Shown piece after piece: positions 1 to 64,000 of a DNA stretch of 64,000 nucleotides. Made by a program: the position numbers and the translations under genes. The notes below the pieces were generated by a model. That model ran no database searches. It worked only from the letters and a program-made list of their open reading frames with translations, and was not told the DNA's origin. Origin of the DNA: Hymenobacter psoromatis (GTDB lineage: Bacteria; Bacteroidota; Bacteroidia; Cytophagales; Hymenobacteraceae); the NCBI GenBank assembly GCA_001596155.1, contig CP014771.1, positions 5,180,844 through 5,244,843 on the forward strand. Direction: 5' to 3'. Position 1 is the first letter of the stretch, and each line of letters starts with the position of its first letter.

Positions 1-66
1 CTGCCGCGCTACCTGCCCCCCAAAATCCCCGACCTGCGCATCTTCCTGCGGTCCCTGACAGTCTGA
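1..66 (+). CDS. C-terminal end of a truncated unknown protein
   Basis: The reading frame is open from the window edge to a TGA at 64-66 and gives a 21-residue tail (starting LPRYLPPKIP, ending LRSLTV). It is too short to assign to a family. It is followed by about 200 bases without a gene before the Met-rich lipoprotein. It may equally be a chance open frame, because only 21 codons are visible. Confidence 0.3.
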   Translation: MPRYLPPKIPDLRIFLRSLTV

Positions 67-266
67 TTTTACCTGTGCGCCCCGGCTCGCGTCGGTACGG
101 CTCTGCCGTGCCCGGCGCGGGCCGGGGCGCAGCTACGTCCAGCTGAGTGGGCCTTTGACCTACTGTTTTGGGACTTTCACGGCTTGCGTTGCCTCATTTT
201 GCCGGGGCAGGACGAGCACGCAAAATATTGCTAATTAACTCTTTTTACCCATTTCCACTCATTACC

Positions 267-1604
267 ATGAAACCTATTCAACCACTTACCCTGGGATTAG
301 GGTTGTTGCTGGCCTCGTGCTCGGCCAGCCACACCACTACTGAGCCCCGCAAGGAACTCAGCTACATCCGGGGGCCGTACAACGCGGCGTTTTTTCGTCG
401 GCACGGCCCTTCCGAAGCCTACTCGGCGGGCTTCCACTACCACCACGGCAAGCAGCACGACTTGCTGCTGCAAACCAAGCTGGCCGACCGCGAGAAGGTA
501 GATGCCGACTTCGATGCCTCGGTGTTCGATTACGTGAAGAACAAGAAGTCCAAAGTTGGCCCCTCCATGTCGCTGTATGGCCCCTACACCGCACGGGTGG
601 CCTGGAAGCTGTTTCGCACCATTGACTGGACGCACCAGCACCACGAGCAGACCTACGACATTATGGCCAGCCAGAAGGTGGCCTGGGACAAGAAAAAGGA
701 GTGGACCGACCGCGCCGTGAAGCTCTACCTGGCTCGCAACAAGGACGTGGCCCGCTCGGTGGCTCCGCTCGACATCACCATGCGCCGGGCGGCCTGCATG
801 ATGAAGCCCTACTTCACCTACTACCGCAACTTCTATCCCAAGTCGAACTCCGAAGCCTGGGTGGCCCACTGGTGGCACCCAGCCATCTACGAGGCGCAGA
901 TGATAAGCGGTAACGCCGACGGGGGCCAGGAGGCCGCCCTCAAGGCCGTGAATGATTTAATGTTCGCACAGGTGTACCCCAACCGGCCGCAACGCATGGT
1001 CCTGAGTCGTGAGCTGATGCCGCGCTACTCGCGCATGTCGCCCGAATCGGCCAACATCTTCGACAATCTGCACATGCTGCACGGGCTGGCTTATGATATT
1101 CTGGCCTACGAGGGCTGGACCGAGCAGCAGCAGCGCGACGAATTGTACCGCGTCATCGCGGCCATGAGCTACCAGCCGGGCGACGAGAAATACGTGCGCA
1201 AGTTCGACCTGCCCCACCCCGACGTAGACCCGCGCCAGTACCCCGCCTGGATGGCCAGCTCAGAGGGCTCGATGTCGAAAATCATGAACGAGATGATGGA
1301 CGAGATGATGCCGCTGATGATGCCGGACATGACCCCCGATATGAAGGAAAAGATGATGGCGCAGTTCCAAATGAAGATGCGCCCCGGCATGGAGCCCGGT
1401 GAAATCGAGGGCTCCCTGCACGATGCCATGATGAAGATGATGCCCGGCATGAAGATGATGCCCGGCGGCCTGGAGCCCGGCAAAACGCCCGAGATGATGC
1501 GCGATACCATGCTCAAGGGCTGGCAGGAAAAGCACGGTGATATGCCCGACGTGCCTTCCCTACCTATGAACGTAGAGCCGACTTTGGCGGCCTTCGGCAA
1601 GTAA
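267..1604 (+). CDS. Met-rich lipoprotein, probable copper-binding
   Basis: A 445-residue exported protein. I chose the ATG at 267 rather than the upstream in-frame start because it opens a classic lipoprotein signal (MKPIQP, hydrophobic run, LLASC lipobox). The body has many aromatic and His residues, such as YHHGKQHD and DWTHQHHEQ. The last 120 residues are very rich in methionine (MMDEMMPLMMPDM, MMKMMPGMKMM), which is typical of Cu(I)-chelating segments. I recognise no named family. It sits first in a run of small plus-strand genes that ends in a DUF305 protein and metal-binding lipoproteins, so a periplasmic or outer-membrane copper-buffering role is inferred, not shown. Confidence 0.75.
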   Translation: MKPIQPLTLGLGLLLASCSASHTTTEPRKELSYIRGPYNAAFFRRHGPSEAYSAGFHYHHGKQHDLLLQTKLADREKVDADFDASVFDYVKNKKSKVGPSMSLYGPYTARVAWKLFRTIDWTHQHHEQTYDIMASQKVAWDKKKEWTDRAVKLYLARNKDVARSVAPLDITMRRAACMMKPYFTYYRNFYPKSNSEAWVAHWWHPAIYEAQMISGNADGGQEAALKAVNDLMFAQVYPNRPQRMVLSRELMPRYSRMSPESANIFDNLHMLHGLAYDILAYEGWTEQQQRDELYRVIAAMSYQPGDEKYVRKFDLPHPDVDPRQYPAWMASSEGSMSKIMNEMMDEMMPLMMPDMTPDMKEKMMAQFQMKMRPGMEPGEIEGSLHDAMMKMMPGMKMMPGGLEPGKTPEMMRDTMLKGWQEKHGDMPDVPSLPMNVEPTLAAFGK

Positions 1605-1685
1605 CCCGCTTCGTTTTCTCAGCAAGGTAAGTACCCGGTGCGCTGGGTACCCCACTCATTTTTTCATTCCGAATTAATTATTGAC

Positions 1686-2477
1686 ATGACCTTTTTTGTA
1701 TTTTTTCGCGCAATAGCAGTCTTGCTGTTGCTGCTTTGTCTGGCACCACTGGCCCAGGCCCAATCCGACCAGCTCAACCTGGAAGGGGGCTTCGGCACCC
1801 GCCTGGAAGATGCCTACGCCACGGCCTACGGTAACCGCGAGCTGCAACTGCCCGTGACGTACCGGCGCAGCCGCGACGGCCGCAACCTGGTGCAGTACGT
1901 CCCCACGCTCGAAATCGGGCCGTTTCGTAACACCCAGTTTTCGGTGGGCGTGCCCTTGTACAGCGGTAACGGCGACCGCACGGGCAGCGGCAACGTGCAG
2001 TTTAAGGGCCTATATAATTTCAACACCGAGGGCCGGTTCGTGCCGGCGATGGCCGTAGCCGGCGAGCTGGACCTGAGCACCGGCCGCGACAACTACGGCA
2101 CGGATTACGCCGGCACGTTTATTCTCACCAAGGGTATTCTGAGCCGGTTGGGCCTGCACCGGCTGCACGCCAACCTGCTCTACCGCCGCAACAACCAGCC
2201 GCAACTGGTGGCGGAGGGCGGCGAAATCATCGGCGAGCGCCTTGACCGCTTCACGTTGCTGGTCGGTTATTCCGGGCGCATTTTTCCCCAATCAACGCTC
2301 ATCGTGGACTTCGTGCGCGAGCAGCTACCCCTGCGTGGCCAGTTAGGCTCGTCGGTAGAGGCCGGCCTGCGCCGACAGATGAATCCGCGCATGGTCATGT
2401 CGGGCGGGGTCGCGGTGGGTGTGGGTACCGATGCGGACAAGTACCGCCTCAACCTGGCCATTCAGCAGTCGTTCTAA
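1686..2477 (+). CDS. Outer-membrane beta-barrel protein (MetA-pathway/transporter-like)
   Basis: 263 residues from the ATG at 1686, which begins a clear signal peptide (MTFFVFF, Leu-rich core, cleavage near AQAQ). The mature part has alternating hydrophobic and polar strands and ends in a phenylalanine (IQQSF), the usual end of an outer-membrane barrel. The pattern, with a QLPVTY strand, a GVPLY strand and a G-LDLSTG strand, resembles the small transporter-like barrels annotated as phenol-degradation meta-pathway family in metal-resistance loci. Substrate unknown. It lies 81 bases after the Met-rich lipoprotein, probably in one transcript. Confidence 0.65.
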   Translation: MTFFVFFRAIAVLLLLLCLAPLAQAQSDQLNLEGGFGTRLEDAYATAYGNRELQLPVTYRRSRDGRNLVQYVPTLEIGPFRNTQFSVGVPLYSGNGDRTGSGNVQFKGLYNFNTEGRFVPAMAVAGELDLSTGRDNYGTDYAGTFILTKGILSRLGLHRLHANLLYRRNNQPQLVAEGGEIIGERLDRFTLLVGYSGRIFPQSTLIVDFVREQLPLRGQLGSSVEAGLRRQMNPRMVMSGGVAVGVGTDADKYRLNLAIQQSF

Positions 2478-2538
2478 TGCGCGGCGGCTGGTAGCTAAGA
2501 CCGGTCGCCGCCTATTTTTCTTCTTAACTCCTTTTTCC

Positions 2539-3057
2539 ATGCTTACCCGTCAATCGCTGCTACTGTGGTGGGGGCTCACCGTCACGGTGGCCTACCTGCT
2601 GACTGAATACTTTGGCCACACGATGGAACACGGCCACCATGCCGTGCTCTATACCTGGACCGCCGCCATGCTGGTGCCGGTGGCTCTCACGCTGGGGCTG
2701 GGCGGCCGGGCCAATGCCTTGGTGTGGGTGTGGGCCGGGGCCACGGTGCTGGCGATGGTCGAAAACTTCGGAGCCCACGCCTCTGAATCCAAGCCGCTGA
2801 TGCAGTTCAGCTTTCATACGCTGTGGTTCTTGTTTGGGGCTGTCGGCTTCGCCTACACTGCCGCTGTGGTCGAGGGTAGCACCCGCAAGCGGCTCTACGC
2901 CGTTGCCGCGCTGCTCAACCTCATCGGAGCAGGTCTGCTGCTGGTCAACCACGACTTTTTGAAGGGCTACCAGTTTATTGTATTGGCCCTGATTCAGGGC
3001 GTGCCGATGCTGCTCGACGTACCGCTGCGCCGACAGCACGAGGCACAGGCGGGGTAG
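2539..3057 (+). CDS. Polytopic membrane protein, unknown
   Basis: 172 residues from the ATG at 2539. I see about six hydrophobic helices separated by short loops. The first loop carries a His cluster (FGHTMEHGHHAV) that could bind metal. Starting upstream would give a hydrophilic stretch overlapping the previous gene in another frame, so the internal ATG is preferred. No family recognised. Position between a barrel protein and a VOC-type protein in a metal locus suggests, but does not prove, a metal-related role. Confidence 0.6.
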   Translation: MLTRQSLLLWWGLTVTVAYLLTEYFGHTMEHGHHAVLYTWTAAMLVPVALTLGLGGRANALVWVWAGATVLAMVENFGAHASESKPLMQFSFHTLWFLFGAVGFAYTAAVVEGSTRKRLYAVAALLNLIGAGLLLVNHDFLKGYQFIVLALIQGVPMLLDVPLRRQHEAQAG

Positions 3058-3110
3058 GAGGCCGGCTCGGCTGACTTTTTCCTGTTCGTTTATATTTCAT
3101 CGATTCACTC

Positions 3111-3452
3111 ATGGCCATTCAATTCATTTTCGCCCCCGACCTGCTGGCTTCCCTGCGCTGGTACGCTGATGTGCTCAACCTGCCCGAAGAGGCTATGCAA
3201 GCCGACCCGCCCACGCTCCAGGTACCCGGTGCCGACACGCTGGTATTCTCCACGCAGGGCCGGCCGGGGTCGCACGTTCTCCCGGTTGGTTCGGCCGCTA
3301 CCGCCCGGCAGCGGTTTGAGCACCGCCCGCTGGTACCGGGCGAAAATCAGGGGCGGATAGTGGCGGCCGGCCCCGGTCACCTCTCCCTGATTGACCCGGC
3401 CAACAACCAACTCACGCTCCTGGAGCCGGACAGCGGGGGGCTAACCTCCTGA
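3111..3452 (+). CDS. VOC (glyoxalase/bleomycin-resistance) family protein
   Basis: 113 residues beginning AIQFIFAPDLLASLRWYADVLNL, which matches the usual beta-alpha opening of a vicinal-oxygen-chelate domain (a short strand, then a helix ending in W/FY.DVL.L). The end, LSLIDPANNQLTLLEP, resembles the DPdGN.lel closing motif. The metal-ligand pattern is weak, so enzyme activity cannot be predicted. It starts 53 bases after the previous gene. Confidence 0.5.
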   Translation: MAIQFIFAPDLLASLRWYADVLNLPEEAMQADPPTLQVPGADTLVFSTQGRPGSHVLPVGSAATARQRFEHRPLVPGENQGRIVAAGPGHLSLIDPANNQLTLLEPDSGGLTS

Positions 3453-3546
3453 ATACCAGGCTTTAAAGCGCCGGCCTACGGATTAGGCAGATTCCTTGGC
3501 AGTCAAGCCAACACACTTCTCTCTTCTAATCTATTTTTTCGTCCTA

Positions 3547-4017
3547 ATGGAACACAAAACCCCTTACTCCCGCTTTTTTCTGATGCTGGGCACCTCCCTG
3601 GTGGCCATGTACGCCGTGATGTACCTGAACGTCTACGAGTGGGACCACGTGTATTTCAGCCTCACCCGCGTATATATGGCCCTGCTCATGCTAGTGCCGA
3701 TGACCCTGATTATGATGGGTTTTATGTGGAGTATGTACCCTAACAAGCAGGGCAACGCCCTGATTATGGGGGGTAGCCTAGTAGCCTTCGTGGTGGTCAT
3801 CATTATGGTGCGCTCCCAAACCTTTATTGGCGACACACTCTGGATGAAGGCCATGATTCCGCACCACTCCATTGCCATCATGGTCAGCAAGCGTGCGGAT
3901 ATCAAGGACCCGGAGGTGCGCCAGCTGGCCGACAGCATCATTGCGGCCCAAGAGCGCGAAATTAAGCAGATGCAGCGGATGCTGGCCCGGCTGGAACGGG
4001 CGCGGGTCGCGCAGTAG
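3547..4017 (+). CDS. DUF305 family membrane-anchored protein
   Basis: 156 residues from the ATG at 3547. Three or so transmembrane helices (LMLGTSLVAMYAVMYL; ALLMLVPMTLIMMGFMW; LIMGGSLVAFVVVIIMV) precede the DUF305 signature: a WMKAMIPHHSIAIMVSKRA helix and a C-terminal helix with I..AQ..EI.QM..ML. DUF305 domains are ferritin-like four-helix folds often found with copper-resistance genes; the paired histidines and methionines are candidate metal ligands. Function in this locus is inferred from that association only. Confidence 0.85.
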   Translation: MEHKTPYSRFFLMLGTSLVAMYAVMYLNVYEWDHVYFSLTRVYMALLMLVPMTLIMMGFMWSMYPNKQGNALIMGGSLVAFVVVIIMVRSQTFIGDTLWMKAMIPHHSIAIMVSKRADIKDPEVRQLADSIIAAQEREIKQMQRMLARLERARVAQ

Positions 4018-4138
4018 CCAGCGTCATCCGGGGGCAGACCCGGAAACAGCGCCAGTAGTTAGGGGATTATGGTCAACCGAAAAACCGGGGTAAGTAGCTA
4101 ATAATCTGCGCGCTCTGCTGGTTTGCGCCGTTATTCTT

Positions 4139-4396
4139 GAGGTGCTGACAGGGGCGGATAAGTTATTGATTGATGTTACGCAAGGCTCATCCACCCGGAC
4201 CGTGCGCGAGCTAAAGCCGAGGGCATCACCAAGCTGGCCATGCGCTCGGGCGATAGAGAAGAGACACGCGGGTACGATGTGGGAAGCGGTGTTTGCCGAC
4301 GTGGGCGTGGCTTTGCTGGCCATTTTGAACGCCGTGCTCATTCGGCGCATGAATCTTCTCTCGCCTCCCACCTTGCCGCTGGCCGCCAACCGATAG
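4139..4396 (+). pseudogene. Heavy-metal P-type ATPase remnant
   Basis: Two fragments of a Cd/Zn/Cu-type P1B ATPase survive in different frames. Near 4208-4258 the hinge region reads ELK then, one base out of frame, AEGITKLAMRSGDRE; the family normally reads ELKAEGI..VMLSGD. Near 4262-4350 the C-terminus reads MWEAVFADVGVALLAILNAV, followed by LIRRM, a near-perfect family ending. Everything between (ATP-binding and TM7-8) is missing. The gene is dead by deletion and frameshift. Confidence 0.75.
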
Positions 4397-4438
4397 CCTC
4401 GACTTGCCTGCCGCGTCTTTCGCCTAATACCAGTACCC

Positions 4439-4646
4439 ATGATTTTACCCTTACTGCTCCTACCCCCCGCCGCGCCGGCGGCCCTGGCCTGGACCACGAT
4501 TCTGCTGTTTTCGCTGCTGCCCGCCGTGGTGATGGTGGGGGGCGGTAGTGGCCGTGCAGCGCCCGCCGGGGCCGGCGCTGCGCCATTCTGCATTTCGCGG
4601 CCGGCGTGGTGTTCTCGGTAGTGGCCGTGGAACTCATCCCCGCGCA
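4439..4646 (+). pseudogene. 5' fragment of a ZIP-family metal transporter
   Basis: The ATG at 4439 opens MILPLLLLPP and a hydrophobic helix (TTILLFSLLPAVVMVGG). The frame then changes and continues with VAVQRPPGPALR and finally ILHFAAGVVFSVVAVELIP, a typical ZIP TM2 region. The coding sequence stops at this point because it runs directly into sequence from another gene (see next entry). The matching 3' half of a ZIP gene is found at about 21678-22053. Confidence 0.7.
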
Positions 4647-4880
4647 GCTAAAGCTGCCAGTGCTGGTAGCCGTGTCCGCGCCGCCCGCGTTGCGCCTGGC
4701 TCACCGCTCGCTTACCCCCACCTACCCGGCCGATGAGCCGGCCGCAACGCCGTGATTGGCAACTACTGCCCCGCCGCCCGCCTGCCCCGCCTACGTGCGG
4801 AGCCATGCCTTTTTGGTTTAGCTTCTGGGTGTTACTTTATGCTCCCGGTCCGTCGGCCGTGGGACTTTCGTGCGTGCGGC
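4638..4880 (+). pseudogene. Decayed copy of the HYC_CC_PP gene 3' end
   Basis: Bases 4640-4880 align along their length with about 22487-22720, the 3' end of the HYC_CC_PP gene plus its downstream spacer. Shared stretches include CAGCT.AAGCTGCC, GGTAGCCGTG, CCCCACCTACCC and GCTTCTGGGTGTT. The copy has substitutions and an in-frame stop, and no start. It is joined on its left to a ZIP transporter fragment and on its right to a CusB tail. Confidence 0.75.
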
Positions 4881-5017
4881 TGGGCACGGCCGGCGCGGTG
4901 CCCGTGCTCGGCGGCTTGCGGCCCGGCGACCGGCTGGCCGGGGCCTACCTGCTGCAAGGCGAATTCACCCTGCGCCAGGGAGCCGGCGACGACTACATGA
5001 GTGGCCTGGCCAGGTAG
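4880..5017 (+). pseudogene. Decayed 3' end of a CusB-type adaptor gene
   Basis: The translation [20 protein letters not shown] and then [21 protein letters not shown] matches the C-terminus of the intact adaptor at 30001-30144 (GVRPGDRLVV, AYLLESEFTLRRGAGDDHMSG). Only the last 45 codons remain. The join to HYC_CC_PP downstream sequence at about 4880 implies that a cus operon copy lost everything from after the HYC_CC_PP gene to the end of the last adaptor gene. Confidence 0.8.
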
Positions 5018-5091
5018 CGCCTCAATTGATTTCATCACCTCCGTTTCGGGCTGCGGTTCAGCCCTGTGTCTTCCTTTTTTTCAACAATCCC

Positions 5092-5340
5092 ATGAGTAAG
5101 TTCCTCACCTACGGCCTGGCCCTGGCCAGTCTGACCCTATTTGCCACCGGCTGCTCCGACAACAAGAGCCCCACCGAAACCACCACGGCTACCCCCGTCA
5201 CTGCGGCCGCCCCCCCCGACAGCACCGCCGTACCCGCTGGCCTGGCTACCCAGTACACCTGCCCCATGCACCCCGAAGTGGTGGCCGACCAGCCCGGCAA
5301 GTGCCCGAAGTGCGGCATGAACCTGGTGGTGAAAAAGTAA
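5092..5340 (+). CDS. Heavy-metal-binding-domain lipoprotein
   Basis: 82 residues from the ATG at 5092. Residues 1-20 are a lipoprotein signal (LFATGC lipobox). After a Thr/Pro/Ala linker comes one heavy-metal-binding domain: [19 protein letters not shown], then KCGMNLV. This YTCPMHP...CP.CGM.L module is the one found at the N-terminus of CusB-type adaptors, and the same module occurs in both adaptors at 27306-30144. Probably a periplasmic Cu/Ag chaperone or buffer. The gene stands alone after the pseudogene cluster. Confidence 0.85.
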
Positions 5341-5429
5341 ATTGACGGAGAAGGAGTCACTTTTATATTATTATTGAGGTCATAAATTTAACTTCATGCA
5401 CTCTCATAAAGTAATATTTCTCTCATCTG

Positions 5430-5546
5430 GTGCTGCCCGCCGTGCCCGTCGTAGCCGATATGGTCCCCGACGACGTGGGCCAGTAGGCCTACCACTGCCA
5501 CACGAGCAACCACGCGGCGGCGGGTATGGCCACTTTTATGCGGTAA
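5430..5546 (+). pseudogene. C-terminal remnant of a multicopper oxidase
   Basis: Translation from 5430 gives VLPAVPVVADMVPDDVGQ, a TAG stop in place of the expected Trp codon, then AYHCHTSNHAAAGMATFMR and TAA. The HCH...H....M pattern is the type-1/type-3 copper ligand motif at the end of multicopper oxidases. No upstream oxidase sequence precedes it, so this is a terminal fragment with a nonsense mutation. It is not a copy of the intact oxidase at 5772-8321, whose equivalent reads HCHILYHLTSGM. Confidence 0.75.
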
Positions 5547-5568
5547 ATCCGTAATTAGTCCTATAAAG

Positions 5569-5621
5569 CGTAAAACAGCAAGTCTGGTAGTCGACTTGAC
5601 TTCCAGGCTTGCTGTTTTACG
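5569..5621. terminator. Strong hairpin between convergent genes
   Basis: CGTAAAACAGCAAG at 5569-5582 is exactly complementary to CTTGCTGTTTTACG at 5608-5621. The stem extends inward (TCTGG with CCAGG, one G-U pair) to about 19 bp around a 15-base loop. It lies between the plus-strand metal-binding lipoprotein and the end of the minus-strand copper oxidase, so it could terminate transcription from both sides. Confidence 0.7.
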
Positions 5622-5771
5622 TTTGGTTGGTAGGCACGCGAAGTCGCCGGCTTTTCTGTGTTTATCAGCACCTGGCAGTGGCTGCGGAATGGCTCACGCA
5701 GCCAATAAGCTTACCGCTGATGGGTCCTTCGCTGGTGAACACTATCAAATTGAAGCCAGCCCGGAAGACCG

Positions 5772-8321
5772 CTAAAACCGCACCCTCAGGCCGCCACCGC
5801 CGCCAAAGCGGTTATCGTAGCTACCCATCAGCGAGAAGTTGCGGGAGAGCATATACTCTAGCCCGCTGTTCCAGACTACTTGCTTGGAGAAGTTGCGGTT
5901 GTTTTCCAGCTTGTTTACCCACCCAAAGTCAACCTGGTACTCATAATAGCCGAACGCCAGCAGTCGGGGGAAAATCATAATCTCGCGGCCCAGGCTGATG
6001 CGGGGGCGCAGCTGGTTGTCGATACGGGCATCGAGGCTGAACAGGTAGGGCGTCAGGAAGCGCAGGCCGACTACGGCCGTCGTGGTGGTTTTAATCACCA
6101 CCTTGCCGTTCACCTGTTCTGTGGCGGGCGACATCATTCGTTTCCGGAAGTTCTCTACGTTTACGCCCCCAAACACGCGCAGGTAGTCGTAGAGGTAACG
6201 CTCGTAGGTAGCCTCCGTTTCCATATTGCGGTTCCAGCCGTTCTCCACGCTCAGGTTAAACTGGTTGCGGATGTTGGACGATACAAGGTTCAACGTGCCC
6301 ATGTGCGAGGCGGCGTCGAGCAGGCCCCAGGTATAGTACTTATCAGTCTCGTGTAGTAGTTTGCTCACCGGTGAGCCCTTCAGGCGCGGGTCGCGGGGCG
6401 TATCGTAGCTCACGATGCGGGCCATGCCACTGGTGAGGTGGTAGAGAATGTGGCAGTGCAGAAACCAGTCACCCGACTCATCGCCCAGCACCTCAATCGT
6501 GACCTGCTTCATGGGCGGCACGTTCACGACGTTCTTCAAAGGTGAGTACTCGCCGTTTTCGTTGATGACCCGGAAAAAGTGCCCGTGCAGGTGCATGGGG
6601 TGGTGCATCATCGTCAGGTTGTTGTAGGAAATACGCGTAACCTGGTTGCGCCGAATCGGGATTTTATCGGCCGATTTCAGGGGCACGCCGTTCATGCTCC
6701 AGACGTAGCGTTGCATGTTGCCGGTGAGGTTGAGCAGCACGTTATGCACGGGTAGGCTGTCGGCGTAGGCCGTCCGCTTTAGCGCGCGCAGGTAGTCGTA
6801 GTTGTACTCCGAAAACATGTCCATGCCGCCCATGCCGGCCATCTTCTTGTCGCCGCCCATGTCCATGCCGGCCATCTTCTTGTCACCACTCATGTCCATG
6901 CCGGCCATTTTCTTGTCGCCGCTCATCGACATATCGTGTCCGGCGTGAGCCGTGTCAGCGGCCATCTTCGTGCCATCCATCTTCATGCCGGCCATATCGG
7001 GCTTAGATGAAGTCGGCTGGTCGCCCATCTTCATGCCGGCCATTTTCTTATCGCCGCTCATGTCCATGCCAGCCATCTTCTTGTCGCCATCCATATCTAT
7101 GCCGCCCATTTTCTGGCCGCCGCTCATATCCATGCCAGCCATTTTCTTGTCGCCGCTCATGTCCATGCCGCCCATGTCCCCTTTTTTATCCTTTTTGCCC
7201 ATCTGCATGCCCCAGTTGGCTTTCATCTGCTGAGGGTCAACGTGGTTGGGCCGGAACTTGAGGGCCGGCGCGCCCATGCGCATGTCCATCTTGGCCATCT
7301 GCTGCATGAGCGCGATTTTATCGGGCCGGACCAGCACCGGGCCAGCCACTACCGGGCCCGTGCCCAGGTAGGCCACGGTAGTGCCCGAACCGTCCTGGGC
7401 CATTGCCCGCAGCTCCAGCTTACCGGTGGGCGGAATGGTCACCAGAAAATCGTAGGTTTCGGCCACCGCGATGAACGTCTTGCTGTGCTTGACCGGCACC
7501 ACGTCTTGTCCGTCAGAAGCAACCAGCAGCGGGTCACCGCCCAGGCTCGTCCAGAACTGGGTCGAGGCCGAGCCGTTGACGACGCGCAGGCGCACCCGCT
7601 CGCCGGGCTTCAGGTCCGGATACTGCTGTTCCGGCTGGCCATTGACCAGGAAGGCATTATAGTACACGTCGGCGATGCCGAAGGCATTCATGCGCTGTTT
7701 CCAGAAGTTGAGCTGCGCCCCGAAGGCCCCGCGGGCAATTACGCGGTTGAGCGGCGTGGCCGTGCCCTTGGCGATGTTGTACCAGTCGGTGCCCCGCTTG
7801 AGGTAGCGCAGCACGTTTTTGGGCTTCTGATTGGTCCAGTCCGAGAATACCACTACCAATTCCTTGTCATACTTCAGACGTTCCTGCTTGGCCTCAATGA
7901 CGATAGCCCCAAATTCCCCGCTCTGCTCCTGTAGCATCGTGTGCGAGTGGTACCAGTAAGTGCCGGCCTGCTTGAGGGGAAACTGGTATTTCTGGGTCTG
8001 GCCCGGCTCAATGGGCGGCGTGTTGAGGTAGGGTACGCCGTCGTAGAAGTTGGGCACCAGCAGGCCATGCCAATGCACCGACGTTGCTACGGACATCTCG
8101 TTCTTGACGTAGATAACGGCGTAGTCACCCTCCGTGAAGTGCAACGTAGGACCAGGAACGCTACCGTTGACGGTCATACCCATCACGGGCTTGCCCGCCT
8201 TGTTCACCATCTCCTCCCGCATAGTCAGGCGGTACACGGTCGTATCGGTCTGGGCCCCGGCCGGCCGGACCATGAGCAACAGGCCGATTACAGCCAGGAT
8301 TTTACTAAAAGTAGAAGTCAT
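5772..8321 (-). CDS. copA: Multicopper oxidase (CopA-like) with Met-rich linker and CopB-like barrel
   Basis: 849 residues with a signal peptide (cleavage near PAGAQ). Cupredoxin domain 1 carries HWHG (83-86) and YWYHSH (122-127); domain 3 carries HPMHLHGHFF (574-583) and HCHILYHLTSGM (622-633), so all oxidase copper ligands appear intact. Residues about 380-502 are Met-rich repeats built on GDKKMAGMDMS, far longer than usual. After the last copper site about 190 residues continue (WGLLDAASHMG, ENGWNRNMETEATYERY) and end GGGGGLRVRF; this resembles CopB-type outer-membrane barrels, suggesting a CopA-CopB fusion anchored in the outer membrane. Expected role is Cu(I) oxidation and copper tolerance. 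It faces the same way as the complex I-like operon, 797 bases downstream of it. Confidence 0.9.
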   Translation of the reverse strand: MTSTFSKILAVIGLLLMVRPAGAQTDTTVYRLTMREEMVNKAGKPVMGMTVNGSVPGPTLHFTEGDYAVIYVKNEMSVATSVHWHGLLVPNFYDGVPYLNTPPIEPGQTQKYQFPLKQAGTYWYHSHTMLQEQSGEFGAIVIEAKQERLKYDKELVVVFSDWTNQKPKNVLRYLKRGTDWYNIAKGTATPLNRVIARGAFGAQLNFWKQRMNAFGIADVYYNAFLVNGQPEQQYPDLKPGERVRLRVVNGSASTQFWTSLGGDPLLVASDGQDVVPVKHSKTFIAVAETYDFLVTIPPTGKLELRAMAQDGSGTTVAYLGTGPVVAGPVLVRPDKIALMQQMAKMDMRMGAPALKFRPNHVDPQQMKANWGMQMGKKDKKGDMGGMDMSGDKKMAGMDMSGGQKMGGIDMDGDKKMAGMDMSGDKKMAGMKMGDQPTSSKPDMAGMKMDGTKMAADTAHAGHDMSMSGDKKMAGMDMSGDKKMAGMDMGGDKKMAGMGGMDMFSEYNYDYLRALKRTAYADSLPVHNVLLNLTGNMQRYVWSMNGVPLKSADKIPIRRNQVTRISYNNLTMMHHPMHLHGHFFRVINENGEYSPLKNVVNVPPMKQVTIEVLGDESGDWFLHCHILYHLTSGMARIVSYDTPRDPRLKGSPVSKLLHETDKYYTWGLLDAASHMGTLNLVSSNIRNQFNLSVENGWNRNMETEATYERYLYDYLRVFGGVNVENFRKRMMSPATEQVNGKVVIKTTTTAVVGLRFLTPYLFSLDARIDNQLRPRISLGREIMIFPRLLAFGYYEYQVDFGWVNKLENNRNFSKQVVWNSGLEYMLSRNFSLMGSYDNRFGGGGGLRVRF
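6818..7184 (-). repeat. Tandem Met-rich coding repeats in the copper oxidase
   Basis: Degenerate tandem units encode variants of MAGMDMSGDKK about ten times, with Gly-, His- and Lys-containing variants (GHDMSMSGDKK, GGQKMGGIDMDG). The period is mostly 11 codons. Such arrays bind Cu(I) and expand or contract by slippage. Confidence 0.85.
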
Positions 8322-9118
8322 TACGAAAATTATTTAATGGCCCAGAAGGCCCACCAGCTACCGGAAATAACCGGCGCTGACCTATGCAATGGATTGGGTT
8401 TCTGTTACTCTCTCCGGGAGAATACAGTTTGGTGCGATTACGCAGCCGACTTGCATAATTTGCGGAGGACAGGTTAACTGCCAGGCCACAGCTAGTGCAT
8501 TCTTCACGGCTGCTTAACCCGGATTGTGGAGTAGAAAGAAGGCTAAAAAAGCTATTTCAGAGAGAAAGAGCTACGTCCCTTCAGGTGCTTCGTCACGCAA
8601 CAGCAGTCCTCGTCGCCGCTTGCTACCCATGCTGCTCTCAACGACGTCCGCATTACCCGAAAGAAAGCAGGGTTTTAGCATTCGCCTCATGCTAGTTGCT
8701 TGCGCTGTAGTAGAACAGACTGTAGCAACGCGGAAGTTTCATCAAAAACACTTTTGCGTTGCCCAGCGTCATTGGGGCGATAAGCATTAGTCGCCCTCTG
8801 GCGCGGGGGTAGTAACGACAGCCACGGGGTCGCCCGATATCTGGGTAGAGTCCGGCGGTCCGGTACTCCTTGCGGCTGCGTTGGGGAAGGCACCGAATAA
8901 GGAGCCTGGTAATAGAGAGTGATAAGGAGTGGGATAGTCAGGGCAGAAGGTCATCGGCACCGGGGCTGCTGGTAATAGCCGAATACCGGAGGCCCATGCT
9001 CTTACACACGGGTACGCCTCCCAGGGCAGGGTAGAAGCCGCGTGACCGCGATTAACCTTGCGTTTCTTGTGAACCAGTAGGCATGAAAATATTTTGTACT
9101 ATTACGAGGCAACACAAC
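8322..9118. other. 797-base gene-free interval
   Basis: Between the start of the copper oxidase gene and the end of nuoN I find no convincing coding sequence; short open frames here have no recognisable motif or start context. The oxidase promoter should lie near the left end, but I cannot point to a clear element. No repeats were noticed. Confidence 0.5.
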
Positions 9119-10495
9119 TCAGAAAAAGGTCTGCGCCGCCAGCGTGAGCCCCAGCGTAACCAGCAGGCAGGCCACGACGACCGTGCGGATTTCCCAGGCG
9201 GGTGCCAGCGGCGCTGGTGGGCCGCCGGGCGCGGCGAAGTACATGGCCACGATAATCCGGCTGTACACGGCCAGCGCGATGGCGCTGTTGAGCACGGCGA
9301 TAACGGCCAGCCAGGTGTAGCCGGCCGCCATTGCCGACTCGAACAGCAGCAGCTTGCCCGTGAACCCGGCCAGGGGCGGGATGCCGACCAGCGAGAACAG
9401 GAAGACCGTCATGGCCAGGCCCGTGAAGATGCGCGTGGTGCCGAGGCGCTTAAAATCAGCCAGCGTGCGGCCGGTGTGCAGCACGATGGCAAACGCGCCC
9501 GTGTTCATGGCGGCATAGGCAGCGGCGAATACCACCAGGGCCGGCAACGCCATCGCCCCGCGCACCCCCACCAGGGGCAGCAGAAAATACCCGGCCTGCG
9601 CTACCGTGGAGTAGGCCAGCAGGCGCACCACGTTGGTTTGCAGCAGGGCCAGCACGTTACCGAAAGTCATCGACGCCACGGCCAGCAGGGCCAGCACCAG
9701 CGGCCAGTCCACCGCGGTGGCGGGCAGCGACCGGCACACCTGCGCCAGCCCGAAAAAGGCCCCAATCTTGGGCACCACCGACAGGTAGGCGGCCACCGAC
9801 ACCGGGGTCCCCTCCAGCGTGTCGGGCGTCCAGAAGTGGAAGGGAAATACCGACGCCGCGTACCCCAGGCCGGTGAGGAGGGCCACGAAGCCGAACGCCA
9901 GCAGCGGCGCGGGCAGGTTGGGCTGGCTCAGCGCTCTCAACAGGGTGCTGCCCGTGATACCCACCCAGTAGCTCAGCCCAAAAACCAGGATGGCCGTCGT
10001 GACGGTGCCGTAGATGAAGTACTTCAGCGCGCCCTCGGTGCCGGCCTCGGTTTTGGCGTAGGCCGCCAGGGCAAAGCCGCTCAGGCTGGTCATGAGCAGG
10101 CCCAGCACGAGCAGCATCACGTCGCCGCTGCCGGCCAGCACCAGCGCCCCCAGCGTGCCGAAGCAGAGCAGGCTGTAAACGGTGCCTTCGCGCGGAGTGC
10201 CGCGCAACTCCTGTCGGGCCAGCAGGCAGCACAGCACCGCAGTCGGACACAGAATCAGCACGCTCCAGTGGTTGAGCAGCCCGACCCGGAACGTGCCCGA
10301 AAACGCCGTGGCCTGCACCGCCAGCCGGCCGGCGCTCACCACCGTGGCCGCCCCCAGGCCCACGGCCACGGTGGCCAGGCCCGCCCGTCGCCAGCGCAGC
10401 ATCTCGGCTACCAGGGCCAGCATGGCCGTCAGCAGCACGATAAGCTGCGGCAGCACCAGGCGCAGGTCCTGGGCCATGCTCCCGCCGCTATTCAT
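9119..10495 (-). CDS. nuoN: NuoN-like membrane subunit (divergent)
   Basis: 458 residues, about 14 transmembrane helices, last gene of the complex I-like operon. The start ATG overlaps the nuoM stop by 8 bases; an alternative start 18 bases in (MAQDLRL) is possible. Family landmarks are present: ALKYFIYGTVTTAILVFG, FPFHFWTPDTLEGTP, PKIGAFF and LLAYSTVAQAGY. Two residues important for proton translocation in canonical NuoN look replaced: the TM5 Glu (ELMSL becomes LLMTSL) and the TM7 Lys before PFH.W (FK.S becomes YAAS). It may therefore be a weakened or altered channel. Family identity is sure; the residue losses come from hand alignment. Confidence 0.9.
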   Translation of the reverse strand: MNSGGSMAQDLRLVLPQLIVLLTAMLALVAEMLRWRRAGLATVAVGLGAATVVSAGRLAVQATAFSGTFRVGLLNHWSVLILCPTAVLCCLLARQELRGTPREGTVYSLLCFGTLGALVLAGSGDVMLLVLGLLMTSLSGFALAAYAKTEAGTEGALKYFIYGTVTTAILVFGLSYWVGITGSTLLRALSQPNLPAPLLAFGFVALLTGLGYAASVFPFHFWTPDTLEGTPVSVAAYLSVVPKIGAFFGLAQVCRSLPATAVDWPLVLALLAVASMTFGNVLALLQTNVVRLLAYSTVAQAGYFLLPLVGVRGAMALPALVVFAAAYAAMNTGAFAIVLHTGRTLADFKRLGTTRIFTGLAMTVFLFSLVGIPPLAGFTGKLLLFESAMAAGYTWLAVIAVLNSAIALAVYSRIIVAMYFAAPGGPPAPLAPAWEIRTVVVACLLVTLGLTLAAQTFF

Positions 10496-11960
10496 GGCCC
10501 AGCACCTGTTGCGTGGCGTGAATGACCCGCAGCAACGCCTCGGGGTAGAGGCCTAGCCCCACAATCAGGACGATGAGCGGAACGATGGCCCACAGCTCGC
10601 GGCCGGACAAGTCGGCCGGGGGGAGGGCGGTGGCGGGGGCCTCCCCCAGAAATACCCGCTGGATGGCGCGCAGGTAGAGGGCCGTGGTAAGCAGCAGCCC
10701 CAGCAGCAGCAGCGCCGTCATCACGGGCGCTACCTCGTAGCCTCCCAGGAAAATCTGGAACTCGGCGGGGAAGTGCGCCAAAGCCGGCAGGCCCAGCGAG
10801 GCGAAGGCCGCCAGGATAAACAGGCCGCTCAGCAGCGGGTAAACCTGCGCCAGCCCGCCGAGCTGGTCCATTTCGCGGGTGTTGGTCCGGTCCTGGATGG
10901 CCCCGATTAGCAGAAACAGGCAGCCGGTGACAATGCCGTGGCTGACCATTTGCAGCACGGCCCCGTCGAGCCCAAAGGCGCTGCCCGTGGTGGTGAGCGC
11001 CGCTGCCCCGACCCCGAACACCACGTAGCCCATGTGGTTGACGCTGGTGTAGGCCACCAGCCGCTTGATATCGGTTTGGCCCAGTGCGGCCAGCGCCCCG
11101 TAAATGGCCGAAAACAGGGCCAGGGCCATCACGTAGGGCGCAAACTGCCGGAAAGCGTCGGGGGTCATCTGCAAACTGAAGCGGATGAAGCCGTAGCCGC
11201 CCAGCTTCAGCATCACCCCCGCCAGAATGACGCTGCCCGCCGTTGGGGCCTCGGTGTGGGCCACCGGCAGCCAGGTGTGAAAGGGAAACAGGGGCGTTTT
11301 AATGGCGAAGGCCAGGAAAAAGGCCCAAAAGGTGAGCGCCGCCGCCGTGCCGGTCAGGGGCGGGTGGGCCAGCAGCATCCGCATATCGAAGGTGTGCGGA
11401 GCGGCATTGAGGTAGAGGGCCAGAAAAGCCAGCAGCAGGAATAGGCTGCCCACCAGGGTGTAGATGAAAAAGATGAGAGCGGCCTTTTTGCGGTTCTCGT
11501 GGCCCCAGCCGGCAATGATGAAGTACATGCCCACCAGCGTCAGCTCGAAAAAGACGTAGAACAGCAGCAGGTCCAGCGCCAGGAAAGCTCCCAGGCAGGC
11601 CGTTTCCAGCAGCAGCAGCAGGGCCACGAAGCTGCTGGGCTGTTCCGAAACCTTCGCCGAGTAAATCATGGCCACCAGAAACAGCACCGCCGTGAGCAGC
11701 ACCAGCGGCAGGCTAATGCCATCGACGCCCACGCAGTAGGCGGCCCCCAGCGACGGAATCCAGCGCAGCTCCTCCACCTGGGCGAAGCCGCCAGGCACGC
11801 CGCGCACCCAGATGAGCGCGGTGGCCACCACCGTAAGGGCCGTGGTGCCGATGCCCAGCGCAAAAGCCAGTGCCCGGCGCTGGGTGCGAAGCAGCAGCAG
11901 CACCAGCGCCCCCAGCAGGGGCAGAAAAATACTGATGGAGAGTAGCGGAATATGCTGCAT
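10488..11960 (-). CDS. nuoM: NuoM-like proton-channel subunit
   Basis: 490 residues with about 14 transmembrane helices. It keeps the TM5 glutamate (FFELTLVGMYFIIAGWG), the TM7 lysine motif (FAIKTPLFPFHTWLP.AHTEAPT) and LVAYTSVNHMGYVVFG. These are the residues used for proton translocation in complex I and Mrp antiporters, so this channel looks functional. It overlaps nuoN by 8 bases and starts 9 bases after the nuoL stop, implying one transcript with coupled translation. Confidence 0.94.
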   Translation of the reverse strand: MQHIPLLSISIFLPLLGALVLLLLRTQRRALAFALGIGTTALTVVATALIWVRGVPGGFAQVEELRWIPSLGAAYCVGVDGISLPLVLLTAVLFLVAMIYSAKVSEQPSSFVALLLLLETACLGAFLALDLLLFYVFFELTLVGMYFIIAGWGHENRKKAALIFFIYTLVGSLFLLLAFLALYLNAAPHTFDMRMLLAHPPLTGTAAALTFWAFFLAFAIKTPLFPFHTWLPVAHTEAPTAGSVILAGVMLKLGGYGFIRFSLQMTPDAFRQFAPYVMALALFSAIYGALAALGQTDIKRLVAYTSVNHMGYVVFGVGAAALTTTGSAFGLDGAVLQMVSHGIVTGCLFLLIGAIQDRTNTREMDQLGGLAQVYPLLSGLFILAAFASLGLPALAHFPAEFQIFLGGYEVAPVMTALLLLGLLLTTALYLRAIQRVFLGEAPATALPPADLSGRELWAIVPLIVLIVGLGLYPEALLRVIHATQQVLGHE

Positions 11961-11969
11961 AAGTGCGAG

Positions 11970-13853
11970 TTAGAGAAGCGTAAAAAACAAAACGGCCCCC
12001 AGAACCAGCAGCCCGGCCACCGTCCACAGCAGCTCCTGGTGAATCAGCCCGGACTGGGTTCGCCGGCTAAGCTGCCCGGCTTTTTTTACCGCGGTGCCTA
12101 CCTCGTCAATGGCCCCCGCGATGCCGGTCTCCGCCGACTGGCGAATGCCGTCCGCCAGTGTCAGGGTGCGGTGGCCCGCCGCCTGGGCGGCACTACTTAG
12201 GCCGGCATCGGCGGCGGCACCGACGGTGGCCAGGCTCAGCGCGGCCTGGCCTACCCCCAGCACGAGCTGGTGCAGGCTCAGGTCGAAGTCCCGGCACCAG
12301 GCCGCCAGGGCCAGCACCGGCCGCCCCACCACGGCCTCGAAGCCGCCGGCCAGGGGGTAGTTCTGCTGCGCGAACCGGAGCACGGGCTGCCGGAAATCAG
12401 CGGCGCGGAACAGGAAGAAGCCGACTCCCAGGCCCCCGACCGCCGCCGCCAGCCCGCTGAATTGGGCCGTCGCATTTTCCGGCAGTGTCAGCCCCACGAA
12501 GCGGAGCGCCGGGGCCAGCAGGCCCCCGCCCACTACCACGCCGCCCACCAGCAGCGCCAGCCCCGCCCGCATAAACCAGATGCCGCGGACGGCGGCGGTC
12601 GGCGGGCGCTCGGGACCAGTCCAGAGCAGCCGGAGGGAGCGCCCCATGTAGAGGGCCGTGAGCGCCGCCCCCAGCACCGCCACGCCGAAGTACGGCCCCG
12701 GATGGCCGGACTGGTAGCCGGCCGTCAGCACCGCGTCCTTTGACCAGTAGCCCACCAGCGGCGGCACCCCGGCCAGCGCCAGGCCGGCCAGCGCCCAGCC
12801 GCCAAACGCCCAGGGTGCCCACCGGCCGCTGCCGCTGATGCGGGGGAAGGCCGTGTCGTCGTTTTGGTGCTGAAAGATGCCCGCACTCAGAAACAGGCTG
12901 CTTTTCATGAAGGCGTGCGCCAGCAGGTGCGCCACGGCCGCCGCCGGCGAACCGGCGGCCAGGGCCAGCAGCATAAACCCCAGCTGGCTGGACGTGGAGG
13001 CGGCCAGCAGCTGCTTGATGTCGTTGCTGACCAGGGCCGTCAGGCCGGTCAGCACGATGGTCAGCCCCCCCACGGCCCCCACGAACGGCAGGCTGGCCGG
13101 GGGCAGCAGCGGGTAGGCCCGGAGCAGGAGCACCACCCCGGCGGCCACCATCGTGGCCGAGTGCAGCAGCGCCGACACCGGCGTCGGCCCCGCCATCGCC
13201 CCCGACAGCCAGCTCTGGAACGGCACCTGCGCCGACTTGCCCATCACGGCCAGCAGCAGCGCCAGCGCCCCCACCAGCGAGAGCAGCTGGCCCGGCTGCG
13301 GCTCAATGAGGTTGGTGCCGGTTTGCAAAATGATGAGCACCACGCCCAGATAGAGGCCCAGGTCGGTGCCGCGGGTGAGCAGAAAGGCTTTAAAGGCCCC
13401 CTGCCGGGCTTTTTCTTCCCAGTGCCAGGTCGCAATCAGCAGGTAGGACGCCAGCCCCATCAGCTCCCAGCCGGTGATAAACAGCAGCCAGTCGGCAGCC
13501 AGCACCAGCAGCTGCATCGCGGCAATGAAGAGCATCATGCTGCTCCAAAACCACACCTTACCCCGCTCGCGGGCCATGTAGCCGCGGGCGTAGGTCAGAA
13601 TCAGCAGCGCCACGACGGCCACCACCAGGGCCAGCACCGCCGTAAAAGGCGTGGCTTCCAGCCGAAACGGCAGGCCAGGCAGACCCGGCAGCGTGAGCCC
13701 GGCCGCCGTGTGCTGCCGCACCTGGTAGAGCAGGCCGCCCGCGCCGGCCAGCGAAGCCAGCCCGCCGGCCAGCCCCAGCGCCGCCGGAAACCGGCGCAGC
13801 GCCACCATCAGCAGGCCCGCCAGCAGGGGCGCAAGGAGAATCAGCGCTATCAT
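11970..13853 (-). CDS. nuoL: NuoL-like proton-channel subunit with lateral-helix tail
   Basis: 627 residues. The TM5 Glu (GWELMGLASYLLI), the TM7 Lys (GKSAQVPFQSWL) and the GPTPVSALLHSATMV and NDIKQLLAASTSSQLG signatures are intact. The C-terminus has an amphipathic Ala-rich stretch of about 110 residues ending in a hydrophobic helix, matching the lateral HL helix and last TM of NuoL. That helix normally runs along M and N toward J, so the subunit probably assembles in the usual order. Its start overlaps the nuoK stop by 4 bases (ATGA). Confidence 0.94.
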   Translation of the reverse strand: MIALILLAPLLAGLLMVALRRFPAALGLAGGLASLAGAGGLLYQVRQHTAAGLTLPGLPGLPFRLEATPFTAVLALVVAVVALLILTYARGYMARERGKVWFWSSMMLFIAAMQLLVLAADWLLFITGWELMGLASYLLIATWHWEEKARQGAFKAFLLTRGTDLGLYLGVVLIILQTGTNLIEPQPGQLLSLVGALALLLAVMGKSAQVPFQSWLSGAMAGPTPVSALLHSATMVAAGVVLLLRAYPLLPPASLPFVGAVGGLTIVLTGLTALVSNDIKQLLAASTSSQLGFMLLALAAGSPAAAVAHLLAHAFMKSSLFLSAGIFQHQNDDTAFPRISGSGRWAPWAFGGWALAGLALAGVPPLVGYWSKDAVLTAGYQSGHPGPYFGVAVLGAALTALYMGRSLRLLWTGPERPPTAAVRGIWFMRAGLALLVGGVVVGGGLLAPALRFVGLTLPENATAQFSGLAAAVGGLGVGFFLFRAADFRQPVLRFAQQNYPLAGGFEAVVGRPVLALAAWCRDFDLSLHQLVLGVGQAALSLATVGAAADAGLSSAAQAAGHRTLTLADGIRQSAETGIAGAIDEVGTAVKKAGQLSRRTQSGLIHQELLWTVAGLLVLGAVLFFTLL

Positions 13854-14164
13854 ACGCCTTCCTCCTTTAAGTCAGCTGCCTCTTCTACCTCCACCGAGCC
13901 CCGGCTGCGGAAGCGCTGGGTCGCCAGGGCAAAGCCCACCGCCGCTTCCAGCGCCATCACGGTCATCACCACCAGCACGAACATTTGCAGGGCGTAGGTG
14001 TGGGGGTGCAGCAGCCGCCAGAACGCCACCAGGTTCAGCATGGCCGCAGCCAGCATCAGCTCCACGCCCATCATAATCATGACCAGGTTCGTCTGGCTGA
14101 TAACGCCATACAGGCCCAGGGCAAACAACACGGCGGCGATACTCAGGCAAATCAGGAGAGCCAT
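13850..14164 (-). CDS. nuoK: NuoK-like membrane subunit
   Basis: 104 residues, three transmembrane helices, usual NuoK length. It carries GVISQTNLVMIMMGVELMLAAAMLNLVAF, in which the TM2 glutamate of the conserved MG.ELML.A.N motif is kept, and VLVVMTVMALEAAVGFAL with the TM3 glutamate. Both glutamates form part of the central hydrophilic axis in complex I. It starts 2 bases after the nuoJ stop and overlaps nuoL by 4 bases. The C-terminus is acidic (EVEEAADLKEEG). Confidence 0.93.
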   Translation of the reverse strand: MALLICLSIAAVLFALGLYGVISQTNLVMIMMGVELMLAAAMLNLVAFWRLLHPHTYALQMFVLVVMTVMALEAAVGFALATQRFRSRGSVEVEEAADLKEEGV

Positions 14165-14166
14165 AC

Positions 14167-14682
14167 TCAGTCGGGTTGCGGGGGATAAACGAGGGCGGTA
14201 GCCGCGGCGGCTATCATGGCCACCAGGATGGTGGTGCCGGCGGTTTCAAAAATCATCATGGAGCGGGTCATCAGTTCGATGCCCAAATCGTGGTTCTGCT
14301 GGGTGGCGGTGGGCACCCGCGCGAGCGGCGCGGGCCAGTTGGTGCTTAGCAGCAGGGCCAGCACCAGGGCGGCCACCGCCGCGCTGAGGGCCGTGGCGGG
14401 CTTCTGCTGGTGGGTCATGTTCATGTTGCCCAGCCCGCCGGGGTCCATCATGAACATCATCATGAAGAAGGCCATGATGCTCATCTCGGCCGCCATCATC
14501 ATGATTTGCAGCACGCCCAGAAACTCGGCCTGCAACACCAGAAACATGGCCCCCAGCGCTACCATGCAGGCCAGCAGCGACATGGCCGAGCGCACCATCG
14601 AGTGGGTGCGGAACACCCGCCAGCCAAACCAGACGGCGGCCAGGCCAAACCCGGCCAGAAAAAACAGTTGCAACGGGTTCAT
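14167..14682 (-). CDS. nuoJ: NuoJ-like membrane subunit
   Basis: 171 residues from the ATG at 14682, which overlaps the nuoH stop as ATGA. Five transmembrane helices. SMVRSAMSLLACMVALGAMF and LQAEFLGVLQIMMMAAEMSIMAFF match the NuoJ TM2-TM3 pattern (LhAeFla.iQiivYaGAimvLflF), but the YaGAi.vL part reads MMAAEMSIM, so the pi-bulge region is altered. TM3 and the loop after it are unusually methionine-rich (FFMMMFMMDPGGLGNMNM), which fits the Met-rich theme of this operon. Confidence 0.88.
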   Translation of the reverse strand: MNPLQLFFLAGFGLAAVWFGWRVFRTHSMVRSAMSLLACMVALGAMFLVLQAEFLGVLQIMMMAAEMSIMAFFMMMFMMDPGGLGNMNMTHQQKPATALSAAVAALVLALLLSTNWPAPLARVPTATQQNHDLGIELMTRSMMIFETAGTTILVAMIAAAATALVYPPQPD

Positions 14683-15590
14683 AGCAGTAGTAGAATTCCG
14701 ACCCACAGAATATTTAAAAGCGCGGCCGGCGTGGCGTACTTCCAGCTCCACTCCAGCATAAGGTCGTACCGAACCCTCGAAACGTAGCGGCCGACCCCGA
14801 AAAAGGAGGCCGCGACCAGCAGCGTTTTCAGGAGCGTCCAGACCACGCCCGGCAGCCCGGAACCCTGCCAGCCGCCCAGGTAAAAGACGGTAATGGTAAC
14901 GGCCAGGCTCATCACCAGGCTCAGGCGCCCCAGCCGGAGCACCAGCCGCCGGGCCCCCGTGAAGTCGGCCCAGGCCCCGCCAGCCAGCTCGCCGGCGGCC
15001 ACGGGCAGGTCGAAGGGGGGTAGGAAGGCCAGGGCCAGCGCCGCCAGGTAGAACAGGCCGAAGCCGACCGGCTGGTAGATGATGTTCCACAAGCCGCGCT
15101 GGGAAAGCACAATCTGCACCGGCACCATCGACTCGGCCCGCATCACGGTGGCCGTCAGTGCCATCACCATCGGCATGGAGTAGGCCAGCAGCTGCCCCAG
15201 AAAGCGCCAGCCCCCTATCATGGCGTATGCGCCGTTGCTCGACCAGCCGCCCAGCACCAACGCCACCATCACGTAGGCAAACGCGGCGTTGACGAACAAA
15301 GCCCCCGTGGCCAGGCTTAGCAGCGGCGCGCTGGCCGACCAGGGCAGCACTGCGGCCGCCAGCGTGCCGGCGGCCAGCAGCAGCACGGGCGCGGTTTCGT
15401 AGAACACGGCATCCCGCTGGCGGGGCTTGATTTCCTCGCGCGCCAGCAGCTTCAGCGCCAGCCGCACCGGCCTAGTCCAGGCCAGTCGCCCGGCCACCGA
15501 CCAGTATTCGAGCACGGCCAGCGCGTACACGCCGCCCGCGAAAAGCAGCACGACCAGCAGCGTAGTAGCAAGAGTAGCGCTATTCTCCAT
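14679..15590 (-). CDS. nuoH: NuoH-like membrane subunit with altered quinone-site loops
   Basis: 303 residues, about eight transmembrane helices. Landmarks: LKLLAREEIKP.QRD (canonical LKLL.KE...P..AD), GGWSSNGAYAMIGGWR (canonical GWSSN.KY...G..R) and PPFDLPVAAGELAGG (canonical PFDLPEAE.ELVAG). Differences: the ERK.L...Q.R.GPN..G cytoplasmic loop that lines the quinone site is replaced by a short EYWSVAGRLAWTRP; SYE.P becomes AYSMP; and two of the PFDLPEAE.E acidic residues are gone. It overlaps the upstream fusion gene by 11 bases. Identity as NuoH is clear; quinone binding is doubtful. Confidence 0.9.
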   Translation of the reverse strand: MENSATLATTLLVVLLFAGGVYALAVLEYWSVAGRLAWTRPVRLALKLLAREEIKPRQRDAVFYETAPVLLLAAGTLAAAVLPWSASAPLLSLATGALFVNAAFAYVMVALVLGGWSSNGAYAMIGGWRFLGQLLAYSMPMVMALTATVMRAESMVPVQIVLSQRGLWNIIYQPVGFGLFYLAALALAFLPPFDLPVAAGELAGGAWADFTGARRLVLRLGRLSLVMSLAVTITVFYLGGWQGSGLPGVVWTLLKTLLVAASFFGVGRYVSRVRYDLMLEWSWKYATPAALLNILWVGILLLL

Positions 15591-17586
15591 CGGCGGCTGT
15601 ATAGTGGGTCAGTTCCCAGGGCGAGATGTCCAGGGAGGCAATGGTTTTCAGCGCGTCGCCCAGCTCCAGTTCCCGCACGCCGGCCCGCACCAGGGCCGCG
15701 TGCGGCACGGAGGGCGGGTGCAGCACCGCGCTCACTACCTGGCCCGCCTGCACCTGAATAGTCAGCGTGGCCGTGCCGCGGGGCGTTTCCACGGCGGCGC
15801 TGCCCTGTCCGGTGCCGGCCAGGTCGGTTAGCAGCGGGGCCGCCGCCGCCGGGCCGGCGTGGTTGGCCTGAATGGCGCGGAGCAGCTGCTGGCTCTGGGT
15901 CAGCTCGTCGAGGCGGACGAGCAGCCGCCCCCAGGCATTATTCTCATCAATTACCAGCGGCGCAAAGCCCAGCGGCTGGTAGGCGGGGTCGGTCAGGCGG
16001 GCATCGTGGGCCAAGCCCGCGGCCCTGGCTACCGGCCCCCGGCAGTGGTGCAGGAGCAGTTCGGGCAGCTCCCCGACCGGGCTCAGGCTGCGCCGCAGCA
16101 GCGGCAGCTGCTTGACCCGCCGCACAAATTTCGGTAGCTCATCCGGCGTGGCGGTTCTCCGCACCATGCGGCCGTGCAGCCGCGCCGCCGCCTGTTGCAG
16201 CCAGTGGTTGCCAATCGTCAGACCGAAGCCCGCCAGCCAGTTGAGGTGACTGGCGAGGCGGGTCTGTTCCAGCTGGCTGACCTGCCAGCGTTGCGCCGCC
16301 GCCGGGGCCGGCTGCCCCAGGGCCTGGCTGAGGGCGCGGTGCGCCAGCACGCGGTAGGCCGCCGGGGCCAGCTGGTCGTGGCCCGCCAGCCACTCGGCGA
16401 ACTGCGCCGCCAGCACGGGCAACAACGGGTAGTCAAGAGCAGCCGTTCCGGGCACCAGCTGGGCCTTCGTCACCGTGTCGCCGTCCAGGTGCAGGCGCAG
16501 CTGCAAGCCACCAGGCAGGCCGGGAAAGAAGGGGCCGAACGCAACTTCCGTCGCTTCCATCGGCAAACCGTCGGCACTGCGGGGCAGGTCCTTGGTCATG
16601 GCTACCATTGACATGAAGCCCATATCCATACCGGCCATATCTCCACCGGGCATATCCATACCGGCCATGTCCATGCCAGGCATGTCCATACCGGCCATGT
16701 CGCCCTGCTTCGTAGCCATCTTACCGCTCATGTCGGCCATGTCCATATCGTGCGCTCCCATGTCATGCGCACCCATATCCATTTTTGGCTGATGGTCAGT
16801 CATATTCATATCGCCCGCCGCCGTATCTCCTGCTTTTTTACTTTTCCCCTCACCGCTCATATCCATGCCGGCCATGTGGTGGTGGCCGCTTGGTGGCGGC
16901 TGGTGCCCTGCCGGGTGAGACTGGTCGGCGGCCGGTGGGGCCGGCGTGGGGCTGGACTGGTCGGGGGCATGGTGCGCGTGTTGACCGACTCCCGCTGCCG
17001 GGGGCTCCTGCGCGGCCCCCGGGGCCGGCATGGCATGGTGCCCATGCACACCGAGTTCGGGCGGGGCCGGTTCGGCTGGCTTTGATTCCGTAGTAGGCGA
17101 AGAGTGGTGATGGGCGTGGTCGTCCGCCGGGGGCTTCTGCTCTTCGGCCTGCCGGATGAACGCTGGCTCGTAGGGGCGGGCATCGGGACTCCAGCCGTGC
17201 GCCGCTAGCTGCTGGCGGCCGGCCGGGCCAAGCTCCAGCAACCCGGCCTGGTGCAGCGGAATCACCACGTCGGGGGCGGGTAGCGGCGGGGCGGCCTCCA
17301 GGCCGGCGAACACCAGCAGGCGGGGCCGGGGCATCTGGGCGAAGAGTACGGCAGCTTGCTCGGCGAGCCTGGGCGGCAGCGGCCCGGTCACCAGCAGCAC
17401 GTCGGCACCGTTGGGGGTAGCGGCCGTTTCCAGGCCGGCCGCGCCCAGGTCCAGGCCCAGGGCGCGCGCCACGTCCGGCCCCGGCACCACCAGCACCCGC
17501 AGTACCAACGCGCCAGCGCCCAGCAGCCACTTCTTCAGCGGACTCAACAGGCCCAGCCGGGCACCAGACAGGAGCGCATCTGCCAT
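15580..17586 (-). CDS. Cysteine-less NuoB-NuoD-like fusion with His/Met-rich insert
   Basis: 668 residues. Residues 1-140 resemble NuoB: NGADVLLVTGPLPPRLAEQ and FAQMPRPRLLVFAGLEA correspond to .aDvliV.G.lt.kmap....QMPePr.vi.mGsCA. No cysteine that would ligate cluster N2 is present (CC, GSC and PGCPP are all missing). Residues 155-330 are low-complexity and rich in His and Met (GHHHMAGMDMSGEGKSKK; MAGMDMPGMDMAGMDMPGG). Residues 335-668 resemble NuoD: LPMEATEVAFGPFFPGLPGG (canonical GPhHPs.HG, so the quinone-site His is lost), then SHLNWLAGFGLTIGN. NuoC is not recognisable. It lies between nuoA and nuoH where B, C and D belong. No Fe-S or quinone chemistry is expected; metal binding by the insert is inferred. 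Confidence 0.8.
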   Translation of the reverse strand: MADALLSGARLGLLSPLKKWLLGAGALVLRVLVVPGPDVARALGLDLGAAGLETAATPNGADVLLVTGPLPPRLAEQAAVLFAQMPRPRLLVFAGLEAAPPLPAPDVVIPLHQAGLLELGPAGRQQLAAHGWSPDARPYEPAFIRQAEEQKPPADDHAHHHSSPTTESKPAEPAPPELGVHGHHAMPAPGAAQEPPAAGVGQHAHHAPDQSSPTPAPPAADQSHPAGHQPPPSGHHHMAGMDMSGEGKSKKAGDTAAGDMNMTDHQPKMDMGAHDMGAHDMDMADMSGKMATKQGDMAGMDMPGMDMAGMDMPGGDMAGMDMGFMSMVAMTKDLPRSADGLPMEATEVAFGPFFPGLPGGLQLRLHLDGDTVTKAQLVPGTAALDYPLLPVLAAQFAEWLAGHDQLAPAAYRVLAHRALSQALGQPAPAAAQRWQVSQLEQTRLASHLNWLAGFGLTIGNHWLQQAAARLHGRMVRRTATPDELPKFVRRVKQLPLLRRSLSPVGELPELLLHHCRGPVARAAGLAHDARLTDPAYQPLGFAPLVIDENNAWGRLLVRLDELTQSQQLLRAIQANHAGPAAAAPLLTDLAGTGQGSAAVETPRGTATLTIQVQAGQVVSAVLHPPSVPHAALVRAGVRELELGDALKTIASLDISPWELTHYTAADGE
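16597..17124 (-). repeat. His/Met-rich low-complexity insert in the NuoBD-like fusion
   Basis: About 175 codons between the NuoB-like and NuoD-like parts. The first half is Pro/His-rich (HAHHH, GVHGHHAM, GQHAHHAP, GHHHMAGMDM); the second is built from MDM, DMAGMDM and GAHDM units. The unit MAGMDMSG occurs also in the copper oxidase linker at 6818-7184. Confidence 0.85.
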
Positions 17587-17587
17587 A

Positions 17588-17950
17588 TTATTGCCGTTTC
17601 AGTCCGCCCTGGTTCCAGGTGTACACTAGGCCCAGAAATAAAATAAGCAGGAAAACACCCATGTCTAGCAGGGCCGTGATACCCAGCTTCTTGTAGACGA
17701 CCGCCCACGGATACATGAAGGCCATTTCCATATCGAAGCACAGAAAGAGCAGGGCAAAGCCGTAGTAGTGAACGTGGTACCGCACCCAGGCGGGTTCCAC
17801 GGCCAGCCGGCCGCTTTCGGCAGGCACGTCCTTGCCCGGCTCAGCTACCGGCGGGCCCAGCGAGAATTTAACCAGGTAAAGCAGCCCGGCAAAGACCCCG
17901 GTGCAAGTCAGCATCCCCAGCAGCAAGAGGTAGTGGGAGTCGTTGGCCAT
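17588..17950 (-). CDS. nuoA: NuoA-like membrane subunit
   Basis: 120 residues, three transmembrane helices, first gene of the operon. YYGFALLFLCFDMEMAFMYPWAVVY matches the family's FYl.AllFliFDlE..FlyPWA, with the FD.E acidic pair intact. The loop motif K.PYECG reads PAESGRLAVEPAWVRYHVHYY, keeping the EsG core. TM1 is standard. The stop is one base before the fusion-gene start. The GC content is high like that of the rest of the operon. Confidence 0.92.
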   Translation of the reverse strand: MANDSHYLLLLGMLTCTGVFAGLLYLVKFSLGPPVAEPGKDVPAESGRLAVEPAWVRYHVHYYGFALLFLCFDMEMAFMYPWAVVYKKLGITALLDMGVFLLILFLGLVYTWNQGGLKRQ

Positions 17951-18854
17951 GAGAGCGGAGCAGTTTCGTGGGGATACTTCCGGGACTTGCTATCCTTATT
18001 ATACTGGAAAAAGTCGTTACAGTTTGCGTCTGCCGGACCGCTGGTTACTACTACAGAGGCCGGTTTATATCCGGTCGGATGGTTTTGCCACGGGTAGTAA
18101 GGCACCAGGATTTTGGCGATGACATCTTGAATTTATTTAATCGCGCCGCATTCAAGCGGGCTTTTTGCCCATATGCTTCTTCGTATTAGATAAATTATTG
18201 CAGCCGTGAATTTACGGCGCGAATCGGGGTAAATTAGTCGGTGCCGTGTCGTCGCGCCCGGCAAAAGCGGTCGCTGTTCAATGGCTGCCTGGTGAATTAT
18301 GCAAGCAGATACTACGTATTATGCAAGCTGCCCGGCGTTCGCACTGGCTTTGGCAGCCTGGCGGCGGGTCGAACAACAAGCGGCCGGATAAGCGGCCCTG
18401 GCTGCCTGGTTGGAAAAGACCACCTCGTCCGGTCGCCAGCGAGCTGTTTGGACTTTTCCCGAGGAAAAATATGCACTCAAGCCTCTATTAAGCAGAGCAC
18501 AAGGATGAAATGCGTCTGCTGGCCGCTCCCAGTGGCGGTCGGGATAGCCGGCAATTGTATAAGCTTACCAGGCAAATCATGCACAGGGCGCAAGCGTAGC
18601 GTTGGCGTGCTGTGCGGCCCCAATTCAGTAAACCAGGCCCTACGCCAAAGGAAAGACAATCTTCTTGGTGCAGCCTGTTCAGCAGGCTGGGGGTAGGGCA
18701 AAATTTTTGCATGTGAATCGCGGAATGCTGCATAACTATGTGTAATGATACCTCATTTATATATAACATAAGACTTATATATAACATGCGCCAATGTGCT
18801 TCTACTCCAGACCCTGGCGAGTTTAACTTTCTCCTAACCAATTCTTTATTCATC
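17951..18854. other. 904-base gene-free interval upstream of nuoA
   Basis: No gene recognised. Near the right end the 13-mer TTATATATAACAT occurs twice in direct orientation (18757-18769 and 18775-18787, period 18) in an AT-rich stretch just before the decayed HMA-oxidase gene; it could be a promoter or operator of that former gene. The nuoA promoter must lie near the left end but shows no clear Bacteroidota TAnnTTTG element. Confidence 0.45.
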
Positions 18855-19247
18855 ATGGAAACAGCCACAAAGACCTTGACTACCACGCAAACCTTTCCCG
18901 TGGAGGGAATGCTTGCGGGGGCTGCGTCAATAGTGTGCAGCGCGCCCTGGACCGCGTGGCGGGCGTCAGCGCCGCCACAGTTGACTTGCGGACAGCTTCA
19001 GCCACGTCAAGTACGACCCAGCGATAGCCGATTCACCACTTTGCAAAAGGTCGTCGATGACGCAGGTTATGCCCTAAGGCAGCCCGGTAGTGCGCCGGTT
19101 GACTCGGCTAAAAAATCCGGCGGCGGCTACACCATCATTTACATCAAGAATAAAATGAACGGGGAGATGTCGGTGTATTGGCACGGGGTACTAGCACCTA
19201 GTTTCTACAATGGCGTGTCCTTTGATTTCAAGGTGTTGGCTGCTTGA
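18855..19247 (+). pseudogene. Chimeric remnant: HMA metal-binding domain joined to multicopper oxidase piece
   Basis: Opens METATKTLTTTQTFPVEGM, the start of an HMA (CopZ-like) domain. The next codons should be TCGGC, and these exist one frame over (TCGGCVNSVQRALDRVAGV, then SAATVDLRTASAT). Two further single-base shifts give VKYDPAIAD and then FTTLQKVVDDAGYALR, back in the first frame. So three one-base deletions destroy the CxxC copper site while the open frame survives by chance. After a short linker comes YTIIYIKNKM...SVYWHGVLAPSFYNGVSF, equivalent to YAVIYVKNEM...SVHWHGLLVPNFYDGVPY in the intact oxidase. It ends there. Confidence 0.75.
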
Positions 19248-19267
19248 CTTTCTGAATTAAACTGAAT

Positions 19268-19299
19268 CACAAAAGCTGCCTTTTTAGGCAGCTTTTGTG
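19268..19299. terminator. Bidirectional rho-independent terminator
   Basis: CACAAAAGCTGCC, loop TTTTTA, GGCAGCTTTTGTG: a perfect 13-bp stem followed by TTTTT on the plus strand and flanked by A-rich sequence on the other. Confidence 0.85.
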
Positions 19300-19366
19300 A
19301 TTTTTAGAATTTAGCTTCCTAGGGACGGGTATCAACCCCGTATATACAGTAAATAACTTCAGTCCC

Positions 19367-20374
19367 ATGATAATTAACGATTATAACCCTGCTCACAAAG
19401 GCACTCAGCCTATTCGGGTACTCCAATTTAATTTAACCGACCGCTTTGAGAATACTAATCCCGACTTTGCTGAACAAACCCGGCAATTAATGAGCAGTTT
19501 GGACTTCCAACCGGGAATCACTTATCACTGTAACGAATTGCCAATTCGGACCATCGCGGACGGTCATTTTGGCCAAACGCCTTATATCACCGGTAGCCAA
19601 ACTATACACATCCACGAAACTTTTTTATCCTATGTGTGGTGCGTAACTTATTCGCTGGTTACGCTTTACGAAGAAGCCGTAGCCAAGCCAAGCCAGAATC
19701 AAGTCACTGGTCAGAACTTACACATTCCTAACCAACAGTTAATCCGCCAGGCGAATGCTTTGATGGCTTATGCCCAAGGGTTGATGGATACATTCGAGCC
19801 GTGGGATAAGAATTTGCCTAACCCTGAACAATACGAGGCGACAGCGGCGGACTGGATTAGAAAAATCAACGGTGTGTACCTCTACGCGATAAATTTTATC
19901 TTAGTACATGAATTCATGCACGCTAAACAGCAACACGTCGCCCAACTCGGAGAGGCCAAAATGCGGGGAATAACCGAGGACAAACTGTATGCGCTTCAGC
20001 GCGATTTTGAACGTGAAGCTGACCAACTTGCCATTAAAGCACTGCAACAAGGGCACTTGTTAAAAGACGCTGAAGTCACTCCTTCTAGTAACAAGATTTC
20101 TTCCGAACTTGGTAATTTAGTGGGTTTGTGCTCGCTGCTATTCTTTTCTCGCTCCGTTAATACTAGTCGTTCGCACCCTGGGGTGGCGGAGCGAATTGAT
20201 GCCTTTATGCAGGAAACATCCCCGGAGCCTCAGAGCGGCTTGTGGGGCTTGGCTTGCGTAGCGTTCAAATTATGGGCAGCGAATTTTGGGCTGATACAGC
20301 AGTTGCCGGACGCTATTGACGGGTATGAGCAGCTTTATGTTTTGATGCGAGATGCCGCTAGGCAACTGCCTTAA
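19367..20374 (+). CDS. HExxH zinc metallopeptidase, Lit/U49- or M48-like
   Basis: 335 residues, soluble, no signal peptide. The zinc motif is LVHEFMHAKQQH (about residues 181-192, HExxH intact), followed about 30 residues later by FEREADQLAIKAL, the ExxxD-type third-ligand helix of gluzincins. Family choice is uncertain. The overall layout (long N-terminal part, HEFMH, EREAD) recalls the Lit phage-exclusion peptidases, but M48-like peptidases share the core. The gene is less GC-rich than the metal genes around it and has its own terminator upstream, both consistent with horizontal gain. No target protein is predicted. Confidence 0.65.
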   Translation: MIINDYNPAHKGTQPIRVLQFNLTDRFENTNPDFAEQTRQLMSSLDFQPGITYHCNELPIRTIADGHFGQTPYITGSQTIHIHETFLSYVWCVTYSLVTLYEEAVAKPSQNQVTGQNLHIPNQQLIRQANALMAYAQGLMDTFEPWDKNLPNPEQYEATAADWIRKINGVYLYAINFILVHEFMHAKQQHVAQLGEAKMRGITEDKLYALQRDFEREADQLAIKALQQGHLLKDAEVTPSSNKISSELGNLVGLCSLLFFSRSVNTSRSHPGVAERIDAFMQETSPEPQSGLWGLACVAFKLWAANFGLIQQLPDAIDGYEQLYVLMRDAARQLP

Positions 20375-20406
20375 TAAACCACTTCATTGAAGTTCAAACT
20401 GAGGCG

Positions 20407-21333
20407 CTAATTACACGCCTGCACCAGCGCCGTCACGCTCAGCGTAGCCGTGGCATCGGTCCTGATATTGTCGTTGTTGACGCATACGTAAAGCCGGCGC
20501 GTTCCTGGGGCAAGCGTGAGGGGCCGGGTCTCGGTGGGTGTATTTTGTTCTGCTCGATAGCACGCGCCGGGCTTAGTGATGGTACCCTTCGTATCCAGAA
20601 ACTGTTGCACAGCCTCGGGGTCGGCGGTAATGTACCAGCGGCACTTCGTGTCTTTAGTTGGGGGCTCCCCAGTCCCTTGCTTCGTGAGCGTCGAAGCTGC
20701 CATTGTAAGCAGGGTCATCGTTCCGGTGGCGGGGTTGCTCAGCGCCCCCGCCAGCCCCAACGCCGTTGACCACGACACCGCCGGCTGCCCCTCGTCGCGC
20801 ACGTCCAGCTTATACACGATACCCACCGTGCCCGCCGGTACGTCCACCTCAAATACTTTGCGGCTCAGATACATACAAGTCGAACAGTGAATATTGGCCT
20901 TGCTCAGTGGCAAAGCATCTCGCGTCGTATAGCGGCACTTGATTTCGCGCCCGGCTTCATTCCAGCTCTGGAAATCGGCTTGTGCCTGCCCGTTCGCATA
21001 GGTACCCTGAAAGCTGAGCTGCCCACTCTCATGCCAGCCCGTGCAGATACCCGTGAGCACGTCGGGACTCTCGCTCAGTAACTTGCCCGCGCCCTGTTTT
21101 TTCCAGGAGGGGTAGAAATAATCGCGCACCGTGCCTACTGGTTTACCAGCCGCTGTCCGGTGCGCGATGCGGGCGTAAGCCACTTCTTCCACCGTTTCGG
21201 TGCGTGCCCAATCCCGGTCGAAATAGATGGTATCAGCCGGCAGCAGCGTAACCGCGGCGGGTCTGGGCCGCTGGGCTGTAGCGGGTAGATTTATCAGTAC
21301 GAATACAATGCTGAGCCAGTAGATTTTAGTCAT
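20407..21333 (-). CDS. Exported protein with MORN/YwqK-like segment
   Basis: 308 residues from the ATG at 21333 (MTKIYWLSIVFVLINLPATAQ), a clear signal peptide; an upstream in-frame ATG would add 24 hydrophilic residues and is less likely. Residues about 80-130 contain GICTGWHESGQLSFQGTYANG and the following SWNEAGREIKCRY, a MORN-type repeat pair as in YwqK-like proteins. The rest (GTVGIVYKLDVRDEGQPAVSW; CRWYITADPEAVQQFLDTKG) has no family I recognise. Convergent with the metallopeptidase, 32 bases apart. Confidence 0.65.
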   Translation of the reverse strand: MTKIYWLSIVFVLINLPATAQRPRPAAVTLLPADTIYFDRDWARTETVEEVAYARIAHRTAAGKPVGTVRDYFYPSWKKQGAGKLLSESPDVLTGICTGWHESGQLSFQGTYANGQAQADFQSWNEAGREIKCRYTTRDALPLSKANIHCSTCMYLSRKVFEVDVPAGTVGIVYKLDVRDEGQPAVSWSTALGLAGALSNPATGTMTLLTMAASTLTKQGTGEPPTKDTKCRWYITADPEAVQQFLDTKGTITKPGACYRAEQNTPTETRPLTLAPGTRRLYVCVNNDNIRTDATATLSVTALVQACN

Positions 21334-21417
21334 AAAGCGTGATGGTTTTTTGGGGCAATTAGCGATAGAATGGCGCTGTGACAAGTTAGATGCCATTTCA
21401 GGCATTAGTAGGAATAT

Positions 21418-21674
21418 GGCCTCGATTAAAAGTTTGGTCCAAATGGTACATGGCTGGCGCGCACCCCCGAATCAGGGTGCCGGAAAGTCGCTAGAAGTGC
21501 CTATCAGATACTTTAATTGCCGCCATGAGCTTCGGATACCGCATTTCGTCGTGCTAGCAGCCATCCGGGGCCAGCGGGTAGCTGGTACCTGAAAACGCCT
21601 TTTCGTGCTCATGCTTCAAAATCAGCGTGCTGCGCAGGCGATGTAACATTTGGACCAAACTTTTAATCGAGGCC
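21418..21674. mobile_element. MITE-like element with 28-bp inverted ends
   Basis: Bases 21418-21445 are the exact reverse complement of 21647-21674 (outer sequence GGCCTCGATTAAAAGTTTGG). The match continues inward with two mismatches for about 8 more bases. The 257-base unit encodes nothing recognisable. It sits immediately before the surviving 3' part of a ZIP transporter gene. No obvious target-site duplication flanks it. Confidence 0.6.
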
Positions 21675-21677
21675 AAA

Positions 21678-22053
21678 ACTGCTCTTCGGCAATATATCTG
21701 TTGCGCTCACGCTGCTGGACGTGGCCCTGACGCTGGAATTACTCTCGCTGGGTCTGGCCCGTAGCCGTGCAGCTGCGGCAGCGCGACTACGGGCGCGGCC
21801 GGGCCGTGGGCATCGTGGGGGCTTGTCGCTGTCGCAGTCGCTGTTGGTGGGCGTGGGCCTGGGCACCACGCTGCTGAGCGGGGCCAGCGGGGGCGTGCTG
21901 GAAATCGTGCTGTCCTTCGGCCTGGCGGCGCTGCTGTTTCTGGTGACCCAGGAGCTGCTGACCGAGGCCCACGAGGAGCCTGAGTCGCCGTGGCTCACGG
22001 CCATGTTCTTTTTGGGCTTTCTGGTATTTCTGCTACTAGGCATGGTTGCCTAG
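21678..22053 (+). pseudogene. 3' part of a ZIP-family metal transporter
   Basis: Translation gives VALTLLDVALTLELLSLGLA, a ZIP middle helix, then GVLEIVLSFGLAALLFLVTQ and ELLTEAHEEPESPWLTAMFF, a good match to ZIP/ZupT C-termini (e.g. LV.EeLL.EAHE.pe.p..tamFF.GF). The 5' half is missing; the MITE-like element at 21418-21674 abuts its left side. The order ZIP then HYC_CC_PP is the same as in the decayed cluster at 4439-4880. Confidence 0.75.
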
Positions 22054-22267
22054 GGCCAGCCGCTCAGTCTGGGGTGGAGTCGCTCTAAAACCACGTACCG
22101 GAAACGGAAGTCGGCTGGTCTGTGTTGGGTAGCAGACTTTTGCGGTAGCTCAGGAGTTCAGCATCGGCCCACGAATTATGCAAGCTTAACGTCTGAACTC
22201 TACAAATCCTTCCCCGACCGGCCGCCGTAATTTTGCGCGTAGTTATTCCCAACGTTAATTCCTCCTT

Positions 22268-22657
22268 TTGAAACGCCTGCTTAGTCTGCTGCTACTGTGG
22301 AGCTACCTGTTGGCCAGCCCTGGGCTGGTGTACAGTATGCACTTCTGCGGCCGGACCATAACCGGCGTTTCGCTGGCCGGGCCGGCGCATTCGTGCTGCT
22401 GCCCGGTACCCAAAAAGCCCGCCGGCTGCTGCCACGACCAGAAGCTGAGCAGTACCCTCAAGGACGTGAAGCTCACCACCGCGCAGCTGAAGCTGCCGGT
22501 ACTGGTAGCCGTGCCCGCGCCGCCCGCGCTGCGCTTGGCCTACCGCCTGCCTACCCCCACCTACCCGACCGACGAGCCGGCCGCAGCGCCGCTGGCGACT
22601 GCCGCCCCGCCGCCCGACTGCCCCGCCTACGTGCGGGGCCACGCCTTCCTGATTTAG
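22268..22657 (+). CDS. HYC_CC_PP family protein
   Basis: 129 residues from a TTG at 22268. It has an N-terminal signal helix (LLSLLLLWSYLLASPGLVYS), then MHFCG (the HYC element, here HFC), SCCCP (the CC element), CCHD and a Pro/Ala-rich tail with PPPDCP. The family is named from these motifs and is seen in Bacteroidota next to metal efflux operons; function is unknown, but the Cys/His pairs suggest periplasmic metal binding. It is followed by the cusA-like gene and has a decayed copy at 4638-4880. Confidence 0.8.
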   Translation: MKRLLSLLLLWSYLLASPGLVYSMHFCGRTITGVSLAGPAHSCCCPVPKKPAGCCHDQKLSSTLKDVKLTTAQLKLPVLVAVPAPPALRLAYRLPTPTYPTDEPAAAPLATAAPPPDCPAYVRGHAFLI

Positions 22658-22799
22658 CTTCTGGGTGTTGCCTTGTGCCCCCGGCCCGTCGGCCGTGGGG
22701 CTTTCGTGCGTGCGGTTTTTTGAGCGGTTAGCTCTTTCCCAAACAGTCCCGGCGCGCTATCCTTCACTTATCAGGCAGAAAAAGCTGACAGCTATCCGC

Positions 22800-22818
22800 T
22801 GTTAGCTAGCAGCTAACA
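22800..22818. promoter_or_regulatory. Small palindrome before the RND pump gene
   Basis: TGTTAGCT AGC AGCTAACA, an 8-bp perfect stem 5 bases before the ATG at 22824. It would occlude or present the ribosome entry site. The function is unknown. Confidence 0.35.
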
Positions 22819-22823
22819 ATCAA

Positions 22824-24173
22824 ATGATTGAGCGACTTATTTCCCTTTCCCTGCGCAACCGGGGCGTGGTGTTGGTGGTGGCGGCGGTGCTGCTAGTGTG
22901 GGGTATCTTTTCCATCCGGGCCAGCAAGATTGACGCCATCCCGGACTTGTCCGAAAACCAGGTCATTGTGTTCACGGAGTGGGCCGGGCGGGGGCCGCAG
23001 ATTATTGAGGACCAGGTGACTTACCCCCTCGTCACCAACCTGCAAGGGCTGGCGCAGGTGCGGTCCGTGCGGGCAGCGTCCATGTTCGGGATGAGCTTCG
23101 TGTACGTTATTTTCAACGACAACACCGACATCTACTGGGCGCGCGAGCGGGTGCTGGAGCGGCTCAACTACGCCCAGCGACTCCTACCGCCCGGCCTTAC
23201 CCCCACCCTCGGCCCCGATGGCACGGGCGTGGGCCACGTGCTCTGGTACGTGCTCAAAGCCCCCAAAATGGATCTGGGCGAGCAGCGTGCCCTGCAAGAC
23301 TGGTACGTGAAATTTGGCCTGCAAACCGTGCCCGGCGTGAGCGAGGTAGCCAGCTTCGGCGGCTTCCAGCCCGAGTACCAGGTGACGGTGGACCCCACCA
23401 AACTGACGTATTATAACGTGAGTTTACCGCAGGTACTAGCGGCGGTGCGCAGCAACAACAACGAGGCCGGCGGGCGCAAATTTGAGCAGGCCGGGGTGGG
23501 CTACATCATCAAAACGAGCGGCTATATTCAGGACGTGGCCACTCTGGAAAATGTGCCGGTGCTCACCCGCCCCAACGGCGTGCCGCTGCGCCTGCGCGAC
23601 CTCGGCACGGTGCAGATGACGGGCGAAGCCCGCCTCGGCATCTTCGACCACAACGGGCAGGGTGAGGCCGTGGGCGGCATCGTGGTGATGCGTTACGGCG
23701 AAAACGCCGACGACGTGATAACCCGCGTGAAGGCCAAAATGACCGAAGTCGCCAAGGGCCTACCCCCCGGCGTGTCGTTCGACATCGTGTACGACCGCAG
23801 CGGCCTCATCAAGGAATCGGTGGCCAACATCGAGCACACGCTGCTGGAAGAAATGGGCGTGGTGTCGCTGGTGGTGCTGGTGTTCCTCTTCCACTGGCGC
23901 AGCGCGCTGAGCATCCTGCTCCAGATTCCGATTAGCATCGCGGCGAGCTTCATTCTGCTCAACGCCTTCGATATCTCGTCCAACATTATGTCCCTGACGG
24001 GCATTGCCTTAGCCATCGGTGTCATCGTGGATAATGGCATCGTGATGGCTGAGAATGCCTACCGTAACCTAGCGCTGCACCAGGCGGCGGAGGAAGCGGC
24101 CGCCTCCGGGGCACCGCCCGGCCCGGCCGCCCTCGCCAATAATTCATCCCTTCAGCCCGTGCATCATGACTAA
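22824..24173 (+). CDS. cusA: CusA/CzcA-type RND pump, N-terminal part (frameshifted)
   Basis: 449 codons ending in a TAA. It covers TM1 (GVVLVVAAVLLVWGIFSIR), the first periplasmic porter domain and TM2-TM4 up to LTGIALAIGVIVDNGIVMAEN, which holds the TM4 aspartate of the proton relay. The frame then continues only to ...LQPVHHD and stops. The rest of the pump (24166-26058) is in another frame. Removing the single T in GACTAACGAC gives a continuous HHDNDERLAIIEKSSKQ, so a one-base insertion is the simplest explanation. The combined length, about 1077 residues, is normal for a heavy-metal RND transporter. Confidence 0.85.
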   Translation: MIERLISLSLRNRGVVLVVAAVLLVWGIFSIRASKIDAIPDLSENQVIVFTEWAGRGPQIIEDQVTYPLVTNLQGLAQVRSVRAASMFGMSFVYVIFNDNTDIYWARERVLERLNYAQRLLPPGLTPTLGPDGTGVGHVLWYVLKAPKMDLGEQRALQDWYVKFGLQTVPGVSEVASFGGFQPEYQVTVDPTKLTYYNVSLPQVLAAVRSNNNEAGGRKFEQAGVGYIIKTSGYIQDVATLENVPVLTRPNGVPLRLRDLGTVQMTGEARLGIFDHNGQGEAVGGIVVMRYGENADDVITRVKAKMTEVAKGLPPGVSFDIVYDRSGLIKESVANIEHTLLEEMGVVSLVVLVFLFHWRSALSILLQIPISIAASFILLNAFDISSNIMSLTGIALAIGVIVDNGIVMAENAYRNLALHQAAEEAAASGAPPGPAALANNSSLQPVHHD

Positions 24174-26058
24174 CGACGAGCGCCTCGCCATTATCGAAAA
24201 GTCCAGCAAGCAGGTGTCGCGGGGCATTTTTTTCTCCACGATTATCATCGTGGCCTCCTTTCTGCCGGTGTTTTTGCTCACCGGGCAGGAGGGCAAGCTG
24301 TTTCACCCGCTGGCGTTTACCAAGACGTTTATCCTGCTCATTGATGCCGTGCTGGCCGTGACGCTGGCCCCGGTGCTGCTGTCCTTTTTTATGAAGGGCC
24401 AGTTCAAAACCGAGGAGCAAAACCCCATCAACCGGGGCCTGGAGCGGGTGTACGCGCCGCTCATCAACTGGTGCCTGACCTGGCGCAAAACTACCATCGG
24501 CATCAATCTGGCGCTGCTGGCGGTGAGCGTGCCGCTGCTGCTGAGCCTGGGCACCGAGTTTATGCCGCCGCTCGATGAGGGCTCGATTCTGTTCATGCCC
24601 GTGGCGCAGCCCGACGTGTCGAACACCGAAATCAAGCGCATTCTGCAAGTGCAGGACCGCATTATCAGCCAGGTGCCGGAGGTGAAAGGCGTGCTGGGCA
24701 AGGCCGGCCGGGCCAGCACCGCTACCGACAACTCGCCGCTGAGCATGATTGAAACCATCATCCAGCTCAAGCCCCGCGCCGAGTGGCGGCCCGGCCTGAC
24801 CAAGGCCAAGCTGATTGAGGAGTTGAACGGCAAGCTGCAAATTCCGGGGGTAGTGAACGGCTGGACGCAGCCCATCATCAACCGCATCAACATGCTGAGC
24901 ACCGGTATTCGGACCGACGTGGGCGTGAAAGTATATGGCCAGCAGCTCGATACGATTTACAACGTATCGCAGCGGGTGCGGGCGGCGCTGCGCGGCGTGC
25001 CCGGCGTGCAGGACCTGTACGTGGACCCCATCACGGGCGGCAAGTACTTACAAATTGACCTGAAACGCGACCAGCTGGCCCGCTACGGCCTGAGCGTGGA
25101 CCAGGTGAACGAAGTAGTGGAAATGGCCATCGGCGGCGCGCCGGTGGCCAGCACCGTGGAGGGTCGGCGGCGCTTCGCCATCGGCGTGCGCCTGGCCGAA
25201 GACTACCGCAACAGCCTGCCCGCGCTGGGCCGCATCCCCATCCAGACGACCGCCTACGGCCCGGTGCCGCTCTCGGCCGTGGCGACGCTGCGCTTCGAGA
25301 ATGGCCCGCCCATGATTAACTCCGAAAATGCGCAGCTGCGCGGGGCGGTGCTCTTCAACGTGCGGGGCCGCGACCTGGGCGGCACCGTGCAGGAAGCCAT
25401 GCAAAAAGTGCAGGCCATGCAGGGCAAGCTGCCCGCCGGCTACTACCTGGAATGGAGCGGGCAGTACGAAAACCTCATCAGCTCAGAGCGCACGCTGCTG
25501 CTGATTTTGCCCGTGGTACTACTCGTGATTTTCGGGTGTTTATACTTCGCCTTCCACTCGGTGCGCGAGGCGCTGCTGAGCTTGGTTACTATCCCGTTCG
25601 CGCTCATTGGCGGGGCCTATCTGGTGTATTTCTACGGGGTGCATTTGTCGGTGGCGGTGGCCGTGGGCTTCATCGCCCTCTTCGGGCTGGCCGTGGAAAC
25701 GGGCGTCATCATGGTCATTTACCTCAACGACGCCATGCAGCAGCTGGTGGCCCGCAAGGGTAATTCGAGCGAGACTATCACCAAAGCCGACTTGCGCGAA
25801 GCCGTGTTTCACGGCGCGGCCAAGCGACTGCGGCCCAAGCTGATGACGGTCTCGGTGGCGCTGTTTGGGCTGGTGCCGGTGCTCTGGGCCACGGGCACCG
25901 GCTCCGACGTGATGCTGCCCATCGTGCTACCCATGATTGGGGGCGTGTTCACGTCCTCGACACACATTCTACTGGTTACGCCACTCATTTTTCTGATGAC
26001 AAAAGAGTATGAGCTGCGCAAGTTTGGCAAGTTGGACGTGCTGGCGGTAACTCATTAA
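24166..26058 (+). CDS. cusA: CusA/CzcA-type RND pump, C-terminal part
   Basis: 630 codons from an ATG that overlaps the stop of the upstream part by 8 bases (ATGACTAA). It starts with ERLAIIEKSSKQVSRGIFFS and then SFLPVFLLTGQEG, the usual CusA/CzcA continuation, and includes the second porter and docking domains and the six C-terminal helices (IGGVFTSSTHILLVTPLIF). If the overlap permits reinitiation, the pump could be made as two polypeptides split inside a cytoplasmic loop; otherwise the operon has no working pump. Confidence 0.85.
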   Translation: MTNDERLAIIEKSSKQVSRGIFFSTIIIVASFLPVFLLTGQEGKLFHPLAFTKTFILLIDAVLAVTLAPVLLSFFMKGQFKTEEQNPINRGLERVYAPLINWCLTWRKTTIGINLALLAVSVPLLLSLGTEFMPPLDEGSILFMPVAQPDVSNTEIKRILQVQDRIISQVPEVKGVLGKAGRASTATDNSPLSMIETIIQLKPRAEWRPGLTKAKLIEELNGKLQIPGVVNGWTQPIINRINMLSTGIRTDVGVKVYGQQLDTIYNVSQRVRAALRGVPGVQDLYVDPITGGKYLQIDLKRDQLARYGLSVDQVNEVVEMAIGGAPVASTVEGRRRFAIGVRLAEDYRNSLPALGRIPIQTTAYGPVPLSAVATLRFENGPPMINSENAQLRGAVLFNVRGRDLGGTVQEAMQKVQAMQGKLPAGYYLEWSGQYENLISSERTLLLILPVVLLVIFGCLYFAFHSVREALLSLVTIPFALIGGAYLVYFYGVHLSVAVAVGFIALFGLAVETGVIMVIYLNDAMQQLVARKGNSSETITKADLREAVFHGAAKRLRPKLMTVSVALFGLVPVLWATGTGSDVMLPIVLPMIGGVFTSSTHILLVTPLIFLMTKEYELRKFGKLDVLAVTH

Positions 26059-26071
26059 AGCTTTTGATGCT

Positions 26072-27328
26072 ATGGCTTATTTCTTGAAAATTCTGTTCGT
26101 CGTGGGACTGCTGGGGCTACTAGTTGTGCCCGCTTCCGCCCAGCGCGTGCTTTCGCTCGATTCGGTGCTGCGCACCGTGCGCCAGCGCAACCCTGCCCTG
26201 CGCCAGTACGACTACCGCGCCCAGGCCAAACAGGCCGCCGTGGCCGGGGCCAACACCTGGGAAGCCCCCAAGGTGAGCGCCGGCTACTGGATGACGCCCT
26301 ACAACCAGCGTTCCGTCAGGGAGATGAACAACGGCCGGAGCATGGGAATGCAAATGGTGTCGGTGGAGCAGGCGCTGCCCAACCCGGCCAAGCAGCGCGC
26401 CCGGCGCGAATATTTATCCGGCCAGGCCGCCGTGGTGCAGGCCGACCAGGCCGCCATCTTCAACGAGCTGCGCGCCCAGGCCCGCACCCTGTACTACGAG
26501 CGAATTATTCTGGAAAAAAAGCTTAAGGTGCTGGACGAGAGCGCCTACCTGACGGATTTTCTGCTGAAAATTGCGCAGGCCCGCTACCCCTACAACCAGA
26601 CCACGCTGGCCAGCATCTACCAGGTGCAGGCGCGGGTGGCGATGCACGCCAACGACCACGCCGTGCTCTACGGCCAGCTGCGCCAGCGCACCATCGCTCT
26701 GAACGCGCTCATGGCCCGCGACCCCGCCACCGCGTTTGCCGTGGATACGCTGCTGCCTACCCCCCCGCTAGCCGCGCCTTCCGACACGGCCGCGCTGGCT
26801 GCTCGCCGCTCCGACGTGCGCGGCCTCAACGAAGCGCTGGCCGTGGTGCGCCTCAGCCAAGCGGTGGAAACCAGCCGCCGCCGGCCCGATTTTGGGGTGC
26901 GCTACGACCATATGCGCGGCATCGGCAGTACGCCTAACCAGTTCACCGTCATGGGCATGGTCACGCTGCCCTTCGTGCCCTGGGCCGCTCGCGAGTACAA
27001 GGCCAACGCCGCCGCGCTGGGGCTGGAGGCGCAGGCCGTGCAGCAGCAGCGCGCCAGCCTGCTCAACGACGCGGCCGGGCGCGTGAGCACCCTGCAATCG
27101 GACCTGCTCACCAAGCGCGAGCAAGTCGCCAACTACGAGAAGGGCATTTTGCCCGCCCTGCACAAAAGCTACCAGGTCACGCTGCTGGCCTACCAGCAAA
27201 ACACCGCCCAGCTGCCCGCCGTGGTCGAAGCCCTCGACGCCTGGCTGCGAACCCGCCTGCAAGCCCTCGATACCCAAAATGAACTCCTTGCCCTCACCGT
27301 GCGCTATGACCAGGAACTGGAGCAATAA
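26072..27328 (+). CDS. cusC: TolC-family outer-membrane channel (CusC-like)
   Basis: 418 residues. Signal peptide MAYFLKILFVVGLLGLLVVP, cleavage near ASAQ. It has two outer-membrane efflux repeats with long coiled-coil helices (LSLDSVLRTVRQRNPALRQYD; AIFNELRAQARTLYYERIIL; LLNDAAGRVSTLQSDLLTKR). It starts 13 bases after the RND pump stop and its end overlaps the next gene. It is the outer-membrane exit duct of the efflux complex. Confidence 0.9.
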   Translation: MAYFLKILFVVGLLGLLVVPASAQRVLSLDSVLRTVRQRNPALRQYDYRAQAKQAAVAGANTWEAPKVSAGYWMTPYNQRSVREMNNGRSMGMQMVSVEQALPNPAKQRARREYLSGQAAVVQADQAAIFNELRAQARTLYYERIILEKKLKVLDESAYLTDFLLKIAQARYPYNQTTLASIYQVQARVAMHANDHAVLYGQLRQRTIALNALMARDPATAFAVDTLLPTPPLAAPSDTAALAARRSDVRGLNEALAVVRLSQAVETSRRRPDFGVRYDHMRGIGSTPNQFTVMGMVTLPFVPWAAREYKANAAALGLEAQAVQQQRASLLNDAAGRVSTLQSDLLTKREQVANYEKGILPALHKSYQVTLLAYQQNTAQLPAVVEALDAWLRTRLQALDTQNELLALTVRYDQELEQ

Positions 27329-28682
27329 GCCCTTACGCCAAGGGGTAGCCGCCGCCCTGCTGGCCGCGGCGGCCCTGCTGGCGGGCTGCCACGGCCAGGC
27401 CCACGGCCCCGCCAACGTGGCCGAAACCCCGCCGGCCGCCACCAGCGCGGCCATGCAGTACACCTGCCCTATGCACCCCCAAATCGTGCGTGAGGCCCCT
27501 GGCAGCTGCCCCATCTGCGGCATGGACCTGGTACCCAAGGTGCTCCGCAACGCCGCCGCGCTGGCCGACCCCGGCCTGGCCGACGTTAGCCAGTCGCCCG
27601 ACGCGGCCGTGGTGGCGGCGGTGACTACCGTGCGCCCCGTGGCCGAAAGTGCCGGGGCCGACACCCTCACCCTACCCGGCACCGTGGAATATGACCCGCG
27701 CCGCAGCCGGGTGGTGGCCGCCCGCTTCGGCGGGCGCATCGAACAGTTGCTGGTGCGCTACAACTACCAGCCCGTGCGCCGGGGCCAAAAGCTGCTAGCG
27801 CTCTACAGCCCCGAGCTGGTAACGGCCGAGCAGGAGCTGATTTTTTTGCTGGAAAACGACGCGGCCAATGCGCCGCTGGTCAACGGCGCGCGGCAGAAGC
27901 TGCGCCTGCTGGGCCTCACCGATGGCCAGCTGCGCGACCTGGCCCGCACCCGTCGCGCCAGCTACCGGGTGGCCGTATTCAGCCCTTACGATGGCTACGT
28001 AGTTGAAACCCCATCCGCCACCGCGCCCGCCGCAATGCCTGACGCTGCCGCCAGCGCGGGCGGTATGAGCGCCAGTCCGGCCGCGCCTACCCCTGGCCTC
28101 ACGGCGCAGCCTACGCCGCTGACCCTCACGGAAGGCGCTTACGTGAGCGCTGGCCAGAATCTGTTTCAGGTGGTGAATACCGACCAGGTGTGGGGCATTT
28201 TCCAGCCTACCCCCCCCGAGCTGGCCCGGCTGCGACCCGGCCAGCAACTGCGCGTAGTGGCCGAAGGCACCGGCCTACCCCCCGCCGTGGCCCGCCTCGA
28301 TTTGGTGGAGCCCGAGTTTCGGGCTGGGGCCAATGTGGCGGCCGTGCGGGTGTATCTACCCAACCCGCAGGGCCGGCTGCGGCGCGGCCAGCGCCTGACC
28401 GGGCAGCTGGTAGCCGGGGCCGCGTCGGCGCTGGCGGGCAGCTTCTGGCTGCCCCGCGCCGCCGTGGTGGACCTGGGCACCCGGCAGGTAGCCTTCGTGC
28501 GGCGGGGCCGCACGTTTGGGCCGGTGGCCGTGCAGGTGGGTCAGCGCACGGCCGACCGCGTGCAGGTGCTGCGCGGCCTGCGCGGCACGGAGGACGTGGC
28601 CGCCAATGGTCAGTATTTGATTGACAGCGAAGGTTTTGTACAAGCCGCTTCGGATTCCGCTAATTTTTCAGCCCATGAATAA
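27306..28682 (+). CDS. cusB: RND periplasmic adaptor (CusB-like), one metal-binding domain
   Basis: 458 residues from the ATG at 27306, which overlaps the cusC end by 23 bases; a start 27 bases earlier is possible. Lipoprotein signal (LLAGC). Residues about 50-80 are a heavy-metal-binding domain ([27 protein letters not shown]). The adaptor core follows: VVAARFGGRIEQLLVRYNYQPVRRGQ (lipoyl-like barrel half), an alpha-hairpin and a beta-barrel. A Met/Ala-rich insert (AAMPDAAASAGGMSASPAAP) interrupts the second lipoyl half. Its last codons overlap the second adaptor gene by 8 bases. Confidence 0.9.
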   Translation: MTRNWSNKPLRQGVAAALLAAAALLAGCHGQAHGPANVAETPPAATSAAMQYTCPMHPQIVREAPGSCPICGMDLVPKVLRNAAALADPGLADVSQSPDAAVVAAVTTVRPVAESAGADTLTLPGTVEYDPRRSRVVAARFGGRIEQLLVRYNYQPVRRGQKLLALYSPELVTAEQELIFLLENDAANAPLVNGARQKLRLLGLTDGQLRDLARTRRASYRVAVFSPYDGYVVETPSATAPAAMPDAAASAGGMSASPAAPTPGLTAQPTPLTLTEGAYVSAGQNLFQVVNTDQVWGIFQPTPPELARLRPGQQLRVVAEGTGLPPAVARLDLVEPEFRAGANVAAVRVYLPNPQGRLRRGQRLTGQLVAGAASALAGSFWLPRAAVVDLGTRQVAFVRRGRTFGPVAVQVGQRTADRVQVLRGLRGTEDVAANGQYLIDSEGFVQAASDSANFSAHE

Positions 28683-30144
28683 GCTAGTGCCTTTACGTCG
28701 CTTTACCGCCCGTTGGGGGGTAGGGCTGTTGCTGGCTGCGCTCACGCTGGGCGCGGGCGCGTGCCAGCAAGCCAAACCTGACGCCGCCACGGCTGCCAAG
28801 CCTGGCCAGGCGGCCTACTACACCTGCCCCATGCACCCGCAAATTCACGCGGAGGAGCCCGGCAGCTGTCCCATCTGCCACATGGACCTGATTGCGGTGG
28901 CCCCTACCCCGGTTGCCGCGGCCGCGGCGGCCCAGCCGGCCGCGGCAGTCGGGTACACCTGCCCCATGCACCCGCAAATCCACGCCCACGCGCCGGGTAG
29001 CTGCCCTATTTGCGGCATGGACCTGGTGAAAACGTCGGCCCGCCCGACCATCAATAAGCTGCCAGATAGTGACTTATCCACCAACGACCTCATTCTCACT
29101 GCCCAGCAGCTGGAGCTGGGTAACATTCAGGTGCGAACGCTCCGCCCCGAATCAACCCCCCAAGCCGAAGCCTTGCCGCGGGCCGATGCCCCGCCGCAGA
29201 TGGTGCTCACCGGCACCGTCACGGCCGATGCCCAGCGCACCGAAAGCATCAGCAGCCGGGTGGCCGGCCGCCTCGATAAGCTCTACGTGCGCCAGACCGG
29301 GGAGCGACTGCGCCAGGGTGCCCCGCTGTTTTCGGTGTACAGCGAGCAACTGCAAACCTTGCAGCGCGAGTACCTGCTGGCCCTGGCCGAAGACCTGCAA
29401 GTAGCCGGACCCACTTACCGGCACCTGGCCGAAGCCACTGCCCAAAAGCTGCGTCTGCTGGGCGTATCGGCCGCGCAGCTGCGCGAATTGGTCCGCCGGG
29501 GCCGGCCCTCGCCGCTCGTTACGTACTACAGCCCGCGCGTCGGCACCGTGCAAACGCTCGCCGTGACGCAGGGCCAGTACGTGGCCGAGGGCTCACCCGT
29601 GCTCACCCTCACCGACTTGAGCCGCGTGTGGGTCGAGGCCCAACTCTACCCCGCCGAAGCCGGCCGGCTGTCGCTCGGCCAGACGGTGGCCGTGCAGGCG
29701 GCGGGCCAGGCGCGGCCGGTGCGCGGCCAGGTCGTGTTCCTAAGCCCCGAACTGAGCGGCGAAAGTCAGTTGACGCTGGCCCGCATTGCGGTAGCCAACC
29801 CCGATGGGCGCTTGCAGCCCGGTGCCCAGGCCAACGTGCTGCTGACCGGGTCCGCCACACCTGCCGCCCGCTCCGCCGCATCCACCGCCGCAACCGGGCT
29901 GCCAGTGCCCCCGGCCGCCGTTATCCACGACGGGGCCAACAGCTACGTGTGGAAGCAAACTGGTGAGCGGCAGTTTCGCCGGGTGCGCGTGCGCTTAGGC
30001 GCGGGCACGGCCTTTGCGGTGCCCGCCCTCAGTGGCGTGCGGCCCGGCGACCGGCTGGTAGTAGCTGGGGCCTACCTGCTGGAGAGCGAATTCACCCTGC
30101 GCCGGGGGGCTGGCGACGACCATATGAGCGGGATGGCAATGTAG
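28675..30144 (+). CDS. Second RND periplasmic adaptor, two metal-binding domains
   Basis: 489 residues from the ATG at 28675, which overlaps the first adaptor's stop (CATGAATAA). Lipoprotein signal (LGAGAC). Two tandem heavy-metal-binding domains: YTCPMHPQIHAEEPGSCP..CHMDL and YTCPMHPQIHAHAPGSCP..CGMDL; the first has CHM in place of CGM. The adaptor core starts near IQVRTLRPE and includes ISSRVAGRLDKLYVRQTGER. The C-terminus (RPGDRLVVAGAYLLESEFTL) is the part duplicated and decayed at 4880-5017. With the first adaptor it may form a hetero-hexameric ring around the pump. Confidence 0.9.
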   Translation: MNKLVPLRRFTARWGVGLLLAALTLGAGACQQAKPDAATAAKPGQAAYYTCPMHPQIHAEEPGSCPICHMDLIAVAPTPVAAAAAAQPAAAVGYTCPMHPQIHAHAPGSCPICGMDLVKTSARPTINKLPDSDLSTNDLILTAQQLELGNIQVRTLRPESTPQAEALPRADAPPQMVLTGTVTADAQRTESISSRVAGRLDKLYVRQTGERLRQGAPLFSVYSEQLQTLQREYLLALAEDLQVAGPTYRHLAEATAQKLRLLGVSAAQLRELVRRGRPSPLVTYYSPRVGTVQTLAVTQGQYVAEGSPVLTLTDLSRVWVEAQLYPAEAGRLSLGQTVAVQAAGQARPVRGQVVFLSPELSGESQLTLARIAVANPDGRLQPGAQANVLLTGSATPAARSAASTAATGLPVPPAAVIHDGANSYVWKQTGERQFRRVRVRLGAGTAFAVPALSGVRPGDRLVVAGAYLLESEFTLRRGAGDDHMSGMAM

Positions 30145-30189
30145 AAATATAATCGAGTGCAATCGTTGCCGACTAAAAAGGCTCGTGCG

Positions 30190-30486
30190 CGTTGAACTTT
30201 GTCATGCGCCTAACCCATTACTGCCACGGCCTGCTGGTGGCCCGAGGCCAGCAGGCCGTGGCGGATTTTGCCCTCTCAGTGAGGCATCCCCAGTGCTTCG
30301 CCCACTGCCAGGTGGGTGGGGTACAACGAAAGGTTTACTTTATTATAGACCAGCTTTGCGCCAAGCGATGGACGATTGAGCAGTACTTTTAGAAACCAAA
30401 GGTACTCGACTCCGGCCTGGTGGACAAGCACTTACCCTGCTCTCACAACCCGCGCAAGTTCGCGGCCCTGGTCAGCATGGCATAAT
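30190..30486 (+). pseudogene. Transposase C-terminal remnant, IS4-like
   Basis: The translation ends ...VYFIIDQLCAKRWTIEQYF, TAG, then VLDSGLVDKHL and NPRKFAALVSMA. This resembles the RW.IE..F..LK....LE.TH......K..ALVS.A ending of IS4-type transposases, with a stop where the F..LK segment should be. The upstream part is poorly preserved. The family is assigned from a short match only. Confidence 0.45.
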
Positions 30487-30627
30487 GACTGCTGCCTGAG
30501 CGTAGGCACCCTGGCCAACTAGAATTTGAGTAGGTAATCAGTGAGGAGGAAACCCAGGTAATCCCGCCGCAGTTTGCTGCAAAACTGCTTTATCTGATTG
30601 AATAAGGGATTTCCTCTTGGTAATGCA

Positions 30628-31182
30628 TTAGCTAATTGGCCAAGGGATAAGCTTCTTAAGCAGGCGCTCGGCTTCTGGACTACCGGGGGCAGGCCCTCCG
30701 CCGGGGACCCCTGGTGGTAGCCAGTGGCTACCGGGCAAGTCCCAGCGCTGGGCCTGCACGACCTGTTCAGCCAACGGATGGGGCGCGGTGATGCGCCGTA
30801 GCAGCGACCCAAGCTTGGGGCCGCAATGGACGGACTGGGTAGCCAGTTCGGTCAGAGCACTAGCAGCTAGTTCGCTGGTGAATAGTACGTACTGGGCCAG
30901 CTCAAGGGCGGGCAAGCCATACAGAGGTGGGTTGAGTAGCGGCAGCTCAGGTGCGCTGGCCAAGTACTGCACGAGTTGGGTTAGGTCCTGGCGCGCAAGC
31001 GTGAGATGGGACCCGGTGAGTAGCAAGTTGGGCCGGAACTCGTCCAGAGCGCGGGCAAAAGCACGTGTGGGCAAGGTGGGGAAGTGGAGCCGCAAGCGAG
31101 CTTGCAGGTAGCGTAGGACCTGGGCTTGCTGTGTGGCCGTAGTCTGGGCGTAGGGGAGGAGCGAGGTGGTAAGGGGAAGCAT
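30628..31182 (-). CDS. Hypothetical protein, 184 aa
   Basis: Unrecognised. A mostly helical, Leu-rich protein (TTATQQAQVLRYLQARLRLHF; PLYGLPALELAQYVLFTSEL), no signal peptide, no cysteine-based metal site. Its tail is Pro/Gly-rich (LPPGVPGGGPAPGSPEA). It is the last of three minus-strand genes (31979 to 30628) that look like one transcript. Base composition is close to its neighbours. Confidence 0.5.
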   Translation of the reverse strand: MLPLTTSLLPYAQTTATQQAQVLRYLQARLRLHFPTLPTRAFARALDEFRPNLLLTGSHLTLARQDLTQLVQYLASAPELPLLNPPLYGLPALELAQYVLFTSELAASALTELATQSVHCGPKLGSLLRRITAPHPLAEQVVQAQRWDLPGSHWLPPGVPGGGPAPGSPEAERLLKKLIPWPIS

Positions 31183-31278
31183 TGAAAATCAATAGCAAGA
31201 AGTGGTAGGGCACGTGGGGGGTTAGCCACTGAGAAGCCAGTGGATAAGGAAAGTTTTGAAAGGGTAAGGGGAAACCGC

Positions 31279-31584
31279 TCAGGAAGAAGCTGGCCCAACA
31301 ACCGAAGCTGGGCGGGCACGTAAGCGCTCGCCTTCCTGCCAGTTCAGCAGTTGCTGTCGGGCCTCAGCCTGGAGGGCCTGGCGGCGGTCGCGCAGGGCCT
31401 CGCGCAGAATGTCCACAAACGGGGCCGCCGTAAGGCGCTCGACGGCGATGGTCAGTTGCACCGAGTTGGCGTGCAGCGTAACGGCTGTGATGCCCACCAA
31501 CTCAATAGTGACCAACTGGCGCTGCTGATGCTTGGCCAGCTGGCGGGCGCGGCGTAGCTACTTGAGGTCGCGGCGGTAGCTCAT
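31279..31584 (-). pseudogene. Small gene interrupted by a stop codon
   Basis: An ATG at 31584 gives MSYRRDLK, then TAG, then in the same frame LRRARQLAKHQQRQLVTIEL and continuing LHANSVQLTIAVERL to ...RARPASVVGPASS. The codon bias and continuity across the TAG suggest a nonsense change in a 101-codon gene. A start after the stop (MVTIEL-like GTG at 31515) would still give 78 residues. The ATG overlaps the end of the upstream gene by 4 bases, as expected for an operon. Confidence 0.5.
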
Positions 31585-31979
31585 GGGCGCACAGGGCTAA
31601 GCAAATGGGCCAAAGCAAGAGAGTTGGCCGGCTCAAAGCGGGCGGCGGACCTGCGGTCGAACGTGCTGGCGCGGTGGTCGGCGCGGTTGGGCAGGGGAGT
31701 GCCGGGGACCCAGGCGGGGACGGGCTCCGGCTGGCGCGGGCGGTGACCCCGGAAGCCGAGCGGGTGCAGTCGGTCCAGCGTGGCGCGCAGGTTGGCGTAC
31801 CGGCGGGCGAGGCGGGCTAAGTCCTCGCACTGGTGGATGAAATGATTGACCCGTAGATGCTCGGCTGCGCTAAACAGCAAGTTGCCGAGAAGGGTAGCCT
31901 GGATGTGCTGGCGCAGTGCGCCCAGGCCGGAGGGGAGGACGCTGGTGGGCGCACTCGCCTTGATTACATGGTTTGCCAT
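31581..31979 (-). CDS. Hypothetical protein, 132 aa
   Basis: Unrecognised; first gene of a three-gene minus-strand group. It starts MANHVIKASAPTSVLPSGLG and has a helical middle (HIQATLLGNLLFSAAEHLRV; QCEDLARLARRYANLRATLD) with a basic, Pro-rich C-terminus. No transmembrane segment. It diverges from the small ribbon-helix-helix gene at 32219, with a shared 239-base upstream region. Confidence 0.45.
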   Translation of the reverse strand: MANHVIKASAPTSVLPSGLGALRQHIQATLLGNLLFSAAEHLRVNHFIHQCEDLARLARRYANLRATLDRLHPLGFRGHRPRQPEPVPAWVPGTPLPNRADHRASTFDRRSAARFEPANSLALAHLLSPVRP

Positions 31980-32045
31980 GTAATTTTTGGATTAGGGTTG
32001 ACCAAAACCCAACCGTAGTACCTGGTCCTAACAGGTGCTATATCG

Positions 32046-32073
32046 GAGGCCATCCCTTGCCGGGGGTGGCCTC
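32046..32073. terminator. GC-rich hairpin in a divergent intergenic region
   Basis: GAGGCCATCCC pairs with GGGGTGGCCTC (one T-G pair) around a 6-base loop, followed on the plus strand by TTTCG. It lies between divergent genes, where a terminator would be unexpected, so it may instead be a leader element of the minus-strand group or a relic. Confidence 0.3.
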
Positions 32074-32218
32074 TTTCGCTCACTACGGAGTGGATTGTTC
32101 GACTTGAACGCCGTAAAGATAGTGAATGAATAGCGTAACACTAGCGTAAAGCCAGCTGATTAAGTGAACGTCATTCTTTAATTGTTCAGGGCATATTAGG
32201 GCTCAGTACATTTGCGGG

Positions 32219-32389
32219 ATGAAGACCCCAGCAAGCAAACCTTCGCGTAGGCCCCTACTCAGCGTAGAATGCGATAGCGAAGACCAAAGGGAATACTTCG
32301 GCCGCATAGCCAAGGCGCGAGGCGTGAGCGTGGCAGCTCTGGTGCGCTTGCTCCTGCTTGATGAGGGGCGGCGGTTGGGTGTAGCCTAA
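32219..32389 (+). CDS. Small ribbon-helix-helix-like protein, 56 aa
   Basis: A 56-residue frame: MKTPASKPSRRPLLSVECDS, then EYFGRIAKARGVSVAALVRL and LLLDEGRRLGVA. The order strand (LLSVEC), helix (QREYFGRIAKARG), VS, helix (VAALVRLLLLDEG) is the ribbon-helix-helix/CopG pattern. The ATG is preceded by TACATTTG at 32207-32214, which fits the Bacteroidota -7 element (TAnnTTTG). That would put the transcript start almost at the ATG, so a leaderless mRNA, or a coincidence, should be considered. Confidence 0.5.
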   Translation: MKTPASKPSRRPLLSVECDSEDQREYFGRIAKARGVSVAALVRLLLLDEGRRLGVA

Positions 32390-32445
32390 AGCTTTGCATT
32401 TGACGAGTTGTCGCTGACGAAATCGCTTCGTAAACTCCCTCCCTA

Positions 32446-33864
32446 GTGGCCCCGACCCTATTACCCCCGCACCCCCATAAGCGCTCCATTGTCAGCCAGC
32501 TTAACTATACTATCCACCGCGCCGAGGCGCTGTATGCTGCCGTTGGCTTCTGGAGCGTTGGCCCCGATTTCTTTGCTACTGATTTGGTGGCGTTGCTGAG
32601 AAAGAAGGACTCTTTCTGCATTGCCGACATTCACTCGCCCACCAACGTGGATAAGCTAAACCTATTCCACGCCCAGGGTGCGACCCGGTTCTCTCTCTTC
32701 TTCAAAGAGTTGCATCCTAAGCGGGTCGATGCCTTTATCGAACGGCATCTGATGCATACTAAAATGCTGCTCTTCGACTTGCCCGAGGGTAAGGCCGAGC
32801 TATGGGTGGGCAGCCACAACTTTACCAAGCAGGCGCTTACGGGCATAAACCGCGAAGCCAGTTTGGTGATACCCTGCCACCAGCACGACGGGTTATACTC
32901 CCAGGCGCTAACCTACCTACACAGTATCCGGGACGATAAGGACTGCCACCCCTTCGACCCCAACCAACTCGACAACTACAAAAAACTGCAAGGGCTGCCC
33001 GAAGAGGAAATTGAAACCGGCGTCGTGCTGCTGCCTATTTCGTGGGACTCATCCGAGTGGGGTACCCCCGCCACCCTGGCCCAACAGCTTATTCTGCTCG
33101 TGGGCCACCGCCAAGATGAGCGCCGGCAGTTCTCCAATATCGGCGAAAACACGCTGCTGGCCATTCGCACCCACGACCTGGCTACTGGTCGCATCCAGTA
33201 TTTTTCTGCCGCGCTGTTCGGAGCCAACGACATCGACCCCAACGACCCCGGCTCTTATCGGATAACCCTTAGCGAACGGCACCTGGCTGTGCGCCGCGAT
33301 TCTCAGCTGCCTTTTGTGGCTCCGCGCGAGGAAGAGCACGCTCAGGCCACCCTACGCCAGTTCCGCTATTGGGTGTCCCTGCGCGTGCTGGATGAGTTGC
33401 CGGCCGATTTGGAGTTTGTACCTAATGCCCGGCCGGCCGATGCGGAGTGGGAAGAAGACCCCGCTGCGACTGACTTGTTGGAGCAGGCGGGAATGCGCGA
33501 CGAAGCCCGCCCCTACGCCGGCCTTGAGCAGTTGCCGCTGGCCAGCGAATTACCGGCTATACCCGACCGCGACACCCGGATTTTGCTGTGGCAGCAGCTG
33601 GCGCGGCAGCGACGCTACCGCGCGGCTCCTTCCGAGCCGACGGCTCACCGCGCCGCTTTTCGGCCCGTGCAGCGTACTAGTGCCCCACCCACTGCCCTTG
33701 CCGACCTCGACCAACAGTTTGCAGCCGATAACCTGCCGGCTTTGCGGCAATACTACGAAGCGCCTTTGCGGGCCGCTTACTACCAAGGCCACGAAGCCGC
33801 GGCCCCTGACAACCGGCGAACTCCACAAGTACGGAAGCTGCTGAAGCGCTACCGGCTGCTCTAG
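32446..33864 (+). CDS. Phospholipase D-like protein (probable nuclease)
   Basis: 472 residues from a GTG at 32446; no in-frame ATG exists before the conserved region. A single PLD motif is seen: HTKMLLFDLPEGKAELWVGS, continuing HNFTKQAL (about residues 104-131), which fits H.K....D......GS.N. Single-motif PLD nucleases work as dimers. The C-terminal 200 residues are unassigned, Arg/Ala-rich, ending VRKLLKRYRLL. It begins the defence island and is closed off by a strong terminator, so it is transcribed separately from the hsd genes. Confidence 0.75.
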   Translation: MAPTLLPPHPHKRSIVSQLNYTIHRAEALYAAVGFWSVGPDFFATDLVALLRKKDSFCIADIHSPTNVDKLNLFHAQGATRFSLFFKELHPKRVDAFIERHLMHTKMLLFDLPEGKAELWVGSHNFTKQALTGINREASLVIPCHQHDGLYSQALTYLHSIRDDKDCHPFDPNQLDNYKKLQGLPEEEIETGVVLLPISWDSSEWGTPATLAQQLILLVGHRQDERRQFSNIGENTLLAIRTHDLATGRIQYFSAALFGANDIDPNDPGSYRITLSERHLAVRRDSQLPFVAPREEEHAQATLRQFRYWVSLRVLDELPADLEFVPNARPADAEWEEDPAATDLLEQAGMRDEARPYAGLEQLPLASELPAIPDRDTRILLWQQLARQRRYRAAPSEPTAHRAAFRPVQRTSAPPTALADLDQQFAADNLPALRQYYEAPLRAAYYQGHEAAAPDNRRTPQVRKLLKRYRLL

Positions 33865-33878
33865 CTATAATTGCCTGC

Positions 33879-33930
33879 AAAGCACTCAGAAAGGCATTTC
33901 CCAACTGGGAAACGCCTTTCTGAGTGCTTT
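33879..33930. terminator. Long perfect hairpin after the PLD gene
   Basis: AAAGCACTCAGAAAGGC at 33879 onward pairs with GCCTTTCTGAGTGCTTT ending at 33930, and the inner TTTCCCA/TGGGAAA pairs extend the stem to about 24 bp with one mismatch. T-rich sequence follows on the plus strand. Confidence 0.8.
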
Positions 33931-34023
33931 GTGTTTAGATGTTTTTACTTTACACAAGCATAAAATAAAATTATCTAAAAAATAAATCATCCTTAGCGTG
34001 TAACAAAAAGCAATTCGTGCGAG

Positions 34024-34031
34024 TATCTTCG
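34024..34031 (+). promoter_or_regulatory. Possible -7 element for the hsd operon
   Basis: TATCTTCG fits the Bacteroidota TAnnTTTG element with one mismatch, 41 bases before the ATG at 34073, after an AT-rich stretch. No good -33 TTTG is seen at the usual distance. Confidence 0.4.
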
Positions 34032-34072
34032 CCGCAAGCTAGTCCCTCAGCATCCCGCGCCCCGCTACCCGT

Positions 34073-34663
34073 ATGCACCTATCCGAAGCCTTCACCGTCA
34101 GTTCTGGCCAGCAGGTGAGCACGCAGCCAACCGCTGACTACCGGCCGCTGGCCGAGCCGGTTAATCTGCTGCAACTCTCCGATTTCAACGACGACGGCCA
34201 GCCCTACCAGCCCTTCCGCACCCAACTGACCAGCCTGCCCCCGGCCGCCGAAAAGCACCTGCTCGAAGCAGGCCAGCTCCTGCTCACGGCTAAGGGGGCG
34301 CGCCTGTTTACCACTTACGTGCGGCCCGACTGGCTGCCGGCGCTGGCTTCTACCAGCTTCTTTGTGCTTACGCCCCAGGTGCCGCACCTGCTACCCGAGT
34401 TTCTGGCCCTGGTGCTGAACCTGCCCGATGCCCGCGAGGCGTTGCGCTCCCTGTTCGCCACTACTACCATTCCTACCCTCAGCCGCCGGAGCCTGCTGGC
34501 GCTGGCCCTGCCGCTGCCCAACCCGCTGCCGCCCCGGCCGGTGCAGCAGCGCGCCGTGGAGCTGCTGCACCTCTGGCACCAGGAAAAATCCTTGCTGCTC
34601 CGCTACCTGCCGCTGCGCGAGCAGCGCGTGCATAGCCAGCTGCAACAGCTCGTTGCGCGGTAA
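34073..34663 (+). CDS. Half-size HsdS-like protein
   Basis: 196 residues. It has one target-recognition-like domain only: LNLPDAREALRSL...TIPTLSRRSLLALALPLP corresponds to the family's ...Q.al......g..ip.ls...l..l.iplP motif, followed by a helix (QQRAVELLHLWHQEKSLLLR). Full HsdS proteins carry two such halves. It precedes hsdM by 33 bases and is co-directional. Such half-S proteins could dimerise into an alternative specificity subunit or modulate the main one; here that is inference. Confidence 0.65.
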   Translation: MHLSEAFTVSSGQQVSTQPTADYRPLAEPVNLLQLSDFNDDGQPYQPFRTQLTSLPPAAEKHLLEAGQLLLTAKGARLFTTYVRPDWLPALASTSFFVLTPQVPHLLPEFLALVLNLPDAREALRSLFATTTIPTLSRRSLLALALPLPNPLPPRPVQQRAVELLHLWHQEKSLLLRYLPLREQRVHSQLQQLVAR

Positions 34664-34695
34664 TTCTTCTTTTCTTCCTTCCCTCCCTACCCCCC

Positions 34696-36348
34696 ATGCC
34701 CCGCCCCAAGAAAAACGCCCCGCCTGCCGGCCCTACCCTCTTTGCCCAGGAAAACCCCGAAGCGGCCGCCGTGGCCGCCGTGGAGCTAACCCCCGAACCC
34801 GGCACCGGCGAAACGCCCGCCGAGGGAGCCGATAAAACCAAGATACTCAACGCCGTGTGGCGCGCCTGCGACTCCTTCCGCGGCGTTATCGACCCGAGCT
34901 TGTACAAGGATTATATCCTGACGTTTTTGTTCGTCAAGTACCTGTCGGACTTGTGGAAGGAGCGCACCGAGCACTTTGCCGCCCTCTACGCCACCGACCC
35001 CGACCCGGCCACCCGCCTGCGGCGCGCCCTGCGCAACGAGCGGTTTCAGGTGCCCGACGAAGCTACCTACGAGTATTTGTTTGCGCACCGCAACGACGAT
35101 AAAATCGGGCAGCTCATCAACGTGGCCTTGCAGGCGCTGGAAGATGCCAACGGGCTGGCCCTCGATGGGGTGTTTCGGAGCATCGACTTCAACTCGGAAG
35201 TAGTGTTGGGCAAGGAAAAGGAGCGCAAGCGCCGCCTCAAAAATTTGATGGAGGATTTCCAGGGTATTGACCTCAAGCCCTCGCACCTCAGCTCATCCGA
35301 CATTATCGGCGACGTGTACGAGTACCTGATTGCCTTTTTTGCCTCGGATGCGGGCAAGAAGGCGGGCGAGTTCTACACGCCCGCGCCGGTGTCGCGGCTG
35401 CTGGCCCGGCTGGTGGCCCCGCTGCCCGGCGACCGCATCTGCGACCCCACCTGCGGCTCGGCTTCGCTGCTGATGCGCGTGGGGCAGGAGGTGAAGCTGC
35501 GCCACGGCTCCGACAACTTCTCGCTCTACGGGCAGGAGCTGAACGGCGGCACCTACTCGCTGGCCCGCATGAACATGGTGCTCCACGGCTTCGACGATGC
35601 CGTGATAAAGTGGGGCGACACCCTCAACGACCCCCAGCTGCTCGACAACGACGCGCTGCTCAAGTTCAACGTGCTGGTGGCCAACCCGCCCTTCTCGCTC
35701 GATAAGTGGGGGGCCGAAAACGCGGCTTCCGACCGCCACAAGCGCTTCTGGCGGGGGGTGCCGCCCAAGAGCAAGGGCGACTTCGCCTTTCTCTCGCACA
35801 TGATTCACGTGGCCTTGCCCCAGGTGGGCCGGGGCGGCGTTATCCTGCCCCACGGCATCTTGTTTCGGGGCAGCGCCGAGGGGCTTATCCGGCGCAAGCT
35901 GCTGGAAGAAGGGCTGATTGAGGCCGTGGTGGGCCTGCCGGGCGGCATGTTCTACGGCACGGGCATCCCCACGGCCATCGTGCTGTTTCGGCGGCAGCGC
36001 GCCACCACCGACGTGCTGTTCGTGGATGCCTCGCAGCTCTACGAGGAAACCCGCGGCCAGAACGCGCTCACCGATGCTCACCTGACCCGCATTGCCGACA
36101 CCGTGGAGCAGTTTCGGGACCAGCCGGCCGGCCCGGCGGGCGTGGTCGAGGCCCGGTTTGCCTACCGCGCCGACCTGGCCGAAATCGAAAAGAACGGCTT
36201 CAACCTCAACATCGCCCGCTACGTCGATACGTTCGTGGCCGCCGAAGCCGTGGACATGCCCGCCGTGCAAGCGGAGTTGGATGCCATCGAAACCGAGCTG
36301 GCCGACGTGCGGCGGCGGATGCAGGGGTTTTTAGTGAAGCTGAAATAA
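34696..36348 (+). CDS. hsdM: Type I restriction-modification methyltransferase subunit
   Basis: 550 residues. Helical N-terminal domain (CDSFRGVIDPSLYKDYILTF, then LFVKYLSD). GEFYTPAPVSRLLARL precedes the SAM-binding motif DPTCGSASLL (250-259), and the catalytic NPPF is at 330-333, as in N6-adenine methyltransferases. An extra 45-residue Ala/Pro-rich N-terminus precedes the usual start; an internal start is possible. Works with HsdS and HsdR. Very GC-rich codon use. Confidence 0.95.
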   Translation: MPRPKKNAPPAGPTLFAQENPEAAAVAAVELTPEPGTGETPAEGADKTKILNAVWRACDSFRGVIDPSLYKDYILTFLFVKYLSDLWKERTEHFAALYATDPDPATRLRRALRNERFQVPDEATYEYLFAHRNDDKIGQLINVALQALEDANGLALDGVFRSIDFNSEVVLGKEKERKRRLKNLMEDFQGIDLKPSHLSSSDIIGDVYEYLIAFFASDAGKKAGEFYTPAPVSRLLARLVAPLPGDRICDPTCGSASLLMRVGQEVKLRHGSDNFSLYGQELNGGTYSLARMNMVLHGFDDAVIKWGDTLNDPQLLDNDALLKFNVLVANPPFSLDKWGAENAASDRHKRFWRGVPPKSKGDFAFLSHMIHVALPQVGRGGVILPHGILFRGSAEGLIRRKLLEEGLIEAVVGLPGGMFYGTGIPTAIVLFRRQRATTDVLFVDASQLYEETRGQNALTDAHLTRIADTVEQFRDQPAGPAGVVEARFAYRADLAEIEKNGFNLNIARYVDTFVAAEAVDMPAVQAELDAIETELADVRRRMQGFLVKLK

Positions 36349-36365
36349 CGAAAGGGCATTATCAC

Positions 36366-37547
36366 ATGAAATATTCCAGCTTTGACCTTCCTGTTGGTTG
36401 GTCTAGAAAAATGCTCGGTGAATTTGCCCGCACATATTCTGGTGGTACGCCTTCGCGGGGAAAACCAAGCTACTTCGGTGGCGATATTCCCTGGATAAGG
36501 TCGGGGGAGCTTAATCAGCAATTTGTGTACGAAACCGAAGGGACGCTGACAAAAGAGGGATTCGATAACTCCTCCGCAAAAATGGTTTCACCTGGCACCT
36601 TGCTGTTAGCCATTTACGGCGCTACCGCTGGTGTGCCTGGTATCGCGCATATCGAAGCGGCTATCAACCAAGCAATTCTGGCTATTGTGCCTAATGAAGA
36701 GGCTGATTCAATGTTTCTCTTTCATTGGCTGACGCTTAACCGTCAGCAAATTATCAATGAATACCAACAAGGTGCTCAACCAAATTTGAGCGCCGAGATT
36801 GTGAAAAGTCTGTTAGTTGCGTTGCCTCCGCCAGAACAGCAAGGCAAAATCAACGAGACAATAGCCATTTGGGATGAAGCTATCAACCTCCAGACGCGCC
36901 AGCTTCAGCAGTTGCGGCGGCGGAAAGAGGGGTTATGCGACGAGCTTCTTTCGGGTTCCACTCGTCTGCCAGGCTTCACGGAGAAGTGGGCGGCGGATAA
37001 ATTAGGCAGCTACTTTGCTGAGCGAGTTGAAAGAGGGAATATTGAATTGCCCCTACTTGCCATCACCGCGAGTCAGGGAATTATTCACCGCGACAAACTA
37101 GAGAAGCGGGATACCTCAAACGAGGATAAGAGCAAGTACAAGCGGGTACGAGTGGGGGATATTGGGTACAACACCATGCGAATGTGGCAGGGGGTCAGCG
37201 CGTTGTCCAAGTTCGACGGGATAGTAAGCCCGGCCTATACCATTCTGCGCCCGCTTGACGGCTGCGACGCTGGTTTCATGGCGTATTTCTTCAAGTGGAC
37301 CCCAATGATTCACCGTTTCTGGCGGCATTCGCAAGGTCTGGTAGATGATACGCTGCTATGCAAATACGACAGCTTCAAAACCATTCCCGCCGAAGTCCCC
37401 GACCTAGCCGAGCAGCGCGCCATTGCCGAAGTGCTGAACACGGCCGAGGCCGAAATTCGCCTCACCGAGCGCCGATTGGCGGCCCTGCGCGAGCAGAAGC
37501 GCGGCCTGCTGCAACAGCTGCTCACCGGCGCAATCCGGCTGGCTTAA
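36366..37547 (+). CDS. hsdS: Type I restriction-modification specificity subunit
   Basis: 393 residues with two target-recognition domains and two conserved coiled helices: TRD1 from PVGWSRKMLGEFARTYSGG to LPPPEQQGKI, helix LQTRQLQQLRRRKEGLCDEL, then TRD2 and a final EIRLTERRLAALREQKRGLL. The first 1000 bases are clearly less GC-rich than hsdM and hsdR, while the last 170 bases return to the neighbours' composition. This suggests recombination of recognition domains between different strains' systems. Confidence 0.92.
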   Translation: MKYSSFDLPVGWSRKMLGEFARTYSGGTPSRGKPSYFGGDIPWIRSGELNQQFVYETEGTLTKEGFDNSSAKMVSPGTLLLAIYGATAGVPGIAHIEAAINQAILAIVPNEEADSMFLFHWLTLNRQQIINEYQQGAQPNLSAEIVKSLLVALPPPEQQGKINETIAIWDEAINLQTRQLQQLRRRKEGLCDELLSGSTRLPGFTEKWAADKLGSYFAERVERGNIELPLLAITASQGIIHRDKLEKRDTSNEDKSKYKRVRVGDIGYNTMRMWQGVSALSKFDGIVSPAYTILRPLDGCDAGFMAYFFKWTPMIHRFWRHSQGLVDDTLLCKYDSFKTIPAEVPDLAEQRAIAEVLNTAEAEIRLTERRLAALREQKRGLLQQLLTGAIRLA

Positions 37548-37575
37548 TTCTCCCTTTTCAGCTCCCTACCCCCCC

Positions 37576-40500
37576 ATGTCGTCCGTACCCTCCACCCGCG
37601 AAAACGAGGCCAGCCAGCTGCCGGCCCTGCTGCTGTTGCAGCAGCTCGGCTACGTTTACCTGTCGCCCCGGCAGGCGCTGAAAGCGCGCGACGACCGCGC
37701 GGCCGAAGTGCTGCTGCCCGGCCGGCTGCGCGCCTGGCTCAAGCAGCACAACCGCTTCACCTACCGGGGCAAGTCCTACCCCTTCACCGAAGCCGCCATC
37801 ACGGCCGCCATTGAGGCTCTGCGCCGGCCCTCGCTCGAAAAAGGCTACCTGGCCACCAACCAGGAAATCTACGACCGCCTCACCCTGGGCTTCACCACGG
37901 AGCAAACCATTGACGGCGACACCAAGAGCTACACCATCCACTACCTCTGCTGGCAGCCGGCGGAGCTAACCCAGAACGAGTTCGTGGTGACCGAGGAGCT
38001 GGCCGTGCAGCGCACCGGCCGCCCCGACCATTACCAGCCCGATATCGTGCTCTACGTCAACGGCATTCCGCTGGTGGTGATAGAGTGCAAGTCGCCGCTG
38101 CTCAAAAAGCCCATCCACCAGGCCATTTCCCAGCACCTGCGCCAGCAGCAGCCCGACGGCATTCGGCCGCTCTACCTCTGCGCCCAGCTGCTGCTGGCCG
38201 TGGCCGGCCCCTACGGCACGGCGGCCCCTACCCCCCCCGCCGCCGCCGATGACGACGAGGAGCCGGGGGCCGAGCAGCGCAACCCCGCCTACGGCACCAC
38301 CGCCACCCGCGAGGAGTTTTGGGCCATCTGGCGGCACCGCCCCCAGGACGACCCCCAGGATGCCGACCGCCGCCGCCAGGAGCTGCAGCAGCTCAAAAAC
38401 GACAGCCTCAACCAGCCCGCCGCCTGGCTGGCCCTGCAAGCCAACGCCTACTGGGCCAGCCGGCCGAACCCCAACGCCGGCAGCCTGGGCCAGCCCTGGA
38501 CCATCACGCCCCAGGATGATTTGCTGTACGCCCTCTGCCAGCCGGCCCGCCTGCTCGACCTCATCCGCAACTACGTCGTGTTTGACGGGGGCCAGAAGCT
38601 AGTGGCCCGCTACCAGCAATACTACGGCGTGTGCGAAACCCTGCGCCGCGCCCAGGACCAGCGCGGCGGCGTGCTCTGGCACTCGCAGGGGTCGGGCAAG
38701 TCGCTAACGATGGTGATGCTGGCCCAGCTGCTGGCCGCGCAGCGCCCCAACGCTAAAATCATCCTCGTGACTGACCGCGTGGAGCTGGACGAGCAGCTCT
38801 ACGACACCTTTAAGCGCTGCGGGCGGGCGGTGGTGGCCGCCACCACCGGCAACAAGCTGGCCGCCCTGCTGCAAGACCCCTACTCGACCGACCTCGTGGC
38901 CACGCTCATTCACAAGTTCAACGCGGCCGTGAAGATTTTGCAGCGCGACGACACCCCCGTGACCCGCCCCGACGTGTTTGTGCTGGTGGATGAAGGGCAC
39001 CGCACCCAGTATGGCCGCCTGAGCGCCCAGATGAAGCAGGCCCTGCCCGAGGCCACTTTCATCGCCTTCACCGGCACGCCCCTCACCAAGCGCGAAAAGA
39101 ACACGGCCCACGAGTTTGGGGGCATCATCCACACCTACACCATCACCGATGCCGAGCGCGACAAAACCGTGCTGCCCATCATCTACGAGGGCCGGATGCC
39201 CGATTTCAGCACCAACGACGGCCCGCTGAACGTCTTTTTTAACCGCATCGTGGCTCACCTGCCCGCCGACGAGCAGTTTCGCCTGCGGGAGAAGTACAGC
39301 AGCCAGGCCCGGCTGAGCCACACCGCCCAGGTTATTTTCGCCAAAGCCTTCGACATTTCGTTGCACTTCAAGGGCAGCTGGCAGGGCAGGGGCTTCAAGG
39401 GCCAGCTGGCCGCGCCCGGCAAGCTGGCCGCCATCCGCTTCCAGAAGGCCCTGGATGAAATTGGCCTGGTGTCGTCGGCCGTGCTGATTTCCAAGCCCGA
39501 CGACCGCGAGGGCAACGACGACGTGCACGACCCCAGCACCGACGAAGTGCTGACCTTCTGGCGGCGCATGATGGACACCTACGGCACCGAGGCCCGTTAC
39601 GAAAAAACGTTGAAAGACGGCTTCCGCGCCCCCTACGGCGCGCCCGATATCATCATCACCGTCGATAAGCTGCTCACCGGCTTCGACAACCCCCACAACG
39701 TAGTGCTCTACCTCTGCCGCCGCCTCAAAGAGCACACCCTGTTTCAGGCCGTGGCCCGCGTGAATCGCTGTGCCCCCGGCAAGCACTTCGGCTATGTGCT
39801 CGACTACGAAGGCGTGACGGAGGAGCTGCGCGCCGCCCTGCACCAGTACGGCAGCCCCGATTTCGACGTGTACGACCTCGGCGACCTTAGCGAGGGCATC
39901 CGCCTGGCCGCCCTGGCCGCCGAAGTGGCCCAGCTGCCCCAGCTCCACGCCAACCTGGTCGAGCTGTTTCAGGCAGTAGCTACCCGCCACGATCTGGCCG
40001 CCTACACCTCGCACCTGGCCGACGAGGCCCGCCGCCCCATCTTTTTTGAGCGCCTGCGGGCTTTCCAGCGGGTGCTGCACCGGGCGCTGTCCTCGGCCCA
40101 CTACCTGGCCAACACCCCCGAAGCCGAAGTGGACGGCTACCTGCGCGACCTGGCCTTTTATGCCAACCTGCGCACGATGGTGCTCCAGCGCTACAACGTG
40201 GACCCCGACCTGAGCCGCCTCGAACCCCAGATTCAGAAGCTGCTCGACACCCACGTATCGGCCGCCAAGATGCTGCCCGTGGTGCCGCCCATCAATATTT
40301 TCAGCCCCGAGTTTGCCAGCCAGGTAGCCGAGCGCACGGCCCCCTACGGCGAGTCAGCGGAAGGGGAGGAGGGCGTGGCCTTCGAGATTGCCACCCAGCT
40401 CGTCAAAACCCTCACTGAGCAGCTGGACGAGAACCCCGCCAAGTACCAGGAGTTTATCGACCGCATCAAGGAGGCCATCCGCCGCTACCAACAGGAGCGC

Positions 40501-40899
40501 CGCGATGCCGCCGAGCTGCTAAGGAGCGTGGTGGCCGTGCGCGAGGAATTTCAGACCGGGGCCGGCAGCACCCGCCCGGTGGCGCTGCACGGCCGCCAGG
40601 TGGCCGCCGCCGTGTTCGACCTGCTGGAAAAGTCGCTGGCCAACATCGCCCCCGAAGCCGTGGCCCAGTGGGCGTTGGCCGTGGAAGCCACCATTTACGC
40701 CAGTGTGCACGACCCCGACGGCACCCGCCTGGTGGACTGGCACAAGCCCGGCAGCAAGGTGCTGCGCAAGCTGCGCCACGAGCTGGGCGAGCAGCTCTGG
40801 AACTTGCGCGCCCACGACCCCACCCTGGACGAAGCCACCCTCGATGACTTCGAGCGCCAGCTCGAAAGCGTGGCCATCGCCCACTACCAAGCTCCCTGA
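37576..40899 (+). CDS. hsdR: Type I restriction enzyme motor/nuclease subunit
   Basis: 1107 residues. N-terminal nuclease motif DIVLYVNGIPLVVIECKSPL (about 155-174; D...E.K). Superfamily 2 translocase: Walker A HSQGSGKSLTM (about 368-378), DEGHRTQYG (about 471) as the DEAD-box equivalent, and AFTGTPL as motif III. The C-terminal helical region contacts HsdM. The length is normal for HsdR. The gene begins 28 bases after hsdS and is intact. Confidence 0.95.
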   Translation: MSSVPSTRENEASQLPALLLLQQLGYVYLSPRQALKARDDRAAEVLLPGRLRAWLKQHNRFTYRGKSYPFTEAAITAAIEALRRPSLEKGYLATNQEIYDRLTLGFTTEQTIDGDTKSYTIHYLCWQPAELTQNEFVVTEELAVQRTGRPDHYQPDIVLYVNGIPLVVIECKSPLLKKPIHQAISQHLRQQQPDGIRPLYLCAQLLLAVAGPYGTAAPTPPAAADDDEEPGAEQRNPAYGTTATREEFWAIWRHRPQDDPQDADRRRQELQQLKNDSLNQPAAWLALQANAYWASRPNPNAGSLGQPWTITPQDDLLYALCQPARLLDLIRNYVVFDGGQKLVARYQQYYGVCETLRRAQDQRGGVLWHSQGSGKSLTMVMLAQLLAAQRPNAKIILVTDRVELDEQLYDTFKRCGRAVVAATTGNKLAALLQDPYSTDLVATLIHKFNAAVKILQRDDTPVTRPDVFVLVDEGHRTQYGRLSAQMKQALPEATFIAFTGTPLTKREKNTAHEFGGIIHTYTITDAERDKTVLPIIYEGRMPDFSTNDGPLNVFFNRIVAHLPADEQFRLREKYSSQARLSHTAQVIFAKAFDISLHFKGSWQGRGFKGQLAAPGKLAAIRFQKALDEIGLVSSAVLISKPDDREGNDDVHDPSTDEVLTFWRRMMDTYGTEARYEKTLKDGFRAPYGAPDIIITVDKLLTGFDNPHNVVLYLCRRLKEHTLFQAVARVNRCAPGKHFGYVLDYEGVTEELRAALHQYGSPDFDVYDLGDLSEGIRLAALAAEVAQLPQLHANLVELFQAVATRHDLAAYTSHLADEARRPIFFERLRAFQRVLHRALSSAHYLANTPEAEVDGYLRDLAFYANLRTMVLQRYNVDPDLSRLEPQIQKLLDTHVSAAKMLPVVPPINIFSPEFASQVAERTAPYGESAEGEEGVAFEIATQLVKTLTEQLDENPAKYQEFIDRIKEAIRRYQQERRDAAELLRSVVAVREEFQTGAGSTRPVALHGRQVAAAVFDLLEKSLANIAPEAVAQWALAVEATIYASVHDPDGTRLVDWHKPGSKVLRKLRHELGEQLWNLRAHDPTLDEATLDDFERQLESVAIAHYQAP

Positions 40900-40901
40900 C
40901 C

Positions 40902-41675
40902 ATGCCCGCCCCCGCCCCCGAGCAGGGCCAGATTCAGTTTGGCTCGGCCCGCATTGCCTACACCGTGGAGCGCCGCAACCGCCGCACCCTGGCCCTGCAC
41001 GTGCAGCCCGACGGCCGCCTGACCGTGGCTGCCCCGCTGGCTACGTCGGCCGCCGCCATTGCCGCCGTCGTCAGCAAGCGTGCCCCCTGGGTGCTTACCC
41101 AGCAGGAGCGGGCCAGCAGCATCCCCGCGCCCGCCGCGCCGGCGCACTACCGGAGTGGCGAGTCGCTCTACTACCTGGGCCGTCAGCACCGGCTGCGGGT
41201 GCTGCCCGGCACCCCCGGCACCGTGGTGCTGGAGCCCACGCGCCTGCTCGTTACTACCCGCGACCCGCGCCACGGCCCCGCCGTGGGCCGCCTCGTGGAG
41301 CGCTGGTTTCGCCAGCAGGCCCAGCAGGTGCTGGCCGAGGTGTTCGGGCGCATCCTCGCGCAGCTGCCGCCGCTGCTGTTTCCGGCGGCTGCGCACCCCA
41401 CCCTGCGCCTGTTGCAGATGCCCCGCCGCTGGGGCAGCTTCGTGGCCCGCACCAACACTATCCTGCTGCACCCGGCCCTGGTCAAAACGCCCCGCGCCTG
41501 CATCGAATACATCATCTTCCACGAGCTGGCCCACCTGCGTCACCCCCACCACGACCGCGCCTTTTACGATTTGCAAACCCGGCTATTACCGGACTGGCAG
41601 CACTGGGAAGCGCGGTTGCAGGAGCTGGAGCCGCTGCTGCTGACGGTAGCGGTGGCCGGTGGGGGAGGGGAGTAG
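40902..41675 (+). CDS. YgjP-like zinc metallopeptidase
   Basis: 257 residues, starting 2 bases after the hsdR stop. N-terminal YgjP-like core RIAYTVERRNRRTLALHVQP (canonical Y.i.rs.Rrt..i.v.pdG.v.v..P). The zinc motif is IIFHELAHLRHPHHDRAFYD (HELxH, then H..H...F). DUF45/YgjP proteins are commonly encoded beside type I systems. A protease role in restriction control is plausible but unproven. Confidence 0.85.
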   Translation: MPAPAPEQGQIQFGSARIAYTVERRNRRTLALHVQPDGRLTVAAPLATSAAAIAAVVSKRAPWVLTQQERASSIPAPAAPAHYRSGESLYYLGRQHRLRVLPGTPGTVVLEPTRLLVTTRDPRHGPAVGRLVERWFRQQAQQVLAEVFGRILAQLPPLLFPAAAHPTLRLLQMPRRWGSFVARTNTILLHPALVKTPRACIEYIIFHELAHLRHPHHDRAFYDLQTRLLPDWQHWEARLQELEPLLLTVAVAGGGGE

Positions 41676-41707
41676 TTTGTTTTTACTATGTAATGTAAAT
41701 TCTAAAA

Positions 41708-42769
41708 ATGGCAAATACTAAGCACAAGCGTAGAGTTCTATTTTTCAAGTTTGCTGAACATCTTAATCTTTTGAAAGCAAACGGCTTCCTCAAAGGAACA
41801 ACGTTGAAATATCCGTACACCTACATTTGCCCAATTTGCTTGGGGCAGTTTTCGGAACAAGACTTAGACCCTGGCTCACCCAATATGCTCACCATCGAAC
41901 ACGCGCCGCCGGAAGCATCGGGAGGGCATGGGGTGGCATTGACTTGCAAGCGCTGCAATAGCATAGCTGGCCACGAGATAGACTTTCACTTAACGGAACG
42001 CCTACGCGAAGCAGATAGTAGAAAATTTCTGCCCAACACCAATATGCAAGTTAGAGCTACTAATCGGGGCTTGACTGTGCAGGCCACAATAAACATAGGA
42101 GCAGATGGCACTGTGAAAATGACTCATAGTGCTAAGAACAACCATTTTGTAAAGGTGGAAGAGTTTGCCGAAGCTGTCAATCCTACTGATAATGCGGAAG
42201 TCAATATCGAGTTCGGTAAAATTCGCACTGAATTTCATCGCTTTGAAATTGGCCTGCTTAAAACAGCTTACATTCTGGCCTTTGCAAAATTTGGCTACTC
42301 ATTTCTCCTCGATGGTGTGTACAATGTTGTTAGAGAGCAGCTTTTGAGCCCGGCCGAAGCTATCTATCCCCAAGGGTTTTGGACAAAAGACCTACCGATA
42401 TTTCCTAAATACGAAGGGATTCATCTCTGCACTACGCCAATTGTGGAAGGCTTATTCGGAATATTTCAGATAACTACTTCAGCTAAGGCACATTATTTCG
42501 GCGTGTATCTTCCGATGCCTATGGTAATGCCTAGTATCGCTATCGAACGGCTGCGAATAATGGGAGCAGGTAGCGAACTGAGCTTTGACCAAACTAACTG
42601 TGAAATTGATTATTTATCTGATTTAGATAAAATTAATGACTTGACTAATTGGTTTTTGAAAGTAAGATTCTCAAAAATAAATTTAAATGATAAACGTAAT
42701 ATCCCCACGGCGATAAATTATCTACGGTACCCTCAACAAAAGTGGGACTACAAATTACCTTATAAATAA
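41708..42769 (+). CDS. HNH-type endonuclease-like protein
   Basis: 353 residues with a lower GC content than its neighbours. Residues 37-90: YICPICLGQF, then TIEHAPPEASGGHGVALTCK and RCNSIAGHEID, i.e. CxxC...EH....GG...LTCK.CN, an HNH/zinc-ribbon nuclease pattern. The remaining 250 residues (KIRTEFHRFEIGLLKTAYIL; GVYNVVREQLLS) are unassigned. The composition and the separate style of the gene suggest independent acquisition into the island. Confidence 0.7.
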   Translation: MANTKHKRRVLFFKFAEHLNLLKANGFLKGTTLKYPYTYICPICLGQFSEQDLDPGSPNMLTIEHAPPEASGGHGVALTCKRCNSIAGHEIDFHLTERLREADSRKFLPNTNMQVRATNRGLTVQATINIGADGTVKMTHSAKNNHFVKVEEFAEAVNPTDNAEVNIEFGKIRTEFHRFEIGLLKTAYILAFAKFGYSFLLDGVYNVVREQLLSPAEAIYPQGFWTKDLPIFPKYEGIHLCTTPIVEGLFGIFQITTSAKAHYFGVYLPMPMVMPSIAIERLRIMGAGSELSFDQTNCEIDYLSDLDKINDLTNWFLKVRFSKINLNDKRNIPTAINYLRYPQQKWDYKLPYK

Positions 42770-42788
42770 GCTTTATAATAATTACGTC

Positions 42789-45700
42789 GTGCTCCACGCC
42801 CTACTCGCCAACGCCTCCGACCTCGACCACTGGGCCAGCCTGCTCGAAGGGAAATCCACCTTTCCCGAACTGCTGCGCCGCCTTATCCGCGCCACTACGC
42901 CCACGCTCACCAGCCTCAGCTTTCCATCGGCCGAGGGCGTGCAGCTCGAAGGCTGGGACGGCCTCACTACGGCCAACGCGGCTACCCCCTACGTGCCGGC
43001 CAGCCCCACTGGCTGGGAGCTGGGCACCAACAAGGACCAAAAAGGCAAAGCCGATGACGACTACGCCACCCGCACTGCTAATCCGTTAGAGCTGGTACCG
43101 GCCGACTCCGCCTTTGTCTTTTGCACCCCGCGCCGCTGGGGCCAGCGCAAGAAGTGGACTACCGCCCGCCTCAAAGAAGGGCACTGGCGCGACGTGCGGG
43201 CCTACGATGCCGATGACCTCATTACTTGGCTCACAGAGGCTCCCGCCACGCATATCTGGCTTTCCCGGCTCTTACACAAGCAGCCCGATGGCGTGCAGGA
43301 CCTAGAAAACTGGTGGTTAGATTGGGCCAATCAAACGGCCCCCGTCATGCAGCCCGACTGGCTGGTGGCCGGCCGCACTGCGGCCCAAACCCGACTAGCC
43401 AACTGGCTCGCAGATAACGACGCTGCCCCCAAGCCGTATTCCGTGTTTGCCAGCACTGCCGACGAAGCCCGCGCCTTCATCGCGGCCTGCATTATGAAGC
43501 TGTCGGATGAGCAGCGGCAGTATTGGCTGGCCCGCACGGTGGTGGTTACCAGTGAGCTTTTTTGGCACCAGCTCGTTCAGAGTCAGCAGCAGCTATTGCT
43601 CATTCCCCGATTCAGTTCTGACCAGTTCGGCCAACTCTGCGCCGCCGCTACCCGGCAGGGGCACCGCGTGGCGGTGCCCCGCCCCAGCACCGAGGCCAAA
43701 ACTACCGACGAAGTAGTGCCACCGCTGGGCCGTGAGGCGCTTCAAGAAGCGTTGCAAAGCGCGGGGATTGATAAGCTCGACGCGGCCGAAAAAGCCAGCC
43801 TGGCCCGCCGTAGCTTCACGGCTTTCCACCGCACGCTACTCACCGATAAATCCTTGCAGCCCCCGTGGTGGCAGGAGCCAGCCAGTACCCTCCAGCTGCT
43901 GCCGTTGGCGCTGCTGGGCCGCTGGGTTGATAGTGAAGCCGGTGACCAGGCAGTGGTTGCCAGCCTCACGGGCCGGCCCTACGCCGAAGTGCAACAGCAG
44001 CTTGCCGAGTGGGCCGCTCGGCCCAACGCGCCCGTCCGAAAAATTGCTGACGAATGGTTCATCATCGACCCCGCCGACGTGTGGGAGCAAACGGCCCGGT
44101 TTCTCTCCCCGGCGCTTTATCAAAAGTTTGGGGACGCCATTCAGCAGGTGTTGGCGCAACCGCTGGTTCGTTTCTCGCTGCCGCCCCATGAGCGGCGGTT
44201 CGCGGGCCTGCGCTCCGCGCGCGATGCCTACTCGCGCACGCTCCGCGAAGGGATGGTAGCTACTCTCGCCCTCGTCAGCAGTAGCCTCGGGATAGAAGCC
44301 GGCAACCAGCCAGCGCTGGTGGCCTGGGTGAATGAACAGCTGCGGCAGTTGCTTGACCAGGCGTTCGCCGAGCCTTCGGGGGCGCTGCTGGCCTCGCTCA
44401 ACCACCACCTGCCCTTACTGGCCGAGGCCGCCCCCGCCATTTTTCTGGCCAGCTTGCTCCGCGAGCTGAAACGCCCAGCCTCGGTATTGCCCATCATCTT
44501 TCAGGAAGAGCCGGGAATTCTGCACAACGTCTCGCACCATACGGGGCTGCTCTGGGCTTTGGAGAGCTTAGTGTGGGCTCCGCAATACCTCTCGGATGCG
44601 GCGGCCGTCCTGGCCGGACTGGCCCGCCTGGACCCCGGCGGCCAGCTTTCCAACCGGCCCGCCAATTCCCTGCGCCAAATATTTCTGGGCTGGCATCCGC
44701 AAACCAACGCCTCGGTGGCGGAGCGCCTCACAGTGATTGACCGGCTCCGCCACGAGGAGCCAGCCGTGGCCTGGAGCTTGCTACTACGGCTGCTACCTCA
44801 AGGCAGTGAAACGAGCTGGCCTACCCATACTCCCGCTTTTCACTGGCGCGACTGGCAAGTGAATCCTAGCCCCGAAGTCAGCTGCGACGACTATTTTGAG
44901 TTTATAGAGGGCATTGCCCAGCGCCTATTGGACGAGGCGGGCACTGACGCCGACCGCTGGGCATCGGTAATTTCCGAGCTGCCGGAGCTGCTCGGCAAGC
45001 TGCACCCCGACCTTCGTCGGCGTATTCTCGCGCAAATTGAGACTCTGGGGGCATTGGCGCTTCCGGCCGAACAGCAAGCCAACCTGCTCGGTGAGCTGCG
45101 CAAATTTCTCCATCATCACCGCTCGCATCCTGATACTGACTGGGCTTGGTCGGAAGCCCGGTTAGCTCCCTTGCAGCAGCTCTACGACCAGCTACTGCCA
45201 ACGGATTTACTTCAGCGTAACGCCTGGGTTTTCGACCAGTCGCCCCAATTACCCCAGGGTGTCGTGTACCGCGGCAGTGCTCATCTTGTGCCGATTATTC
45301 GGGAGGCACAGGCCAACGCGCTTGCTGAGCTGCGAGCGGCCCATGACCTGAATTTCCTGCCCGACTTCTTACCGCTAGTCCCGCAACCCTATTTCGTGGG
45401 CGATGCCATCGGGCGTAGTCCGCAAATCAGCGAGGCGGAAAAAACGGGCTTGTTGCAGCGGTACCTGGTTAGCCATGATGAGCGCGAAAGTCGTTTTGCC
45501 CTGGGCCTGGCCAGTAGCTACGCCTGGCAACTGGGTGCCGAGGCAGCCGGTAACTTTATTCGGCAGCAGGTCGGCTATTGGACTCCCGCTCAAGTAGCCA
45601 GCTGGCTCCAGGTAATGTCCTCTACTCCGGCTACTTGGCAACTGGCCCAGGAAGCCGGGGCAGAAATAGAAGAGCAGTACTGGTTGGTCGCCTCAGATTA

Positions 45701-46658
45701 CGTCGAGAATAAGGAGGATAGCGCCACTGCGGCCCGGCATCTTTTGCGGCATGGCCGCCCGCTTGCTGCGGCTCACATCCTGTCTCACCTTCACGGCGAC
45801 CAGCCAGTCCCTAACGAGCTAGTGCTCGAAACACTAGAGTTTATCGCTAAGCATGGGCACGGAGCCGACGAAGGGAAACATCTGCGTGGCTACGAGTTGA
45901 GCGAGTTGCTGGATGAATTAGTCAATACGCCTGCCCAAAACCGTAACCGAGCCATCACAATGGCATTCATCTTCAGTCAGCAGGCTTCTTCCCAGCGGCT
46001 ACCAACCGTTCTCGACCAGGCGTTGCGAGAAGACCCCGGCTTCTTCGTAGAGGTGCTGGGCTACCTCTACAAACCCGAGGCCGATGCGACTACCGAGTCA
46101 GCCACGGCAGGCGATGAGATTTTACCCGAAAGTGAGCAGGAAAACCCGATGCCGGACGATACCCGCATCCACTTTGCTACGCTCGCTTTTCATATCCTCC
46201 ACGATTGGAAAGCCATCCCCGGTAGTCAGCCCGATGGCATCTTCAACGGCGACAATTTGAAGCAATGGGCGGCAGAGGCAAAAAGTATAGCAGCCGCTAA
46301 AAAGCTATCTCGCCATTTCAGCTCCCAGCTTGGCAAAATTTTAAGCCACGCCCCCGCTGGCCCGGACGGGACGTGGCCCCATCCGGCGGTTTGTGAAATG
46401 CTGCAAGTGGAGCGCGATAACCAAGAGTTGCGCGATAACTTTCGGACTGGCTGCTACAACCGGCACGGCCGAACGCACGCCGTTACCGGCGGCTTACGCG
46501 AGCAGGCCATTGCCGACGAGTATGCTACCTGGGCCAGTCACTATCAGATAGATTACCCAGCTGCTGCCAGCCTACTCCGCGAACTGTTGGACACCTTCCA
46601 GCGCATGGCCGAAGACGAGCGCTTGCGCGCCGCCCGGGAAGACCAATTCGGCTCGTAA
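42789..46658 (+). CDS. Large (1289 aa) unknown protein of the defence island
   Basis: Starts at a GTG. Residues 45-145 look like a predicted nuclease-type domain: LEGWDG (53-58), TGWELGTNKD and GKADDDYATR (75-95), FVFCTPRRWGQRKKW (about 109-124) and WRDVRAYDADDLITWLTEAP, i.e. acidic and Lys residues placed as in Mrr-like PD-(D/E)xK folds, though E.K is not exact. The other 1100 residues are long helical repeats (tetratricopeptide-like in texture), with no Walker A motif seen. Its place after hsdR, YgjP and HNH genes supports a defence role; mechanism unknown. Confidence 0.6.
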   Translation: MLHALLANASDLDHWASLLEGKSTFPELLRRLIRATTPTLTSLSFPSAEGVQLEGWDGLTTANAATPYVPASPTGWELGTNKDQKGKADDDYATRTANPLELVPADSAFVFCTPRRWGQRKKWTTARLKEGHWRDVRAYDADDLITWLTEAPATHIWLSRLLHKQPDGVQDLENWWLDWANQTAPVMQPDWLVAGRTAAQTRLANWLADNDAAPKPYSVFASTADEARAFIAACIMKLSDEQRQYWLARTVVVTSELFWHQLVQSQQQLLLIPRFSSDQFGQLCAAATRQGHRVAVPRPSTEAKTTDEVVPPLGREALQEALQSAGIDKLDAAEKASLARRSFTAFHRTLLTDKSLQPPWWQEPASTLQLLPLALLGRWVDSEAGDQAVVASLTGRPYAEVQQQLAEWAARPNAPVRKIADEWFIIDPADVWEQTARFLSPALYQKFGDAIQQVLAQPLVRFSLPPHERRFAGLRSARDAYSRTLREGMVATLALVSSSLGIEAGNQPALVAWVNEQLRQLLDQAFAEPSGALLASLNHHLPLLAEAAPAIFLASLLRELKRPASVLPIIFQEEPGILHNVSHHTGLLWALESLVWAPQYLSDAAAVLAGLARLDPGGQLSNRPANSLRQIFLGWHPQTNASVAERLTVIDRLRHEEPAVAWSLLLRLLPQGSETSWPTHTPAFHWRDWQVNPSPEVSCDDYFEFIEGIAQRLLDEAGTDADRWASVISELPELLGKLHPDLRRRILAQIETLGALALPAEQQANLLGELRKFLHHHRSHPDTDWAWSEARLAPLQQLYDQLLPTDLLQRNAWVFDQSPQLPQGVVYRGSAHLVPIIREAQANALAELRAAHDLNFLPDFLPLVPQPYFVGDAIGRSPQISEAEKTGLLQRYLVSHDERESRFALGLASSYAWQLGAEAAGNFIRQQVGYWTPAQVASWLQVMSSTPATWQLAQEAGAEIEEQYWLVASDYVENKEDSATAARHLLRHGRPLAAAHILSHLHGDQPVPNELVLETLEFIAKHGHGADEGKHLRGYELSELLDELVNTPAQNRNRAITMAFIFSQQASSQRLPTVLDQALREDPGFFVEVLGYLYKPEADATTESATAGDEILPESEQENPMPDDTRIHFATLAFHILHDWKAIPGSQPDGIFNGDNLKQWAAEAKSIAAAKKLSRHFSSQLGKILSHAPAGPDGTWPHPAVCEMLQVERDNQELRDNFRTGCYNRHGRTHAVTGGLREQAIADEYATWASHYQIDYPAAASLLRELLDTFQRMAEDERLRAAREDQFGS

Positions 46659-46733
46659 GTTCTCAAAGTAGGAGAGAGTAAGCGCTCTCCCTGAATTCAC
46701 TTTTTAAAAGGAGGTTGTTTCTTCCTCGCTCGA

Positions 46734-48068
46734 ATGTCGCCTACCTCCCACGAAAGCCAGCACACCGAATGGAAGGAGTCGTGGCGCGACGAGTATATCA
46801 AATGGCTCTGCGGTTTTGCCAACGCCCAGGGCGGCACGCTCACCATCGGCAAAAATGACCAGGGCCAGGTGGTGGGCATTGCTAACGGTCGCCAGCTGCT
46901 GGAAGAAATTCCCAATAAGGTCCGCGACCTGCTCGGCATTCTCGTGGATGTACATAGCCTGAGCGAAGGCGAACTGACGTATCTGGAAATCGTGGTGGAG
47001 GCCTACCCGTACCCCATCAGCTACAAAGGCCAGTACCACTACCGCAGCGGGAGCACCAAGCAGGAGCTAAAGGGTGCGGCGCTCGACAAGTTTCTCCTGC
47101 GCAAGCAAGGCAAACACTGGGACGGCGTACCCGTGCCCGGTGCCGACGTGGCCAGCCTGAGCGCGTCGGCGCTGGAGCTGTTCCGCCAGCGCGCCCGGCG
47201 CAGTGGCCGCGTTGATGCCGATGTGCTGCTCGACGCGGACGAAACCTTACTGGAAAACCTACACTTGGCGGAAGGCTCCTACCTGAAGCGAGCCGCGGTG
47301 CTACTGTTTCACCCTACCCCTGAACGATTCGTGACCGGGGCCTACCTGAAAATCGGTCGCTTTGCCACCGATGACGACCTGCGTTACCAGGATGAGGTGC
47401 ACGGCCCCTTGCTCGACCAGATTGAAAAAGGTCTGGACCTGCTGCTGACCAAGTACCTGGCTGCTGGCATCACTTATGAAGGAGCCCACCGGACCGAGGA
47501 AATTATGTTCCCGAAGGCGGCTCTGCGCGAGGCCCTACTGAATGCGTTGGCCCACAAAGATTACAGCAGCGGCTCACCGGTGCAGATAAGCGTGTACGAC
47601 GAACGGGTAATCTTCTGGAACGACGGCTACCTACCTGACCACTGGACGGTGGACACGCTGACCAAGAAGCACCCGTCGCGGCCCTTCAACCCAGACTTAG
47701 CCAATACCCTGTTCCGCGCTGGTTACATTGAGTCCTGGGGCCGAGGTACGCTCAAGATGATAAATGAGTGCCGCATCCACAACCTACCGGCCCCGCGCTA
47801 CGCATTTGAGGCCGGCGGTTTTCAGGTGGAATTCGTGCGCTATACAGTTGATTACCTGCAAAGCCAGGGGTTGCGAGCGGAACTAGCGGCTATACTCCTG
47901 AATGTGCAGCAACACGGTGTGACGAACAATTCCATCGTGCAGCAGCAGTTGGGTGTCAGCAAGCCCACTGCCACCCGTTACCTAGGTGAGCTGGAAAAGA
48001 GGGGCTATCTGGTTAAAACCGGGACCCGTGGGGCAGGCACTGAATATCATTTAATTGGCTCAGTATAG
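46734..48068 (+). CDS. AlbA_2 (Schlafen-type) DNA-binding, ATPase-like regulator
   Basis: 444 residues. N-terminal AlbA_2 domain: QHTEWKESWRDEYIKWLCGF, then ANAQGGTLTIG..DQG.VVGI. Middle: FPKAALREALLNALAHKDYS, then SPVQISVYDERVIFWNDGYLP, a HATPase_c_4-type domain. C-terminal winged helix (NNSIVQQQLGVSKPTATRYL, EKRGYLVKTG). It is a common accessory gene in defence and mobile regions, with a likely regulatory role. A GGAGG sits 16 bases before the start. Confidence 0.88.
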   Translation: MSPTSHESQHTEWKESWRDEYIKWLCGFANAQGGTLTIGKNDQGQVVGIANGRQLLEEIPNKVRDLLGILVDVHSLSEGELTYLEIVVEAYPYPISYKGQYHYRSGSTKQELKGAALDKFLLRKQGKHWDGVPVPGADVASLSASALELFRQRARRSGRVDADVLLDADETLLENLHLAEGSYLKRAAVLLFHPTPERFVTGAYLKIGRFATDDDLRYQDEVHGPLLDQIEKGLDLLLTKYLAAGITYEGAHRTEEIMFPKAALREALLNALAHKDYSSGSPVQISVYDERVIFWNDGYLPDHWTVDTLTKKHPSRPFNPDLANTLFRAGYIESWGRGTLKMINECRIHNLPAPRYAFEAGGFQVEFVRYTVDYLQSQGLRAELAAILLNVQQHGVTNNSIVQQQLGVSKPTATRYLGELEKRGYLVKTGTRGAGTEYHLIGSV

Positions 48069-48998
48069 GCTCATGAGCAGAGAGTTTAACACTGAGTAAA
48101 GAAGTAAAAACTACTGCTCTGCTCTCCTATGAGGGTTTCTGAGCGCCAGCGGCTGGTTTCGGATTGGCTCACGCCTAACTCACCATCCGTGAGGATAAAG
48201 TAGATTGTGGGCGATAAGGAAAGCTAGGTAACTATGTTGAGAAATCAGCCACTTTTGTCTGAAAAATACCGGGCAGTTGCGACAATGGTAATATGAACTG
48301 TCTATGCCCCGAAGGTACTCGGGCGTTTTTAGTAGAGCGCCGATTACGATATCTTGACACCCAGTATGACGGTAGGGGACTTCTGTTGTAGCGCTACCTG
48401 ACGCTTTAGTAAGCGTTGCACCGCTATGACAAAGAGTGGCTTCCCTATGCACGTGCGATAGCTTTTGGCATCCATCCTCCTCGCAATCTATTGCAAGGCA
48501 TATACCTATGTCAGGAGCAGCCCTCCAAGTCGCGCCCCTCTAATGGTCTTGCCGGTTTGTTCGCATATTCTACTGCTGAATGTGCCGAGTGTTTTCTGTG
48601 GCTACCAATGCAAGGGTGGCCGGTGTGCTTCTTCCAACGAGTAGCAGTAGTATCTGCTTGGTCAAGCCTGATGCGGACTAGCTGATATTGCTCATAGAGG
48701 CTGAGGATTCCTATGCTGAATGCCTTCGCCCTCCTTCACTTACGAGAATTTGCCGCGCTACAGGTCAGACGTGTATTTCGCGTAGGTCAGCGGGGATATT
48801 CGAGAGCCAATTTACTCTCTTGGTATGGAGTGCACATCACCTGTAATCCAGGCATAAGTAATAAAAGTCAATCTTTTTTTATCCTGTTTTGACTTGTTAA
48901 AAATTTTGTATGTTCCTCTTTTAGTGCTAGATACTAAAGTGGAATAAGAGAAAAGCATTTGCCAGTATCTACCGGTAGATACCGGTTTTTGGAGAAGC
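48069..48998. other. 930-base gene-free interval
   Basis: No gene recognised on either strand; short open frames lack motifs. The left two thirds are mixed composition and may be worn-out mobile DNA. From about 48860 the sequence becomes AT-rich and ends in the operator-like palindrome before the HTH gene. This is the boundary between the GC-rich defence island and the AT-richer plasmid-like element. Confidence 0.45.
48965..48982. promoter_or_regulatory. 18-bp perfect palindrome before the HTH gene
   Basis: GTATCTACCGGTAGATAC, 16 bases upstream of the ATG at 48999. It is a likely operator for the encoded HTH protein (autoregulation) or another repressor of the element. Confidence 0.55.
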
Positions 48999-49457
48999 AT
49001 GGCTAGAACGCTGAACTATGTACTGCGAACGCCAATCGCGGTGGGAGAGTCCCCCGGATTTTTAGCGGGCGCACCAAATTTTATGGAACAGCCTAAGTTT
49101 TTTTATACTCCTCCAATGCGGTGGGCAGAAGTATTAACTGCACTCTTTGACGAAATTGCTCATCAGTCTCGTCAAGTAGCACGTGAAGAATACGAAGTGC
49201 TAATAGCTGAAAAAGCTGCTGCTGTGGAAGAGGCCAACCTACATGATGATATATTGACGGTTGCCGATGTTGCTAAGCTGCTGAATATAAGTCAGCAAAC
49301 TGTTTATCAATGGGTAAAAGAGGGTAAGCTACAAGCATTCCGACTTGGACGTGCTGTGCGTTTCAAGCGCGGACAGGTGCTGGCAGCATTACAAACCCAA
49401 ATTCGCACGGATGGTCGCCGCAAATATGCGCGTCGTGTTAATAAAAAAGCTTGTTAG
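48999..49457 (+). CDS. Excisionase-type helix-turn-helix protein
   Basis: 152 residues. The C-terminal half is a MerR-like HTH_17 (excisionase family) domain: ILTVADVAKLLNISQQTVYQ, WVKEGKLQAFRLGRAVRFKR, VLAAL. The N-terminal half is unassigned; a start at MEQPKFF (49086) is possible. Low-GC codon use shared with the next three genes. It is typical of the first gene in Bacteroidota mobilizable elements, where it regulates or assists excision. Confidence 0.82.
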   Translation: MARTLNYVLRTPIAVGESPGFLAGAPNFMEQPKFFYTPPMRWAEVLTALFDEIAHQSRQVAREEYEVLIAEKAAAVEEANLHDDILTVADVAKLLNISQQTVYQWVKEGKLQAFRLGRAVRFKRGQVLAALQTQIRTDGRRKYARRVNKKAC

Positions 49458-49460
49458 CCG

Positions 49461-50144
49461 ATGAAAACGACTAACAAGCCCGAAAATTTTGTCGCGTCTG
49501 GGGAGATTGCTGACAAAGATAGCTCTTCAATGCCGTTTCTTGGCCAAGAAATAGCACCTGTTTATTCAGTATCTGGTACTGAGTTATTTAGCTACTTTAA
49601 CGCTGGCATTCAAGGTAATCCAGCCCCTCACGCTGCAATTACTGTAGCGCAACTTTATTCTATCATCACTGACCCACCACTTGACTTGCAGCGGTTAAGT
49701 GACGCTGCGCGGATTGAATTCTCGAACAATGGCAACAGTGATTTCTATAAGAAATTAAAGCGTCAGCTTCATCATGTAGCACCAGCTGGTACGTTTGCTC
49801 CCCACCGCGATGGCAAACATTTATCAGCACGTTCGAAGTGGCTAGTGCTTGATTTTGACCATCTCCCCGACCTAACTGTCGCTCGCGATACCTTGCTGAC
49901 TGACGAACTGCTAAAGTGCGAAATTGGAATCCTATTCACAAGCCCAAGTGGTGCTGGGCTTAAAATTTTAGTTGCAGCAGACTTGAATAGTAGTCACCTC
50001 GATAATTTCGAGGCGTATGCGGATTATTTGACCGAGCATTACGCTTCAATTGGTTTAGTGCCAGACAGAAGTGGTAAAGATATAGCTCGCGCTTGCTTTG
50101 TGCCTCATGCGCCCGAAGCTTGGTTGAATCCAATCTATTCCTAG
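49461..50144 (+). CDS. BT4734/VirE_N-type primase-like protein
   Basis: 227 residues, starting 4 bases after the HTH gene. Typical motifs of the BT4734-like N-terminal domain: FSNNGNSDFYKKLKRQLHHV, PAGTF..HRDG, HLSARSKWLVLDFDHLPDLT, LFTSPSGAGLKILV and DRSGKDIARACFVPHAPEAW. These proteins resemble archaeo-eukaryotic primases and are found in mobile elements for replication. It is followed 15 bases later by the ATPase gene, its usual partner. Confidence 0.8.
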   Translation: MKTTNKPENFVASGEIADKDSSSMPFLGQEIAPVYSVSGTELFSYFNAGIQGNPAPHAAITVAQLYSIITDPPLDLQRLSDAARIEFSNNGNSDFYKKLKRQLHHVAPAGTFAPHRDGKHLSARSKWLVLDFDHLPDLTVARDTLLTDELLKCEIGILFTSPSGAGLKILVAADLNSSHLDNFEAYADYLTEHYASIGLVPDRSGKDIARACFVPHAPEAWLNPIYS

Positions 50145-50158
50145 TCTACTAGTAGCGC

Positions 50159-51002
50159 ATGGATATTACTAAGCTGCGGGCTGCAACAGATGCCACCCGC
50201 GCCGCTAGAATAGTGGCCCGACCTCAACCCAACATTTTTCAAAATGCAACTAGAATACCTCGACCCGTACTCAGCGAGCCAATAGTTCCGGCTGACGCAC
50301 TAAACTGGTGCTTGGCTTATTTCAACCTGGGTGCTTGCCCTCCCGATGGCCGCAATACTTGGTTAGCAACCTTTGCTAAGTTTTGCAACGAGCGAGGTGT
50401 GCCAGAAGCAGAATTACTAGCTTGGTCAGAGAACCACGACGCATTACGAGGACATGGAGAAAAAAGAATTCAAGCAACGGTAAAAGGTATTTATTGCCAC
50501 GATGCCGAGACTCATAATAGCAAGCCCTATACGCCTTTAATTAATCGGAAGCAATACCGTCCTCCTACGCCTGATACAGTCAATGGTTTTCTTCAACAGC
50601 CCATAACGCGCATTCGTACTGCTGAGCAATGTCTACTAGATGCGAAAAATTCTCCGCCGTTAATGCAGTTATTTGGTTGCTTATGGCAGACACCAGGCAT
50701 AGCTATTCTTGCTGGTGACACTGGGGTTGGCAAAAGTGTACTGGCAGTACATATTGCTAATCTTATAGCTTCTGACCGAACAGAGTTTTTGGGTTTTAGA
50801 TGCGAGGAAAGAAGGAGATTGCTTTACTATGATTTTGAATTGACTGACCGGCAATTTGAAAAACGATTTGCAAATCTCTCTTTCTGCGATGATTTTCTGC
50901 GAGTCGATACTAATCCTAACGCAGAAGATGTAGCTACTTTCACATTCGAACATATTAGTGCCGACCTTGAACGCACAGGTGCTCAAGTAATTGTTCTTGA
51001 TA
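50159..51002 (+). pseudogene. AAA ATPase/DnaB-like helicase gene, 5' part, interrupted by an IS
   Basis: 281 codons of the 5' part. Residues 25-130 continue the BT4734-like module (WCLAYFNLGACPPDGRNTWL). Walker A is LAGDTGVGKSVLAVHIANLI (about 184-203), typical of RepA/DnaB-like AAA_25 ATPases. At 51002 the reading frame meets an IS630 element in the codon after IVLD. The sequence resumes at 52047 as NITALALKTT, which restores the family motif VLDNIT. As it stands the frame runs on into the IS to 51076. Confidence 0.85.
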
Positions 51003-51056
51003 TAGCGGATTCGCAAACAGTTAAGCCACTATCAGTTACTTGTCGTATTAGCGTTT

Positions 51057-51422
51057 ATGAACCCGTACTCGCTTGATTTACGTACCCGGGTGGCGGCGGC
51101 CTGCCAGGAGCCGGGGGCCAAAAAAGCCGCCGTTGCCCGGCGCTTCGATGTGAGCCGCTCCTTTGTCAAAAGCCTGGTTCGCCAGCAGCAACAAACCGGC
51201 TCACTGGCCCCCAAACCGGCCAGTGGCGGCCGGGCCCGCTACCTCGATGCCGCCGCCCAAGCCTGGCTCGTGGCCTACGTGGCGCAACACCCCGATGCTA
51301 CGCTGGCCGAGCTAAACCAGGCCTGGCAGGCCAGCGGGGGCCGCCCCGTGGGCCAAACCTGCCTCTGGCAAGTGCTGGACGAACACGAGCTGCGGCGAAA
51401 AAAAAAGCCCCCACGCGGCTGA
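51057..51422 (+). CDS. IS630 transposase, N-terminal frame
   Basis: 121 residues with a helix-turn-helix: SLDLRTRVAAACQEPGAKKA, continuing AVARRFDVSRSFVKSLVRQQ. It ends at RRKKKPPRG after a run of nine A bases (51398-51406). Loss of one A, by transcript slippage, or a +1 ribosomal shift would join it to the catalytic frame. Confidence 0.88.
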   Translation: MNPYSLDLRTRVAAACQEPGAKKAAVARRFDVSRSFVKSLVRQQQQTGSLAPKPASGGRARYLDAAAQAWLVAYVAQHPDATLAELNQAWQASGGRPVGQTCLWQVLDEHELRRKKKPPRG

Positions 51423-51423
51423 A

Positions 51424-52026
51424 CGCGACACCGAGCGCGTACGCCAGGCCCGTCAGGACCATGTCGAACAGGTCTGCACCCGCCCCGATGTTGCCCGGTT
51501 CCATTTTCTGGATGAGACGGGCTTGCGGCTGGATTACGCCCGCACCCACGGCCGGGCGGTGGGTGGGCAACGCGTCCGGGGGGCCGTGCCGCTGCGTCGG
51601 GGCCGCTCCTACACCCTTATTGGTACGCTGTCCGTGCGCGGGCTTGGAGCCCTGCAATTGCTCCATCAGCCCCTCAACAAGCACAGTTTCGCCCTCTACG
51701 TAGGCCGGTGCCTGGCCCCCACCCTGCGCCGGGGCGATGTGCTAGTGCTCGACAACCTGCCCGTGCACCACCTCGCGGGCCTGCGCGAGTGGCTGGCCAA
51801 GCGGGGCGTGGACGTGGTCTTTCTGCCCCCGTACTCCCCCGATTTTTCCCCCATCGAGCAGGCCTGGAGCAAGCTCAAAACCAAGCTGCGCACCTGCGCC
51901 GCCCGTTCCTACGAGGCCCTAAAAGAAGCCGTACGTGAGGCCATCGACTGGATTAGTAGTCAGGACGCCCAAAACTGGTTTGACCATTGTGGCTACCACA
52001 CCAAACCTGCCCAAAAAGCGGTTTAA
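51424..52026 (+). CDS. IS630 transposase, catalytic frame
   Basis: The frame continues from the A9 run and carries the DDE triad: FLDETGLRLDYARTHG (first D), LVLDNLPVHH (second D) and LPPYSPDFSPIEQAWSKLK (E). It has no good start codon of its own, so expression by frameshift from the upstream frame is likely. The joined product would be about 322 residues, the usual size. The start coordinate given is nominal. Confidence 0.88.
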   Translation, partial: RDTERVRQARQDHVEQVCTRPDVARFHFLDETGLRLDYARTHGRAVGGQRVRGAVPLRRGRSYTLIGTLSVRGLGALQLLHQPLNKHSFALYVGRCLAPTLRRGDVLVLDNLPVHHLAGLREWLAKRGVDVVFLPPYSPDFSPIEQAWSKLKTKLRTCAARSYEALKEAVREAIDWISSQDAQNWFDHCGYHTKPAQKAV

Positions 52027-52046
52027 GCGTTTGCGAATTCGCTATA

Positions 52047-52699
52047 ACATTACTGCTTTAGCATTAAAAACTACCGCCGATGCTGATACAAGCATTGGTA
52101 TTATGCGCGGGTTGAAGCGATTGCAAATAGAAAAAGGAATTTCTAGTTTAGTATTAGCTCATACCCCTAAGTTGGCATCTGGTGTTGCTCTTTCTCTAAA
52201 TCATCTAGCTGGCAGTAAAAACCTATCAAACTTTGCTGATAGTGTATTTTTCATTGGCCGGTCAGTGCAAAACTCTACTACACGATACTTAAAACAAGTT
52301 AAGAATCGCACAGATGAAGAGTTATATGGGATAGTAGTTTGTGAATTGAATACAAACGCCGGATATTTGGGATTCGAAATGGTAGGATTAGATGCGGAAG
52401 TTAATCATTTAGCTACATTAAATGAAGAAGTAGAGACATGTTCTCGAAAAGCTCCACTTGCTAATATTGTAGAAAAATTGCCTTCATTGCTGATTACCCA
52501 ACAGTCAGCCAATCAACTCGAAAATCAATTAGCTAAACAATTTTCAACTGATGTCCGCACAATTCGCAAACGTTTGGCAATACTAACTGCGCCAGGCGCT
52601 GACTATCTGTTGGATGAAGCTGGCGGTTTGTGCGTGCTAGTCAAACAACAAGCTGGACGAGAAGTATTTTTCTCGCTCCGGCCAGTAGAAACCCCTTGA
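52047..52699 (+). pseudogene. AAA ATPase/DnaB-like helicase gene, 3' part
   Basis: The continuation of the gene interrupted at 51002. NITALALKTTADADTSIGIM and SSLVLAHTPKLA match the RepA-like VLDNIT...HT.K region, with the usual His (sensor-like) intact. The C-terminal 90 residues are a winged-helix-like region (NQLAKQFSTDVRTIRKRLAI). Precise removal of the 1042-bp IS plus one TA would restore a single 498-residue protein. AT-rich codons like the other element genes. Confidence 0.82.
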
Positions 52700-52700
52700 C

Positions 52701-52806
52701 GTTGGAAGCCGGAAATTTCCAACGATGTATTTCCAGCGTGGGATAACATCGGAAGCTGGAAACTGGAAGAACGACTAGGAATAGGTTAATCTGGTTTCCA
52801 GCTTCC
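52701..52806. repeat. Repeated GGAAGCYGGAAA motif upstream of parA
   Basis: The 12-mer GGAAGCYGGAAA occurs at 52704-52715 and 52751-52762 and, inverted, at 52795-52806; an 8-base inverted partial copy (TTTCCAGC) is at 52730-52737. The last two full copies can form a 13-bp stem. Such spaced repeats before a parA gene suggest a partition centromere, an operator or replication iterons. Confidence 0.6.
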
Positions 52807-52943
52807 AGTATTGCTTCTCGGGCAACATATGTCAACGAGGCGGGGAGATAAGTTCTTGAATAATGGGTATCCAGCTAGCGCTAGCAGTGAAATTATTGCT
52901 GCTATTAAAAGTATTTGATAATAATTTCAACGTTTTTTAACTT

Positions 52944-53687
52944 ATGAGCACCATTATAGCGTTTACTAATCAAAAGGGTGGCGTAGGAAAAACTACGTCT
53001 ACTGCCAATATTGGGGCAGGCCTATCTCATATTGGTCAGCGTGTTGTCCTGGTAGACCTTGACCCACAGGCGAATTTAACCAAAGGTCTAGGCGTAGTAG
53101 CGGCCGAAAAGAATGTGTACGGAGCCCTATTAGGCGAATACGAGTTAGAAGTCTACCCGCTCTTGAAGAACTTAGCACTGGTAGCCGGCTCACCAGCTCT
53201 ATCAGGGTTCGACAAGGCCAAGGGGGACGAAGTAGACCGGGAGTTTTTACTCAAAGAATTACTCGAACCGTTGAGAGAGCAATGCGACTACATCTTACTG
53301 GATTGCCCCCCCGGTCTTGGACTGATTACACTCAATGCCTACGCCTGTGCCCAGGTCCTGTACGTCCCCTTAGAAGCGCAGATGTACGGAGTCGATGGTC
53401 TGGAAAAAGTCCTAGATTTGGTCAGACGAATACAGCGACGAGTAAACCCAGAATTGGTAATGGGTGGCTTCTTCTTCACCCGTTATAATAAGCATAAAAT
53501 CCTGCATCGGGAAACGACTGAAACATTGCGAAACCAATATGCCGATTTACTCTTAAAAAGCGTCATTCGGGAAAGTATCGCATTGGGAGAAGCTCCACAT
53601 TTCGGAAAGGACATCTTTAGCTATGCACCTAATAGTGCTGGTTCGGCCGACTACCAAGCGTTGGTAGCAGAGATTATTAACCGCTAA
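52944..53687 (+). CDS. parA: ParA-family partition ATPase
   Basis: 247 residues. Deviant Walker A: IIAFTNQKGGVGKTTSTANI; then VVLVDLDPQANLTKGLG (Walker A') and YILLDCPPGLGLITLNAYAC (Walker B). There is no N-terminal DNA-binding domain, so it is of the short (type Ib-like/Soj) class and the operator would be bound by its partner. It sits directly after repeats of a probable centromere. It indicates that this stretch is, or came from, a low-copy plasmid-like element. Confidence 0.93.
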   Translation: MSTIIAFTNQKGGVGKTTSTANIGAGLSHIGQRVVLVDLDPQANLTKGLGVVAAEKNVYGALLGEYELEVYPLLKNLALVAGSPALSGFDKAKGDEVDREFLLKELLEPLREQCDYILLDCPPGLGLITLNAYACAQVLYVPLEAQMYGVDGLEKVLDLVRRIQRRVNPELVMGGFFFTRYNKHKILHRETTETLRNQYADLLLKSVIRESIALGEAPHFGKDIFSYAPNSAGSADYQALVAEIINR

Positions 53688-53713
53688 CTCGGGCCTTTTT
53701 ATCACTATCACTC

Positions 53714-54304
53714 ATGGCTAAGACTTTTAAAAATTCACCGCTTCCTGCTTTAGTTGCCCATGCTAAGCGGGCTTCGGAACGGGACTTCTTTGACCTGACT
53801 GACGACGCCGAGCCAGCTAAAACGTCGGCGGTAATTCCCGCTGTTGACCCTAATTTCAATAACATTGATAATACGGTAGTATCAGGTAATACTAGTAACT
53901 CTGGTGTTATGCATAACACTGGTATCAAGCGGGAAGGTATGCAGACTATAAAAAGAGATGATACGAGTAACGCAGATAACATCGGTAGTACTAGTAACAG
54001 TAGTAAACCTGGTAATACTACTGAGAGAAATTTGGGTAAGGTAGAAGCATCAATCCTAATTGGAGACGTTCGTCAAACCTTTGTGTTGAGTCGATATCAT
54101 CTGGAACATCTACGAGATTATGTACACGCTCGCCGGTCTGGGGGTAATTATAATTACTCTCAGAAGCAGGCATTACAGGAGGCGTTGAGCCTGCTTTTTG
54201 CCAGTACTCCCCCAGTAGAAAGTCGGCCTATCCAAATCAAGGAGTTGGAGCAAGAGCGTCGGGAACGTATTCAACAGGGCAGATTATCGCTACCACCTGG
54301 ATAA
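53714..54304 (+). CDS. Probable ParB-like partner / RHH protein
   Basis: 196 residues, 26 bases after parA. The N-terminal 100 residues are a Ser/Asn/Thr-rich disordered linker (NFNNIDNTVVSGNTSNSGV). The C-terminal part, ILIGDVRQTFVLSRYHLEHL, then YNYSQKQALQEALSLLFAST, has the strand-helix-helix order of ribbon-helix-helix proteins. Position and layout fit the second gene of a parA operon that binds the centromere repeats. No recognised ParB (KorB) domain. Confidence 0.6.
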   Translation: MAKTFKNSPLPALVAHAKRASERDFFDLTDDAEPAKTSAVIPAVDPNFNNIDNTVVSGNTSNSGVMHNTGIKREGMQTIKRDDTSNADNIGSTSNSSKPGNTTERNLGKVEASILIGDVRQTFVLSRYHLEHLRDYVHARRSGGNYNYSQKQALQEALSLLFASTPPVESRPIQIKELEQERRERIQQGRLSLPPG

Positions 54305-54594
54305 CGATGATGGAAGGTGGTATGGGGATAATATAAGCGTCTTTAGGGTGGCTAGAAAGATTTACGAAGAGAACAGGACGGTCTGTTTGTGAAAGCCAGT
54401 TTGGCGATACAAAGTGATGGCCTTAACTTGAGTGTGAACGAGGGGTCTGATTGATTTTAGGGGAGGTAGGATGTAACACACTATACAAAGGCTAAAAGAC
54501 ACACTCGCTTTTTGGCAATCTATCTTTCATCTTGAGGTTTTTAGCAACTTGTTTAATCCATTTATTAGGCCTTACAGCCGCTCATAATCACCAT

Positions 54595-55035
54595 ATGGCA
54601 GACGCTATTATTCGCATCGAAAAGATAAAGACCAGACAAGGTATTGGGCAGCGCCAAGCTCATAATAACCGCAGCAAATACACGCCAAATGCTGATGAAG
54701 AGAGACGTCATATGAATCAGGAGTATTTGAATGTCGAGAACCAGCCCATCGTGAAATTGGTAGATGAACGCATGGAAGCGGCCAAATTAGGTAAGCCGCG
54801 TGAGGGGGCTGTATTATGCGTGGAGGTGCTAATAACCGCCGGGCCGACGGCGGAAATTTGGCAGCGGGATAAGCAGACGGGGCAGGCGGCGGATATGCGC
54901 GGCAGTGAGTGGGAGAAGCAAACTCTGGCTTGGGCCAAGCAGCAGTGGGGCGATAATCTAGTTGCCATGAAGTTGCACCAGGACGAGAAGTCCCCTCACT
55001 TTCAGTGTTTCGTGGTACCTAGGGTGGTGGGCTAG
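54595..55035 (+). CDS. mobV: MobV-family relaxase, N-terminal part (frameshifted)
   Basis: 147 codons from the ATG at 54595: MADAIIRIEKIKTRQGIGQR is a standard MobV/Pre start, and KLHQDEKSPHFQCFVVP is the conserved H.DE.SPH.h....P catalytic motif. The frame then reaches a TAG. The continuing MobV sequence is in another frame from 55035 (GLAGEVGLNENKGARLSARD). One extra or missing base between about 55022 and 55034 would explain this. The upstream 290 bases (54305-54594) hold no gene and may include the transfer origin. Confidence 0.82.
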   Translation: MADAIIRIEKIKTRQGIGQRQAHNNRSKYTPNADEERRHMNQEYLNVENQPIVKLVDERMEAAKLGKPREGAVLCVEVLITAGPTAEIWQRDKQTGQAADMRGSEWEKQTLAWAKQQWGDNLVAMKLHQDEKSPHFQCFVVPRVVG

Positions 55036-55043
55036 CCGGGGAA

Positions 55044-56198
55044 GTGGGGTTGAATGAGAATAAGGGCGCACGTCTCTCGGCTCGGGACATGTTCTCTCCC
55101 GAAACCCTGTCAAAACTGCAAACCGATTTCGCGGAAGCTATGCAGCCCTTTGCGTTGGAGCGAGGTGTCAAAGGCAGCCGAGCAAAACATAAAACGATGC
55201 GTCAGATGTACGCTTTGGGGGGAGAAAAGGCAGCGGAATTAGCGCCGCTGGTGAAACCCAATGAGCCGCAACCCTACGTGCTGCCCAAGCCACCGCTAAT
55301 AGGTCGAGATGAATGGCAGCGGGAGAAACAAGCGGAGATTAATGCAGAAATCGCCCGTCAGGTAAGGCAGGTAAACGAGCGGCTAGGTGTGGTCGGGGCG
55401 GTGGCAGTAGCTGCATCAGGGGCCGCCGAACAGTCGGAGCGGTCACGTACTTGGGCGAGCGATTCGCTCCATAAAGCCGATGCGGCGCGAGCTGAGATGA
55501 CCAAGGAAATTAATCAGGCGCAGGCTGAGCGGGAGCGCCACGCAGTTGAGCGGGAACGCCACACTGCTGAGTTGAATAAGCTGCTTATGCAGGTTGCTCA
55601 AGGCAATTTGCCGGCCGACCTCCTAAAAAGGGGGCAGGAGCTAGCTGCGCAACAGTTAGACGACCTACGCCAGGCTTGGCCAGTAGCATCAGTTTTGCGG
55701 GTGCAGGCTGACCAAGCGGAGCGCGCTGGAGATTATGGCCTAGTGGCAGAGTTACGCTATGGTAAAATCCCGGAGGCGGAACAGCAGCTGGCGGAATACC
55801 GGGTCCAGGCGCAGGCTACCCCAGGGGGACGCGCACTCCTGACCGAATTGGAAGAAAACGACCGGGCTATCCAAGCAATGGAGCAGGCAAAAGCGCGGCA
55901 GACAGCCGAAGGCCGTGAGCAGGAGCGCCTAGCTGAGCAAGAGCGCCAAGCCCAGGAACGAGCTGCCGAGCGCGCGCGCTACGTGCAGGAGCAGGCCGCA
56001 CAAGAACAGCGGGCCGCACAGGAAGAGGAGGCGAGAAAAGCCCAGCAGGAAGCCATTGATAAAGCTGCCGCTGAAAAAGAAGTAGCCAAGCGGTCGCAAG
56101 ACACCACTGGCTGGTCGCAGGGTACTCAGAATGATTTATGCCGCGTACAAATTTCCGAGCAGCAAATAGAAGACCAGGAAGAAGAATATGATATGTAA
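55044..56198 (+). CDS. mobV: MobV-family relaxase, C-terminal part
   Basis: 384 residues if translated from a GTG at 55044, but it most likely continues the frame above. It starts with GLNENKGARLSARDMFSPET and MQPFALERGVKGSRAKHKTM, a MobV-type region, then a long highly charged coiled coil (QERLAEQERQAQERAAERAR). It ends in an acidic tail (QQIEDQEEEYDM). The relaxase is broken unless the frame change is bypassed, so the element may no longer be mobilized on its own. Confidence 0.8.
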   Translation: MGLNENKGARLSARDMFSPETLSKLQTDFAEAMQPFALERGVKGSRAKHKTMRQMYALGGEKAAELAPLVKPNEPQPYVLPKPPLIGRDEWQREKQAEINAEIARQVRQVNERLGVVGAVAVAASGAAEQSERSRTWASDSLHKADAARAEMTKEINQAQAERERHAVERERHTAELNKLLMQVAQGNLPADLLKRGQELAAQQLDDLRQAWPVASVLRVQADQAERAGDYGLVAELRYGKIPEAEQQLAEYRVQAQATPGGRALLTELEENDRAIQAMEQAKARQTAEGREQERLAEQERQAQERAAERARYVQEQAAQEQRAAQEEEARKAQQEAIDKAAAEKEVAKRSQDTTGWSQGTQNDLCRVQISEQQIEDQEEEYDM

Positions 56199-56527
56199 CC
56201 CTATTTAAGGTGTAGGAAAAAGCAACTGTGATGATTGACGTGAATCAAGATACTCCCCTGTGTTTCTCTTGGCGCAGCAGTAGGTAGTGCTGGAGACAGT
56301 TTGCCCGGTAAAGTTATATTTTTTTGCAATCAACAGCGTCAACTTAATCTGTCTATTTTGGTCCGGTATTTAGTCTTGGTGGTGCTGACCTATGGAATGG
56401 TAATCATGCAGGCCAGCATTATTAGCCGAAGAATAGTGTATACGGGTCACATCCTGAAAGGAGAGCGGCTATCAAGCATATGAAGTGTCACGGGCTTAAT
56501 GGTAGCCAGTTTTACCAGGAGAATAGT
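56199..56527. other. 329-base gene-free interval
   Basis: An AT-rich spacer between the relaxase and the minus-strand SHOCT gene. A 60-codon frame with a hydrophobic stretch (LVRYLVLVVLTYGMVIMQA) exists at 56301 but has no support beyond openness. No terminator noticed. Confidence 0.35.
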
Positions 56528-57076
56528 CTACCTCAACAGCTTCGCTTTTTGCGCGTCGTATTCGGCTTTGGTAAGCACCTTTTGGTCATAGAGCTTTTTA
56601 AGCTTGAGCAGCTCGTCGGCCGTACTCGGGGGCGGAGCCATGCTGGCCGGCGCGGCGGCCGAGACGGCAGTACTCCGGGTGTGGGCCGTGATGATTTCGC
56701 CCGCCGCCTCGGCCGCGTTCAGGTCCACGCAGCCATTGAAGGTGTTGGCCTTGATGACGGCCACGGTCTTGTCGCCGAAGTTGCGAGAGCGTTGCAGCCG
56801 AATGTCCTTCACCCGCACCGAGAGATTGCTCATCTGAGAGGTGAAGTTTTGCTGCTTGCTACCGGTAAACATATTTTCCGGCACGAATACGTACTGAAAG
56901 TCACCGGTGGGCAGCGTGCCCCGGCCCAGGCGTAAGGTGTCGCCGGTGTGAATCACCGTGCCGGCGGCGGTAGTGAACTCGGGGACGGACTTGCCGATGA
57001 TCTGGGCCTGGGCCGGGCGGGGTAGGGTGCCGGCCAGCACGCCGCCGAGCAGGAGCAGGGAGATAAAATGCTGCAT
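56528..57076 (-). CDS. Exported protein with C-terminal SHOCT domain
   Basis: 182 residues. Signal peptide LISLLLLGGVLAGTLPRPAQ, cleavage near AQAQ. A mixed beta region (FQYVFVPENMF; TVAVIKANTFNGCVDLNAAE) is followed by a short SHOCT helix pair: ADELLKLKKLYDQKVLTKAE, then YDAQKAKLL. SHOCT is an oligomerisation or targeting module; the main domain is unrecognised. The next two minus-strand genes may be cotranscribed. Confidence 0.75.
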   Translation of the reverse strand: MQHFISLLLLGGVLAGTLPRPAQAQIIGKSVPEFTTAAGTVIHTGDTLRLGRGTLPTGDFQYVFVPENMFTGSKQQNFTSQMSNLSVRVKDIRLQRSRNFGDKTVAVIKANTFNGCVDLNAAEAAGEIITAHTRSTAVSAAAPASMAPPPSTADELLKLKKLYDQKVLTKAEYDAQKAKLLR

Positions 57077-57142
57077 GAGTTAAGGATAAACAGGGAAGAG
57101 TCGGGTCGCGGGACCCGGTTAGGTAAGCTGCCGCCTGGCGGG

Positions 57143-57619
57143 CTACTGCGGGGGCTGGGTCGGGGGAAATAACTCATCGAGTTGGGCCACGTTGAGCAGG
57201 TATTCGCGCAGCTGGGGATTAAAGAGTACTGTCACGCTCGTGCTGGTGTAGTGGCTGCCTTGCGGTTGGGTGCTATCGAGCAGGTGCCGGGGAACGTAAA
57301 TCTGCTGGGTAGGCATCTCGAAGAAAAAACACACTGAATCCAACTGGTAGAGCGCGGTGCGGGCCTGTTCTTCCTGAGTGCAATCCTCGGAAGCGACGGC
57401 CACTTCATCTAGCGGGAACACGTAGGACTCGCGCACCACGTAGCCGTCCGTGCGAATTTGGTGCAGCACCCGCCCCATCAGGGCGTGCACGGGGTCAGTG
57501 GGGCGGAACCGACGCAAAAAATGCTTTTTCCAGTGGGCACGCACCTGCTTGAAATCAGCCAGGTCGAAGGCCAATTGCAGCACGAACGGTACGGCGTAGG
57601 GAAGACGAGAAGGGGGCAT
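57143..57619 (-). CDS. Hypothetical protein, 158 aa
   Basis: Unrecognised soluble protein. Starts MPPSRLPYAVPFVLQLAFDL, has a basic helix (RAHWKKHFLRRFRP) and a Cys residue in SEDCTQEEQARTAL, and ends in a Pro/Gln-rich tail. No signal peptide seen. Located between two exported proteins on the same strand, 66 bases from the SHOCT gene. Confidence 0.5.
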   Translation of the reverse strand: MPPSRLPYAVPFVLQLAFDLADFKQVRAHWKKHFLRRFRPTDPVHALMGRVLHQIRTDGYVVRESYVFPLDEVAVASEDCTQEEQARTALYQLDSVCFFFEMPTQQIYVPRHLLDSTQPQGSHYTSTSVTVLFNPQLREYLLNVAQLDELFPPTQPPQ

Positions 57620-57683
57620 GAGTACCGGGAGTGAAAGGGGTGAAACAGGAGATGGTAGCCGGAGCCGGTCTTAACCCAGACCG

Positions 57684-58292
57684 CTATGGCTTGTCCAGGG
57701 CGTTATCCACCTGCATTTGCGCTTGCCGCTTCGCCAGCTGCACCGTCAGCAGCGGTTTGCTGTACACTTCCAGCCAGCACTGCACGGGAAACGTTAGCTT
57801 TTCGGAATACTTTACCAACACCCGCTCCCCTTCCCAGTCTAGGCCGCTCATCTGGTCGTTGCGGTCTTTGCCAGGGCCGAAGAGGAAGCGGGCTTCTTCG
57901 CGCATGGCCGTGCGATTGGCCCCGATGCCCGTAGTGACGGCCCGGAACATGGCGAATTTGCCGTCCTGAAACTGGTAGTAGGTCGAGAAATCCTTAGCGT
58001 GCTTGCCGAACCAGCCGCGCTCCTGGCCGCTAGGCAGTTGATAGACGCGCACGCCCTGCTCATCCTCTTTCGTGACAAGGATGAGCTTTGGGAAATTACT
58101 GAGGGGCTCGCCGAAGCGGTGGCCCTGCATCCCGTCGAGCGAGTCGGCCCGCGTGCCGTAGGAGCGCGGCGCGGCAGCAGTAGGGGCGGCCGGGGTAGCC
58201 GTAGTTTCAGAAGGGGCGTGGGAGCAGCTACTCACCAAGGTAATAGCTAACATAGAAGTGGTCAGCGAAATAGCAATAAAGCAAGTATGCAT
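57684..58292 (-). CDS. Lipoprotein, unknown
   Basis: 202 residues from the ATG at 58292 (MHTCFIAISLTTSMLAITLV), with a lipobox VSSC. An Ala/Pro/Thr linker follows, then a compact domain with GMQGHRFGEPLSNFPKLILV and FSTYYQFQDGKFAMFRAVTT. An earlier in-frame start (58370) would add a hydrophilic N-terminus and is less likely. No family recognised. Confidence 0.6.
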   Translation of the reverse strand: MHTCFIAISLTTSMLAITLVSSCSHAPSETTATPAAPTAAAPRSYGTRADSLDGMQGHRFGEPLSNFPKLILVTKEDEQGVRVYQLPSGQERGWFGKHAKDFSTYYQFQDGKFAMFRAVTTGIGANRTAMREEARFLFGPGKDRNDQMSGLDWEGERVLVKYSEKLTFPVQCWLEVYSKPLLTVQLAKRQAQMQVDNALDKP

Positions 58293-58382
58293 GGTTGGTA
58301 AAATAGGAGAGTAGGAGAGAGGATGTGGTAGGAAGCAACGGTGCGGCGGCTCTCGGAAGTGGCCACTCACACGTGGGCATGC

Positions 58383-58958
58383 TCAGCGTAATAGTTGGGT
58401 ACTTATCTCTAGCCCCAGGCCAAATACCAACAGGCTCATGATGCCGAGCCAGGCCCAGCGTTGGGCCGCTGAGTCGCAAAGCCGGGCCAGCCAGCCCATC
58501 GTAAGTAGCATAAGTAGGTACTTGGTCCAGGCCGGTAAGTCATTAACTGGGAAAATTAGGCTGCTCGCAAGCCCACCGAGCAGTAGGGTTAGTGCTGTAT
58601 ATGCCCCGGTGATTGGAGATTCGAACAGGCGCGCAAACGAGGTGTGCAGGGCTGGTAGGCGGAATCTGGACATCAGTTCAATATGGCTGAGTGGTGGTAA
58701 GGTAAAAAGATAAGTGGCATCTACTTGAATAAAGTAGTAAAACGGATTCAGCTCCTCGTTCACAAGGGCAGAGGATAATTGTCTGTGCAAAGCCTCCAAG
58801 CGTGAGACATAAATGGCTGAATGGATTAGCTGACTCTGCGAGGGGCTCGCTGACAGCTGCCCTTGTTGCGCGACACATGGTTCGGGTTGTCGGATACTGT
58901 TTTCTTGGTCATGTGTTTGTTTAGAGTGCAAATATGGAGCTAATAGCGGGCTTTTCAA
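58383..58958 (-). CDS. Small membrane protein, unknown
   Basis: 191 codons from a TTG; the real start is unclear because no good ATG exists before the hydrophobic part. C-terminal transmembrane helices (ALTLLLGGLASSLIFPV; YLLMLLTMGWLARLC; LGIMSLLVFGLGLEI). The first 90 residues are hydrophilic with a helix (YVSRLEALHRQLSSALV). Composition and layout resemble small toxin-type or immunity-type membrane proteins, but nothing specific supports that. Confidence 0.5.
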   Translation of the reverse strand: MKSPLLAPYLHSKQTHDQENSIRQPEPCVAQQGQLSASPSQSQLIHSAIYVSRLEALHRQLSSALVNEELNPFYYFIQVDATYLFTLPPLSHIELMSRFRLPALHTSFARLFESPITGAYTALTLLLGGLASSLIFPVNDLPAWTKYLLMLLTMGWLARLCDSAAQRWAWLGIMSLLVFGLGLEISTQLLR

Positions 58959-59003
58959 AGCGAAATACCTAAAATATTAGCGAGGTACGGCGAGAGCGCA
59001 CGG

Positions 59004-59017
59004 GGACCTTTGAGTCC
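59004..59017. promoter_or_regulatory. C-box-like inverted repeat
   Basis: GGAC CTTTGA GTCC, 18 bases before the ATG of the XRE-PvuII-like gene. Controller proteins of PvuII-type systems bind GACT...AGTC repeats; this one is similar but has a 6-base spacer. An autoregulatory site is plausible. Confidence 0.4.
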
Positions 59018-59035
59018 TAAAATTTACCCTTACTC

Positions 59036-59860
59036 ATGGGGCTCTCTACCGCTAGTTCCGCGATCCACCGTGTGTTAGCTGATAATATTCGGCGAATCCG
59101 TAAACAGCGGGGCTTCACGCAGGAAATCCTGGCTGAGACAGCGGGAGTCAACCAAACGCACGTGGGCAACATCGAGAATGCCCGCAATAGCCCTAGTGTG
59201 GAAATCATCGACCGCTTGGCTTTAGCGCTGGGAGTACCGATTGCTAAGCTCTTCGGGGATGAAGGAAGCCAACCGGTGCCGAGCAACCCAGAGAGCAGTA
59301 AGCTCTCACCTCTCGACCGGCTCAATGCCTTACTTCCTTACCTGCGAGAATACCAGCGCTTAGCTAGCGAATTCGGCATTGTAGATATTTTTCAGGATAA
59401 CGGGGGTAAGCTCCTCCAAACGCTCATTATCACCCAACTCCGCAACTTACCAGGTAGTGCAGATAATGATGCACAGGACGAACAGGGTAATGAGTACGAA
59501 TTGAAAGCAGTAAACCGAAGTCTAACCGCAGCTTTCTCTACTCATCACCACTTAAGCCCTGATGTCTTAGCCAGATATCGTCAGGTGAATTGGCTTTTCT
59601 GTGTGTATGCCGGGATTGAGGTTGTCGAACTTTATCTGGCACGCCCTCAAGTGCTAGAGCCCTATTTCAGTACATGGGAAGCCCATTGGCAACGTGACGG
59701 TGAGACTAGCAGACGGGCTCTCAATAATCCTAAAATTCCAATAAAATTCGTCCAAAAAGTTGGCCAGCTGATTTATCAAGAATCCACTGACGGACGAATC
59801 ACCCTTAGCCCAAGATTAGCGCGCTGGTTCGCAGATGGTTCACATTCCCAATTAGGATGA
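59036..59860 (+). CDS. XRE controller-PvuII-like restriction endonuclease fusion
   Basis: 274 residues. Residues 10-75 are an XRE helix-turn-helix (LADNIRRIRKQRGFTQEILA; GVNQTHVGNIENARNSPSVE; LALALGVPIAKLF), like R-M controller proteins. Residues 92-250 match PvuII endonuclease end to end: FGIVDIFQDNGGKLLQTLII, NDAQDEQGNEYELKAVN, FSTHHHLSP, ARYRQVNWLF, NNPKIPIKFV. PvuII's catalytic D58, E68, K70 correspond to D145, E155, K157 with identical spacing; D34 to D121; and the DNA-reading H84/H85 to H171/H172. Predicted to cut CAGCTG. No methyltransferase is next to it. Both halves look intact. Confidence 0.92.
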   Translation: MGLSTASSAIHRVLADNIRRIRKQRGFTQEILAETAGVNQTHVGNIENARNSPSVEIIDRLALALGVPIAKLFGDEGSQPVPSNPESSKLSPLDRLNALLPYLREYQRLASEFGIVDIFQDNGGKLLQTLIITQLRNLPGSADNDAQDEQGNEYELKAVNRSLTAAFSTHHHLSPDVLARYRQVNWLFCVYAGIEVVELYLARPQVLEPYFSTWEAHWQRDGETSRRALNNPKIPIKFVQKVGQLIYQESTDGRITLSPRLARWFADGSHSQLG

Positions 59861-59931
59861 GATAGTAGAACGGACGTGAGATTAATAACCTATGATAAGC
59901 ATAAATAATAAGTGATTAACTTTTGTCGATT

Positions 59932-60942
59932 ATGACTAGTATCAATGCTGTAGAGATGCATAAGACATATTCTGATGCCTTCAAAGCATTTAGAATGTTA
60001 GAATTAGATGATATTCGTGATGACCTTGATAAGTGGACGAAGAAATATATGTCGACTAGTTGGGAGTCCTTTGGCAGGCATCTGAAGCGTATGGAGAACT
60101 ATTTAGAAAAAAGTAAATTAGATAGAGATAAGAAAGAGAAAATATTAAAAATTATTGATTCGCAGAGGGTGTACTATAATTCGGGCGTAGAATGGCCGCA
60201 TCAACGGAATTATATAAATGTGGAAGATAGAAGGGATTTGTCTGACTACCGAACCTATTTGCTGCGAGAGTTTCCATTTCACGAAGAGGTATATACTTGG
60301 TCTCATGATAAGGTTAAAGGGCTTTCCTCTAGTCAACAAAATGCTTTGATGTCTATCAAGGAATTTAATTGCAGAATAGAAGTAATAGATATAAAGCTTA
60401 AATACCCTAAGCATATTTTGAATTCCTTTTCAAACTATAGTGAAAGACTCCATGCATCAGCGGAGAAAACTCTGCTGCGTGCTAATCCACTAGACAATAA
60501 AGAAAATAAGTCGGCTGGCAATAAGGTCTCTGAAGAAGCTATATTATCGCTAGCAAGCTTATGTATTCCAACTGGCAGAGAGACTCAGGAGGAAATAGCT
60601 GATTATGCAAAACAATTATGGATTGGATTACCTTCAGGGATACGAAAGAGTCCTAAATCTGTCTCTACTAAAGTAAAATATAGTGCGTCTGCGGTAGCTA
60701 TTTTCAGACTTATGCAATACCTTGGAAAAATTAGCAAAGAGGTAGGACTTGAGAGTTGGAGAATTATTTTGGAAGAGGAGTGGGGTATTGTTATTACCGA
60801 GAGCATATCAAAATATACAATTAACAATAATGACACTAAGCAATTTGTAAAGGCAGTAGTTTCTGCCTTTACGAAAATTAAGAAAGGTAATTATCGGGAT
60901 TGGATAGGAAGAGAGAATGAGTTGCCCGAAGATTATAAGTAA
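59932..60942 (+). CDS. Unknown protein downstream of the PvuII-like gene, 336 aa
   Basis: 336 residues from the ATG at 59932, starting 71 bases after the endonuclease. AT-rich, Lys/Asn-rich, helical (YSDAFKAFRMLELDDIRDDL; FGRHLKRMENYLEKSKLDRD). No methyltransferase motif is visible: neither a SAM-binding F.G.G nor DPPY/SPPY is present, although its length equals that of the PvuII methylase. The stop codon TAA lies on the first bases of the inverted-repeat element at 60941. Function unknown; possible partner or inhibitor of the endonuclease by position only. Confidence 0.6.
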   Translation: MTSINAVEMHKTYSDAFKAFRMLELDDIRDDLDKWTKKYMSTSWESFGRHLKRMENYLEKSKLDRDKKEKILKIIDSQRVYYNSGVEWPHQRNYINVEDRRDLSDYRTYLLREFPFHEEVYTWSHDKVKGLSSSQQNALMSIKEFNCRIEVIDIKLKYPKHILNSFSNYSERLHASAEKTLLRANPLDNKENKSAGNKVSEEAILSLASLCIPTGRETQEEIADYAKQLWIGLPSGIRKSPKSVSTKVKYSASAVAIFRLMQYLGKISKEVGLESWRIILEEEWGIVITESISKYTINNNDTKQFVKAVVSAFTKIKKGNYRDWIGRENELPEDYK

Positions 60943-61076
60943 TTTAGGTAGTCCTAAAAGTGTAATGCTGCGTCGATTCTCGGCCGCTATGAAATCAGCC
61001 ACCGGATAACTGAAACGGCCCCATGCTAAACTACCGCCAATTTAGGCAGCATTACATTTTTAGGACTACCTAAATT
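60941..61076. mobile_element. 136-bp MITE-like element
   Basis: The 31 bases at 60941-60971 (AATTTAGGTAGTCCTAAAAG...) are the reverse complement of 61046-61076 with one mismatch. The interior of 74 bases is non-coding. The left end overlaps the stop codon of the upstream gene. The size and ends suggest a non-autonomous transposon. Confidence 0.65.
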
Positions 61077-61124
61077 ATTTCGTTGGTTATAAGCCGGGGT
61101 GGTCGAGTGCCAGTGGACACGAAG

Positions 61125-62048
61125 CTAAGGCAGGTTGTTAAAACGGTAGTGGAATTCGAATTTGAGCCGGGTGCAGTACCATAGGGCGGAGTGCAAGCGT
61201 TGGGTGTTGTAGTAGTGGTCGAGGTATTCCGCTAATTCCAGCCGGGCTTCTTGCAGGTCAGCAAAGCAGGCCCCACGGGGCAGTAGCTCTGTTTTGAGTA
61301 TGCTCCAGCCACTCTCGGCCAGGGCGTTATCATACGGATTACCAGGCCCGCTCAGGCTGGCAATGGCCTGGGTCCGGTCAAGTAGGGTGGTGAAGGCCTC
61401 ACTGGTGTACTGGCTGCCGCGGTCGGTATGCACGAGCAAGCCAGGCGGGGGCTGGCAGATAGCCACGGCCCGGTAAAAAGCGGTCAGAATCAACTTCGTA
61501 TGCAGCGATTCACTCACATGCCAGCCGACGACGCACCGGGAGAAGGCATCGCGCCAGCAGGCCAGATACGCCCACTGGCCTGTGGCCAGGGCGAGGTAGG
61601 TGATGTCGCCGACCCAAATTTGGTTGGGGGCCGTGGCCGCCGGCCTAGTGGCGGGCTTATTGGCGGCGGCGATAGCCTGCTGGTCGACCTGGGTAGTGCG
61701 CGGCGGCCGGGTGCCGACTCGGGTGCAGAGGGCGCGTAAGCTACTGCTGCTGAGCCAGCCACGCAACCGCTGCCGACCCACTGCATACCCTTCCCGCCGC
61801 AACTGGGCCCGTAAGCGGCGCTGGCCGTAGCGGCCGGCATGCGTGGTGAACACGCGCTGGGTCGCTACTTGCCAGGCGGCAGGTGCGGGCTCGCTCGCCG
61901 GGGTGGGCGTGCGTTTCCGCCAAGCATAATATCCGCTGGGGCTGACGCCCAGCACCTGAGACTGCTGCCGCGCGGGCCAACAGTCGGCGTGTAAGGCAAT
62001 GAACGTGGAGCGTTTCATCGGCCCATCTTTTGTGAAAATGCGCATCAA
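61125..62048 (-). CDS. IS3-family transposase, OrfB
   Basis: 307 residues with an intact DDE rve domain: IWVGDITYLAL (first D), LLVHTDRGSQYTSEAF (second D), PYDNALAESGWSILKTELL (E). N-terminal HTH_21: VLGVSPSGYYAWRKR. IS3 OrfB normally depends on a frameshift from OrfA, which is broken here (see next), so this copy is probably immobile unless served in trans. Confidence 0.9.
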   Translation of the reverse strand: MMRIFTKDGPMKRSTFIALHADCWPARQQSQVLGVSPSGYYAWRKRTPTPASEPAPAAWQVATQRVFTTHAGRYGQRRLRAQLRREGYAVGRQRLRGWLSSSSLRALCTRVGTRPPRTTQVDQQAIAAANKPATRPAATAPNQIWVGDITYLALATGQWAYLACWRDAFSRCVVGWHVSESLHTKLILTAFYRAVAICQPPPGLLVHTDRGSQYTSEAFTTLLDRTQAIASLSGPGNPYDNALAESGWSILKTELLPRGACFADLQEARLELAEYLDHYYNTQRLHSALWYCTRLKFEFHYRFNNLP

Positions 62049-62344
62049 GCATTTGGACGATGGTCAGCGCTTTTTTAAATATCGCGCTCCATCTCCGCTC
62101 GGGCCAACTGGGCCCGCAACTGCTTGTTCTCCTGCTCCAGCGCCTCGCTACCTGCGGGGCGAATAGCTTGGGCCCCGGGCGGCACGCACCCAGCGCCCGA
62201 GTAGCGCCTCGCTTATGCCCAGCGCCTGCGCCACACGCGTGGCCGCTTGGCCATCCTGAGAGTGACGCGGCGGACCGCCTCAACCCGAAAGGCCGCATCA
62301 TAATTGTTTTTAGGCCGTTTGCCGGCTGGTTTTGCTGCTTCCAT
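62005..62344 (-). pseudogene. IS3-family OrfA, degenerate
   Basis: Starting at the ATG at 62344 the first frame gives NNYDAAFRVEAVRRV; the next parts need other frames: DGQAATRVAQALGISEALLG, RWVRAAR, then AIRPAGSEALEQENKQLRAQ and LARAEMERDI. The expected IS3 OrfA HTH and leucine-zipper order is complete, but at least two small deletions break it. It leads into OrfB. Confidence 0.8.
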
Positions 62345-62554
62345 GACAAGGAAAAGTTACTTTCGTCGTGTCCATTTCTACCCGACCACCTCAGCCAAAG
62401 CCAGCTACCGCATTGCGGAGGCCGCGCTGGCCCAAGCCGTCGACGCGACCTTGTAACTCCCCAACCTTTACCCAGCGGCAGTCTAAGACCTTAAGGCGAG
62501 CGGCTAAGATTTGAAAAAAGTTGACTTGTACCCTATGTTGTACCCCAAACAATA
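62345..62554. other. Intergenic spacer between IS3 and tRNA-Glu
   Basis: About 210 bases with no gene recognised. The right end runs to the tRNA terminator. I did not identify the outer end of the IS3 element here. Confidence 0.3.
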
Positions 62555-62590
62555 AAAAAGCCGCCCTACGTGCTGTAGAGCGGCTTTTTA
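62555..62590 (-). terminator. Terminator of tRNA-Glu
   Basis: AAAAAGCCGCCCTAC and GTAGAGCGGCTTTTT form a 14-bp stem with one mismatch and a 4-base loop; read on the minus strand it ends in a T run just beyond the tRNA 3' end. Confidence 0.75.
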
Positions 62591-62591
62591 G

Positions 62592-62663
62592 TAGTCCGTA
62601 GGGGAATCGAACCCCTGTTGGTAGAATGAAAATCTACTGTCCTAACCCCTAGACGAACGGACC
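62592..62663 (-). tRNA. trnE: tRNA-Glu (anticodon TTC)
   Basis: The minus strand reads GGTCCGTTCGTCTAGGGGTTAGGAC, then the anticodon arm GTAGA-TTTTCAT-TCTAC with TTC in the centre, then GGGGTTCGATTCCCC as the T arm and ACGGACT closing the acceptor stem. The CCA end is not encoded. All four arms can be drawn. Confidence 0.93.
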
Positions 62664-62682
62664 GTTTTTCGTTTTGGTGGTG

Positions 62683-62713
62683 CAAAGATACGGCGACGGC
62701 CTTTCAAACCAAA
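62683..62713 (-). promoter_or_regulatory. Bacteroidota promoter of tRNA-Glu
   Basis: On the minus strand TTTG (62710-62713) is followed after 19 bases by TATCTTTG (62683-62690), the canonical -33 and -7 elements. The tRNA begins 20 bases further on. Confidence 0.75.
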
Positions 62714-62857
62714 TTAAGGGCCGAAAAAAATGCGCTGGCAGCAATAAGGACGTTGATTTTCAGGTGAAAAAAATCGAAGACCCTACCAAATGAGGTCAGT
62801 AACCGTAAGAATGCTGGTCTGCTGGTAGCGGGATAACGGTAAAGCCGTCAATGCCCG

Positions 62858-62865
62858 TACCTTCG
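62858..62865 (+). promoter_or_regulatory. Possible -7 element of gapA
   Basis: TACCTTCG, one mismatch to TAnnTTTG, 61 bases before the gapA ATG. No convincing -33 element seen. Confidence 0.35.
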
Positions 62866-62926
62866 CAGCGCGTTATCACCTGGGCTGCCATAGTGGCCCG
62901 CTACTCTTTCTATTTTTTCCAATATC

Positions 62927-63934
62927 ATGGCAAAAATCAAAGTCGCCATCAATGGCTTTGGCCGCATTGGTCGCCTCACCTTCAAGTCGCTGCTCGGGCG
63001 CGACAACGTGGAGGTTGTGGCTATCAACGACCTGACTGACAACAAAACGCTGGCTCACCTGCTCAAGTATGACTCCGTGCACGGCCGTTTCGACGGCACG
63101 GTGAGCTACGATGACAACAGCCTGACCGTGAACGGCCAGCATATCGTGGCTCTCGCCGAGCGCGACCCTAAATTGCTGCCCTGGAAGGCAATGGGCGTGG
63201 ATATCGTGCTCGAAAGCACGGGCCGCTTCGTGGATGAGGCCGGCGCGGGCCAGCACATTACCGCAGGTGCTAAAAAGGTCGTGATTTCGGCCCCGGCTAC
63301 CGGTAACATCCCGACCGTAGTGCTCGGCGTGAATGAGGACATTCTGAAAGGTGACGAAACCATCATCTCGAACGCTAGCTGCACCACTAACTGCCTGGCC
63401 CCGATGGCCAAAGTGCTGGACGATGTTTTTGGCATTGAGAAAGGCTACATCACCACGGTGCACGCCTACACCTCGGACCAGAACCTCCAGGATGCACCCC
63501 ATAAAGACCTGCGCCGCGCCCGCGCCGCTGCCTACAGCATCATCCCTACCAGCACGGGGGCTGCCAAAGCCGTCGGCCTGGTGCTGCCCCAGCTGAAAGG
63601 CAAACTCGATGGCATCGCCATGCGCGTGCCCGTGCCGGACGGCTCGCTGACCGACCTGACCGTAATCTTGAAAAAAGAGGCTACCAAGCAAGAAATCAAC
63701 GATGCCCTCAAGGCGGCCGCTGAAGGCCCCATGAAAGGCATTATTGAGTATACCACCGACCCGATTGTGAGCATCGACATCGTGGGCAATCCGCACTCGT
63801 GCGTCTTCGACTCAGAATTGACTTCAACTAACGGTACGCTGGCCAAAGTAGTGGGCTGGTACGACAACGAAACGGGCTATTCGACCCGCACCGCCGACCT
63901 CATCCAGAAATTGGGTGAGAAAATGGTGAGCTAA
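62927..63934 (+). CDS. gapA: Glyceraldehyde-3-phosphate dehydrogenase, type I
   Basis: 335 residues. NAD-binding start [18 protein letters not shown]; catalytic motif [20 protein letters not shown] with the active-site Cys; and the NETGYS ending region ([15 protein letters not shown]). It has the normal length and no interruption. Converts glyceraldehyde-3-phosphate to 1,3-bisphosphoglycerate in central glycolysis. As a housekeeping gene it marks the return to core chromosome at the right end of the window. Confidence 0.98.
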
Positions 63935-63975
63935 TTCGTAATAGCTAATGACAAATGACCAGGGACTACTGACTA

Positions 63976-64000
63976 CTATCGTTCAATGTCAGAACGATAG
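63976..64000 (+). terminator. Hairpin after gapA
   Basis: CTATCGTTC, loop AATGTCA, GAACGATAG: a 9-bp perfect stem. The window ends before any T run can be seen, so terminator assignment is provisional. Confidence 0.5.

Follow-up and report, generated by a model that had tools for sequence, protein, structure and literature searches.

Complex I-like genes in a copper neighbourhood of Hymenobacter psoromatis: a candidate copper-translocating relative of complex I

The DNA analyzed, a 64,000-nt stretch of contig CP014771.1 of Hymenobacter psoromatis (GCA_001596155.1), referred to below as the window, contains eight nuo-like genes on its minus strand, encoding NuoA, a degenerate NuoB~NuoD fusion, and NuoH, J, K, L, M, and N. 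The loss of the electron-carrying parts, the metal-binding arms, and the methionine-rich membrane core together suggest that a respiratory pump may have turned into a proton-driven copper exporter. The best reading of the sequences, about which opinion is evenly poised, is a non-redox Cu(I)/H+ antiporter that would export copper and be Mrp-like in its logic; the link of the complex to copper is surer than this. The fuller proposal, slightly less probable, is of a copper-translocating complex I, present in five phyla and often plasmid-borne, in which the redox arm would have become a metal-capture arm and the E-channel a Met-lined Cu(I) conduit.

Gene content and the NuoB~NuoD fusion

All eight minus-strand genes that an earlier note on this DNA had described are present and match Pfam families (Table 1). 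In the fusion, Complex1_49kDa matched at 1.9e-11, and NuoB was recognized only below cut-off (Oxidored_q6, 0.11); the curated NCBIfam cut-offs were passed only by M and K, the remaining operon proteins being recognized below them. The start of NuoJ is placed at 14682, the Pfam scan having begun nine residues short, at 14655. Promoter and terminator scans (3 and 22 seen, respectively; 1.9 and 8.3 expected from shuffles) gave nothing usable.

Table 1. Features of the operon and its surroundings in the window
Feature	Positions	Strand	Basis
NuoA-like subunit, 120 aa	17588..17950	-	Pfam Oxidored_q4 2.2e-27
NuoB~metal insert~NuoD fusion, 668 aa	15580..17586	-	Pfam, profile, AF2, Foldseek
NuoB-like part, residues 12-150, without cysteine	17137..17553	-	Profile, AF2, Cys inspection
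His/Met-rich insert, about residues 155-323, mostly pLDDT <50	16618..17124	-	Composition, AF2
NuoD-like part, residues 324-662; GPFFPG replaces GPxHP	15601..16617	-	Profile, AF2, Foldseek, alignment
Invariant Met-Ser-Met (M325-S326-M327), start of NuoD-like part	16606..16614	-	52/52 aligned fusions
NuoH-like subunit, 303 aa	14679..15590	-	Pfam 1.6e-50
NuoJ-like subunit, 171 aa, Met-rich	14167..14682	-	Pfam 2.7e-20
NuoJ TM3 methionines M61-M79; M63 at E. coli Tyr59, invariant E66	14446..14502	-	
NuoJ TM3-TM4 loop motif M87-x-M89-x-H91	14410..14424	-	Each 81/82
NuoK-like subunit	13850..14164	-	Pfam 4e-19
NuoL-like antiporter subunit, key residues intact	11970..13853	-	Pfam 1.5e-55
NuoM-like antiporter subunit, key residues intact	10488..11960	-	Pfam 2e-69
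NuoN-like antiporter subunit; E133 and K217 equivalents gone	9119..10495	-	Pfam 1.5e-47
Multicopper oxidase, MDM-type Met repeats, downstream of operon, same strand	5772..8321	-	Pfam
Small HMBD protein	5092..5340	+	Pfam HMBD 1.1e-14
Cus-type efflux genes: CusA-like (two ORFs), two CusB-like with HMBD	22824..30144	+	Pfam

The reported absence of NuoC, E, F, G, and I beside the operon also holds: tblastn with the same genome's own canonical NuoB, C, D, E, F, G, and I found no match outside the fusion in the window (E 1e-4; very divergent homologues could escape) and one, in L050, among 88 family loci, where divergent genes or supply in trans are possible. Standard complex I genes lie elsewhere in the genome; the check covered and found NuoA-J (locus L005, C3:4438000-4457999, by NCBIfam) and NuoK (C3:1888988).

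A profile of 52 family fusions matched NuoB/MbhJ (6e-8) and NuoD/MbhL (1e-27) among PDB chains, Mbh being its best match, and also matched 8ovl, named as a Cu P-type ATPase. The AF2 model (pLDDT 76.1, pTM 0.73, 356 residues at 90 or above) retrieved NuoD/49 kDa in Foldseek at 1.1e-15, and Mbs (6u8y_L, TMt 0.75) had the highest target TM-score among the 50 matches listed. The fusion is predicted to fold as NuoB and NuoD around a low-confidence metal-binding insert.

The N2-cluster cysteines and the quinone-site His of NuoD are missing, as the earlier note had read. The window fusion has a single cysteine, C515, which is in the D-like part, and in the NuoB-like part no Cys column exceeds 6 of the 52 aligned fusions; the quinone-site GPxHP has become GP[FL]FP, with F354 in 52/52. 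The metal-centre cysteines of the large and small subunits of group 4 [NiFe] hydrogenases and Mbs are likewise absent from the window fusion, and a NiFe-type complex was rejected for want of cysteines. These losses tell against a Cu-redox proton pump, in which Cu(I) oxidation at the cytosolic arm would give the electrons or charge that drive outward proton pumping, a drive suggested for Marinobacter by Eddie et al. (PMC8233155) in an account that describes co-expression and co-localization with copper genes. The intact L and M are consistent with such a pump, but with no conserved Cys in the NuoB part, no quinone-site His, no operon-linked NuoE-G or NuoI, and no recognizable electron acceptor among the eight operon genes, it was set aside as very unlikely.

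The His/Met-rich insert was located between the B and D parts, where it had been described, and relatives carry HMBD motifs at this position. Classified by pattern, 65 full-length fusions comprise 51 with an HMBD motif, 12 with a His/Met-rich insert, and two with a short motif; Pfam HMBD (PF19335) was confirmed in one of them, from S. faviae. In a second plasmid-borne subfamily, the insert is absent and NuoJ has a His-rich tail instead (3/3 proteobacterial members examined).

Family distribution and copper genes

No relatives came from a scan of genome contigs by protein alone; an alignment scan gave 95 stretches, of which 79 loci, spanning five phyla, were kept. A further 17 plasmid records carry the family operon, and near-identical DNA on plasmids was limited to a single match of 63 bases. 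Among 88 loci, the gene order is complete in 58, partial and conserved in 24, and flagged in six, five of which reflect a contig end inside the operon together with a cross-hit homologue, while L087 is without K and L matches. The family NuoH separates from canonical NuoH in a phylogenetic tree (SH-aLRT 100). Current annotations label these proteins "NADH-quinone oxidoreductase" and "heavy metal-binding domain-containing protein."

Complex I-like genes within a copper cluster are a feature of the window, with its multicopper oxidase, HMBD protein, and CusAB genes (the Pfam basis for the Cus region being limited to the two CusB proteins and the second CusA ORF), and of the plasmids, 15/17 of which have copper or heavy-metal genes nearby, including CueR or CsoR-type regulators, P-type ATPases, multicopper oxidase, CopB, and CusA. 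Contig flanks contain 6.7 copper features per 100 kb, compared with 0.25 in control windows. Counting against the antiporter reading, 30 of 50 loci flanked by 5 kb or more of sequence have no match to 26 copper templates within 10 kb at E 1e-10, about 26 of these 30 being on alpha- or gammaproteobacterial contigs, and 26/50 were without a match at E 1e-6. The non-redox, copper-linked reading, one of those offered in the earlier note, is supported by the loss of the quinone-site His and N2 cysteines, the metal-binding tracts of relatives, and the copper neighbourhoods of many of them.

In Rubrobacter and Chloroflexota, genes for CopZ-like heavy-metal-associated proteins, CsoR-type regulators, and P-type ATPases lie upstream of nuoA. 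Together with the metal-binding arm, this arrangement would suit an energized hand-off, resembling DabAB in its logic, in which inward protons move the arm, strip Cu(I) from chaperones, and load a neighbouring Cu ATPase, with no copper crossing through the complex itself. Such a mechanism is unlikely; it leaves the conserved methionines inside the NuoJ, K, and A helices unexplained. A DabAB-like system as such was rejected, no ninth gene of that kind being found among the eight.

Membrane subunits and a possible copper path

Conserved methionines that are mostly absent from the canonical homologues of the same genomes are present in the hinge subunits A, J, K, and H, a feature new to this work. 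With a Met column defined as one having at least 85% Met in the family and a residue other than Met in E. coli, there are 15 in J, seven in K, six in H, and four in A, compared with six in N, two in M, and one in L; the family sequences are related and do not amount to independent samples. Removal of one column each from K, H, and A that is shared with most canonical homologues leaves 15 in J, six in K, five in H, and three in A; canonical homologues encoded by the same genomes total one each in J, A, and H and two in K.

The position of NuoJ Tyr59 is Tyr in 30/30 canonical and Met in 82/82 family sequences, and that of Ala62 is Ala in 29/30 and Glu (E66) in 82/82. NuoK retains E35 and E73 and has gained M29, M61, M67, and M70 (M32 is not distinctive, being Met in canonical NuoK also); NuoA retains D73/E75 (E. 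coli D79/E81) and has gained H59, M74, M76, and M79. In NuoH, Glu157 is replaced by Ala or Ser in 79/81; M124, M139, M143, and M150 are present, M150 being Met in half of canonical NuoH too, and the NuoH methionines are mostly not retained in subfamily 2. The E. coli numbers are those that we take to mark the key residues, and the letters at those places were checked. The nine NuoJ TM3 methionines do not lie on a single helix face (R 0.16, shuffle fraction 0.69); five, picked after the fact, do share one. Because the model of NuoJ alone is of low confidence (pTM 0.32), no geometry backs a continuous Met path.

NuoL and NuoM retain their key Glu and Lys, as had been reported; all are present in the window, and none is kept by fewer than 67 of the 73-74 relatives. 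NuoN has Leu or Val for Glu133 in 66/74 and, in the window, Ala for Lys217. The antiporter reading is weakened by NuoN, which has lost Glu133 and has as many as six such Met columns as well. The losses of NuoN Glu133 and Lys217 and of NuoH Glu157 were absent from the earlier note.

A decayed complex I, kept by chance as a functionless relic, would account for the lost redox residues and for the missing NuoN Glu and Lys, but is disfavored by conservation and is extremely improbable: the gene order is fixed over five phyla, residues are invariant in 82/82 NuoJ, and a second copy of the operon is present elsewhere in this genome. The same anatomy would suit a copper-gated proton channel or sensor, in which arm-bound Cu(I) opens or closes a path by which the proton gradient is run down during copper stress. 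This idea, put forward earlier as a gated proton leak, is not favored: the hinge methionines and the new Glu point to a soft-metal conduit, rather than a mere gate. It is quite unlikely, given that a gate would hardly call for three antiporter subunits and about 20 conserved methionines in the hinge and that Cus efflux depends on the proton gradient and would suffer from a leak.

In the preferred antiporter reading, the complex would belong to the complex I superfamily but carry out no redox chemistry, and it would exchange cytoplasmic Cu(I), or Ag(I), for incoming protons. Cu(I) would be gathered by the cytosolic arm, NuoB~D with its HMBD or His/Met tracts; it would then pass the invariant Met-Ser-Met close to what was once the quinone site, the NuoJ loop (M87, M89, H91), and NuoA H59 and enter the Met-studded hinge of A, H, J, and K. 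Coupling may occur at NuoJ M63/E66/M67, the place of Tyr59 in complex I and of the Na+ residue Glu706 in Mrp. Protons entering through L and M would provide the drive, N being degenerate, and the periplasmic multicopper oxidase and Cus proteins would receive the copper.

Relation to known systems

The family resembles respiratory complex I (NDH-1) in subunits A, H, J, K, L, M, and N and in its NuoB and NuoD folds but differs in having no operon-linked C, E, F, G, or I, no N2 cysteines, and no quinone-site His, in its hinge methionines, and in its own NuoH clade. Mrp has homologues of L/M/N, J, and K, and its small-subunit domain, with key residue E706 corresponding to complex I Y59, has been assigned to Na+ in the published account (PMC7419157). 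Mrp is non-redox, as the family would be, and cation/proton exchange would be the shared mode. Compared with Mrp, the family adds NuoA, NuoH, and B- and D-like parts, and all eight operon genes fall in nuo families, none in Mrp-only subunits; in place of the acid of MrpA E706, the family NuoJ has Met, with the invariant Glu three residues on. In contrast to Mbh and Mbs, the window fusion, with one Cys in total, lacks the cysteines for Ni or Fe-S. With HMBD proteins of the Cu P-type ATPase and CusB type, PF19335 is common to the S. faviae fusion and the CusB-like neighbours, but the membrane parts are unrelated.

The statement of the earlier note that no complex of this composition had been described is nearly right; the exception is a nuoADHJKL cassette, co-expressed within a copper-resistance cluster of Marinobacter atlanticus (Eddie et al. 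2021, PMC8233155), which was the only prior mention found at the level of titles and abstracts, most subscription journals and bioRxiv preprints being outside reach. The cassette is similar in having complex I-like genes in a copper operon but, by its published description, has no nuoM or nuoN and includes a seventh, hypothetical gene, and the metal insert, lost N2 cysteines, hinge methionines, and phylum spread do not figure in that account as consulted. A locus in a Marinobacter antarcticus MAG (L036) is a member of the present family.

It has long been asked how chemistry at one end of complex I is coupled to proton movement at the other, and a metal-driven or metal-driving relative in which most of the proton-moving parts survive would split coupling from electron transfer. 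If the proposal is true, nature would already have separated the proton machinery of complex I from electron transfer, putting a cation in the place of quinone, and the family would form a new class of copper exporters, plasmid-borne in marine bacteria among others.

The operon in the window and its spread

The window is the final 64 kb of a 5.24-Mb contig in a genome of three contigs (completeness 100), and its eight operon genes are listed in the table, the start of NuoJ being at 14682. Among the eight proteins, M and K are the only ones that pass the curated NCBIfam cut-off. A second copy of the operon in the same genome (L004) is 88-97% identical to the window in DNA across the operon; multicopper-oxidase pieces lie on either side of it and, beyond them, a gene of the same 332-residue type. 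The canonical NuoA, B, C, D, E, F, G, H, I, and J of this genome are encoded together at another locus (L005), and a canonical NuoK is at a separate place.

Coordinates of the operon, its copper neighborhood, and flanking genes
Feature	Location	Strand	Details
NuoA, NuoB~NuoD fusion (668 residues), NuoH, J, K, L, M, N	window 9119-17950	minus	eight genes
Met-rich multicopper oxidase, HMBD (metal-binding domain, PF19335), DUF305, Cus genes	window		neighbors of the operon
CusA-like gene	window 22824-26058		two ORFs with an 8-base overlap
Short ORF upstream of nuoA	window 18738-19247	opposite to nuoA	part resembles multicopper oxidase (38% identity)
Pyr_redox_2 protein, related-protein cluster	L033 8407-9600		Pfam
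Conserved protein of ~390 residues adjoining the operon	L033 18330-19490; L068 8281-9465; others		no Pfam match; cluster of nine loci

In a search of 59 genomes, the operon was present in 3 of the 37 from the same genus (the window's own included), and three weak matches in other genera covered 54-56 residues of the NuoB-like part only. When GTDB contigs were scanned by pattern, relatives turned out to be encoded in 95 stretches; the best 80 were kept and represent 79 distinct loci from Bacteroidota, Actinomycetota, Chloroflexota, Pseudomonadota (alpha and gamma), and Deinococcota. A further canonical-type NuoJ with a far better Pfam score is present in 31 of the 33 genomes reached via 34 of these loci. 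Gene order was checked at 88 loci, comprising the scan loci and those from other searches with duplicates removed: 58 have the complete A-BD-H-J-K-L-M-N order, and another 24 keep the order but are incomplete, in most cases because the contig stops. L077 is no such case; it is a long contig in which M and N seem to be absent from the family locus. Six loci were flagged, five having a contig end inside the operon together with a homologue cross-hit and the sixth, L087, being one in which K and L were not found. Outside the fusion, the seven canonical peripheral subunits had a match in a single one of the 88 loci, L050.

Seventeen plasmid records carry the family, 16 recognized by NuoJ (the fusion recovered 12 of these as well) and that of Arthrobacter FB24; the NuoH search returned 160 plasmid records, many of which are probably canonical. 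A NuoH tree with 72 rows, constructed by a quick method with SH-aLRT support and no bootstrap, separates 40 family members from 32 canonical proteins (SH-aLRT 100), and the Arthrobacter branch is long. The closest named relative of the window NuoH is that of Hymenobacter sp. UV11.

The NuoB~NuoD fusion and the metal-binding tracts

A profile of 52 family fusions, searched against PDB sequences, matches MbhL (1.1e-27) and NuoD chains over approximately residues 355-664 and NuoB/MbhJ chains at residues 45-95 (best 6e-8); its insert, located between the B- and D-like parts, matches a copper P-type ATPase chain, 8ovl (2e-8). The AlphaFold2 model of the fusion has pLDDT of at least 90 at 356 residues and below 50 at 174-317, and Foldseek with this model returned NuoD/49 kDa (1.1e-15) and Mbs 6u8y_L (TMt 0.75). 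C515 is the sole cysteine of the window fusion. Met325-Ser-Met327, M343, and F354, which replaces the quinone-site His, are invariant in all 52 fusions. Replacement of NuoH Glu157 by Ala or Ser (79 of 81 sequences) and of Arg46 by Trp (77 of 81) suggests that the quinone side of NuoH, besides the fusion, has been remodeled as well.

Of 88 fusion ORFs read, 70 are uncut, and 65 remain when Arthrobacter and four of fewer than 480 residues are set aside. The HMBD motif, identified by pattern, is present in 51 of the 65, a His/Met-rich insert in 12, and a short His/Met motif only in 2; the window fusion has 33 His and 30 Met and no HMBD. The second, plasmid-borne branch (subfamily 2: Halomonas, Acuticoccus, Roseivivax, and Arthrobacter) has a short fusion and a His-rich C terminus in NuoJ, the tail being long in Acuticoccus and Roseivivax and short in Halomonas, with an MDHG-type tract in the fusion in place of the NuoJ tail in Arthrobacter. 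At three loci of this branch (L215, L216, and L217) the NuoJ tail occurs where the fusion has no insert. Like tracts are thus found on two different subunits. In complex I, loops of ND3 and ND6 are described at the peripheral-arm interface (PMC7613608), and the TMH3-4 loop of ND6 is shown as one of the loops in the quinone-site section (PMC10036122); by analogy, the fusion insert and the NuoJ tail would both face the cytosol.

The copper neighborhood and previous work

Copper or heavy-metal genes are annotated in the viewed flanks (12-20 kb, less at record ends) of 15 of the 17 plasmid records, control windows having been taken for genome contigs only; for Paracoccus aerodenitrificans, one of the 15, this is a heavy-metal P-type ATPase only, and no such genes were seen in the 12-20-kb flanks of the Thioclava and Paracoccus sediminicola plasmids. 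For genome contigs, 26 copper templates were searched against the 50 of 78 loci with at least 5 kb of flank and against 20 control windows near canonical nuo genes in 20 of the same genomes. The templates, which derive from family plasmid copies or the window and may therefore favor their kin, match 20 of 50 loci at E 1e-10 (6.7 features/100 kb) versus 1 of 20 controls (0.25/100 kb), and 24 of 50 (8.0/100 kb) versus 2 of 20 (0.5/100 kb) at E 1e-6. Some of the 30 loci with no template match at E 1e-10 reflect missing templates, as at L047, where Pfam identifies a CusB-like HMBD protein. The operon is real, conserved, and very probably linked to copper.

Other neighbors recur. Five loci (L033, L048, L065, L085, and L098) share the related-protein cluster, a member of which is directly upstream of nuoA in L033 and L048. 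A DUF6629 gene is near nuoA in six rhodobacterial plasmids (L017, L018, L218, L221, L222, and L223), and L018, L222, and L223 have an additional antiporter-subunit gene on the opposite strand.

The account of the Marinobacter atlanticus copper cluster describes seven genes inside it, nuoADHJKL and one hypothetical, whose expression rose together with that of the cluster when the electrode was at 160 mV; its authors propose that copper redox supplies the energy (PMC8233155). Searches of an open-access library found no other mention. Within the scope of those searches, the metal-binding insert, the loss of redox ligands, the hinge methionines, the second subfamily, and the wide spread are unpublished.

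Methionines of the hinge and the antiporter reading

Columns with at least 85% Met in the family and a residue other than Met in Escherichia coli number 15 in J, 7 in K, 6 in H, and 4 in A, the hinge subunits, and 6 in N, 2 in M, and 1 in L, the canonical control covering J, A, H, and K. In canonical proteins of the same genomes, columns with at least 85% Met number 1 in J, A, and H (n = 30 each) and 2 in K (n = 26). NuoA M97, NuoK M32, NuoJ M76, and NuoH positions 113 and 150 are no clear gains because Met also occurs there in canonical proteins (19 of 30 and 15 of 30 for the two NuoH positions). All 82 NuoJ sequences have Met at M29, M62, M63, M67, M70, and M74, and M87, M89, and H91 are each kept in 81. 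Subfamily 2 retains most of the NuoJ, A, and K methionines but not most of those in NuoH. The nine methionines of NuoJ TM3 form no single face in a helix-face test. This result speaks against a simple ladder in one stripe; a path running between the J, K, and A helices is possible.

At the position of E. coli NuoJ Tyr59, all 30 canonical proteins have Tyr and all 82 family members have Met; the Glu66 position is Glu in all 82 compared with Ala in 29 of 30 canonical proteins. In the published structure of Mrp, the domain formed by the MrpA C-terminal part and the small subunits is assigned to Na+, and the key Glu706 of MrpA sits at the complex I Tyr59 position (PMC7419157). NuoJ of the family has Met in that place and a new Glu one turn further. 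The proton residues are kept in NuoL and NuoM and not fully in NuoN. The match of the altered place in NuoJ to MrpA Glu706 and the retained proton residues of NuoL and NuoM speak for an antiporter, and the system would most likely be a Cu(I)/H+ antiporter built on the frame of complex I.
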